This document shows, piece by piece, positions 1 through 64,000 of a stretch of DNA of 64,000 bases; position 1 is the stretch's first letter; each line of letters opens with the position of its first letter. The position numbers were made by a program, and so were the translations under genes. The stretch spans positions 13,357,463 to 13,421,462 of the forward strand of contig NC_036456.1 in the NCBI RefSeq assembly GCF_002775205.1, written 5' to 3'. The stretch comes from Xiphophorus maculatus. Its lineage: Eukaryota > Chordata > Actinopteri > Cyprinodontiformes > Poeciliidae. The notes beneath the pieces are model-generated. The model ran no database searches. It saw only the letters and a program-made list of their open reading frames with translations, and was not told the origin of the DNA.

Positions 1-840
1 ACGTTATATTGTTCTGGATTTATACAGGTGATGAGGCTCTTTATTTCCTGTTGACTCCATAATGAGTAGCAACATTTACATGTGACTGTGTGACTGAATT
101 TGCCACACTAGTGGCACATGCTTTATCCCTTTTGTGGTGAATCAGTGAAAAGACACAACATGAAATGGACTAAACACAAATCTGGACTTTAATATTCCTA
201 AAAAGATGTTAAAGACTCAGAGTTGCAGTACTTCTACTGAGGAACGTTAAATCCAGTTTGTGAAACTGGAGCCTCGTCAGACTGAATTGAGATCGGTGTT
301 CATAATGTGTCTAAACTACAGGTGTGTATCAGTACATTAGAAAGTGATCAAAGCTTAATTTAAATCAGTGATCCAATTCAAAATGGGAAACTTTTATTTA
401 GCGTTGAGAATCTTCCTCAATTTGTTAGATCAGCTTAGCTTTCCAATCCTCCCTGTTGCTAGTGCTTCTTTGTCCACCACACTTTTCCATCCACCACACT
501 TTTTCCATTCACTAAACTTTTAATTAATATATGAGAGGCTCTTTTGTGATGATTATTTGTGGTTTAGCATGCTTATATCTTGGAGTACTGTAAAATCAGC
601 ACCCCACGCCTTAATTTTCTAGCCCATTATGTAACATTTCTGAATTTAAAAATCTTTTTTTTTTTTGTCATAGACATTATTGTACTTGAAGTATGTCATT
701 CTGTTCATCACATCTACATAAAATCAAAGGTTTCACTTTTTAAAAATTGAATTAGTTAAAGGAACAAACATTTTAATTGCATCAAATTTCCTGTTTTTTC
801 GCCTAAAATGACGCTGGGCGCATAAATTCCTCCTTTCTAG
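1..840. other. intron sequence upstream of the first visible osbp2 exon
   Basis: AT-rich non-coding sequence. It ends in a polypyrimidine tract and an AG acceptor directly before the first recognisable osbp2 coding exon at 841. No coding exon is recognisable in it, so the upstream osbp2 exons (PH domain, ankyrin/FFAT region) lie outside the window. Confidence 0.6.
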
Positions 841-3800
841 GTGAACTTCAACGAGCCGATCTCCATGCTGCAGCGGCTGTCGGAGGACCTCGAGTATCAC
901 GAGCTGCTGGACAAGGCAGCCAAGTGCCACAGCTCCCTGGAGCAGATGTGCTACGTTGCGGCCTTCTGCGTATCCGCCTACTCCACGACGGTGTACCGCA
1001 CGGGGAAGCCCTTCAACCCGCTACTGGGGGAAACGTACGAGCTGGACCGCCGAAGAGAGAGCGGCTACCGCTCCCTCTGTGAGCAGGTACTTAAGAGCAA
1101 CACAAAAGGAAATAAGGGATTTGATTCAGGAAGTGATGGGAAAATAATAACAGAGGGAGGAGAGAGGAGATGAAATAGTTCAGTTACTGAAACTTTATAT
1201 TGTGAATGGCAAATAAATGTTCTATAGATTGGCACACAATGAAGGATTAAAGCTCGTGTATATTCTTTTGCATTTAGGCAAAAGAATATTGGCGATGCAA
1301 ATCCTTTAATCTAATTGAAGATGAATGTTTGGATTTATATTTACTTGTACACATGGGAGTTTCTCTAGTGCACCACACTTGTGTGGGTGTCATTATCTTC
1401 CTAAAAGGAATTTCTTTTAAGAACAGGGCTGGGCAGCAGGCACCGACAATTGCCCCACAGCAAATTTCTTTTGTTGAATTTATTTATTTATTTATTTTCT
1501 TTTCACAGGTGAGTCACCACCCTCCTGCGGCGGCACATCACGCAATCTCTGACCGAGGCTGGACTCTGAGGCAGGAGATTACTGTTGCAAGCAAGTTCAG
1601 AGGCAAATACCTGTCAATCATGCCTTTAGGTGAGAGACGATATGCGAGTCAAACATGTGCCTGGAGTTTTTGTGATTGTTAGTGCAGGGTGTGTTTCAGC
1701 CCCACTGCATTTTTGCAGCGTTAATAAAGACGTACATAAACAAATGAACAAAATGTTTTTTATGCAGCCTGATAATAGCTAGGAAAATGTTTCTGACACA
1801 CCTGTTTTTTTTTTTTTTCAAGGTATTATCAATCACCCGGTGTTGTTTTAGCACACTCAGTTTTTCTTTTTGTTGCGTGTATTTTCTCTCACAGGCACTA
1901 TCCATGCCATTTTTGAGAAGAGCAGCAATCACTACACATGGAAGAAGGTTACCACCACAGTTCACAACATCATTGTTGGCAAGCTGTGGATTGATCAGGT
2001 GAGAGTGATCGTTGCCAGTGCAAATAAAACTAAAAAAACCTGGATATTGAAAAAGATATCAGGTCAACGGATATTGTACTGTTGACCTGATAAGTTGAAT
2101 CATTGCCACATTATTGCGGGACCAGTTTTTGATTAGTCATCAAGAAACATTTCTAGCATGAAGTTGATCAAGCTAGGGCTGAAGAACCTTTACCTAACAT
2201 TATATCTTGACTTTCAAAAAAAGAAAAGGATGGAAAGTCATGCGTTATTTTCTACAATACAAATCACACTTTTTTTTTTATATAGTTTTGCTAGACCTGC
2301 GACTTTTAATCAGGTGTGACTCATATATGGTTTTTTTCCCCTTTTCATTACGCATTTATTGTCTGTAGCGTTAAATTTCGATTCATACTGACGGACATGT
2401 GCCAAGAATGAAAGATTATTGTCTGCAATTGCAAGGAAAGTTAATTGTTGGCTGAAAGCAAGTCCTCCAGAGCTGGAGGGATGAGTCTCCATATGGGTCC
2501 TTGAGTGTTGCACCAGGTGGTTACCAGGGAAATGAATATAAATGACTTTACTGGTGGATGTTCTTGGTGTTTATCGCATCATGCCACGCAACCACCTAGC
2601 CATCATCCCGGATTTACATTACATGCGTCTCCACTTTGCTGTGCACTTCACCGGCAGAACAGAGTCGTTTCTGAATATCTAGGTTTAGTGAGTCGAACAG
2701 TTTCCGTGAGTTTGTTGAAAAGTAGGTAACTGATCACAGTGTGTCACCAGATCAAATCATTAACAGAAAAAAGATCCGCCAAACATTTGACAATTTCTAA
2801 GTAAATGTGACTCATACTCCAGTGCAACTTGTATATGTTTTTCTACTCCTCGTGACGCATTTTTTGACTGATGCGACATATACTCCGGTGTAAGTTTTAG
2901 TCCATAAAATCTGTAATTGTTTAAGATACAATTGGCCCCCAGTGTGATTAGTACCCTTCACATCTCGTGACTTTTACCATTTTGGTATTCCAGGCATTTT
3001 AACATGCTGTGCTGTTTCACAAGGTTCCCAAGGCCTTTAGCAGACAAACTGGCCCACAGCATAATAGATATTTCACTCCACTTATCTGTGGCCATGAGGT
3101 GCTTTTCTATATTCATCCTTTAATAGCAAGCTCATTGTGAAGTGCTTTTCTTTTCTGAACAAGAAAATCTCAATATCAAGCTGCTCACACACTTTCTAAT
3201 ATTGCCATGGGAAATTTTAAAACCAAAACTAAAACGCGTTACTCAGCCTGAGTAGATGAAAAGGAATTTCTGGAACATCAAGTTCTGTCACGGCTTTGAT
3301 GTATTAATGCAGATGAGCTATTGTTCTAAAGATACTGAGAAGATTGGTGTGGTATCCAAGGTTTCGTGCATCATACATTTTTGTTTTTCTTTTTCATATT
3401 AATGGGTCAAGTTGACATCTGAGAATTATCTACAGTGTTCCCAAGTGATAATTATTTGCCAGTTTAATCAGACGATAAACAAAGCCATGATGCATTTCAT
3501 GGCTCAGAGCTCCAGCAGACCTGAGGCTAATGGCTGAATTACCTCCTCAGGGTTTCTGGGTAATGAGCCATTCTCTTTATTCAGATCCACTTAATTAGTG
3601 ATGCATCGAAACGTTGAGCTGCTGTGGAAATTTTTCACATGGCCCAGAAAACAAATCAGTGATCATATTACAGACACTGCAGCATGATGAGATTATTTTT
3701 ACACTTTTATTTTTTGGCATCATGTCTTGTTACTCCATTGAAACAAAAGCCTGATGGTGTGATGGAGGTGTTGATCTCATATGATTAAAGTACAACGTTT

Positions 3801-6800
3801 AAGAAACCACATGGTTGTTATTGAGAAATCTTTGTCATTTCATCACTCTCAAACGCATCTAATGGCTGCTGTTCAGACTTCTAACCATTAGATGTCGCTC
3901 TTTGCAGTAGTTCTCAAACAGTAAGCCTCTGAGATGTTTGAATGTTGGATTCCTAACTATCCTTCTTATCTAGTTGGTGACATGAAAAATGGAGTCCTCA
4001 TCCAGACTTGTTTACTACACTTCAAGTTGTTTAGCATTTTCAGAGATTGTTCTTTAATTGCTCTCAAATGTAGGGGAGTAATTAAATAAGTCATTTTTTG
4101 ATTAATAATAACAATCATTACTGAGTCCTATTTAAATGGCATGTCTCTTGTTTCCCATGTCGGAGTGAGTAAGAGAAAATTTTTGGTATGTCATATTCAC
4201 ACCCAGGTGAACCAGGATGATTAAGCCAGGTTTATTTATATAACATATTTCAACAACAGGGCAGTGATAGAATCATTATAAAAATATAATACAGTAACCA
4301 ATTATAAGACTATAAACATTATATTTTGTCAAAAGCCTTCATCAAGCACAATCATCAAATATATTGATCAGTATTCCAGTTATTAATCAAAGGCAGCTCT
4401 AAGCAGGTGGGGTTTTAGCCTGGATTTAAAGGAACTCAGTGTTTTGAATGTTTTGCGGTTTTCTTGAAGTTTGTTCCACCAGTTGTTGTGGAGAATAAAA
4501 ACTGGCCTGTAATTCTGCAGTAGTGACTTTTCCAGATTGGTTTTTTTTGTTAGTGGTTTGACACTTGTTGTTGACGAAGCCTGAGGGAAAGCACCTGACT
4601 AGCGGAATGAGTTTCACATTTGAATCGGATCAGATGCAATCACAGGCAGAACCTTCTTAAGGAAAGTTATGGGTACAATATCAAGCTAGCAAGAGGAGGG
4701 TCTTAGTTGATTTATGACTTCTTTCATGTTTTCATGGTTGAGTTGGTGAAATTTAGCCATTTCCTCCACATTTATTATGTTTGTGTATAGCATCGGTGCT
4801 GGATTTGGTGTTGATATGCAGGCTGACCCTCTAATTTTTTCAATTTTCTCTAACAAGAAGTTGACAAATCCATTGCAGGCCCTGCAACAATTTTTTAAGT
4901 GTTGATTGATAGCGACGTAGTCTCTCTTTGTAGATTCCTTAATGAACTCGCCGTCGAGTTTCAACGCCATTTTTGTTCAGTGCTTCAACAAGGGCTTCAA
5001 TTACATTTTACAAGTGGAGTTAATGGTCCAACGCTATTTTCACAAATTCTACCCTTAAGATAGGACAATTATGCTTCTCCTTTAAAAGATAAATTTATTT
5101 TACGAATTTTCACTCATCTTTACTAGGAATGCCAATAAATTTAACTGGCTTTTTATACATTTGCAGCAAAACAAAAGTTGTGTTAATGCATATTAACAGT
5201 CGATTTTTAGCTCTTCCTAATATGATGCGGACAGCTATCTTTTTAATGCCGACAATTTTAACTCCTCAAACTCTCCCTGTTTTCTCTCAGTCTGGAGAAA
5301 TCGACATAGTAAACCACACCACAGGGGATCGTTGCCACCTGAAGTTTGCTCCTTACAGCTACTTCTCACGAGACGTAGCCAGAAAGGTCAGAAAGAAGCG
5401 GAAACGGCTTGACGTATTTGTTTCTTCTTTTTTTTTTTTTCCTGTTCTTCCGGTTTTGAGCTGTGTTTCTGTGTCTTGTTGTTTATAGGTGACAGGAGTG
5501 GTGATGGACAAGGACGGAAAGGCCCACTATGTGCTGTCGGGCACATGGGACGAGAAGATGGAGTTCTCCAGGGTCATGCAGAGCAGTCGGGGAGGAGAGA
5601 ACGGCACCGAGGGCAAACAGAAGACCGTATATCAAACCCTGAAGGCCAGAGAGTTGTGGAAGAGAAACCCTTTACCGTAAGTGGTTTTGGTTGCAGAGTT
5701 TTTACTGCAAGGCCAGAGGCTATGCATAACTATTTAAGGTAATTTCAGTTTGTTTAACTGTTGTTTACCTACCCTTCTGTTCAAGCACTCACTTTAGTCC
5801 TCAAACGACAAACCCAGTGGTCATCCTGTAAACGTTAGTAGTTTTCATCAACACTCAAGTTAAAACGAGTTTCATTGTGCAGCACATTTCCGCAGCGAGG
5901 CATTTAAGACTGCTTTACACCGTAAGAACATAGTGCAGTAAACAAGCAATGAACATTACATTTTGTCAAATCAAACAAATACACCTCAAACATGTTAAAC
6001 AATGTTCCAGTTAATACTAATCAAAGGCAACTCTAAACAGGTGGGTTTTTAACCTTGATTTAAAGAAACTCAGTGTTTTGGCTCTTTTGCAGTTTTCTGG
6101 AAATTTGTTCTAAATTTGTGGTGTACACAAACATGGAGATATATAATGTGCAACCTCATCATGCCGTACGGAGAGACGTTGCTTCAAGTAACAACTTATT
6201 TTTAAGTGACTCGTTATAATAACTTAGCTGTAAAATACGATCCATGGAGTGTCCCGATACACAGATAATTACAGTGCTATTGTCTGACACCAGTGTTCCT
6301 ACTGCTGGAGTAGGAATACCAGCTGTGAAGAAGCACACACACGCCTCCAAATTGTGCATAGAATGGTTGCTGAAAGAGTGAGGAGAGTTGTGAGTTTTTT
6401 CTGGCTGCAGTACAAACTCAAAACATACCTGTTATGTTGTCAAAGACAAACTCCAGCGTCTCACATAACAATGTGTTCTGTTGAACCCGTCAAACCACCT
6501 GATGTAGTAATTTGGCTAACGAGCAAAAACGGAGAACAGGATAAAGTTTGGCTTTCCAGAAGTAATTTCACATTTGGTTATCCGACAGATAAAAATATAA
6601 ATTTCTAAAAACTTACGGGGATTTTTCTACTTTGCTTGAACTATTGTCCATATTGTAAACAGTGTTGTGTTTTCTTCTCTCTGCCTTGAAATCCAGGATT
6701 TCTCCAAGAAGAATTGTTTTATAATCCTGCATAAAAAATATGGAAGTTCCTTATTATTTTAGAAGATGTGACTCAAGCACTATTAGTACCTGGTTTACAA

Positions 6801-7681
6801 AACAATGTAAAAGTAGATGGTGACTCCTGTTTTTTACTTTCAGGATTTTTAAAATCTTTTTATTATAATGTTTGTCATTTTAAGATGTTTTCCAAAACAA
6901 CATCTTTAAAGTAAATTGGACTTTAGAAAATCCCCACATTTGTGTAATTTGCCACAATGAGCCGGAGATCTTTGTACATACAGATGTACATCAGATGTAC
7001 ATCCGACTCACTTTGCTCCTTGTGTTTGCTTCTCTCTTCAGCGACGGAGCCGAATCCATGTACTACTTCACCGCCCTGGCTCTGACCCTGAACGAGCCCG
7101 AAGAGGGGGTGGCGCCCACCGACAGCCGCCGCAGGCCCGACCAGCGCCTGATGGAGGACGGCCGCTGGGATGAAGCCAACGGTGAAAAGCAGCGGCTGGA
7201 GGAGAAGCAGCGCAGCGCCCGGCGTGAGAGGGAGCGGGAAGCGGCGAGCCAGCGCGCCTCCAGCCAGTCGGAAGAAGGTAAGAGGAGAAAGCGTACGCTC
7301 TTCGTTTTGTGTTCCTCTTTGGCTTGCTTGGGGAAAATCCTGGAGTTGATGAGGTAAAAACAAATCTCTGTGATCCCGCCCTTTTCTCTTCTAAAAGCTG
7401 TCGATGAGGACTCTTTTGTTGATCACTCCATGAAAAGCAAGTATCCCTCTTTAATCTGCCAACATCCCCTTTCCTTACGCTTAAATCGCCACCTATAAAG
7501 TCTTCCGTGCATGTTTTCACGAGTTCTCCCTCTTCCAGGTGCTCCGCATGATGCCTACAAAGCGCTCTGGTTCGAGAGCTGTGAGGACCAAATCACAGGT
7601 GAGCAAGTTCACATCTATAAGGGAGGCTACTGGGAAACGAAGGAGCTCGGCAGCTGGGAGGGTTGCCCGGACATATTTTGA
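841..7681 (+). CDS. osbp2: oxysterol-binding protein 2 (ORP4-like), C-terminal sterol-binding domain, 5' partial
   Basis: Seven exons join in frame: 841-1086, 1509-1629, 1895-1998, 5291-5386, 5489-5676, 7042-7277 and 7539-7681 (stop TGA). All have AG acceptors and GT donors. They give 377 residues of the OSBP-related ligand-binding domain. The family fingerprint EQVSHHPPAAAH spans the exon 1/2 junction, and KPFNPLLGETYELD, SKFRGKYLSIMPLG and GTWDEKMEF are also present. The C-terminus has the usual RPDQRLMEDGRWDEAN and KQRLEEKQR helices and ends in CPDIF. Family knowledge: these proteins bind sterols and PI4P at ER-Golgi/plasma-membrane contacts. The paralogue choice (osbp2 over osbp) rests on the segment DGKAHYVLSGTWDEK, on KQKTVYQTL, and on the IYKGGYWETKE ending, which I recall as ORP4-like. 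The N-terminal exons are outside the window. Confidence 0.88.
4205..4970 (-). mobile_element. decayed non-LTR retrotransposon (LINE) relic in osbp2 intron
   Basis: On the minus strand, 4970-4686 encodes an open stretch ending in VINQLRPSSC. After a stop it continues with FLKKVLPVIASD and GAFPSGFVNNKC, resembling the start of fish L2/Rex-type reverse transcriptases (pattern 'L.PS.C.LD..PT..LK'). Adjoining sequence at about 4220-4450 is similar to the dispersed repeat at 5860-6130. Frames are broken, so it is inactive. The exact LINE clade is not determined. Confidence 0.5.
5860..6130. repeat. dispersed teleost repeat in osbp2 intron 5
   Basis: The segment shares blocks with 4220-4470, including the words 'gcaactctaaacaggtggg' (gcagctctaagcaggtggg in the other copy) and 'aactcagtgttttg'. 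The short copy at 46028-46130 shares the 'gcacatttc.gcag..aggcatttc' portion. This is a middle-repetitive element; I cannot name its family. Confidence 0.5.
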
Positions 7682-10600
7682 CCCCTGAAGCGCTCTGCGG
7701 AGACTGACGCACATCAGAGCTGGACGGACAGCTTCACAAAGCCCCGTTTGTCCCGATTGGACGGCTGCTCCCCTCCAGCGACTCTCTGTTCTAAGAGATC
7801 CTCCTCCTCATCCCAGACGGTCACGACTGTCTTATTCAGAGATGCGAGAGAGATTGAAGGATCTAGTCTTCTGTGTCCAATCAAGTCTCAAACTACTTTT
7901 TTCCTCTCGCTGTTGCGTATCCAGGAGGATTGGGATTAAATGTTTGTTTTTTTTATTATTATTCTTATTGTCGAGGGGTTTCTGAGTTGGCTCGGTCTGA
8001 AGAAATAAGCAGTGCTTCCAAATTTGTCGAGTCTGTGCCCAAGTCAAATCAGGTGGAGAGATTTCTTTCAGTGTGCTGTGATAAAATGATCCACAGAACT
8101 ATCTGCTCAGATAATAACGCTAAAAAAGAGGGTAAAACCTGGCTAATATATAGAGTTATGTTAAAATATGCTTACACTTTCATTGAAATGTCAACTGGTG
8201 GCCTTTAAAATGTTTCTGTTTCTCTGATTTAGTGTCTTAATGTAAAGAAGTGAAGGTCTGCTTGTTTGTGTGCTTGTGGGTAAGACATCTTATCTGCTCT
8301 TCCATTAATGAAAAAAACAACAACATGGCGACTGGATTGCAGTGCGCGCGAGAAAAGACTCGATCGTCTAGAACACTTATCGACCATCAACACTGTCACA
8401 TTTTATAGATAGATTTTTTTTTTAAACAAGATTTAAAGGAAGATACGACTGAAAAATAACTCGGCTACAAGGTTTAAACATTTATCGCCTTAAAAAAGAG
8501 CAAACTGCTCTTATCTGCTATGTCGTCGCAGCTAAATGAACAAAAATGCCTGCATTTATTTGGTGTTTCATGTAAAAAACATGTTGGAAAATGACAGAAG
8601 TCTCATTCACTCACGCAAGACGCCACGTCAATATTTGTTTTCATAAGTAAATTATATTTACTTATGAAAATAAGTAAATTTTCATAAGTAAAAAAATTAC
8701 TTATGAAATTTCAGATGAATTACAAATAAAGAAGAAGAATTAGTTGACAAAGTATGGGACTCAAACGATGACTATAAAGCAAATATTTGAGGTAAAAGTA
8801 AACATCACAACCCCACTGTATGTCTGATGGAGAGTTAGTTTATATGCAAATATAATTTAACACCAAAAACATGAGTTGAAATGTTTCCTCGTGTGTGTGC
8901 GTATGTATGTGTGCGTGTGAATTTCAAACTTTGTAAGTGTACTTAAAAATTAAGAGTTCAGACACAAAGATGTGGCGAATAACAATAAATTTATAAATGT
9001 ATAGAAATTCACATTATAGTATTGACAATTGTAGGGTTTTTTTTCTCCAAATGTTTGGTTCTTGTAATGTGGGAGGATTGTCTTCATTTTTCAGAAAAAA
9101 AGGGAATTCTGTACTTGACCGAGTAGAGACTTGACATTGTTCAGTATTTTGTATTAACACAAAAGAGAATCTGTAATAAATACTGCAACGTCAAATATTT
9201 TCTCTGCCTTCTCGTTTATTTCAGTTCTTTTAATAGTCGCGTTTTTAATAGTTAGCCGTCCTGCCACGTTTTACACAGCAGTCTAAAAACATTTCTAATG
9301 ATACTGTTTGTACATCCACATTATAATTTTAATAGAATTATTTCAGTCATGATCTTTGTATACACAAATATCATGTTTGTGTCTTGAATAAAATTAAGAG
9401 TACTATCTTAAAATATTACTATAACACATGAAAGCCATGCAATAAACTGAATACATAAAATGTGAAATATTTGAAGATAAATATAACTTCAATATAGTTG
9501 AAGTTATATTTGTATAACTTCAAATATAAAGTTTGATATTTGATATTTACAGGGTTCAAGATATGAACCCTGTAAATATCTTGGGTTCATATTTAGTTTT
9601 ACTGTAGTTATCAGTTTCCTTTTATTCACATCTTAATATTTACAAATATTATCATCCCTGTAAAAATGTGGATAACTGAGTGCAAATACCTCTGGTTCAA
9701 CAAATATTATTACTGTTGCTAATTTATTTAACACTGACATTTACAGTTATAATACTGTTATATGTTTAATTTATATTTGCTACAAAGAAATATGGGCAAT
9801 ATTTATGCTTGAATTAAGTAGGTATCCAGCGCTAATTGAGCAGAATATCACACCGTTTAGTTGTACTCAGCCACGTCACACACAAGCTGGTTGCAGCTTA
9901 ACCTTACCATAGCCTTATGTTGGGATAGTAATAATAATTGTAGTAATAATGTATTTTTTGGTACTTTTCAAGACATCATGGACACTTTCCAAGAAAAACA
10001 TACATTCAAAAATACACAGAAAAATGGAGGAGGGGAAAAAAAGAAATGAAAAATTACTGAAAAAGGGATGATGCTCTAAGCTTTGGAGATTTGTTTTTAC
10101 CGCCCATATGGTTTTACTCACAGTGGCAAAATAAACTTTGGCCGTCCACCAGCTTTGTTATCTAATTATCTAGAAACAAAAACGTTATCAGTCTATAGAT
10201 AGTGACACATTTACCCTTAGAATTGCATGTTCTCTCATCTTTCCCATTTTGAAGCAAAGTGGTCATGTGTGTCACATATTTGTAACCAAAGACCTTGTTG
10301 ATTTAAAATTTTAGTGTCCCAATTTTAAAAAACAGAGTAAAAAAAAAACTATATATTTGTTTTACTCTGTTTTTAATGTGCTGATTTTTATTTACCTGCA
10401 TCACTTCTGGTGCTAATAGTTGTTGCAACTTTTGCTTTGTCTGAGACTTCTTGTAATCTCTGGAGTTTTTCAGCCAAACTTATCTTAAGGTACTTTCTGC
10501 ATCTTTACCAGGAGTACCAATAGTTGTGCATCGGTGTTTCAAATCCTCAGTCGGCCCGTCCTGCTCTGCTCTCAGCTAGGAGAGCTGTTCCTTCCGCTCC

Positions 10601-11369
10601 ACACATCACAGGCGCCTCTGTTCTCTTGCTGTGTCATGCTGGCAGGTTTATCTGAAAAGCCCGCTGGAACCTACCATCCCATCCATGCACGGAGCGTGCA
10701 GAGAACATGGTGAGCTGGGGGGCAGGGGGCTCGGGGTTCGGCTTGAACTCTTCATTTGTTTGCGACCAGAGGAAGAGAGGGACGCTCTGTGTTTCCACCG
10801 TCGGGGACACACCCTGCCTGCCCTAGAGCGGTGCAGTGTGATGAGAGGCTGAGAGAGACCATGACAGGCGGCTGCAGCCTTGTAGAGAGGGAGGGATGGG
10901 AATGCTGAATCAGTGAAACTACAGAAAAGGTCCAGGAGAGGGTGAACGAGTGGGTAAATGGCAGGGAGAGAAAGGTAACAGGAGGGGTAGGTGGCAAAAG
11001 ATGAGCTGCATGAGTCCTTTTCACTCATTTAATCAATAATCTATCGAGTTCACCACTATTTCGGCCATGTCTGTGTTTTACAAAGAAACTTTAAGCTGAA
11101 GTAAATCCCAGTGGTGACTTTTGTTTACTTTGGCTCAAAGACGACATTTTGCGTTTACAGTTAACACCAGCCCTGAGAACCAAGGTAAGATTTCACAAAT
11201 CTATATTTTTCTGTTTTGTTTTGCACTGATTGTCCAACCCCAGTGTCATATTGGCTGCTTTTTTTTTTTTTATTTTGTTTTTTTTCCGCATCGATGCACA
11301 CTGAATAAAACATGAGAACATAAGCGCCACCCTTCGATCTCTTATTTTAACTCTGGTTTCGTCTGTCAG
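7682..11369 (+). other. osbp2 3' UTR and osbp2-acy3 intergenic region
   Basis: No coding exon is recognisable. A poly(A) signal AATAAA at 9175-9180 could end osbp2, giving a 3' UTR of about 1.5 kb. Short inverted repeats built on ttcataagtaa occur at 8638-8710, and a gggttca/tgaaccc hairpin region lies at 9480-9600. Any acy3 promoter and leader exons must lie in the last 1 kb; candidates are given separately. Confidence 0.5.
11161..11184 (+). other. possible 24-nt leader micro-exon of acy3
   Basis: The segment lies between a TTTACAG acceptor and a GTAAGA donor. An upstream donor context, aacATG|gtgagc, occurs at 10707-10711. Joining that ATG to this 24-nt exon and to the exon at 11370 stays in frame and would add nine residues before the Met at 11370. 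This is splice-site reading only. Confidence 0.3.
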
Positions 11370-14300
11370 ATGCAGGTAGATGAGCCGGTGCTTTTGCCCA
11401 GGTTGTCCCGTGTCGCAGTTTGTGGCGGCACGCATGGCAACGAGCTCTCAGGAGTGTACTTGGTGCGAGAGATGCTGAAGACGGAGAAAAGGAAGGTGGA
11501 CGGGGAGCCCGCATCAGTGCTGATGGTGCTGTCCAACCCTCGGGCCATGCAGCAGTGCAGCAGATATGTTGACACTGACCTGAACCGCTGCTTCACCCAC
11601 GCGACCCTCAAGTGAGGCACTGTTTTTGTTGCAAAAACCATCCGCTTGTGTCACCGACACGTTGTTTTAGGTCATCAAACTAATTCAAATACCACACAGA
11701 GGAGCTCTGTAGGTTCAAAACAGAGTTTTTAAATCATTATTTATTGTGCTGAGAGAAAAAGTTCTTCAAACTGATCTGCATCAATGTAAAAGGAAGTAAT
11801 TTACCCTGTTGTTAAATTGTGACTCAGCAGATTTATTCTTCCATCCATTATTTTTTGTTTATCTCTGGTTGGGTGTCAGAGGTACCAGCCTAACCATAAA
11901 TGTAGCTTTTCATTGGGAAATCCCAAAGCAGACTGTCCAGGCACCAGTTTGAGACTATAAGCTCAACCTCAGTTTGGTCCTGCTGCAAGAGAACAATTCA
12001 AAACTCGTTAACCAGCCAACCTCTGAATGGCTCCAAACATAAAAACTACTGTTTTGATTATGTGACATGACCTTGAACAGGCCATTTGCTTGTATGTTAG
12101 AAAACTCTCCAATATGGATGAATCAAAACAATTATGCAGAGAATATTTTTTTTCTTTGTGGATATCGGAGGTTGAAACAACCATTTATTAGATTTCAGGG
12201 GGAATTAACTTTTATTTATTTATTTTTTACCTGCGAACAGGTTGACTTGGATTCCACCTTAACCTTAATAAATAAAATCATATATTAAGTTAGTACAGCA
12301 CTCCATTAACTAAGGTGCTTGTGTCCTAGTGGCCCCGTATCAGAGGAGGCCCCCTATGAGATCTTCCGGGCCCGTGAACTGAATGCCCTGCTGGGTCCCA
12401 AAGGCAGCCGGGCGGCAGTGGATCTCATCTGTGACCTCCACAACACCACCGCCAACATGGGCCTGAGCTTCATCGCTTATTCTGACTGTGACTGGATCTG
12501 TCTTCACATATTCAGATACTTGCAGGTAAATACTTTAAGTTTTCAGTTTCGACCCGAGTAGAAATAGTGGACATATTAGTCTAGCTGTCGGCGCTGCGTG
12601 TCTAAAACTTTTACCGTGATGTTTGCAAACCGAAAACTATAGCAGGCCGTTAATGTTAAATATGATCATTTCTTATCACTCAGTTCTTTATGTGACGAGA
12701 CTGAAGTGGGAGCTTAGAAGTTATGCTTAGCATAACATTGGAACAATTTCCACGACAAAAACACAAAAATATCACTTCCTTCATCAGAATATCCTACCCG
12801 TTTAAAATGACAAGCTACTGCAGATGTTTGCAGTAATCCTTTGCTGAGAACTCTATATTCAAGGAAGAATTTGATGTAAATTGTACGTTTTGTGATTCAT
12901 ATCCTTAAACTGTTGTCCACTTGTTTTGGCACCGTCCCTTTGTTGATGCTTTTTGGCAGAATCTTTGTGACTTTATCCACAACAACATAGAAGCACAATT
13001 TATGCTCTTAGGGGAAGATGTCTTACTTGGCCTCACTAAAAGCTCAACAATTCAGAGTTTTTCATAAATCCTTTATTGTCACTAGCTAAATATCATATTC
13101 GTTGTTCCAGGTAGGGAAAGCCATGCCTTGCTGCATTTTACAATGAATATAAGTTTTATTTATGTATAAGTTTTATGTGCTGACTATCAAAGACTGACAA
13201 AAAATAGCTATTAAAACAATTGAAATCTGTATTGCTTTAAATGTACAGTTGGGAACCGAAGCCCCTTAACTTTTTCTTTATCTTGAATACTGTTTATCTG
13301 TATTTATCTGTATTTGTTTTTTCTTGAGGCATAACAAATGTTTCACTCTGTCGTTATACAATGTGTCTGCGAATAAAGTAAAAAAAAAAAACCATCCAAA
13401 ATGAGGTCGATAGTTTTAATTTATCGTACGATTCATTGATTTATCGTTTATCGCGACAGGCCTAGTTGGCGAAAATAGACATTTTGCAGAAGAGCTGCAG
13501 AAAGAAAACAAGCAGCTTCAAAAAACGGTGGAAAACCTGAGGATAAAAATCGAGCGACTCACCGGCAGCAGAAATAGCAATGCAAGGAGCTGGCAAGCAG
13601 AGAATGAAATGCTGGTAAATGCAAACGACCATTACAAGAGACAGATTAGAGCTCTGAATTTTGAATTGGAGGAAGCAAGATTGACAATTAAGCAATTGAA
13701 ATGCGATTATGATGCAATGTCAAGGTTAAATGTGATCCTGGAACGGACACAGGTCACAATGAGAAGAAATGCAGAGGATTCACTGAGAGAAAAATCCAAA
13801 AAACTTTACTGGCATGAAATGGAGAATGATGAGCTTAATAAAGAAATTGTTTGAAAGTCAAGCTGGACAGGATTAAATCCAGGGTGGCAGAAAAATCTAA
13901 GGATGTCCCGCAAATTGAAATATTTAATATTTAACACCTGTCACAGTTTCAAAAGTGGCTGCACTCAAGTGCTCCAGAGAAGCACTTGCGATTTGCTCCA
14001 TGGACTCTGAAAGCTGAGGTATTTTTTTGTTTTCGGATGAGGATAAGAACAGTGATGTATGAAAGATAACAAAACCATTTATGTTAGCCAAGAAGCTGCA
14101 TGGCCAATTGCAGGAGAGGAAGGCAGCTGAGCTAGATGTGCACTTGAGATTTTTGGAGTTGACAGTAATATTTGTCGCATTCTCTCCCCTGAACTGTGGA
14201 TCTCTGAAGCTTCTCGAGGATTACCTCTTGGCTGTTTCTCTTTTTAATCCTCACCTTGCTTAACTGGTCACTTTGTTTGTACTTTAACAAGTGTGTAAAT

Positions 14301-17300
14301 GTGATACCAATACCAATAGTGATACCAATATTTTCTGTAAGCCAGTGTACATAGTTACTTTGAAATCGAAGAAACAAGAACAAATTGTACCTTTGTAACA
14401 GACTGATGGTAATTGTGCAGAAAGATTAATTTCAAACCGGTTCCTTGTTAAGTTATCTGATAGTAGTACACTCAACTCTGGTTCATGCCTAAAGTTTTTA
14501 AATATTTTTACGTCTGGGTGATTCCTAGATAGATCAGGTCAGATTCGCAAAATGATCACAGTGGTCAGAAGATGAGATAAACAAAGTACAAATTAAAACT
14601 TAAAAAAACAACTCCAGGAAACTTGAACAACCATTTCCATGAAAATCATTTGTTTATATAACTTTGGGTTTATTCTTATACTTTCTTTTAGAAGCAGATG
14701 CCGGATACGCCAATGAGATTCATCCATTTTGATGTCTCCACTAAAGAGTCATATTCCCTCGATTCCATTGGAAAACACGGCTTTGGTGAGTTTTCGCCTT
14801 TTCCTGTTTTTAACATAAATGTATCTGAACCCACTGAAAGGATATTTTTATTTAAATCCTGCTTTGTGTAGCCATGGAGATTGGTCCTCAGCCTCATGGG
14901 TGTGTCAAGTCAAACATTTACACAGCAATGAAAGAAGGCGTGCAGCACATGCAGGATTGGATCCGCTGTTTTAACTCAGGTGAGTCCAATGTGAGCATGG
15001 CTCAGTTACCTGTATGCAGAGGTGGGTAGAGTACTTTAAAATTGTACTAAATTAAGCAGTATTAGTAAGAAAAATGAAATATTACTAATTACTAGATGCT
15101 CACTCGACATACAGAGTGACAAAGCATAATACTAGAGAGACCAGAGGCTGCATGGAGCGTAAATTTGTGCAGAACTTCCTATCCCTTTGCCTGTTGCTGC
15201 ACACTGCCAGTCAGCTAGCTGAAGGAAACACTACATTACCATCACATTAAAGATATAATAGCCTGTTATAGTTTGAGTCTGTGAAGAACGCAACATCAAC
15301 AATCTGCAACATTCTCCTCTGTGAGCAGATTTAAATTTAGTTCATGTTTATTTTAAATGTGGCACACATCAATATTAAAAAGAGAACATATTCTTATCGA
15401 CACCATTATATCTATCATAGTACATAGAGTATTTTTTGCAAAAGCAAGAAATAATTACTATATCATATTATTCCAATTTTATTTAAATTTTTGTGTTTGC
15501 ACAGTGAAACTGTGGTATTTTTTACTGAAGCCCCTACCCTCCCTAACATAATTGGGGCCTCCAAATGCACGGCCTGCATTGAAATGCCTTGCAAAGCAGT
15601 ATTTCAAAAGAGCTTATGTTTTATAAACAATAATTAATTTGTTGTTAAAAGCTTACCGTTTTTTTCTGGTAACAAACTGCCATGAAGTATAAATCAGATT
15701 TTTACTTTTGTGTTGAATGTCTGTTTTATAATATATTTATCATCGATGACTAAAAAAAAAAACATTTTCACTTTTCTGAACTGCACAGTTCTTGTTAAGT
15801 AGTATTTCAAAAGAGCAGAAGAGAAATCTCATGTTTTTTGAACAATTACAATATTTGTTGTAAGCTGTTGCTAGGAGATGAGTGCATTTATTAGCCATGT
15901 TTAGCACACTGAATAGAGGAAGTCAATGTAAGACAACATGCTAGTTATACCCCACATGCCACTGGCAGCATTTAGGTTAACATTTACATTTTGTCTAATT
16001 TTAGCTCATACACTAATTTTAACATATTGATGGAGTAAGTCCATGTTTTATGTCCAATTTTAGCATTGTTGCTAATTTTTAGCATGAGATTGCTGGGTTC
16101 CAACTGACGGGCACACTTTGGCAGGCCCTAGAAAATCTAGTTTAATATCAGAATTCAATGTTTTTGTTTAAAAAATGGCACCTTGTGTCTATTTTTAAAA
16201 GCTTCCATGTGACTTAAATAGTTTTGGCTTTTTGTCCTGCTTGTATCTTCAGGTTGTGTGTTTGATGGAGGACCAGTCGACGTGTTCACCATGGTTAAAA
16301 ACGTAGATTATCCCAGAGACGGCGAGACTCGCAGCATTACGGCAGCCATCCATCCACGCCTCCAGGTACAGCCTGCTCTGAGTAATTTGCTAAATAAAAG
16401 AAAAGCAAGCAATATCTTGCAAAACTGCAATTTGAGAAATGGTATCTTCTATGGTAAATTTAATAAAATCTTGGCAGCTTCACGTATAAACGCAACGAGA
16501 ATGGAAAACATTAACAGTAAAAACATAAAATTGCTTTCATATGACATGAATGTTGATGCAGACTTGGTAGCTTGGTGATGAATGAAAGTTCAGCCTCTGC
16601 CTGACTGAGTGAAATAATTTCTCATAAAAGCAACACTGTAAAATAAAAACATGATTTAACGCTAACATTTTTGAAGATGTTGCAGGCATTAAATTCAGGT
16701 TTAACAACTTTTAGTCTTTCAAAATACATATCCAACTTTAAATTATTAGTCTCAACTCAGGCCTCTAGCTCAATGTAACAACCTAAATATATGTTTATGC
16801 TGTTGGATTAACTTTTCGTAAATTAAGTTATATTACTTTGTCTGTAAAAAGGCAAAAGAATTTATTTTTTGTAGAAAATTGCTGAGTTTTGAAGCTCAGG
16901 AGAGCGGCTTCACTTGAATGACAGTTGCTCTTTTCTTTCCCATTTTAAGAAGAAATTACTCTTTTTGTGACACATCATATTCTTACCCCAGGAGTTCAAA
17001 GATTATTTATTAAAAGTTTCTGCTGAATTTTAACTTCCAGAAATGGAAATTTCTAGTTATTGTGTAAAAAGTTTTGGTTTTTGATTTTCCAACTGCTGAC
17101 TAAATGTCCCTCAATTAAAAGTTGGATTTTTCTACATGATTTCCTGCCAAGTTTTGCTGTTGCAACAAAACCAGGAATTTATTTGAGGAAATATAGGTTA
17201 ATTTATTTATGAATGACCCAAGTTAACATTTTAATACTTCACCGACATGCTCTTGTTCTAGCTTCCTCTGGAGCTTCACCAGTTTGAAGTTGTAAACATT

Positions 17301-17617
17301 TCCATGTTTGGTTTCATGTACAACATGGCGTCCCTTTAGGTTTTAAAACCTCAAAGTGCTTTCTCTCACAGGACCGAGACTTTTGCCTGCTCCACCCTGG
17401 AGAGCCCCTCTTCCAGGCGTTCTCAGGAGAAACAATAAAATACAAGGGCAACGAACCGCTCTACGCTTTCTTCATCAACGAATGCGCTTACTACGAGAAG
17501 GGCATCGCTCTGTCCCTGGCCAGAAAGAAGCGTGTGACCGTCCCTTCTATCCGTGTGCAAACGGATGAGGAAGAACGAGCGAGTGAGCAGAGTTTTGCTT
17601 CAGAGGAAGAGGAGTGA
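11370..17617 (+). CDS. acy3: aspartoacylase-family amidohydrolase (aspartoacylase-3-like)
   Basis: Six exons, 11370-11611, 12330-12525, 14692-14785, 14872-14979, 16253-16365 and 17372-17617, join in frame to 332 residues, close to the 313-319 usual for ASPA/ACY3. The zinc site is intact: GGTHGNE supplies His and Glu, and DLHNTTANMG supplies the second His. Substrate and catalytic motifs are DTDLNRCF (Asn-Arg) and EIGPQPHG (the catalytic Glu). The C-terminal half has VDYPRD, AAIHPRLQDRDF and FINECAYYEKG. Family knowledge: zinc carboxypeptidase-like enzymes that hydrolyse N-acyl amino acids, either N-acetylaspartate (ASPA) or N-acyl-aromatic and mercapturic acids (ACY3). The choice of acy3 is tentative because several residues are ASPA-like (SRYVDTDLNR, VDYPRD). 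The ATG at 11370 lies right at the acceptor, so translation may start in an upstream exon. The tail is Glu-rich (FASEEEE). Confidence 0.82.
12526..13464 (+). other. first part of acy3 intron 2
   Basis: Intron sequence with no coding exon recognised. It ends in a poly(A) run near 13380 and a short palindromic 'tttatcg' block that leads into the coiled-coil pseudogene. Confidence 0.5.
13465..13930 (+). pseudogene. coiled-coil protein fragment inside acy3 intron 2
   Basis: An intronless open stretch runs from about 13468 to the TGA at 13852-13854 and encodes roughly 128 residues rich in Lys, Glu, Gln and Leu with heptad-like spacing (EELQKENKQLQKTVENL, LNFELEEARLTIKQLKC). Coding-like sequence (KVKLDRIKSRVAEKSKD) continues for 25 codons in another frame after the stop, which suggests a frameshift in a once longer gene. 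It lies in the same orientation as acy3, without flanking splice sites that keep acy3 in frame. A retrocopy or a transposon-carried host fragment fits best. The parent gene is not recognised. Confidence 0.45.
14980..16252 (+). other. acy3 intron 4
   Basis: AT-rich intron with repeated short words (about 'gtagtatttcaaaagagc', at 15590 and 15800), probably transposon debris. No exon is visible. Intron 5 (16366-17371) is similarly featureless. Confidence 0.45.
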
Positions 17618-17931
17618 AGACTTTCTTCAGATGAGACTCGTGTGAAATGATTTTTATCAACGTTTTTTTTATTTATTGAAATGACAACACGTACAAGCCT
17701 TGCACATACGCACACGTATTTACACACATAGCAACAGTTTCACTTTAGGTTCACAAACATCATGTTTCAACAGTGCATTCAGGGATAGAAGAGCCGTTTG
17801 TGTTTGATGTTTGGATGAGTAAAATACAATCCAACTCAGCAGAACGTTTGTGAAACCATTCAGAAATGTCATGACACTTTGGAAAATGATGCTCATCTGT
17901 TACCATCCAGCAAGTGTGTTTATTTCCTCCA

Positions 17932-17937
17932 AATAAA
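17932..17937 (+). other. acy3 polyadenylation signal candidate
   Basis: AATAAA lies 315 bases after the acy3 stop codon and just before the MITE at 17949. No other canonical hexamer was noticed between the stop and this point. Confidence 0.45.
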
Positions 17938-17948
17938 TATATATACAT

Positions 17949-18135
17949 ATACAGTACAGACCAAAAGTTTGGACACACCTTCTCATTGAACTCAATGAGA
18001 AGGTGTGTCCAAACTTTTGGCTCAAATGTTTGGACACACCAAACATTTGTGGTGTTTATTTAAGTCAATTATTTAATTGACTTAAATAAAAAAAATAAAA
18101 AAAAGTGTGTCCAAACTTTTGGTCTGTTCTGTATA
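17949..18135. mobile_element. MITE / DNA-transposon remnant with long terminal inverted repeats
   Basis: The ends are near-perfect inverted repeats of about 30 bases (acagaccaaaagtttggaca at left, its complement at right, differing by one base). A second internal hairpin around tctcattgaactcaatgaga lies in the left half. The element is about 187 bp and has no coding capacity. This 'caaaagtttggacacacc' motif is a widespread vertebrate repeat. I do not assign a superfamily. Confidence 0.75.
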
Positions 18136-19920
18136 TATATTTATCTATCAATGTAAAATTACATCAATATTCAGGATATGATTAAAGTAATGTAAACTTG
18201 CAGAACAAATTCAGCAGTTCGTCCACATATGGCCTTAAAGTACATTCATAATTTATAAGGGGCAGGCATACTCTCCCTTATTTCTGATGACTTACTTTCA
18301 CAACAGGGATTTTTAGCAATCAAAGAAACATCAAACACAAAGCAGGAAACAAAACACAAAAATATCAGGATGGACAAAACAGAAGGTATTGCGTCACTAA
18401 ATGACACAAATTAAATGTTTTCCTCTACAAAATCAGATCAAATATGCATGAAAAGTAACAAAACAACATACTTTGTATATATATAAAGAATAAATAAATC
18501 AAGTTAAATAGCAAAAAGAAAAAAAAAGCATCAATGTGGACATTTTGTCAGGACTAACATGGATGCGGTAATAATCTTTCACTTCTCAGTGACAAAGCAT
18601 TCTGCGTCAAAGCCTCTGAAGATGATTGACTGAATGCTTTTGTGTTTTGCTTGAAACATTCAGTACTTAAGGTGTGCCTGTCACACAGGTGTGGTCTCAT
18701 AACTCTGAGACAACCACTGAACTGAAATTCTTCACTGTAACTTTGAATAAGATAATAGGAGCAATTGTGACATAGCAGAAATTATGGAAATATGCTTCAA
18801 AGTTCATTACCTTTTGCTTTTGTTTTCTTTAAGAACATACCGGTAAAACATTATGTACTGATGTACATAAAATCTGTTTTGAATCAGATTTTAAAGACGT
18901 CGTTATAGCCAGAAGACTTATTAATATTGGAAAGATTGAACTGTATTGCCTTTACTACATTTTAAAAATTGCGTTAAAAAAAACAACATTAATTTGCTTA
19001 TATGTTGCTTCGATAGCTGAACATCAACCACAAGCTTTGTGCAGCCTTCAACAAGTTTCTACCATGACTCTACCGGGATGTTTGGCCGCTCCTTTCGAAA
19101 GATTCAATGCTGCTTTTAAGCATAACTCACAGATTTCCTAAATAGATGGCCTGGCTAAAGCCCCAACATCAACCTGACAGAAAATTTGTGCGCTATGCCG
19201 AGAAGCTTGGAATACGGCGGAGGTGATGACTACAAAAAGTGTAAGGTTAAAGGTCAATCTGCCAGATGGCCTTTTACCAAATATTACAGGGTTTCATAGT
19301 GTAAGTGTACTTTTTTCCATGTGTGGATTAGAGAAAGATTCACAACAATTTAAAACCTGAGCTTCCAATTCTTGTTTTTACTTATTGACATTCTTTGTTG
19401 TATAATCATTCCGACCTGGTAACAAGAAAAACTGTTAAATTAATCGGTAAATCCCAAAATGACATTCATGCCAAGGAGTGTACTGTACGTAGACTTCTGA
19501 CCAAAACTGTTCCTTCCTTATTCTGTTTGATATGTACAATATTTATACAAATAAATTAAAAGAAGAAGCTCAAAGCAATTTAAAGCACACTTGCTTAGAT
19601 TGATGACTGGGTCTTAAGTGACGTCTGTGGTTTTTTTTCCTGAAATCGTTAACACCACTTGGCTCTGAGAAGTGAACAGGCAGCATTCTGCTCCGCTCCT
19701 TATCAGATGAGGATCGTCAGAGGCGTGCGGTGTGCATGCACTGCTCACTCAACAGCGTGAAAAAATCACAAGGAAGGAAGCAGCTGTCTTACAAAATACT
19801 TAAGAACCAACTTGAAAGAGGCCGCATGAAGGTTGAATCCTCTGTATCTCAACCAAATGAATGCGTCAAACTGAAACAGGCAGATGAATTTTCACTTTGT
19901 AATTTAAGCCACATAATGGC
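18136..19920. other. intergenic DNA between acy3 and the inverted-repeat arm
   Basis: AT-rich, with no exon recognised. The fragment at 19010-19260 (containing 'cctggctaaagccccaacatcaacc') looks like an old DNA-transposon coding relic but is too decayed to assign. Confidence 0.4.
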
Positions 19921-24751
<4,831 letters not shown>

Positions 24752-26214
24752 TGTTCACCCAGACGGACTTAAAGGGGATTAAGTCGGCGGGGGGTTGGTC
24801 TCGGCTCAGGCGGTACACGGACGCGTTTCGGTCCTCCAGTTGCATCCAGTCACTCCAACATGGCTGATTGTGTATGATGGAGGAGAGAGTCGCACAAAAA
24901 TAAAACAAGCTGTAAAAGCGAACTATGTTAATGATGGCACCTTGTCTCTTGTGCTGGACAAAGCCCTGCGGACCGGCTTGGATACGCCATCTGTTCCGCT
25001 GTCCCACTTCCACAGACGGTGGGTGTCCTGCTGCAGCGACAGTCCGCAACAACAACAGCCCCTCCTCAACGGAAACAATAAATCAGTCCTCGGTAATAAA
25101 ATGTGTTTTATCCCCCCAAAAAAGAATAATCAAGGCAGATTTCACGAAGAGTTTATTTTTAGGATGCTCGGTGCACCAAGGATGCTGAGTACACGCTATA
25201 ATCCCTGCGTTTTCCTCTTCCGGTTTACCTTTTACGGTATAGGCAGTGGCAATACCAAAATAAAATCCGCACAGTTTTTTATCAGATCGCCACAAACTGA
25301 GAAATTCCCACTTCCCACAGAATCCAGTTATTACTTTCATTTTTAATTGTTTTAATTTTCAATGAATTGAGCTGCTGTAATTTTAGTTTTTTTAAAATTT
25401 TTTTTAGCCTGATCAGTAATTTGGGAACTTTATTGTTTATTCAGATGCTGTTATGTGACAAGAAGTATTGCAGAACAATTAGAGTTGACTGATTTAAGAG
25501 TTAAATGAGCAAGGAAACAGTTCTATGGGTGAAAAAACTCCCAAACCTGAACCGCTCATATTAACTGTGTTAGTGAAATTGCTTGGCTTCACTGGTAGCA
25601 TTCCCAAAGATCTTCCACAGTGAGATCAGTCTTGATTGTATCTGCTCTCTTGTTTTTATTATTTTTTTTGTCTGAAACACTGTTTGTCTGAAGCTTTTGT
25701 TCTCAGATGGATTTTTCTCACTACCATAGTTGTTGCTAATGATTAGTCATTCCCATCTCAATATCTGGCCTGCAGAAAGTCCCTTTTGCAAGTAAGTCCT
25801 GGCTTTTCTTTGTGCTACCAAGACAATGTCTGGTCAATAGGATTTAATGGTGATAGAGGAGCAATGACCAACAAAGAGACTCTTCACCTAAATAAACTAA
25901 AAGCCTTTCCCAGACTTACGAATGCGCCCAAACCTGACCCACTGTTGAGAAAGGTGAAACTCGTACAGTAGGTTGATCACCTTTACGTCTAGTTTCCACT
26001 AAGATTCATTTTAGCTACAAAAACCAAAATGAGAGAACACGCCTTTGTTTTGTAATCACTTTTATTTGATCATTTTAAAGACTGAAAATTAAAATGAAAC
26101 ATAACAGTGCTATTTTAAGCACTCTTTGAATACAACTTTATAAATATTATAAGCTTAATAGGAGTTAGTCAAGGCTTAGAAGCATCTCAAGAAATAAGTT
26201 ACATTTTTAACCAC
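24752..26214. other. cldnd1 upstream region
   Basis: Contains the cldnd1 promoter and 5' UTR (minus strand, leftward from about 25100), fairly GC-rich up to 25050. The rest, to 26214, is AT-rich with no exon recognised. Confidence 0.5.
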
Positions 26215-26562
26215 AATTGATTTTTTTTCATTTTTACTCAGAAAAGACCATAAAATTACATAAATAATTAATGTTTGAGTAGAACATAAATGTCTTAAAG
26301 CAGCGTTTCCCAATTCCAGTCCTCAGGCCCCCCTGCTCTGCATGGTTTAGATGTGCCTCTATTCCAGAACAGCTGATTCAAATGATTGCATGATCATCAA
26401 GTGCTGCAGAAACCTGTTGATCACCCATAGATTCAATCCAGGTGTGTAGCAGAAGGGAAACACCTAAAACATGCAGGGCAGAGGGGCCTGAGGACCGGAA
26501 TTGAAAAATGCTGTCTTAAAGCATGCCTTCCCCTCAGCAGCAAATAAAATAATTGCTACATG
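26215..26562. repeat. target duplication copy 1 flanking the inverted insert
   Basis: Without the MITE at 26301-26513, this segment matches 29604-29732 almost base for base (tttttactcagaaaagacca through aataaaataattgctacatg). The two copies bracket the inverted cldnd1 duplicate, as expected for a long duplication made when the duplicate was inserted. Confidence 0.85.
26301..26513. mobile_element. hAT-type MITE with 8-bp target-site duplication
   Basis: The ends are inverted repeats: CAGCGTTTCCCAATTCCAGT at left and, read inward from the right, CAGCATTTTTCAATTCCGGT, each continuing CCTCAG. Direct repeats TCTTAAAG flank it exactly at 26293-26300 and 26514-26521. Its 213-bp length, the CAG..CTG ends and the 8-bp duplication fit a non-autonomous hAT element. 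The paralogous site near 29690 is the uninterrupted empty site. Confidence 0.88.
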
Positions 26563-29603
<3,041 letters not shown>

Positions 29604-29732
29604 GAATTGTTTTTTTTTTATTTTTACTCAGAAAAGACCATAAAATTACATAAATAATTAATGTTTGAGTAGAACATAAATGTCTTAAAGCATGCCTTCC
29701 CCTCAGCAACAAATAAAATAATTGCTACATGT
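29604..29732. repeat. target duplication copy 2 (MITE-free)
   Basis: A 129-base near-identical direct repeat of 26215-26562 that retains the empty MITE site (atgtcttaaagcatgccttc). Confidence 0.85.
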
Positions 29733-30206
29733 CTTAATCCAATTATTACAGCACAATAATTATATATTTTTTATAGATATTAAGCTTTTGTACAAGGAGT
29801 AATATGTAATAACATGCACTTGTGCATTTGGTTTAAACCGTAGTGACTTGAGGCTGATCTTCAGGCTTTCCACACTTCAAGCTGTAAATAGAGAAAAAAA
29901 CAAATTAGTTCCAGATAAATAACTTGCTTTTTTTTTAGACTTATCTTTGTAAGTGGCATGCTAGCTATTTGATTGCCTGTATGAAAATTTTTATCTTGTG
30001 AGGAAGATAGAATATTCACAGTTGTTGTATTTAAATTAAGTTTAACCTTAAAGAAATTTAAAAAAATAAAAATCAAATAAATAGTTGACCCAAAATCAAT
30101 ATAACACTCCTGTAGATGTCTGGCAACTGCACCCCATTCTTCATCTCTGTGCACTTTCTTCTATCTTTTCCTCCATGGGACAGAGATATCATAAAGTGAT
30201 ATTACT

Positions 30207-30830
30207 CTACAAACACAGATTTTTACTTTTGCCAAGAATGCTGATCGATTTCGTTTCGATGCTGAAGTCGACGACAGACGAAGCCGCCTCCATCAAAACA
30301 TCCCGTATCTCATTATCGTCAGGAACAGACATGCCTCTAAACTTAAGGTTCATGGTGTGGACAAGCGAGCTTTTACTGGAAACATAATCAAAAAGGAAAC
30401 AAGATATTCAGTACGTTTAAATTTAAATTGACCTATGATGTGGAAGTAAAATTACCTAATTGTAGAAACCTCCATGGAGAGGAAGACAGAAGAAAATTTT
30501 TTCTGGAAGAATGGTTCAAGCTACAGAAGCAGAAAAGAAGTCAAAGTGAATCACCAGAAGAGACGGATTCAACTGTGAACAGTCCGATAGATAAGACACA
30601 TTTTGAACGGACAGCATTCACCTGTGTCTTTATCAGGGAAGACATATTACTGAAGGTTACAGATGAGTTCAGTAAGTCCCTTGTTAAAGGGTCGTCAACA
30701 GATGTGAAAGATGCAACTCTTGTAAAGTCTTGCTGTTTGAGTAGAGAAGATCTCGATGTTTGTTTACATGAATCAGACACCAGTGTACATTTGCAAACCC
30801 TGGATGATTGACCACATGTAGCTCTGGAGC
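30207..30830 (-). other. second SEA domain and C-terminus of the mosaic gene
   Basis: Three exons reproduce the exon layout of the other SEA domains here: DPLTRDLLNSSVTFSNMSS, then LEPFFQKKFSSVF, then SKSSLVHTMNLKF. In the place where SEA1 has NGSIV, this copy has KSSLV, so the Gly of the usual GS autocleavage site is lost. A Cys-rich linker (TCGQSSRVCKCTLVSDSC) precedes it. The last exon reads through to TAG at 30209-30207; a possible donor (aaaa|gtaaaa) lies just before the stop, so the true end is uncertain. Confidence 0.65.
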
Positions 30831-33800
30831 CTGTCAAAACAAGAATGGGAGAACATATGTCAGAAACGAAGAAAATTTTAAACAAACATTAACGTAAAAA
30901 AAAAAAAAGATTTCAGCTAATTAAATTAAGAAATCTTACGAATAACTGACTATAAATCTACACAGTTAGATCTCTATCAATTAGTCAATACCGGAAAAAG
31001 CAAAAGGAACAAAATAAATATCTCAGGACTTTAAGAGAAAATCCATGATTTATTCCACACCTTATTTTAAAATTAATTAGGACATAAAACATTTTTTCTT
31101 GTAGAAAGAGAAATTTAGATTCAACTAGTTTAGATTAGAATATCATTTTTGGGGCGGGGGGTTCAAGACGAAAAAAACAAACTAGAACTGTAAGCAGTTA
31201 ACAGATCCAAGCCCATTCTAGAAAGTCTAGACATAGATTTTAATATGGCTTTTACACAGAAAACTTAGTACATGACCAAATCATAAAAAATAATATAAAA
31301 TCCCTCAAAATCATCTTAGATAATCATGAAAAACTATTTGACAGTTTAGCAAAAGATTCTGAAATTCAGTCAAAATGTAATGTGCAAACAGGTTATTGCA
31401 GCATTTTATTCTTCACATTTCACTCTTCCATTGTTAGCTTGCACAGCAAATGCGTAGCAGTACATTTATATATTTTCATAGAATATCTGTAGTACTTTTT
31501 AAAGATTCCTTCTTTGTGACATAAAAATGAAGAACATCTTACCAGTGGCAGCTGCAAGCTGTACTCCACTGCTCCTGATATTGTTAAACACAGAGAAGAG
31601 AGTGAATGTGTATTTGGTTCCAGGACTGAGAGATGACACTATGTGGTTTACTGGTCCATCTCCATTTGGTGCACTGATGAATGTCTCTGTGCCATTAAAC
31701 TGGAGAACAAAGCTGATATTGTTGTTTATTTTATTCCATTGCAGAGTGATGCTGGTCTCATCTTGACTGGATGCTCTGAAGCCTTTGGCATTTTCAGGAG
31801 CTAAAATCACAACATGAAGAGAGGCAGTTTAATCATGTCACTAAAGCCCCTTGTCTATGGAAAAAGCTTTAACAAGCTTTAAAGCTTTGTTGAAAAAGTA
31901 AGAATTGGTGCAGCTTCACTACATGTTATTTGTAGTAGTAATTTGCATTTGGGTTTTTCTTTTCAGGAATGCTAATGTGTGAATTTTGGTGTACATCTTT
32001 TGACTGCATCATCTAAATATAAAAGATTACACAAGTAGAAAAATAACTAATGACAGAAATTTAATACCATAAACAGCAGAAATATATTTCTTTTGTCTTG
32101 AAAACAGAAGTTTATATAAACTTCTTTAATACTTGGTTGAAATCCCTTTGAACTTTTGAAACTTGCATAAGGTACAACAATTGGGTCATTTCTGACATAA
32201 TTTCAAATATAAAAACTCTAGCAACATTTAAGATGCAAATGTTACATGTATATCAATGGTGCCAAATACAAAACTATGTAGATATGCATTAATACTACGT
32301 AGGGATTTTGTTAAATATCTTACCAGTGGCAGCTGTAAGCTGTACTCCACTGCTCCTGATATTGTTAAACACAGAGAAGAGAGTGAATGTGTAATTGGTT
32401 CCAGGACTGAGAGATGTCACTATGTGGTTCACTGGTCCATCTCCATCTGGTGCACTGATAGATGTCTCTGTGCCTTTAAACTGGAGAACAAAGCTGATAT
32501 TGTTGTTTATTTTATTCCATTGCAGAGTGATGCTGGTCTCATCTTGACTGGATGCTCTGAAGCCGTTTGCATTTTCAGGAGCTAAAAACACAACATGATG
32601 AGAGGCAGTTTAATCATGTCACTAAAGCCTCTTGTTCATGGAAAAAGCTTTAAATATTCTCCCCCACTCTACTCCAACCAGCTTCATCTCCGTTAGCAGG
32701 ACCCACTAAAGGGGGAGGGCAAGATGTGCCAAACGTGGCACGTTTCTATTATGATTCATTGAACTACAATGAAAAAGCAAGAATTGGTGCAGCTCCACTA
32801 CTCATTATTTGTAGTAGTAATTTGCATTTGGGTTTTTCTTTTCAGGAATGCTACTGTGTGACTTTTGGTGTACAGCTTTTAACTGCATCATCTAAATATA
32901 AAAGATTACACAAGTAGAAAAATAACTAATGACAGAAATTTAATACCATAAACAGCAGAAATATATTTCTTTTTCTTGAAAACAGAAGTTTGTATAAACT
33001 TCTTTAATACTTGGTTGAAATCCATTTGAACTTTTGAAACTTGCATAAGGTACAACAATTGGGTCATTTCTGACATAATTTCAAATATAAAAACTCTAGC
33101 AACATTTAAGATGTAAATGTTACATGTATATCAATGGTGCCAAATACGAAACTGTACAGATATGCATTAATACTACGTAGGAATTTTGTTAAACATCTTA
33201 CCAGTGGCAGCTGTAAGCTGTACTCCTCCACTTCTTATGTTCTCAAACACAGAGAAGAGAGTGAATGTGTATTTGGTTCCAGGACTGAGAGATGACACTG
33301 TGTGGTTTACTGGTCCATCTCCATCTGGTGCACTGATGGATGTCTCTGTGCAATTAAACTGGAGAACAAAGCTGATATTGTTGTTTATTTTATTCCATTG
33401 CAGAGTGATGCTGGTCTCATCTTGACTGGATGCTTTGAAGCCGTCCGCATTTTCAAGCTCTAAAAACACAATGAGGTTAGAAGAAAATTATAAAAGTCGG
33501 CAAGTCTGACATTGTACATAGGTCACTTTGTATTACCAAAATATTTGTAGTTATTTAATGCCAGATTGAACAAAACTGTTTTGTTTTTCACTTTCTTGGA
33601 GTCAGAGGTAGATGCACTTCCTTAAAGGTGACCTATTATATTCCTTGAACAGGTTAGGACACATCTGTGGCTATATACAACATGCTCATTACATTTTCTG
33701 CACAAAATCCTTCTTGGATGATGAGATTTCAGTTTGGTCAGTTCTGCTCCTTTCAGAATGAGTTGTTTAAAAGCCTCTTATAACTTTATATCCCAATAGG

Positions 33801-36800
33801 CTGCTGCTGGCCCCCAACTCTACATTTACACTCGCAGGTAAAAACGCCTGCAAACAGATGCTCAATTATACAACCATATGTTTATGAATAGCAGAAATGT
33901 AGACTCCTGCACAACTAACAAGGAACTGTCTACTTTGGGACGTGGGAATTCAACACAACATTTAAAACAATCGGTTTGAAATGAGAGTTTAAATTGTCAA
34001 ACTGAGCTGTTGTTTCCCCTGGAGACTTTATATAAATGTTTCCTCTTACAAAAAAAATGCACACAAATGGTTTCTGATGTTCTATTTGACAATATTAAGA
34101 AATTGTACTTATTCAAGTCCTTATTGAAATCCTACTTGATGTAATAGAAATAAATGTACTATTATTCCAGTAGAGTAACTGAACTACACAGTGAGTTGTG
34201 TTTTACAGCATAATCAAGCAGCTACTGAGTTTTTTAAAAAATACATTTGTTTCCTTCTGTTGTTTTTATGTAAATAGAAATGAAATGATTTCAAAAGAAT
34301 GTTGCATTTTTTCAGAAGTAGAAGTACATTTTACCTGAACAGATGACACCAGCATCCTTACTGTGTCCACAGTTGTGTCTCCCAAATCTTCTGTGCTGAC
34401 ACTGTGTAAGTGAAGTTTCATAGCCAGAACATGACACATCATTAAACCAGATCTGTCCTGTTCCTTGACCAAAGAAAGCTCCAATTGTAGCATTCACTGC
34501 TGTTCCACAGTCCAACTCTCTACAGACCACATTGGCATCGCTCAAGTCCCAATCATCATCACAGACCGTTCCCCAGATTCTGTTGTGGTAGACTTCAACT
34601 CTTCCAGAACATCGAGAAAATCCATCACCAGCTAACCTGATCTGATCTTGAAAAAGAAACATATATTATTTGGATTGGATTTAAACAATATTGCATCTTC
34701 TGAAATACAAGAAAAAACAGCTACTTTCAGCAAATTTATTTTCACAAATTCTGCTCATAGTTTGTATTTGTATATCGGACTGTTTTCAAATTGAGTTTTG
34801 TAAGTTAAATGGCTGGGAATGTATTCCTTTTGCATGTGTATGTGTGCAAGTCATAAATTCATGTTATGAATTGTTCTTGTAAATAGAATATGTAGTTGTT
34901 CATGAATTTTGCCATCTTGTAAACTAAAAGTTTAATCTTCCCATGGTCTTAGCGAAACACTCAGGAGGAAGGAGAGGGGTTGTCCTGTTAGATCAAATCT
35001 CGCAAAAGCGCACACAGGGTCAGTGAAACTGTGCTGGACCGTGCACAGAGGTAAGAAAAACTCTTAGGAGACCCTGTCTCGTACGGCCACAGAAAAATTC
35101 AAGATCTCAAGCTGGATTTAATGCTTCAAAGGAAGATTTATTGCAAGAGTTATTTGAAGAAGTCTGGCAAGGTGCATGGACTTTGGTCAACTCAACACAC
35201 AGGTCGTCCTTTGCAATCGACTCCAAACTGGGTCAAGAAAAAATCTCTTTAGACAGCCACGATTAACGTATTTCTTCACTTGAAAAAGTCACCAAAGACC
35301 TTAGCCTCAATCTTTAGGCAGGTAATAAACATACTTATTATCAGGCCCACATTTTGTATTAATGTTTTTTTGTAATTGATCTTATGATCTAATTGATCTC
35401 ATCATCATAAAAAATAGTGACAAATTAATAAAATTTACAGAAAATATCAATCTGTGGGTAATTCCTCTAAATAAGATGGCACTCTGGAAATTTAGTTACT
35501 GAAATAAATGTTGTAACATATTGAATAGTTTCTACTTTTCAAAACAAATACATTTATTTCCTTGAGTTCATGGAAGTTTTGGATGTAGATAAAAATAAAA
35601 TCATTTGAGCAAAACAGATTTTTTTTCCTGAAATGAAAAATAGTTTTACCTGAACAGACGACACCAGCATCCTCACAGTGTCCACAGTCGCGTGTCCCAA
35701 ATCCTCCGTGCTGACACTGTGTAAGTGAAGCTTCATTGCCAGAACATGAAACATCATTAAGCCAGATCTGTCCTGTTCCTTGACCAAAGATGGATCCAAT
35801 TGTAGCAGTCACTGCTGTTCCACAGCCCAGCTCTCTACAGACCACATTGGCATTGTTTAAGTCCCAATTATCATCACAGACCGTTCCCCAAGTACTGTTT
35901 TGGTAGACTTCAACTCTTCCAGAACATCGTGGTAATCCAGCACCAGCTAACCTGATCTGAACTTGAATCAGAAGAAGAAACATATATTAATATTTAACTT
36001 TGATTTAAAGACTTTTGCATCTTCTAAAACACAAAACACTCCAGTCACCTTCTGCGAGTAAATGTTCACAGATTCCACTCATGTTTTATCCTTGTAAATC
36101 AGACGGCATTAGGTTCCTGGTCATATGAACAAATAGACTTCAAATCATAAATTGTGTTACTATGCTGGACTAGTGAGAAACTTTAATTCCTATGAAGGTT
36201 TTATGCCAAGAAGGACATGGATAGAGAAATGACTTGAGCACAATTTCCTATTATTTTCTGGAGTGAACCTTCATGTAAAGTCTATATCTTTCATTGTTAA
36301 CATCAACATTAGGAAGCTTTTTATTTTCTCTACTCTGCTCCTGAAGGTATAACCCAAATGTGTGCTTACTGTGGAAAAAGCTTTGCTTTACAGTAGCAAA
36401 GATAAATCTATAATTTTGACAGAAGCTGTGCAGCACAGGGTTTCTCTCTATGTAGATGATCTCCTGCTTTATGTCTCCATCCCAACCGAATCACCTTCTT
36501 CTGCTCTAGTGTTTCTTAATAATTTCTGCAGTTTTTTAGGCTATCAGTTGAACATCAATAAGAGTGAGCCTTAGACATAACTAACCTCACTTTTAAAAGT
36601 ATCAACACTTTTGCTCATCTGGAAGTCATAGTTATAAAAAAATAAAATAATCTATCTTCAGAAAACTAAACAGCAGGAGGAGGAGCGTGAATAAACTTTC
36701 ACGTCTATTACTTGATATTTAATTTGAGAAATCTTGTACGTTGGTCCTGTTAATATAACCACTATAACTATTCTGACTGCATTATACTGGAGCTCTGCAT

Positions 36801-39800
36801 ACCATAAGTTTTTGCTTGTGGCCTTCTTTGCTCTGCTTGGCCTTTATACTCTATTGGATCACTTACAAACCGTTTAGATAAATATTCACTAAAAATATGA
36901 GTTCAGTTCAGGAAATGGTTTGGCATATGCAGTTTTTCTATTTTTCCTATTATATTCAGGGATTTGCTAATGTCTTACTAGTGGCAAAATACATTTTAGA
37001 TATCTGGTTATAGATTATATCATTTGTACAATTTGTCGAGAACAAACTGAGGATGAGTTAACCATTTTAAGATGGTTCATCAGTCTCATTTCTCCAAGTC
37101 TTAGCTGTCTTCTATCTATCTTACTGTTAGTCCACTATTCAGTAGATGCAACCACATGGAGGAAACTTTCTACCATATGTTTTCCTCGTGTCCTGTTTTA
37201 AGGAAATATTTGGCACAGTATGAGTAATGGGTGAATCAAGTCCTTGTATCAGGACACGTCACAAACTGCCTCCTGTACAGTTTGGTACAAGAGTGTCAGT
37301 GGTACCAAGTTGCTACAAATGTAACTTCGGGCACTTTCATGAATCATCTATTGGCGTCACGACCAATTGAGATTGTTGCCATGGATTTGACCACGTTGGA
37401 CAATGAGTAGGGAAAACTTCATATAATGACTGATGTATTTAGTGAAGACACAGCTGCTGTATCAACCTGGGACTAAAAAGCATCCACTATTGCCCAGGTG
37501 TTGCTGACTGAGTGGTTCTTTAGGTTTGGTATTAAAAGCCACATGATTTTGGATCTTACTTGTAGCTGCTGTAATGCTGACTCCACTGCTCCTGATATTG
37601 TTAAACACAGAGAAGAGAGTGAATGTGTATTTGGTTCCAGGACTGAGAGATGACACTATGTGGTTCACTGGTCCATCTCCATCTGGTGCACTGATGAATG
37701 TCTCTGTGCCATTAAACTGGAGAACAAAGCTGATATTGTTGTTTATTTTATTCCACTGCAGAGTGATGCTGGTCTCATCTTGACTGGATGCTCTGAAGCC
37801 GTTTGCATTTTTAGGAGCTAAAACCACAACATGATGAGACGTAGTTTATTCATATGCATTTCAGTGTTATTTCAAATATATAAAAAGAAAAAAAATGCAG
37901 GGAGGTTTTTTTTTTACAGTCACAAGTCATTTCATATTACACCTGAATTTCCCTTTTGTGGTAGATACATTTTTTTGTATTTAATACCAAAATTAGTTTT
38001 TTTTCTGTTGTGAAAACAGAGTTTTCTTTAATATATTAAAAAAAATGCTTTTCTGAATATTTAAGTCGTCCTAAACAATATAATAATGTCTTGGCCAGTT
38101 GATGCTTCTCGCTAAGGGTAAGAAATATGTTCATGACAAACAGGCACTTGGTCTCTGGAATAAGGTGCAACAATTGGGTCATTTCTGACATACTTTCAAA
38201 CAAATATAAAACCTTTAGCAACATTTAAGATGCATTTGTTACATGTATATCACCGGTGCCAAATACGAAACTGTACAGATATGCATTAATACTACGTAGG
38301 GATTTTGTTAAACATCTTACCAGTGGCAGCTGTAAGCTGTACTCCTCTACTTCTTATGTTGTCAAACACAGAGAAGAGAGTGAATGTGTAATTGGTTCTA
38401 GGACTGAGAGATGACACTGTGTGGTTTACTGGTCCATATCCGTCTGGTGCACTGATGGATGTCTCTGTGCCATTAAACTGGAGAACAAAGCTGATATTGT
38501 TGTTTATTTTATTCCATTGCAGAGTGATGCTGGTCTCACTTTGATTGGATGCTCTGAAGCCGTCTGCATTTTTAGGAGCTAAAATCACAACATGAAGAGA
38601 GGCAGTTTAATCATGTCACTAAAGCTTTAACAATTCTTCCCTTCTTTACCCCAACCACCATCATTTCCTTTAGCAGGAACAACTACATGGTTAGTGCAAG
38701 TCATTTGAAACCATGTATTGTGAGCAACTTTTGTTATGTAACATATTTTGCTGAAGGGCAAGCTATTTGATAGAGAGCAAATTAAATTCATAGATTAACC
38801 TGTGATTTACTGCATGACCAAAGACTGGGACAGTGCAAACACCACGACAAAATTTCAATTGTTACATGTATATCACCTGTGTCGGATACAGAACTGTACA
38901 GATATGCATTAATACTATATAGGGATTTTGTTAAACATCTTACCAGTGGCAGCTGTAAGCTGTACTCCACTGCTCCTGATATTGTTAAACACAGAGAAGA
39001 GAGTGAATGTGTATTTGGTTCCAGGACTGAGAGATGACACTGTGTGGTTTACTGGTCCATATCCGTCTGGTGCACTGATGGATGTCTCTGTGCCATTAAA
39101 CTGGAGAACAAAGCTGATATTGTTGTTTATTTTATTCCACTGCAGAGTGATGCTGGTCTCATCTTGACTGGATGCTCTGAAGCCGTCTGCATTTTCAGGA
39201 GCTAAAATCACAACATGAAGAGAGGCAGTTTAATCATGTCACTAAAGCTTTAACAATTCTTCCCTTCTTTACCCCAACCACCATCATTTCCTTTAGCAGG
39301 AACAACTACATGGTTAGTGCAAGTCATTTGAAACCATGTATTGTGAGCAACTTTTGTTATGTAACATATTTTGCTGAAGGGCAAACTATTTGATTGACAG
39401 AAAATTAAATTCATTGATTAACCTGTGATTTACTGCATGACCAAAGACTGGGATGGTGCAAACACCACGACAAAATTTCAATTGTTACATGTATATCAGA
39501 TATGCATTAATACTATGTAGGGATTTTGTTAAATATCTTACCAGTGGCAGCTGTAAGCTGTACTCCACTGCTCCTGATATTGTTAAACACAGAGAAGAGA
39601 GTGAATGTGTATTTGGTTCCAGGACTGAGAGATGACACTGTGTGGTTTACTGGTCCATATCCATTTGGTGCACTGATGGATGTCTCTGTGCCATTAAACT
39701 GGAGAACAAAGCTGATATTGTTGTTTATTTTATTCCATTGCAGAATGATGCTGGTCTCATCTTGACTGGATGCTCCAAAGCCGTCTGCATTTTTAGGAGC

Positions 39801-42800
39801 TAAAATCACAACATGAAGAGAGGCAGTTTAATCATGTCACTAAAGCTTTAACAATTCTTCCCTTCTTTACCCCAACCACCATCATTTCCTTTAGCAGGAA
39901 CAACTACATGGTTAGTGCAAGTCATTTGAAACCATGTATTGTGAGCAACTTTTGTTATGTAACATATTTTGCTGAAGGGCAAGCTATTTGATAGAGAGCA
40001 AATTACATTCATTGATTAACCTGTGATTTACTGCATGACCAAAGACTGGGACAGTGCAAACACCACGACAAAATTTCAATTGTTACATGTATATCACCTG
40101 TGTCGGATACAGAACTGTACAGATATGCATTAATACTATATAGGGATTTTGTTAAACATCTTACCAGTGGCAGCTGCAAGCTGTACTCCACTGCTCCTGA
40201 TATTGTTAAACACAGAGAAGAGAGTGAATGTGTAATTGGTTCCAGGACTGAGAGATGACACTGTGTGGTTTACTGGTCCATATCCGTCTGGTGCACTGAT
40301 GGATGTCTCTGTGCCATTAAACTGGAGAACAAAGCTGATATTGTTGTTTATTTTATTCCATTGCAGAGTGATGCTGGTCTCACTTTGATTGGATGCTCTG
40401 AAACCGTCTGCATTTTTAGGAGCTAAAATCACAACATGAAGAGAGGCAGTTTAATCATGTCACTAAAGCTTTAACAATTCTTCCATTCTTTACCCCAACC
40501 ACCATCATTTCCTTTAGCAGGAACAACTACATGGTTAGTGCAAGTCATTTGAAACCATGTATTGTGAGCAACTTTTGTTATGTAACATATTTTGCTGAAG
40601 GGCAAACTATTTGATTGACAGAAAATTAAATTCATTGATTAACCTGTGATTTACTGCATGACCAAAGACTGGGATGGTGCAAACACCACGACAAAATTTC
40701 AATTGTTACATGTAAATCAGATATGCATTAATACTATGTAGGGATTTTGTTAAATATCTTACCAGTGGCAGCTGTAAGCTGTACTCCACTGCTCCTGATA
40801 TTGTTAAACACAGAGAAGAGAGTGAATGTGTATTTGGTTCCAGGACTGAGAGATGACACTGTGTGGTTTACTGGTCCATATCCGTCTGGTGCACTGATGG
40901 ATGTCTCTGTGCCATTAAACTGGAGAACAAAGCTGATATTGTTGTTTATTTTATTCCATTGCAGAGTGATGCTGGTCTCACTTTGATTGGATGCTCTGAA
41001 GCCGTCTGCATTTTTAGGAGCTAAAATCACAACATGAAGAGAGGCAGTTTAATCATGTCACTAAAGCTTTAACAATTCTTCCATTCTTTACCCCAACCAC
41101 CATCATTTCCTTTTGCAGGAACAACTACATGGTTAGTGCAAGTCATTTGAAACCATGTATTGTGAGCAACTTTTGTTATGTAACATATTTTGCTGAAGGG
41201 CAAACTATTTGATTGACAGAAAATTAAATTCATTGATTAACCTGTGATTTACTGCATGACCAAAGACTGGGATGGTGCAAACACCACGACAAAATTTCAA
41301 TTGTTACATGTAAATCAGATATGCATTAATACTATGTAGGGATTTTGTTAAATATCTTACCAGTGGCAGCTGTAAGCTGTACTCCACTGCTCCTGATATT
41401 GTTAAACACAGAGAAGAGAGTGAATGTGTAATTGGTTCCAGGATTGAGAGATGACACTGTGTGGTTTACTGGTCCATATCCATCTGGTGCACTGATGGAT
41501 GTCTCTGTGCCATTAAACTGGAGAACAAAGCTGATATTGTTGTTTATTTTATTCCATTGCAGAGTGATGCTGGTCTCACTTTGATTGGATGCTCTGAAGC
41601 CGTCTGCATTTTTAGGAGCTAAAATCACAACATGAAGAGAGGCAGTTTAATCATGTCACTAAAGCTTTAACAATTCTTCCCTTCTTTACCCCAACCACCA
41701 TCATTTCCTTTAGCAGGAACAACTACATGGTTAGTGCAAGTCATTTGAAACCATGTATTGTGAGCAACTTTTGTTATGTAACATATTTTGCTGAAGGGCA
41801 AGCTATTTGATAGAGAGCAAATTACATTCATTGATTAACCTGTGATTTACTGCATGACCAAAGACTGGGACAGTGCAAACACCACGACAAAATTTCAATT
41901 GTTACATGTATATCACCTGTGTCGGATACAGAACTGTACAGATATGCATTAATACTATATAGGGATTTTGTTAAACATCTTACCAGTGGCAGCTGCAAGC
42001 TGTACTCCACTGCTCCTGATATTGTTAAACACAGAGAAGAGAGTGAATGTGTAATTGGTTCCAGGACTGAGAGATGACACTGTGTGGTTTACTGGTCCAT
42101 ATCCGTCTGGTGCACTGATGGATGTCTCTGTGCCATTAAACTGGAGAACAAAGCTGATATTGTTGTTTATTTTATTCCATTGCAGAGTGATGCTGGTCTC
42201 ACTTTGATTGGATGCTCTGAAACCGTCTGCATTTTTAGGAGCTAAAATCACAACATGAAGAGAGGCAGTTTAATCATGTCACTAAAGCTTTAACAATTCT
42301 TCCCTTCTTTACCCCAACCACCATCATTTCCTTTTGCAGGAACAACTACATGGTTAGTGCAAGTCATTTGAAACCATGTATTGTGAGCAACTTTTGTTAT
42401 GTAACATATTTTGCTGAAGGGCAAACTATTTGATTGACAGAAAATTAAATTCATTGATTAACCTGTGATTTACTGCATGACCAAAGACTGGGATGGTGCA
42501 AACACCACGACAAAATTTCAATTGTTACATGTAAATCAGATATGCATTAATACTATGTAGGGATTTTGTTAAATATCTTACCAGTGGCAGCTGTAAGCTG
42601 TACTCCACTGCTCCTGATATTGTTAAACACAGAGAAGAGAGTGAATGTGTATTTGGTTCCAGGACTGAGAGATGACACTGTGTGGTTTACTGGTCCATAT
42701 CCGTCTGGTGCACTGATGGATGTCTCTGTGCCATTAAACTGGAGAACAAAGCTGATATTGTTGTTTATTTTATTCCATTGCAGAGTGATGCTGGTCTCAC

Positions 42801-45800
42801 TTTGATTGGATGCTCTGAAGCCGTCTGCATTTTTAGGAGCTAAAATCACAACATGAAGAGAGGCAGTTTAATCATGTCACTAAAGCTTTAACAATTCTTC
42901 CATTCTTTACCCCAACCACCATCATTTCCTTTTGCAGGAACAACTACATGGTTAGTGCAAGTCATTTGAAACCATGTATTGTGAGCAACTTTTGTTATGT
43001 AACATATTTTGCTGAAGGGCAAACTATTTGATTGACAGAAAATTAAATTCATTGATTAACCTGTGATTTACTGCATGACCAAAGACTGGGATGGTGCAAA
43101 CACCACGACAAAATTTCAATTGTTACATGTAAATCAGATATGCATTAATACTATGTAGGGATTTTGTTAAATATCTTACCATTGGCAGCTGTAAGCTGTA
43201 CTCCACTGCTCCTGATATTGTTAAACACAGAGAAGAGAGTGAATGTGTAATTGGTTCCAGGATTGAGAGATGACACTGTGTGGTTTACTGGTCCATATCC
43301 ATCTGGTGCACTGATGGATGTCTCTGTGCCATTAAACTGGAGAACAAAGCTGATATTGTTGTTTATTTTATTCCATTGCAGAGTGATGCTGGTCTCACTT
43401 TGATTGGATGCTCTGAAGCCGTCTGCATTTTTAGGAGCTAAAATCACAACATGAAGAGAGGCAGTTTAATCATGTCACTAAAGCTTTAACAATTCTTCCC
43501 TTCTTTACCCCAACCACCATCATTTCCTTTAGCAGGAACAACTACATGGTTAGTGCAAGTCATTTGAAACCATGTATTGTGAGCAACTTTTGTTATGTAA
43601 CATATTTTGCTGAAGGGCAAGCTATTTGATAGAGAGCAAATTAAATTCATTGATTAACCTGTGATTTACTGCATGACCAAAGACTGGGATGGTGCAAACA
43701 CCACGACAAAATTTCAATTGTTACATGTAAATCAGATATGCATTAATACTATGTAGGGATTTTGTTAAATATCTTACCAGTGGCAGCTGTAAGCTGTACT
43801 CCACTGCTCCTGATATTGTTAAACACAGAGAAGAGAGTGAATGTGTAATTGGTTCCAGGATTGAGAGATGACACTGTGTGGTTTACTGGTCCATATCCAT
43901 CTGGTGCACTGATGGATGTCTCTGTGCCATTAAACTGGAGAACAAAGCTGATATTGTTGTTTATTTTATTCCATTGCAGAGTGATGCTGGTCTCACTTTG
44001 ATTGGATGCTCTGAAGCCGTCTGCATTTTTAGGAGCTAAAATCACAACATGAAGAGAGGCAGTTTAATCATGTCACTAAAGCTTTAACAATTCTTCCCTT
44101 CTTTACCCCAACCACCATCATTTCCTTTAGCAGGAACAACTACATGGTTAGTGCAAGTCATTTGAAACCATGTATTGTGAGCAACTTTTGTTATGTAACA
44201 TATTTTGCTGAAGGGCAAGCTATTTGATAGAGAGCAAATTAAATTCATTGATTAACCTGTGATTTACTGCATGACCAAAGACTGGGACAGTGCAAACACC
44301 ACGACAAAATTTCAATTGTTACATGTATATCACCTGTGTCGGATACAGAACTGTACAGATATGCATTAATACTATATAGGGATTTTGTTAAATATCTTAC
44401 CAGTGGCAGCTGCAAGCTGTACTCCACTGCTCCTAATATTGTTAAACACAGAGAAGAGAGTGAATGTGTATTTGGTTCCAGGACTGAGAGATGACACTGT
44501 GTGGTTTACTGGTCCATATCCATTTGGTGCACTGATGGATGTCTCTGTGCCATTAAACTGGAGAACAAAGCTGATATTGTTGTTTATTTTATTCCACTGC
44601 AGAGTGATGCTGGTCTCATCTTGACTGGATGCTTTGAAGTCGTTTGCATTTTCAGGATCTGAAGACAATGAGGTGAGAAGAAAATTATAAAAGTCAGCAA
44701 ATCTGACATTGTACATAGGTCCCTTTGTATTAACAAGATATTTTCAGCCATTTCACACCAGAATGAGCAATACCATTTTTTTCTAGCTTTCTGGGAGTCA
44801 AAGAGGTAAATGCACTTCCTATTATGTCATTTTATGCTTCTTTGAACAGGTTATGACACGTCTGGCTATACAAAACATTCTCATTGCATTTTTTTTTGCA
44901 CAAAATCATTCTTGGATAATGAGATTTCAGTTTGATCAGTTCTTCTCCTTCCAGAATGAGTTGTTTTAGGGCCTCTTGCAACTTTAATTCGAAATCGGCT
45001 GCTGCTGGCCCCCACCTCCTTGGACCAAAAACATCTTGACCACTTAGTAGCACAAAGACATTTTTATTTTCACTGCATCTGAATTGCAGTGGTTGGATGA
45101 ACCCCTTCATAAAAGCCATAACATTCGATCTTCCTCTAAATTCAAGTACAAATTTTATATAGTCATAATTCAAAACTCATCTTTTTATGTGTGGATTTAG
45201 TCATGATTGAAATACGTTGGAATTGGAACTCTGTCTTTGTTTCAAGTATACCTACCTGGTACAAATATGATGCATCTTGATTAATTACAAATTCTTTAAT
45301 TCATTATTGCAGCTTTCCAGCAAACATCAAAATACATAAAATAATAGTTTGACTCAAAGGTAAAAAATTAAGAGACACAGGGCATTATCTTATCAAACTT
45401 CTCTGAGATTGAGCAAACTTTCCATAATTTACATAATATATTTTCTTTTATGTGAACGTAATTTGGCTTACATGTGACATCCACGACAATCGAACCTTTG
45501 TCAATAACAAAAACTGTGATGTTTGAAACTGCTTTGACCAAAACGTCCACAATTTGGGTGTTATTAGGAGCGGATGCTGTTGCAAATTCAAGATCAATGT
45601 TGTTGACAATTGACCCATTGCTGCAAGCATAAGAAAATATCAGTTAATCGGTGCACATATATACAGTATTTAACAATAATCAGAATTTCTTTGCAAATCA
45701 TACCTGAATGAAATCACAGTGAAGCTAAGCAATGAAGGAAACTCATTCCTGTAGACTGGTTCAAGCTGCACGCAGAAAGACAGATGTAAGGTTTTTGTAA

Positions 45801-48139
45801 ATGGTTAATTTTAAAGTTAAAAATTCAAAACTAAGCACAAAGTTTGAAATATTTGTATTATTAAAACTAAACCATCTGTTACACGCACGCATGCATGCAC
45901 ACGCCCACACACCCACACCCACACAACCACACACATATGTATATACTGTATATATCATAGATGAGAGGAATCTTCACCTTCTGACAAATGCTAAACTATT
46001 GCAAACTATTTCTCGAGGATGTGACGTCTGAATCAATCAATCAATCAAATTTTATTTGTATAGCACATTTCAGCAGCAAGGCATTTCAAAGTGCTTTACA
46101 TCATTACAAACACAGAAACACAATGCAATGTCTGAATAAGCTTTAGAAGGAAACCATTTATATCCAGACTATTTTTGCTTTACTTTTTTTGTAGTTTTTC
46201 CCCCCATGCTCTTAATATTTTCGTAGTTTGATAAAATGTGTTCTGGCTCAATGCTTTTTATTTTTAATAATCTTCCATTTATGCCAAAAGGTTATGGAGC
46301 ATAACATGATGTTTTTGAGTCTGTGAGAGATTTTACGGAAATTAAATTAAGCTGCTACATGCTGAATAAAAAACCTATCTGAAGAAAGAAAACTGAACAA
46401 AAGAGAGTTTAATCTGTTCATGATTTCTGTATTAGTGTATAAGTTAGTGGATGGACAGTTCTACTCATAGTTAAAATATTTTTGGTATTTTATTTATCGT
46501 TTTGTTTTACTTAAATTTACAATTAAAGAAAATGTGCTAATGCTGGGCTCCTGCAGCAACTACAAGCAAGCTGAGAATAGAATCAAAATTTGGATTATGT
46601 ATGTTGCAGCAATACTGGATCTTCACAGCCTGAATTGGCCTCTTCATGTATAAATACACGGTCAATTTTTATTTTCTGAAAATATATTTTTCCTGGTTGT
46701 TCTTTTGTGAAACTTAAAGGTTATGTCCCAAAAAAATGTTACATTTAAAGGCAATTTCCTGTGAAAATAATAATGCAAATATTCAACTGCCAGGCAAAAC
46801 AACACTTACATTGGACTTTAAAAGTGCAGCTCGATTACTAAATGCCGTAGAAGACAGGTTCAGTAAATCAGTTGTGAAAGTCTCCTCAGTCCGAAAAGTC
46901 AGTCGCCTTCTTATTGTTGACTCCACAGTTGTAGGTGTGGTTGGTGTAGTTGTAGTGTTTGCAGTGATAGCAGTAATGCTAGAATTTGTACTGGGAGCTG
47001 TGGTTGTGGTTGGAGGTGCTGTGGTTGTGGTTGGAGCTGTTGTGGTTGTGGTTGGAGATGACATGGTTGTGATTGGAGCTGTTGTGGTTGTGGTTGTAAA
47101 TGATGTGGTTGTGGTTGGAGCAGCTGTTGTGGTTGGAACTGTTGTGGTTGTGGTTGGAAACGATGTGGTTGTGGTTGGAGCAGCTGTTGTGGTTGGAAAT
47201 GATGTGGTTGTAGTTGGAGCAGCTGTTGTGGTTGTGGTTGGAAACGATGTGGTTGTGGTTGGAGCAGCTGTTGTGGTTGGAGCAGTTGTGGTTGTGGTTG
47301 GAAATGATGTGGTTGTGGTTGGAAATGATGTGGTTGTGGTTGGAGCTGTTGTGGTTGGAAATGATGTGGTTGTGGTTGGAAATGATGTGGTTGTGGTTGG
47401 AAATGATGTGGTTGCGGTTGAAAATGATGTGGTTGTAGTTGGAGCAGCTGTTGTGGTTGGAGCTGTTGTGGTTGTGGTTGGAAATGATGTGGTTGTGGTT
47501 GGAAATGATGTGGTTGTAGTTGGAGCTGTTGTGGTTGTGGTTGGAAATGATGTGGTTGTGGTTGGAGCAGCTGTTGTGGTTGGAGCTGTTGTGGTTATGG
47601 TTGGAAATGATGTGGTTGTGGTTGGAGCAGCTGTTGTGGTTGGAGCTGTTGTGGTTATGGTTGGAAATGATGTGGTTGTGGTTGAAGCAGCTGTTGTGGT
47701 TGGAGCTGTTGTGGTTGTGGTTGGAAATGATGTGGTTGTGGTTGGAGCTGTTGTGGTTGTGGTTGGAAACGATGTGGTTGTGGTTGGAGCTGTTGTGGTT
47801 GTGGTTGGAAATGATGTGGTTGTGGTTGGAGCTGTTGTGGTTGGAGCTGTTGTGTTTGTACTTGCTGGACCTGCTTATTATGAAAAATGAAAAAATAGAA
47901 CAAAATAAAATCTAATAACACCAGAACACCTGCTCCTCACTTTTGTCACACATTACAGAGACATCCAGAAACCATTTAGTTTGACTAAAACTCCACTTAG
48001 AAACAAGACATGTGTAACTAATGTAAACGGTTGTAGGTTTTCTGTGAGATAGAAACAAAGGTTTTAAAGACTTTACTTTGACTTGACATACCTTACCTGC
48101 TAGAGTGACAAGAATTAATGTGATCCATCTAAACTCCAT
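30207..48139 (-). CDS. secreted/surface mosaic protein: signal peptide, mucin stalk, SEA, FN3 x12, SRCR x2, FN3 x3, SEA
   Basis: Twenty-four exons join in frame to about 2084 residues. E1 48139-48097 is the signal peptide (MEFRWITLILVTLA). E2 47873-46810 is a Thr-rich stalk plus SEA start. E3 45765-45704 and E4 45620-45472 complete the SEA. FN3 exons start at 44658, 44035, 43437, 42839, 42241, 41618, 41020, 40422, 39799, 39201, 38578 and 37817 (258 nt each). SRCR exons are 35961-35650 and 34646-34335. Three more FN3 exons run 33459-33202, 32581-32324 and 31800-31543. A second SEA covers 30830-30622, 30520-30456 and 30375-30207. Every junction keeps frame, and FN3/SRCR exons are all phase 1-1. 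Approximate residues: stalk 15-330, SEA1 333-439, FN3 440-1471, SRCR 1472-1679, FN3 1680-1937, SEA2 to the end. The C-terminus (ILGKSKNLCL) has no membrane anchor; a further exon could exist. I recognise the domains but no named protein. That it is one transcript is inferred from phase continuity. Confidence 0.75.
31543..33459 (-). repeat. second FN3 exon group (3 exons) of the mosaic gene
   Basis: Exons 33459-33202, 32581-32324 and 31800-31543 each encode one FN3 domain of 86 residues with the SITLQWNKI and SPGTKYTFTLFSV cores. They are spaced 0.78-0.88 kb and are more diverged from each other than the main array, with introns of different lengths. Confidence 0.85.
33470..33840. repeat. intron block shared with 44665-45020
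   Basis: The sequences immediately upstream of FN3 exon 13 and of FN3 exon 1 are homologous over about 350 bases (gacattgtacataggtc, gcacaaaatcctt/cattcttgga, gctgctgctggcccccaact/cct). The block shows that the two FN3 groups descend from a duplicated exon-plus-intron unit. Part of it also looks like an interspersed repeat. Confidence 0.65.
34335..35961 (-). other. two SRCR-domain exons of the mosaic gene
   Basis: Each exon is 312 nt, phase 1-1, and encodes one complete SRCR domain. Hallmarks are IRLAGxGxxRCSGRVEVY, WGTVCDD.WDL, ANVVCREL, GQGTGQIW..DVSCSG and LTQCQH. The second has the eight cysteines of group B. The first has a ninth, because GHCEDAGVVC replaces the usual GHSxDAGVxC. The exons are clearly homologous to each other; the 5' part of each reads xQIRLAG. 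Introns between them hold no recognised exon. Confidence 0.9.
36362..36590 (+). mobile_element. LINE reverse-transcriptase fragment
   Basis: The plus strand encodes HRVSLYVDDLLLYVS followed by LNNFCSFLGYQLNINKSEP. It contains the YxDD-type catalytic box of L1-like reverse transcriptases and the downstream 'FG..SG.KIN..KS' region, then decays. It sits in the intron between FN3 exon 12 and SRCR1, antisense to the gene. Confidence 0.75.
37240..37475 (+). mobile_element. Ty3/Gypsy-type integrase fragment
   Basis: The plus strand reads RPIEIVAMDLTTLDNE, stop, GKLHIMTDVFSEDTAAV, matching the integrase core around its first two catalytic Asp residues (usual form 'MTD.FSK...A'). There is an internal stop, and no LTRs were identified nearby. 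It abuts FN3 exon 12 in the intron. Confidence 0.65.
37560..44658 (-). repeat. tandem array of 12 FN3 exons with higher-order structure
   Basis: Twelve 258-nt exons, each one FN3 domain, recur at intervals of 598 or 623 bases through the middle of the array. The 25-base difference is an indel in the intron (present as acctgtgtcggatacagaac). Start-to-start intervals from the left are 761, 623, 598, 623, 598, 598, 623, 598, 598, 598 and 623. The block 598+598+623 (1819 bases) is itself duplicated: exons at 40165, 40763 and 41361 pair with 41984, 42582 and 43180 with almost no changes. Introns are as conserved as exons, indicating recent unequal exchange. Confidence 0.92.
45885..45940. repeat. 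CA-rich microsatellite
   Basis: Imperfect (CA)n with CCCACA variants (acacccacacccacacaacc), in the intron between the mucin exon and SEA exon 3. Confidence 0.85.
46028..46130 (+). repeat. dispersed teleost repeat (AATC start)
   Basis: Begins with four tandem AATC units, then 'ttttatttgtatagcacatt' and 'ggcatttcaaagtgctttac'. It belongs to the same family as the repeats near 4220 and 5860. Confidence 0.6.
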
Positions 48140-50049
48140 TGTGACAGTACAGGAGTCTGAAAAATCAAACATTCAAAACTTTAATTTCCTGAAGTTGGAA
48201 ATCCAACACTTGACCGTTAGTTCCATTTATTTTAATTTAAGAATAGATGAGTTCCTCTTAGCACACAGGTTGGATGTCGAACTTTTGCTAGTACTTGCAA
48301 ACTTGTCTATTTGGTAAAACTATGGCTAATTTAACCCTGAAACAAATCTTAGTCATAAATACATAAAGAAAGACTCACGTACATCAAGAGACATCCTTGA
48401 TTTTTTTTTATTTCATCATGAAAAACATTTACATTTAAACCATCTGCAAAGTTAGCCCACACTAAAGGTATTATTTATACCTTAAACAAAAGGCTGTTTG
48501 AGGTTCAGGCCTTTTGCTTTTGTCTCTCTGTTACAGAAATACTTCATTTAATATTTTCATGTTTGTCTTGAAGTCAGATAAGCAAATGACATGCAAAACA
48601 TGCGTGCAAAAGTTTGAATTTTGTGCTTGGTCTGTTCCAAATTAAAAGAAGAACAAGGAAATTCATCAGAACTTCATTCATGGTGGATGAGATTTTGAAT
48701 ATATGTTCTTCTACTTGGTGTATAAATTGATGTCTCATGTTTATGTAACCATTCTTATGAAAAGTACAATTGGCATCTTTGAATAGACCACTCTAATATA
48801 GAAAAAACAAATGTTCACTTATAAACTGAGGTTCTTCTATAAAGTAATCTTTCTAACTAATTAGTCTAAAGCTGCACAAGAATTTAGTTCACATTATAAG
48901 AGACGTGTTTGACTTTAAGGTATATGGAATCGTTCTAATTTTCTCTATCAAAATAATTACTGCGGTTTTATAAACCATTTGACTGAATTTAGAGTTTTGA
49001 TTACTCAATATATTTTTATGACTGGCAGAGACTGTTGTTCTAATCCTATTTGGTACTTTGAGTTTCTAAATGTAGATTCAGACGTATAATTTCACATTTT
49101 CACAACTACAGGACCTGTCTTTGAGATTTTTAGGGAAAGAGAGAGCAACATAGGAGGCTATCGAGTAAAACAATACAATTTCAGCACCTCCTAGTTAGAG
49201 GCTTTAGCTTCTTTGCCTAAATTTGGACATTACATTTTTTGTTTCTGTTCACATCCAACCAGACTTCGGTTCCCCCGCAATTCATCACTGCATGTGACGT
49301 TTTGAATTAAAAAGCCGATTCAAATGTAAAGTGGTGAAATTATTTTTGTTTCATTATTCTTTAGTTGTGTGACTATACAAAGCAAGTTTTGTATTCAACA
49401 AGTCATGATAACATAACAACACAGATGCGTACTGTCACAACTCTAAGTTTTGTGTTTTTTGTACCCTTATGTGCAGTTTGACTGAGTACAGGCCTCACAG
49501 AGGGGCGTAGAGTTTAGTGTGGGCATTTGGGCCAAAAAGAAAACGTTTATCATGATTTATAAACTCAAACATGAAGCAGATTAACAAGGAAATTATCAAA
49601 ATACAAAAATATAGATGAATGTCTAAGCACCCCAGAATCATGGCATAGCTATGAACAAAGGTCGCAGTGAGAGTGGGCAGATGTTTGCTTAAAAAAACAG
49701 AAGATTAGATTACTTGAAAAATATAATTAACAACAGTCTGTTAATTATACACAATCTGAAACTGTGAATTGTGCAATTCTGCAATAATTCACAGGTCCAG
49801 AGTTAACTATGGCTAGTTAAACGTGTTTAAACCATGTTTAAATTTAATCTACAAATGAGTAAAAATAAAACGAAGATGATGAAGATCAATTAAACATTAA
49901 CAACAAATAGTTCATTTCTGCATTTCCAACTAGGAGATTTACATATCCTCGTCTACACATTAAAATCGAAGCTCAAGCATTGTCGTTCTAAACATATACA
50001 ATGTGGCAAACATACGTACAGTGTGGTACTAAATGAACAAAAGTACTCA
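48140..50049 (-). promoter_or_regulatory. first intron and leader of the mosaic gene
   Basis: Directly before the ATG lies an acceptor (gatttttcag|actcctg), so the 5' UTR is spliced. A matching donor (attttgg|gtgagtac) occurs on minus at about 50050. The gene at 57673 has the same arrangement, with an acceptor before its ATG and a donor (acatttga|gtaagtac) at about 58934. No coding exon is seen in the intron. The transcription start is not determined. Confidence 0.45.
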
Positions 50050-50179
50050 CCCAAAATGAAAGCTGAAATGGTTTGGACATATGCTAATGTCTTTATACTA
50101 GTATTTCCATTATCTATACCTCATTGATGAACAAATATTCTGAAATAATTACTTAATCAATAGACACTTGGCTTCCTTG

Positions 50180-50345
50180 CTCATATTCTTCTCTATCCAG
50201 TGAAACATTGGACAGACTCTCAGTTGCACCAATATAATACCCCGCTATGTAACTTGGACAAAAATAACTTTCTCCCTACGGCCATTATTCAAACAAGTTT
50301 CTTGCAAGTCACCTGAAAATATTTGAATATTGTCTTCAGGTCATA
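50180..50345 (-). promoter_or_regulatory. upstream block conserved between the two paralogous mucin genes
   Basis: The segment around 50245-50310 (cttggacaaaaataactttc, then ccattattcaaacaagtt) resembles 59175-59230 (cttgacaaaaataaatattt, then ccattattcaaagcagtt). Both lie 130-300 bases upstream of the leader-exon donors. Promoter function is inferred from position and conservation only. Confidence 0.35.
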
Positions 50346-50372
50346 CTCTCTAGCATTATCAGATGTGGTTGG

Positions 50373-50627
50373 TCAGTTTCCATACAGAGACATGTGGCCC
50401 AGTGTTTTATAATGTCTTGTTTCTGTCCTGTCAGACTCAAACTGCTGGAGGTTTTCTTCTGTTAAATTGAGATAGTCGTCCCCACTGTCACTTGATGCTT
50501 GCTCAGGATCAGAAACTCCAGATTCAATGTTCTGGTTTTCCTTATAGCTCTCCCAGTCGTTGCTTATATAGTACTCACAGTTTTGGCTTTGAAGTTTGGG
50601 GCATAAAATGTGTATTTTTGACTGCAC
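50373..50627 (-). CDS. orphan terminal exon encoding a tyrosine-motif cytoplasmic-tail-like peptide
   Basis: A minus-strand open stretch ends with a stop at 50373. It encodes QNCEYYISNDWESYKE, then an acidic Ser/Glu segment and DDYLNLTEENLQQFE, then RHYKTLGHMSLYGN. Two YxxL motifs and several other tyrosines in an acidic, hydrophilic stretch resemble the tail of a signalling receptor. Candidate acceptors (ctacag, gtgcag) lie just upstream at about 50640. I found no partner exon between here and 53056. It may be a remnant of a neighbouring gene or an alternative 3' exon. No function is assigned. Confidence 0.35.
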   Translation of the reverse strand: MQSKIHILCPKLQSQNCEYYISNDWESYKENQNIESGVSDPEQASSDSGDDYLNLTEENLQQFESDRTETRHYKTLGHMSLYGN

Positions 50628-50690
50628 TTATACTGTAGTTCACGTAGATTAGGTTGTAATTTTTGTACGTTTCTGCTGCTTGTAGATATA

Positions 50691-50894
50691 TATATATATA
50701 TATTTATATACCCCTCCAGGGGGTCTTTTGTGGGCTCTAGTGTCCCTTATATGATAGTTGGCTGACAGGAAACGGGGAAGGAGAGGGCGGCAAATGTCGT
50801 CGGGTCCGGGAGTCGAACCTGCAACGGCTGCGTCGAGGACTCAAGGCCTCCAAATATGGGTCGCGCTAACCCCTTACGCCACCACGGCACGCCC
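50691..50894 (-). mobile_element. tRNA-derived SINE with 16-bp target-site duplication
   Basis: On minus the element starts GCCGTGGTGGCGTAAGGGGT and carries a box-A-like TTAGCGCGACCC and a box B GGTTCGACTCC, the internal RNA polymerase III promoter of tRNA-derived SINEs. Direct repeats ctgcttgtagatatat flank it (about 50676-50691 and 50895-50910). Confidence 0.8.
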
Positions 50895-50910
50895 CTGCTT
50901 GTAGATATAT

Positions 50911-53055
50911 TAACGATTTTCCCCACTCTGAGATATCCTCCTTCTGCTCCCTATTCGTGGAATGTTTGTAATTAACTTTATATATTTTCTTTTATAATTT
51001 TTCTGTCTCTCATACTAACCCTTAGGTTTCTTCCTGTTTGAAAGGAAAGGTTAATCTCCACCTTCACTAGTTATTTGTGCTCAACTGGATCTCAACCCAA
51101 GAACCCAGAGTCCTGACAGAAACATTTCCTAAGTCAAGTAAATGGAAAACCAAGCAAAACTGGATAAGTATCACAAAGAAAAAGCTGCAATTAGAAAGTT
51201 TCAATTAACATGAATGGATTAAAGTTATGGCGTCCGGTAGAAGAGATGGACGCTGTGAAATGATATAGGCTTGGATGAGTAGATTAGGATGAGGATTAGA
51301 GACGTCTTCCCCCCGGGACCCGGACACTGGTGGAGGAGGCTAAGGAGAGGATGGAAGTCTGAAGAAGATGATGGAACAAGGGTGAAGAAGAAGGGATGGA
51401 GGTGGGTTGAAGCCCGGCTGGTGAGCAGATGGAGCCGTAGATGGAGGAGTTTATTGAGGTGCGCTCCGATGCTGATTGGCTGTGGTAGAAGCTCATGACG
51501 CAGCGATTGGATGACGCAGGTGAGGCTGAAGAAAATCTTCCAGTTTGTATTTATATCTATGCTTCATTTTGTTTACACAATATTTGTACACTTAAGATTT
51601 AATGTTTCTTAAGAAACTTTATAAAACAAAGTTGAACAAAAAAAACAACAACAACAGTATAACAGTTTGTTTTGTATATATATTCTTATATAATTTTATA
51701 TAAATTACAAAAGCATAAAATTGCTTTTGCTGCTTTATAATTTCTGTGGTCAAGTCAGAAGCACAGAACAGGGAAGTTAAAATCCAAACAGAGGCGATAG
51801 GAAAATTACGTCAGTTGAAAACAAAACAGCAGTGCAGTTTTGCATTTTACTTTACATTCAGTGTTGTGTTTTGCATTCTGTTATGACTTGTTCAAATCTC
51901 ACAGTGTGAAAAGACACAATTCATTCCTATTTTATATCAGCTGTTTTGTTTCTTAAACTTTTATATTTTTACTGCTGTATGTTTTTTTAGAACAAGAACA
52001 ATAAAGTTCGATTTCATTAGTCACAGCAAATTTTTCCTGAGGATTTCCTGTTCTTACCACTTACAGTAAATCAAATATTGTTTATCTATTTATGTATTAA
52101 TTCATTCTGTGTGGATGAAAAGGTTAAAAAATAAAAGTAAAACATTACAATAACTTTATGGTATCTGTGAAGGGCATTAAAAACTCACTTTATGTGCTGT
52201 CAGCCAGCTGTGGGGGAATCATGAGCTTTAAAAGAGACCAGCATGACCAATCTTGCTTCCACATTTCTATGCCCAGTCTATGTGGGAAAGTGCGACATCA
52301 TCAAAACACTGCTACTGGTGCCAGTTCACTTCCTCACATTCATAGACTGCCAGCATAATCGTATTAATAAAAATGCCACAACTTTAATAATAAAATTATG
52401 AGCAATCTCATCTCCCAGCATGCAAAAATGAAATCCCACTTCGTGACACAAAAACCTGTCAAAAGTCATTTCCTGTTCAGAACATATTTTTTACTTATTC
52501 TTAACAGCAGCACCGTTTCCCGAATGAAGGGAGTTTTACATGAGCACAGGAAATTATGCAAATACATTTCTAAGTGATCGCATGAAATTAAATTAGACCT
52601 TTATAATATGCCTAAATGTGATGATTTTAGACTGGCATATTAGTTCACCTGCTTAGGCACAACAGACTGAAACTAAATCCTGGTGTAAAGAATTTCTTAG
52701 TGATTTTTTGCACATTGTCCCTGTTTTAAATAAAGAAATAAAGTGAAAATAAAATGAAAAGATGTCTAAAGTCTAACTGAATCCAAAAAGGCTGGACTTG
52801 GACTCAAATGTGTTAAAAGTAATTTTTTTATCTGTCTCCTTGGGCTGGTATAAAACAATGAGTGATTTACATAAAAAGTTGCAACTCTTAACCCCTTCTC
52901 ACTTGCTGAAAGGTGTTTTCATTTCAGACTTATTCTCCAGCCTATTAGCTAAAGCAATACTTCCTGAAGGTTCAGTTGTATCAATAATATTTTCTAGGCC
53001 TATTTGTGCCAAAATCCATTTTGATTAATATCTTCCTTTTAAGAAATAGAAAAAT
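50911..53055. other. intergenic DNA between two mucin genes
   Basis: AT-rich with a GC-richer patch at 51230-51530. I see no exon with convincing splice sites or a recognisable domain on either strand. Confidence 0.4.
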
Positions 53056-56000
53056 TTAATATTCATACTGGCTCAATAGTAACAGTGACAAAGCCACCAT
53101 GCAGAACAAGGAGATGAAGCTCATCTTGTGGATTTCTCCACTTGAACCATTTACAGTAGTGGTAAGGGCAGTTGTTGCTGTTTTTGTAGAAACTGTTGTA
53201 TGTGCAACCATAGTTGTCCTGGCATTAATAGTAGTGGTTGGAACATCTGTGGTTGCTCTCCTAGTGGTAGTTGGTTGGGCAACAGTAGAAGATGTACTTG
53301 TGTTTTTTTTCAAAATTGTGGCTAATGTTGTACCAGCAGTTGACTGAGTGACACTGGTTGCTTTTAAAGTAACTTTTGTGGTTGTAGGAGCAACTGTAGT
53401 TGTTTGTGGTGAAAGACGGGTTGTTGAAGCAGGTTTTGTTGTTGTTGGAGCATTTATAGTTGTTGTTAGAGGAACAGATGTAGTTGTTGGTGTAATTGTG
53501 GTTGCTGTTGCAGGACCAGTGGTAGTTGGTTCTGTAACTACTGCTGTAGTTGCAGAAACTACTGTAGTTGTTGGAGGAATAGCTGTAGTTGCTGGAGGAA
53601 GGATGGTTGTTGTTAGAGGAACAGTTGCAGCTGAGGTGGTACTTGTGGAAGCAGCTGTGGTTCTAGTTCTGGTTGTGGTTACTGTAGAAGGAATTGTAGT
53701 TCTTGGTACAATTGTGGTGGTTACTGGTGGATTAGTTGCAGCTGTTTGAGGAACAAATGTAGTTGAAGTAACTGTGATATTTGAAGGAGCAACTGTGGTT
53801 GATGTAGGTGTAGTTCTAGTTGTTGGGGTAACTGTGGTTGTTTGAGTTACAACAGTGGTTGTTGGTGCAGGGCTGATAGTTGTTGGAAAAACTGTGGCTG
53901 TTATAACTGTAGTTATGACAGGAGGAGCAGTTGGAGCAACTGTTGTCATTATTGGAGGAACAGCTATTGTTGTTGTTGAAGGAACAGCTGTAGTTGTTTG
54001 TGCTGCTGTAGTTGCTGTTAGAGGTACCACTGTGGTTGTTGGACTGGCTGTGGTTGTTAGAGGTACAACTGTAGTTGTTGCAGATGAAATTGAGGTTATG
54101 GCAAGAGGAACAGTAGTAATTGTAAGAGGAACAGCTGTAGTTGTTGAAGCAGCTGAAGTGGGTGTTGTTGAAGAAACTGTAGTTGTAGGTGCAATGGTGG
54201 ATATGGTAGGATTAACAGTTGTAATTGTTGGAGGACTTGTGGTCACTGTTGGAGTAACAAATCTAGATGTTGCTGGAGGATTAGTGGTGGTTGTTGTTGG
54301 AGGAGCAGATGAAGTTCTAGTCACTGTTGTAGTTGCGGGGGGTACTGTGGCTGTTGTAGGAACAGTTGTAGTTGTTTGAGCATTGGTAGAGGTTGTGGTT
54401 GTTGTCTGTGTTGTTGTGGTTGGAGCTGCTGTCGTTGTGGTTGGTGCCTCTGTTGTTGTGGTTGGAGTAACTGTGGTTGTGGTTGGTGCCTCTGTTGTTG
54501 TGGTTGAAGATGCTGTTGTTGTTGGAGCAGCTGTGGTTGTAGTTGGAGCTACAGTTGTTGTGGTTGGAGCAGCTGTCGTTGTGGTTGGTGCCTCTGTCGT
54601 GGTTGGAGTAACTGTGGTTGTGGTTGCAGCTACTGTACTTGTGGTTGGTGCCTCTGTTGTTGTTTTTGGAGCTGATGTCGTTGTGGTTGGTGTCTCTGTT
54701 GTTGTGGTTGGAGCTAGTGTAGTCATGGTTGGAGCTTCTGTTGTTGTGGTTGGAGCTGCTGTCGTTGTGGTTGGTGCCTCTGTTGTTGTGGTTGGAGTAA
54801 CTGTGGTTGTGGTTGCAGCTACTGTAGTTGTGGTTGGTGCCTCTGTTGTTGTGGTTGGAGCAGTTGTGGTTGTGGTCGGAGCAGCTGTGGTTGTGGTTAG
54901 AGCTGCTGTAGTTGTGGTTGGTGCCTCTGTTGTTGTGGTTGGAGCTACTGTTGTCGTCAGAGCTGCTGTGGTTGTGGTTGGTGCTGCTTTGGTTGTGGTT
55001 GGTGCAGCTGTTGTGGTTGAAGAAATAGTTGTTGTGGTTGGAGCAGCTGTGGTTGTGGTTGGAGAAGCTGTGGTTGTTGTTGGAGCAGCTGTGGTTGTGG
55101 TTGGAGCAGATGTAGTGGTGGTTGGAGATGCTGTCGTTGTTGGAGCAGCTGTGGTTGTGGTTGGAGTCGCTGTACTTGTGGTTGGTGTCTCTGTTGTTGT
55201 GGTTGGAGCTACTGTTGTCGTCAGACCTACTGTGGTTGTGGTTGGTGCTGCTTTGGTTGTGGTTGGTGCAGCTGTTGTGGTTGAAGGAATAGTTGTTGTG
55301 GTTGGAGCAGCTGTGGTTGTGGTTGGAGTTGCTGTTGTTGCTGTCAGAGCTACTGTTGTGGTCGGAGCAGCTGTAGTTGTGGTTCGTGTCTCTGTTTTTG
55401 TGGTTGGAGCAGTTGTGGTTGGAGCGGCTGTGGTTGTGGTTGGAGTTGCTGAAGTTGTGGTTGGTGCCTCTGATGTTGTGGTCAGAGCAGTTGTGGTTGT
55501 GGTTGGAGCAGATGTAGTTGTGGTTGGAGTTGTTGTTGTTGTCGTCGGAACAACCGTTGTGGTTGGAGCTACTGTAGTTGTGGTTCTAACTTCTGTTGTT
55601 GTGTATGGAGAACCTGTGGTTGTGGTTGTTGCTGCTGTTGTTGTTGTTGGAGATACTGTGGTTGTGGTTGGAGAAGCTGTGGATGTGGTTGGTGTCTCCG
55701 CTGTTGTGGTCGGAGCAGCGGTAGTTGTGGATGGAGTTGCTGTTCTTGTCATCGGAGGTACTGTGGTTGTGGCCGGAGCTGCTGTGGTTGTGGTTCGTGC
55801 AGCTGTTGTGATTGAAGGAATTGTTGATGTGGTTGGAGCAACTGTTGTTGTGGTTGGAGCAACTGTTGTTGTGGTCGTAGCTATTGTGGTTGGGTTTGGA
55901 GAACCTGTTGTGGTTGTAGCAAATGTTGTGGTCGGAGAAGCTGTGGTTGTGGTTGGTGTCTCTGCTGTTGTGGTTGGAGCAGTTGTGGTTGGAGTGGCTG

Positions 56001-57673
56001 TGGTTGTGGTTTTAGTTGCTGAAGTTGTGGTTTCTGCCTCTGTTGTTGTGGTTGGAGCAACTATTGTTGTGGACAGAGCAGATGTAGTTGTGGTTGGAGT
56101 TGCTGTTGTTGTCGTCGGAACTACTGTTGTGGTTGGAGCTACTGTTGTTGTGGTTGGAGAAGCTGTTGTGGTTGAAGGAATTGTTGTTGTGGTTGGAGAA
56201 GCTGTGGATGTGGTTGGAGTTGCTGTTGTTGTTGTCGGAGCTACTGTTGTTGTGGATGGAGCAACTGTTGTTGTGGTTGGTTCCTCTGTTGTTGTGGTCG
56301 GAGCAGCGGTAGTTGTGGTTGGAGTTGCTGTTGTTGTCGTCGGAACTACTGTTGTGGTTGGAGCTACTGTTGTTGTGGTTGGAGAAGCTGTTGTGGTTGA
56401 AGGAATTGTTGTTGTGGTTGGAGAAGCTGTGGATGTGGTTGGAGTTGCTGTTCTTGTCGTCGGAGCTATTGTTGTGGTTGGAGCAACTGTTGTTGTGGCC
56501 GGAGCTGCTGTGGTTGTGGTTGAAGTTGTTGTTCTTGTCGTCGGAGCTACTGTTGTTGTGGTCGTAGCTATTGTGGTTGGGTTTGGAGAACCTGTTGTGG
56601 TTGTAGCAACTGTTGTGGTCGGAGAAGCTGTGGTTGTGGATGGTGTCTCTGTTGTTGTGGTTGGAGAAGCTGTTGTGGTTGGAGCTGCTGTGGTTGTGGT
56701 TGGTGCAGCTGTTGTTGTTGAAGGAACAGCTGTAGTTGTTTGTGCAGCTGTTGTTACTGTTAGAGGTACAACTGTGGTTGTTGCAGATGAAATTGAGGTT
56801 ATGGCAGGAGGAACAGTAGTAATTGTTAGAGGAACAGCTGTAGTTTTTGAAGCAGCTGAAGTGGGAGTGGGAGCAATTGTGTATGTTGTTGTTGAAGGAA
56901 CAGATGTGGATGTTGGAGGAACTGTGGGTGTTGTTGGACCGGTAGATTCAAGAGAAGATGTAGCATTCGCAATTCCAAGTGCAGCAGCAGCAACAGCAGC
57001 TGTAATACAATGAAACTTGTTGTAGTGACAGTCAAATATACATTTCTTGTAAAAGATTTTACAGCAGAAAAATGATCATTTTTCCTTCACTAAATGGTGG
57101 AAAAAGTTAATATTCATTTCATATAGATTACTTTAAACACCCTCCACTGATTTAAATCATATATTTTCTCAGTACACCATTGTTGCTGGTTTTATCAATC
57201 CAAACTTATAATTTTTTTCTGTGCTGCCTGAAAACGTCATCCTTTGTTAAATCTTTCTATTTCCAAGACATCTGGTTTTGTTCTGGTACTAAAGAAATAT
57301 CACTAATCTGTCATCAGTGACTATAGACTTTTTGCCTGTCAGAGAACAACAGTTTTTTTATTCAGAGGCTTCTTCCAATTTGCTGAAACTCAGATCACTA
57401 CAGAAGAGCTTTTCTGTCCATAACCCTCAACATCAACAATAACTTAACTTGGGTAAGATGACTTATAACAACATTAAATCTCCTTTAGAATTAATGAAGT
57501 ATTTTTAAATTGAATGAAATGAATCACCATCCAACTAATCAATTCAAAGTCTTTGTAATAAGTATTTGTTTCTGTTGGTCTTTCTTTAAATTAAGACATT
57601 TCAAAGCACCACTTTAAACATCTCATGCATTACCTGTAAGAAATGGAAGACTTAATATGACTCGAAACTCCAT
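53056..57673 (-). CDS. two-exon GPI-anchored-type Thr/Pro/Ala mucin, ~1327 residues
   Basis: Exon 1 (57673-57634) encodes MEFRVILSLPFLT and ends at a GTAATG donor. Exon 2 (56999-53056) begins after an ATTACAG acceptor and stays open in one frame for 3944 bases to the stop. I checked every codon in this frame from 56999 to 55752 and it is continuous with the open stretch below. The signal sequence continues AAVAAAALGIANA. The body is almost entirely APTTTTx-type repeats, dense in Thr/Pro/Ala and so in potential O-glycosylation sites, with no Cys in the body. The C-terminus is NGSSGEIHKMSF followed by a hydrophobic run (ISLFCMVALSLLLL) and QYEY, the layout of a GPI-attachment signal. There is no SEA, FN3 or SRCR domain. 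The signal exon is paralogous to that of the mosaic gene at 48139. Protein not recognised. Confidence 0.8.
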
Positions 57674-60600
57674 TATGATTCCAGTTGAATCTGCAAAATC
57701 AAATACAGACTTTTATCTGCTGAAATTATGCACACACATTTACATTGTACTTTAATTACTGAATGTTCAAAAAAATCTTCTACTGGTATCAGTTAAGATT
57801 TAATTTTAATTATTTGACAACGTATATGCAGTAACATATTTATTAGTCTGTTACTTATAAGGACTTTGTAGTGACAAATCTATATATTTTCTGTTGTTAT
57901 GAATGTTAAACTCCTCATATCTTATTTTACAATATACTTATGCTAATCATAACCCTAAAACTATTTTAACTCAACTTTAAAAGTAAAGCAATAAATAAAT
58001 TAATTGTTTTTTTTATTTAATGTTTGTATGTTATGAAAATGTTACAGGAAGAAGTAACATTTTTATAGTTTTTTTATTCTGTATAGTGAAAACAGAGCAA
58101 TTCATTCCTACAGAAAACAGTCAGCTACCTAAAGAGCTTCAGCTGTTGATGTTGTGTGAAACCGATCCTTGTAACTATGTGACACATTTGCATAAACAGT
58201 ACATGACAGCTAGAATGGACACTTTCTCTACCTGTCCCTCTTTAACCTTTTGTTAGAGAGCAGTCAGAAGAACAGCCTTATGACTGTTAGACAAATGCAT
58301 GTACTTTATGGTGATCAACAGTGAAACTGACTTATCTCTTTATCCAAGACATTTTTTCATGATTTAATCCAGATAAAAGTTCACGTTAAGATCTTTTTAA
58401 ATATTCCTTTGCTGTTGGAGAAGAAAAAACTGTATTATCAGAGAGCAAGGTGATTACATTCTTAGGACACTTTGTGTTAAACCAAGATTTACTCCAAAAA
58501 AGCATTGGCAGATCATAAACACTGGAAGAGATGTACATAACTGTTTAAACAGTAATCAGCAGGTAATAATGAAAAGCCTCTTTTGAATGACAAAAAATCT
58601 TCCATGTTAATATTTTAGTTAGCGTTAAGTGTTAGGGTAGTAGAGTGACGTCCCCAGAACAAGCTTCACTGTAGTCACGCTAGTGTCACCATAACTGGGC
58701 CTCTTCAATTTGATATGATTTGCCTGGGTTGAAAATGTAGTAGCTTAGATAAGTTGTGTTTTAGAAATGATTAGCGTTCTTTGCTATAGCAGCATTTTTT
58801 ACAAGAATATTCAATATAATATACAATGCAGTACTGGTACATCCTAAAGTCTTTGCAAATATTTGCACAACGTCAAATCTAAAAATACATAAACACACAA
58901 ATGTTGAGGTTAGAAAAGTAGACAAAAGTACTTACTCAAATGTGAAATTCAGGATGAATTATTTCTATTGTGATGTCCGTCACATGGTATTGTAACCTTA
59001 CGTAGCATAAATTAAAGTTTTAAAAGTTTTTTTCAGGAATTTTGTGGTACCTTACTTATGTAATATTTTTAAATAGTCTGATTCCCAGGCTCAGATGGGT
59101 AGCATTCCTCTTTCAACTATTCCCAGAAATGATTATGCCTATTGCTTTGAAGCTTTCATGACGTCCAACTAAGTTTGTCTTGACAAAAATAAATATTTCT
59201 GCCCACACCCATTATTCAAAGCAGTTACGTGTAAAAAAAGCCTCTATTTGAATGTTTTACAATCCTCTGGTCTGTTATTTGTGAAGCAGGCCAAATGTCA
59301 ATATGACAAAGTCCAAAGATGTGGCTCAGTATTGAGAATTAGAAGGTTTCCACTCAGTTTAGTTAGCATTGACTCCCATCCTAGTGAAACCCATTTTTCA
59401 CTTTTCTTCCCCTTGTAATTTGTTCAACCTTCCAATTGCGCTACATCCAATGCTAACTCTTAATCAGTTTCTGCTGGGAAAATAAGAACACACATGTCAG
59501 AAAACTTCAGCTGAATGTGGAACATCATCATCCCTCAATGGGTGTAAGGAAGAGTGCTTTCTCAGGCTGGCCTTCAGCCTCTGCAAGTTTCGTGACAGAG
59601 AAACCAGACACAGGCGGAACTGCCCCCAAAAAACTCAGGCACCAGGTGAATATGCATTTTTGCAGGGGTGTGATCTTGCTCACCTAAAACTGCACTGTGA
59701 CATTCAAAAAGAAAGGAGAAAGAGGTGGGTGGGGCTGAAAATATGTAGGGAGACCAATCCAAAACGTGCCTGCAGGACACATGGAAATGCAGCATATTAA
59801 CACATTTTAGGGTTAGAGTGGACCCTGTGTGGAGGAGGTCAGTGATGACTAAGCAACAGGACTACAGCAGGTCAGCCATCATTACCTACATGTGTTTGTG
59901 TTCAGGGCACACACAGCATTAATAATTACACATGTAACGCTAATTAATAAAATCAGTCCCTACTGGCTGACCAATAAAAGGCACAGATTCCTTTAATGTA
60001 AGAGGGAACATTTCAGGAGAAAACCTGTGTTCAAAATAAAATATAATTAAAAAAAATCTCAATATAGAGGCTACACGTAGTTGTCCTGTTCTGTTTTAAG
60101 TTTAAATATGAATAATTTCTCTTCATAATGTAATAGTTCTGTATAGCCTTGGAGGTTGTTTTTTTTTTGTTCCATTAAATTTGCTTTAATTTTTATAATC
60201 TGATTGTTTAATAAACTTTTGTTACTTTTAACTGTGTCATTAAATACATATATGTTAAATGCTGATTATGTTTTAGAAACAGATTAAAGACTTCTTCAAG
60301 TCCCCAGGCTGAATTTCAACCCCAAGCGCTCTGCAATCTGGAGCTTCACATAATGTATAAAATGAAGATTTTTCACTTTTTACTATGTGCCCCCATAAAA
60401 AAAATGATCGCCCCACCTTGGACACTCTGATAAATTTAGTCTAGGACCAACACTGTATCTTATAATTTATCTTTATTATATTGATATCTACACAGGAAAA
60501 AATAAGCAAAATACTTTCAGAATACTGAATACAGAATATTTTTGTGATAAATACAAGTAAAAGAAAAAGAAAAACTAGACAATCATACAGGACATTGATC

Positions 60601-60945
60601 AGACAGTCTTACAATATTGATTGAGAGAGAAATCTTAAGGATTACATAAACAGTCTCTGACCTAAATAATCCTTAATTACCTTCATGTTACCTTTCACAG
60701 ATTATAAATTATATTACTTTACCATAATAATTAAATTTACATAAATAAATAAGAAAGAACTGATATGAACAAACTTAAAGAGCCTGACAATTCAAATAAA
60801 CATATTCACTGTAATACAGTATCAAGTTTCAATAAATGCTTTTAAAGTTTTAAAGTGTCATGAGTAAATTTTTAGAATGTCCTTCTTCACACCAGTAAGA
60901 ATTGACATTTTCCAGCACATCTTCCTCTGGAAACCAGCAGAGACG
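57674..60945. other. upstream region of the Thr-rich mucin and 3' flank of the next gene
   Basis: Holds the spliced leader of the gene at 57673 (acceptor gcag just before the ATG; donor near 58934) and the conserved upstream block at about 59160-59280. No coding exon was recognised. The part from 60300 to 60945 is AT-rich and would include the 3' UTR of the gene ending at 60946. Confidence 0.45.
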
Positions 60946-63900
60946 TTATTGCTGGTTTGAAAGAAGCCATGACAACAGGACCAAGCTGAGTGCAGTGATG
61001 AGGCTGATGTTGTGGCTTACTCCACTTGATACCTCTGCAAGTGAGAAAAAGAAGACACATGACCTTATTTGAAAAAACACCTCCTCTGTTATATACCAGA
61101 TTTTGTATCATTGCAATGGTAACTTATTTTTATTTGAATGTAATTTAGCTTACGTATGTCATCCACAAGAATAGAAGCAGTTTCGATGTTGAAGTCTGTG
61201 ACGTTCAAAGCTGCTTTCATCAAAACCTCTGCAATTTGAATGTTGCTAGGTACAAACGCTGCTGAAAATTTAAGGTTCATGTTGTTGATAATTGATCCGT
61301 TGCTAAAAATGAAACAAAAATATCAGTTAATTTGTCCAAATTTATATTTAACAATGTTTAAAATTGTCTGCAAATTATACCTGAATGAAGTTACAGTGAA
61401 GTCACGTAAAGTAGAAAACGTTCGCTGGAAGAGAGGTTCAAGCTGCAGGAAGACAAAGAAAATATTGTTCTGTAAATTAAAGTTGTAATTTTTTTTATAT
61501 CTCACTCATCCAAATCCTAAAATTACATCAAATATACATTTTTCCTATGTTAGTTTAGGCAAAAAAAAATCATGATAAACCTTTTGTGTATGTGTTGTAT
61601 TTCAGTGATATTAGATATTACTAAATTTTGCTAAAGGAAAATGTGAATTCATTAAGTGAAGAAACATTGTTTTAACCAATTTTTGTCCTGCATGTTACAA
61701 AGTGTGTTTCTTAAACCCACCTGATTTAAATAAATAATTAACTGACAAGGTTCTACAGAAGCTGGTTAAAGGTTAATTATATAACTAAACAATTTGAATC
61801 ATAATTTGATAATTTAAAAGTGCCATCAGACTATATAACAAAGATTATATTTACCCTGGACTTATTTATAGATTCAGATATATCCATACAAGCATACATA
61901 TTTGTTTTTGTTTATTTTTCTTCTTTTAAATTATTCATAATTTCACACTTATGCATGTATTTTTAATTTTTATATCACGTATGGTTATATTTATATTTAC
62001 TAGTATTTGACACTTTAGATGGGAGTAGCTTGTTAACAAATAAACAACTTCCCTTTCAGGATCCGGAAAGTATATTCTAATTTTAAATCAGGGAATAAAT
62101 CTACACCATACAGGCCAAGGTGTAGATTTTTTTTCTAACAACCCTTGCCCTCCTGTGGTATAGAACATAGTTTCTTTTATTCAATTTTCATTTTCTGAAT
62201 ACAAAATAATTTAGACAGCTTTATGGTTCTGTCTCACAGCAAATATCAACTTGAAAGTGTTGTTTATTAAAGCTCTTTTACAAATATTTTACTATAAGCT
62301 GAAATAAGACTTACATTTGACTTTAAAAGTGCAGCTCGATTTTTAAATGCGGCAGATGATGGGTTCAGCAAATCAGTGGTGAAGGTCTCGCCCAGAGACC
62401 TAAAAGTCACTTTCCTTGTGACTGTTGCCTCCACAGTTGGAGTTGTTTTGGTTGTTGGTTTAACTGCAGTAGATGGAGTTGTGGTGTTGGTTGTTGGATT
62501 AACTGCAGTAGATGGAGTTGTGGTGTTGGTTGTTGGATTAACTGCAGTAGATGGAGTTGTGGTGTTGGTTGTTGGATTAACTGCAGTAGTTGCAGTTGAG
62601 TTTGGAGAGATGATGGTATCTGTAGAATTTGTAGTGGGCGGTGTGGTTGGCAAAGGTGTGCCTGCCAGAAAAAGAAAAGAAAAAAGACAATGTTGCTTAA
62701 ATAAAAATTTACATTGCTCTGTTTCTGTGTAGTGTTAGACCACGATTTACTTACGTATTATTTGGACAGAACCAGGTGAAAATGGGACATCCATGATAGT
62801 GTTGTTATAGGACGAATCTATAGCATCTGATAACGTTTTTTGTACTTCTTCGTTCCTTGGGAGTTCCGCAAGTGGCGTGGTTTGGTTAAACTCCACCCCA
62901 ACCTCAACTTCTGTGACATTCATTCGAATTCGGGATGTTACAGAAACTCTGCAATATAAACACAAAATATAAACAAGTTTAGGAAAACATATATTCATTT
63001 TGTTTATTAAAAAAAAAAAATAAGCTTACCTAAATGAAATGACATAACTACGGACGAAGAGGGCTCCAAAAGCTTTTCTGTAGAGCATGTCATACTGTAG
63101 GACAAAAGATTAAGTACAATGATAAGAATATTGTATAACTGAATATTTTAATATTTCAATTGAATGTCTGACAATATGACCATAATGATATATTTTACTA
63201 TGGCACTTACTACTGCAACAATCCTCTTTGCGAGATCCTTAAATTTTTGGGTGTTAATATCTTTGAGATCTTCATCAAATGGTTCGTAAACAACCACTCC
63301 AACATAAAAAACTGGAGCAGGAGGTCCATTTGTAGTAGTTGCATTAGTAGCCGGAATTGTTTGATAAGCTGTGGTTTGGTTTTGAGTAGATGACATTAAG
63401 GTTGGCTTAGCTGATAGTGTCGAAGGAGCTGTGGTGGGAGATGAAACTGTCGTGTTTGATGGAATTGTTGCGGTCAGGGAAGGTGTGGCTGTTAAAGGAA
63501 GAACTGTGGAAGTAATTAGAGCAGGTGTAGTTGCTGCTGGAGCAGAAGAAGTGTTGGTTGAACCACTTGTGGTTCTGATCGGGGCATTTGTGGCTATATT
63601 TGGGGCAGCTGTGAATGTGTTAGGAGACACTGTGGTCTCTGTAACAGAAGTTTGACTTGTAACTGTAGCAGCTGTTATTACTGATGAAGGTGATATTGTT
63701 GAAGGAAAAATTGAGGATGTGGATGTAGTTGATATGGATGTAGCTGGAGAGGTTTTGGTAGTGGCTGTTGCATTAATTCTAGTGGATTGGGCAATCGTAG
63801 TTGTGGGTGGAGCTGCTGTGGTTTGCAGATTTGTAGTTATGGTTGAGCGAGCTGTAATTGGGATGCTTGGAGTAGAGCTTGTTATTGTTGGCGCAACGGA

Positions 63901-64000
63901 TGTGGATGTGGATGTAGCAGTTATGGTGGTGATTGGGGCAGCTGTTGTTGGAGTGTCTGATGTTGTGGTTGCAGCTACTGTAGTTGTGGTTGGTGCCTCT
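60946..64000 (-). CDS. GPI-anchored-type mucin with two SEA-type domains, 5' partial
   Basis: Seven exons: 64000(edge)-63211, 63094-63030, 62948-62755, 62661-62315, 61442-61381, 61302-61154 and 61034-60946 (stop TAA). All join in frame, about 508 residues visible. Order: Thr/Ser/Pro stretch (open to the window edge); SEA-like domain 1 (VFYVGVVVYEPFDEDLKD, LYRKAFGALFVRSYVISF, MNVTEVEVGVEFNQTT); Thr/Pro/Asn stretch with 13-residue repeats; SEA domain 2 (FTTDLLNPSSAAFKNRAALL, LEPLFQRTFSTLRDF, SNGSIINNMNLKF); C-terminal VSSGVSHN then hydrophobic ISLITALSLVLLSWLL and NQQ, a GPI-type signal. SEA2 keeps the GS of the autocleavage site; SEA1 has VTEVEV there. Exon sizes of SEA2 (62 and 149 nt) equal those of SEA1 in the mosaic gene. 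Not recognised as a named protein. Confidence 0.78.
62455..62590. repeat. 39-bp coding minisatellite
   Basis: About 3.5 tandem copies of a 39-base unit, identical except for the last few changes. On minus it encodes VNPTTNTTTPSTA repeats in the mucin stretch between the two SEA domains. The length is a multiple of three, so copy changes keep the frame. Each unit has an NTT N-glycosylation sequon. Confidence 0.92.

Follow-up and report, generated by a model that had tools for sequence, protein, structure and literature searches.

A predicted teleost mucin-SEA gene with inserted FN3 and SRCR exon modules and a probably lost membrane anchor

DMBT1/SALSA/gp340 combines many scavenger receptor cysteine-rich (SRCR) domains with CUB and ZP domains, and in group B SRCR proteins each domain is encoded by one exon. 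SSc5D is, in the portion of the source used here, a soluble protein of five SRCR domains followed by a large mucin-like region, the SRCR part of which binds bacteria (PMC5061727). Among the partners of SRCR domains, a review names fibronectin and PST-rich stretches, and a title in its reference list describes a multiadhesive protein of the sponge Geodia with fibronectin, SRCR and complement control modules (PMC10855680); SRCR together with a fibronectin module alone is already known from that title. Muc13 and I-Muc of sea bream are SEA-bearing membrane mucins (PMC3680472, in part), and the self-cleavage motif of MUC1 is given as GSVVV (PMC4456727, in part).

The gene described here was predicted in a window of 64,000 nucleotides of Xiphophorus maculatus DNA. 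Like SSc5D it joins SRCR domains to a mucin-like region in a soluble (here predicted) product; however, SSc5D as described in that portion has neither SEA nor fibronectin type III (FN3) domains, whereas here the mucin part comes first and two SEA domains enclose an FN3 rod that harbours the SRCR pair. With DMBT1 it shares, at the published positions consulted, the residue types of both exposed cation sites in SRCR1. DMBT1 is not known to have SEA or an FN3 rod, and neither CUB nor ZP was among the Pfam matches of a shortened copy of our product. MUC1, MUC13, MUC16 and the sea bream mucins resemble it, as far as the cited portions describe them, in a PTS stretch followed by a SEA domain with a G-S type motif, but here neither a hydrophobic C-terminus nor a tail was found, 15 FN3 and two SRCR domains are inserted and a second SEA domain is C-terminal. 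The neighbouring mucin-SEA genes (gene B at 60.9 kb and those upstream) have the same SEA exon plan and phases, but yielded only mucin and SEA parts and have a hydrophobic last exon. The Geodia protein shares SRCR and fibronectin modules, and its title names no SEA or mucin. ADGRF1 has the NGSIV motif of SEA1, but its GAIN or seven-helix part was not found here. Exact-term searches of the open-licence literature for SEA domain, scavenger receptor cysteine-rich and fibronectin type III together found no paper, which agrees with the mosaic architecture proposed in a preliminary description of this DNA; SRCR, FN3, mucin and zebrafish, searched in the same way, gave nothing relevant as judged by titles and the beginnings of abstracts. 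The sequence evidence inclines us to a single teleost gene, belonging to a local mucin-SEA cluster, that took up two exon modules of foreign origin and probably no longer has its membrane anchor.

Table 1. Features of the predicted gene (positions in the window)
Feature	Position	Strand	Remarks
Exon 1	48097..48139	minus	Start codon and signal-peptide-like MEFRWITLILVTLA; sole candidate of a simple scan of 48400-47900
Exon 2	46810..47870	minus	Thr-rich PTS mucin stretch and first part of SEA1
Exon 3	45704..45765	minus	SEA1 part b
Exon 4	45472..45620	minus	SEA1 part c; self-cleavage position occupied by GSIV
Exons 5-16	37560..44658	minus	FN3 units 1-12, 258 nt apiece, phase 1
Exon 17	35650..35961	minus	SRCR1; 9 Cys; D, E or N at every position of sites 2 and 3
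Exon 18	34335..34646	minus	SRCR2; 8 Cys; Lys at the glutamate position of cation site 2
Exons 19-21	31543..33459	minus	FN3 units 13-15
Exon 22	30622..30830	minus	Four-Cys linker and SEA2 part a
Exon 23	30456..30520	minus	SEA2 part b
Exon 24	30227..30375	minus	SEA2 part c, 149 nt; without the Gly of the cleavage motif
Exon 25 (candidate terminal exon)	29600..29881	minus	Begins like the sister genes' anchor exon; two codons, then an in-frame stop; AATAAA at 29622

The predicted gene runs on the minus strand from 48139 to 30207 in 24 exons (Table 1), and a script rebuild yielded 2083 residues in one open frame, with read-through of the last exon, against about 2084 in the preliminary description. 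Neither stops nor frameshifts interrupt the exons, all 23 introns have GT-AG borders and every join of the FN3/SRCR section is in phase 1. The earlier claims of 24 unbroken exons, of phase 1 junctions and of a mucin part, two SEA, 15 FN3 and two SRCR domains in the order mucin, SEA1, 12 FN3, two SRCR, three FN3 and SEA2 were thus borne out by the rebuild, its exon phases and Pfam, with SEA2 below the Pfam cut-off; a signal-peptide-like exon precedes the Thr-rich mucin exon. The chance that 412 non-redundant codons stay open at this base composition is ~1e-12.5, a figure that flatters because the exons were chosen as open. The signal-peptide-like assignment comes from a simple scan that likewise picked out exon 1 of gene A, at 57673, as the sole candidate of its stretch. 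The Pfam scan of the product used a shortened copy with 6 of the 15 FN3 units and listed ten families in all: SRCR (E 2e-66, two stretches), fn3 (E 5e-39, six stretches), SEA (E 1e-8, SEA1 only, above the cut-off) and others that either overlap the same domains (FN3-like, Ig-like, a second SRCR model) or are weak, some of them passing their cut-offs.

The PTS stretch of exon 2 comprises 325 residues (T 0.56, P 0.14, S 0.08) and is thus extended and Ser/Thr/Pro-rich like that of SEA-bearing membrane mucins. SEA1 follows it, with no membrane segment found after it; the SEA part of exon 2 is 71% identical to that of sister gene B. Compared with solved structures, SEA1 matched the ADGRF1 SEA domain best (E 0.001, the only match under E 0.01), and a 57-residue ADGRF1 chain that also matched (E 0.026) ends at the G of the cleavage motif. 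From its G-S motif, SEA1 would self-cleave and its halves would be held together until pulled, providing a break point between mucin and rod. SEA2 has SSLV at this position. As a separate fragment it reached 19.8 bits in Pfam (E 9e-4), below the 26.4-bit cut-off, and we identify it as SEA because it has the same three-exon plan and its third exon is 33-49% identical to the other SEA third exons of the cluster; this exon also equals SEA1 part c in length and end phase. The third SEA exon of gene B is 54% identical to SEA1 and 49% to SEA2, and SEA1 shares 70% identity with the SEA domain at 151.5 kb. All 29 matches of the SEA1 third exon in the own genome (E<=0.01), among which the SEA2 third exon is absent, lie at C14 13.40-13.67 Mb, the cluster of the gene itself. 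This mucin-SEA cluster extends over more than 200 kb, with the present gene at its 3' end. A tail-like frame at 50376-50627 gave no Pfam match.

Five SEA sets of the cluster are followed by a hydrophobic anchor-like exon (61.0, 151.4, 153.5, 214.1 and 216.2 kb), all five found by similarity to the anchor exon itself; 'anchor' is our label, given by hydropathy, for the hydrophobic last exon of sister genes. In the last 80 residues of our product the best 19-residue window reaches a hydropathy of 0.97. The top window of the protein (1.61) is internal, at residue 410 in SEA1, and the anchor exon of gene B, also at 1.61, is no higher. Exon 25 matches the anchor exon over 36 columns, with an in-frame stop. 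Shuffled sequences aligned as well in 0 of 1000 cases for genes B and B2, which are near-identical to each other, and in 1 of 1000 for S3, and within the 19.2-kb gene region the best blastn match of the anchor exon fell on the start of exon 25 (E 0.014 with the exon of B, 0.60 with that of S3). The in-frame stop in the anchor-like exon makes it probable that the product is secreted rather than fixed to the cell; neither a hydrophobic C-terminus nor an uninterrupted transmembrane or GPI anchor exon was found in the searched stretch, and the 36-column match suggests that the anchor was probably lost in this gene. Of the 'surface or mucus protein' initially proposed, the surface half is thereby weakened. 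That the protein is a membrane-attached mucin, with a transmembrane or GPI signal in an unseen downstream exon, is unlikely: it would fit the hydrophobic exon after the five sister SEA sets and the length and donor phase that the last SEA2 exon shares with sister exons, but translation from the first good acceptor past SEA2, 29881, meets a stop once two codons have been read, an inverted repeat begins at 29606 with plus-strand genes (Pfam) beyond it, and 60 kb downstream yielded only a 16-residue match to the anchor exon (opposite strand, -5242, E 0.066), which in another search did not attain E 0.05.

All 15 FN3 exons measure 258 nt and are in phase 1. The 11 units scanned singly all matched fn3, and each of the other four equals a scanned unit or deviates from one in a single residue. 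Seven strands were predicted for the fold, with a mean pLDDT of 87.6 in the best model and 46-84 in the other four. The 50 Foldseek matches listed for this model were, judged by titles, FN3 domains, monobodies or complexes holding them, with a best E of 1.4e-4 and CD148 present. Each domain has 2-5 N-glycan sequons, and the 15 domains would form a glycosylated rod that sets the SRCR pair at a distance from the O-glycosylated mucin stretch. An assembly error as the sole origin of the copies was rejected on the basis of 46 variable sites; for the near-identical blocks FN3-5 and FN6-8, duplication in the assembly may still be the cause. Among 91 own-genome FN3 matches, 15 belong to this gene, 54 to C14 18.94-19.09 Mb (55-78% identity, ~5.5 Mb away), two to C14 24.76 Mb and 20 to C10. 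At the DNA level, six of the 15 units share 75-85% identity with three of the relatives, all within one 4.2-kb stretch, and this similarity stops within about 15 nt of the exon. A reading as a mucin-tyrosine phosphatase, akin to the FN3-bearing receptor phosphatases of PTPRJ/PTPRH type, was rejected, as no catalytic exons appeared among the matches listed: among those listed of 158 matches (150 of 273 candidates scored), PF00102 was found neither at this locus nor at C14 18.94-19.09 Mb. The end of the latter cluster carries a degraded FN3 unit and a frame that we take to be of RING/TRIM type.

Both SRCR exons are 312 nt long and in phase 1, and each encodes one domain. With their domain matches and the eight group B cysteine positions common to both, SRCR1 and SRCR2 belong to group B. 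Cation positions were placed by fixed spacing from the dual-site numbering in the consulted part of work on DMBT1/SALSA/gp340 (PMC7043408). With this spacing SRCR1 has D, E or N at all positions of the two exposed sites; in SRCR2 the Lys at site 2 is a charge reversal. Among solved chains, SRCR1 matched a single DMBT1 SRCR domain (6sa5, 121.3 bits) about as well as CD163/M130 domain 7 (120.5 bits). SRCR1 would bind anionic microbial or matrix ligands via Ca2+/Mg2+, and the role in adhesion or microbe contact proposed earlier is possible, supported by these positions as far as the published numbering allows. The best non-self SRCR match in the genome, 65% identical among 150 of 235 candidates scored, lies at C1 3.81 Mb in a cluster with Ig exons.

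The nearest own-genome relatives of the mucin-SEA, FN3 and SRCR modules thus lie in three different clusters. This would also suit two or more genes wrongly joined, that is a mucin-SEA gene, an FN3/SRCR gene and a SEA2 remnant, as would SEA exons preceding last exons elsewhere in the cluster and AATAAA in 6 of 7 introns tested. We nevertheless regard such a misjoin, the alternative named by the preliminary description, as decidedly unlikely. A scan of 46800-30850 for phase-1 first exons of 36-110 nt gave a sole internal candidate, whose frame continues across the SRCR1 acceptor and which is not a spliced first exon; all joins of the FN3/SRCR section share phase 1; and FN3 blocks flank the SRCR pair. 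Identity between the introns that precede FN1 and FN13 is 82% over 362 columns, and therefore both FN3 blocks share a history. A gene terminating after SEA1 was rejected, no match to the anchor exon being found there.

We read the single gene as an exon-shuffled mosaic with subsequent amplification in place; which way the modules moved is judged from similarity within a single genome, with no outgroup. The phase-1 symmetric FN3 array and SRCR pair would have entered between two SEA domains by exon shuffling.

Constraint over the long term is indicated by dN/dS values of 0.30-0.35 for SRCR against three C1 relatives, 0.34-0.56 for FN3 and 0.20-0.56 in 17 of 21 pairs of SEA third exons, some of them saturated (dS above 2); the other four are near-identical pairs. 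Between SRCR1 and SRCR2 the ratio is 1.16 (24 replacement and 6 silent changes). In the FN3 array 31 of 48 changes are replacing against 36 expected (p 0.07), pN/pS over all pairs is 0.63, and the absence of stops among the 48 changes has a chance probability of 0.26. The recent copies thus appear to be under little purifying selection. A decaying gene without function, its anchor lost and its FN3/SRCR units drifting after recent duplication, would account for the ratio of about 1 between the SRCR domains, the near-neutral array, the loss of SRCR2 site 2 and the stop in the anchor-like exon. It is nevertheless highly improbable given the 24 exons without stop or frameshift, the eight group B cysteines in both SRCR domains and the constant length of all FN3 exons. 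Moreover, the three C1 SRCR relatives give 0.97, 0.97 and 3.73 among themselves, so that ratios of about 1 occur outside this gene as well.

By analogy, the best functional reading of the gene is a soluble glycosylated SRCR mucin that may work like DMBT1 or SSc5D; the whole protein would act as a soluble mucus decoy or agglutinin. More tentatively, it might be a lineage-specific soluble pattern-recognition mucin, shuffled from three clusters and deprived of its anchor, in which FN3 copy number still tunes the rod, a convergent fish counterpart of SALSA/SSc5D with a reach perhaps varying between individuals. If true, this would allow one to trace how phase-1 exon shuffling gave rise to a new multidomain protein of mucus or defence, each module still having relatives in the same genome, and it would be a case of a membrane mucin turned secreted; it predicts a soluble protein, SEA1 cleavage, cation-dependent binding by SRCR1 and variation in FN3 number, in steps of 598-623 nt judging by the exon spacing.

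Extremely long mucin frames, one of 29.9 kb among them, also occur in the surrounding cluster, the PTS frames of copy 1 totalling 25,354 codons.

The exons that the preliminary description had placed on the minus strand are real: all 24 were rebuilt by script, and 23 of 23 introns are GT-AG. The frame comprises 2083 residues if the last exon is read through to an end at 30207; if a phase-1 donor at 30227, at the end of SEA2, is used, it leads to an acceptor at 29881 and a stop after two codons, past which an AATAAA lies at 29622 (minus strand). The phase 1 junctions described for the FN3/SRCR section are borne out as well: all 15 FN3 exons (258 nt each) and both SRCR exons (312 nt each) begin and end in phase 1, so that leaving out or repeating any one of them would keep the reading frame. 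Just before SEA2, four cysteines occur within 17 residues (1942-1958 of the product; 30830-30730, minus strand), a possible site of cross-linking.

Features of the mosaic gene (window coordinates)
Feature	Position or extent	Strand	Basis
Putative signal peptide	starts 48139	minus	exon rebuild by script
Thr-rich exon	47870-46810	minus	exon rebuild by script
SEA1	end of exon 2 and two further exons	minus	exon rebuild by script
Domain order after SEA1	twelve FN3 exons, two SRCR exons, three FN3 exons, SEA2 over three exons	minus	

The domain search confirmed the SRCR, FN3 and SEA1 assignments. In a Pfam scan of a shortened copy of the product with six FN3 units, SRCR (E 2e-66, two stretches), fn3 (E 5e-39, the six included units) and SEA1 (E 1e-8) were found; SEA2 was weak (E 9e-4, below the cut-off). 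Scanned one by one, 11 of 11 FN3 units matched fn3, and the best of five predicted FN3 models (seven strands, pLDDT 87.6) was similar to solved FN3 domains in a structure comparison. Compared with solved chains, SRCR1 scored almost equally against an individual DMBT1 domain (121.3 bits) and domain 7 of CD163/M130 (120.5 bits); whole CD163 chains top the table because the scores of nine domains sum. By domain, the gene belongs to SRCR group B. The sole match of SEA1 under E 0.01 among solved structures was ADGRF1 (E 0.001), and in the alignment the last residue of a 57-residue ADGRF1 chain (E 0.026) is the G of the NG-S motif, an end consistent with cleavage at that motif. The joining of SRCR with fibronectin is reportedly already known from a sponge; a literature search (open-licence, exact terms) found no such combination with added mucin and two SEA domains.

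The modules have their relatives in different parts of the 704-Mb genome (all match counts are lower bounds). In a map of 324 kb around the window (itself at 13.36-13.42 Mb on contig C14), Pro/Thr/Ser-rich and SEA exons run with gaps from 53 to 255 kb (window coordinates) on the strand of the mosaic gene, and at five places (61.0, 151.4, 153.5, 214.1 and 216.2 kb) a hydrophobic exon comes after SEA; the only FN3 and SRCR tblastn matches within this stretch were those of the mosaic gene. Across the whole genome, all of the at least 29 matches of the SEA1 third exon and the at least 20 of SEA2 (three at SEA2's own place) fall at 13.40-13.67 Mb of C14. FN3 gave at least 91 matches: 15 in the mosaic gene, 54 at 18.94-19.09 Mb of C14, about 5.5 Mb away, two at 24.76 Mb and 20 on contig C10. 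The C10 matches adjoin phosphatase exons; among the matches listed, no phosphatase exon adjoins the 18.9-Mb group. DNA identity of FN3 to its relatives is 75-85% (6 of 15 units against three relatives from one 4.2-kb stretch), and in that comparison similarity stops within about 15 nt of the exon. SRCR gave at least 151 matches (best 150 of 235 candidates scored), with the gene's own two ranking first; among those listed, the best outside it (65%) lies at 3.81 Mb of contig C1 in a cluster with Ig exons, and none lies in an FN3 cluster. Among the matches listed, the mosaic gene is the sole place where all three module types meet. The direction of module transfer between clusters is one that we infer.

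Silent divergence is 0.78-0.87 between SRCR and three C1 relatives, 0.45-0.51 between SEA1 and its nearest sister, 0.33-0.65 between FN3 and its C14 relatives and 0.09 between SRCR1 and SRCR2, which are 90% alike in DNA. The FN3 exons are mutually 89-100% alike; the blocks FN3-5 and FN6-8, introns included, span about 1.8 kb each and are almost identical, and the introns preceding FN1 and FN13 share 82% identity over 362 columns. Since the units are nearer to each other than to outside relatives, amplification came later than capture. Over long distances dN/dS is 0.30-0.35 for SRCR, 0.34-0.56 for FN3 and 0.20-0.56 in 17 of 21 pairs of SEA third exons, a comparison in which at least two pairs with SEA2 are saturated; the other four pairs are near-identical, two of them with four replacement and no silent changes. 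Recent copies of SRCR and FN3 units evolve near neutral, with a dN/dS of 1.16 for SRCR1/SRCR2 and 31 of 48 changes replacing in the FN3 array (p 0.07; pN/pS 0.63 over all pairs). This pattern may reflect either relaxed or diversifying selection. Pairwise dN/dS of 0.97, 0.97 and 3.73 among three C1 SRCR relatives (3.755-3.81 Mb, SRCR exons beside Ig exons) suggests rapid change there.

The product had been described as a surface or mucus protein. Exon 25, a candidate terminal exon (29600..29881, minus strand), aligns at its start over 36 columns with the hydrophobic exon that ends gene B, a neighbouring mucin-SEA gene (this exon is called the anchor exon here), and its acceptor distance is equal within 3 nt. 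None of 1000 letter shuffles aligned as well for gene B or its near-identical neighbour B2, and one did for the S3 set; within the 19.2 kb of the gene region, no stretch matches the anchor exon better than exon 25 does (E 0.014 with the exon of B, 0.60 with that of S3). It differs by an in-frame stop and 2 nt in length, and similarity stops before the hydrophobic part; intact copies of the anchor exon are present in the cluster. In the last 80 residues of the product the best hydropathy window reaches 0.97. The last exon of gene B reaches only 1.61, equal to an internal window of the mosaic product, and hydropathy alone therefore settles little. Overall, secretion is more likely than anchoring, which weakens the surface half of the earlier description. 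Within the stretch searched, the gene lacks the anchor of a membrane mucin.

The product contains 67 N-glycan sequons, 56 of them within FN3 units, which together with the Thr-rich exon predict a heavily glycosylated FN3 rod joined to a mucin part. With positions assigned by fixed spacing, cation site 2 of SRCR1 reads D, D, E and its site 3 reads D, N, D, D, with one site 1 aspartate replaced by N; SRCR2 has K at the site 2 glutamate position. In SALSA (DMBT1/gp340), mutagenesis has shown cation-site residues to be required for ligand binding (PMC7043408), and the SRCR part of SSc5D, which is a soluble SRCR-mucin, binds bacteria (PMC5061727). By analogy with both, and given the SRCR1 positions, we propose that the mosaic product may act as a soluble decoy or agglutinin.

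Several neighbouring features were seen. Giant mucin-SEA exons form three tandem sets on C14 (60.9-144, 151-201 and 214-255 kb in window coordinates). Sets two and three each have an additional SEA with a hydrophobic last exon (at 151.4-151.8 and 214.1-214.5 kb, respectively), a possible alternative 3' end. One neighbouring mucin-SEA gene, with eight stop-to-stop frames totalling 25,354 codons, holds a Thr-rich stop-free frame of 29,892 nt (9964 aa; 63151 to 93042, minus strand). A 9.87-kb tandem duplication with copies over 98% alike lies inside this frame, so that its length could either be polymorphic or stem from the assembly. Gene A, a minus-strand neighbour within the window, has a signal-peptide-like exon at 57673 and a 1339-codon stop-to-stop mucin frame (57075-53056) with a hydrophobic tail at its end, and no SEA was seen in that gene. 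A frame resembling a cytoplasmic tail (DDYLNL; 50376-50627, minus strand) had no Pfam match and no partner exon visible by eye. An inverted repeat (19922-22966 and 26563-29606; 1608 nt given as 100% complementary) extends with its second arm to the 3' end of the mosaic gene; the frames inside it are presumably claudin-domain-like, and a similar frame between the arms (24446-24754) had no Pfam match. At 841-1173 and 11316-17617 on the plus strand, Pfam identified one exon of an oxysterol-binding protein and two of aspartoacylase type.
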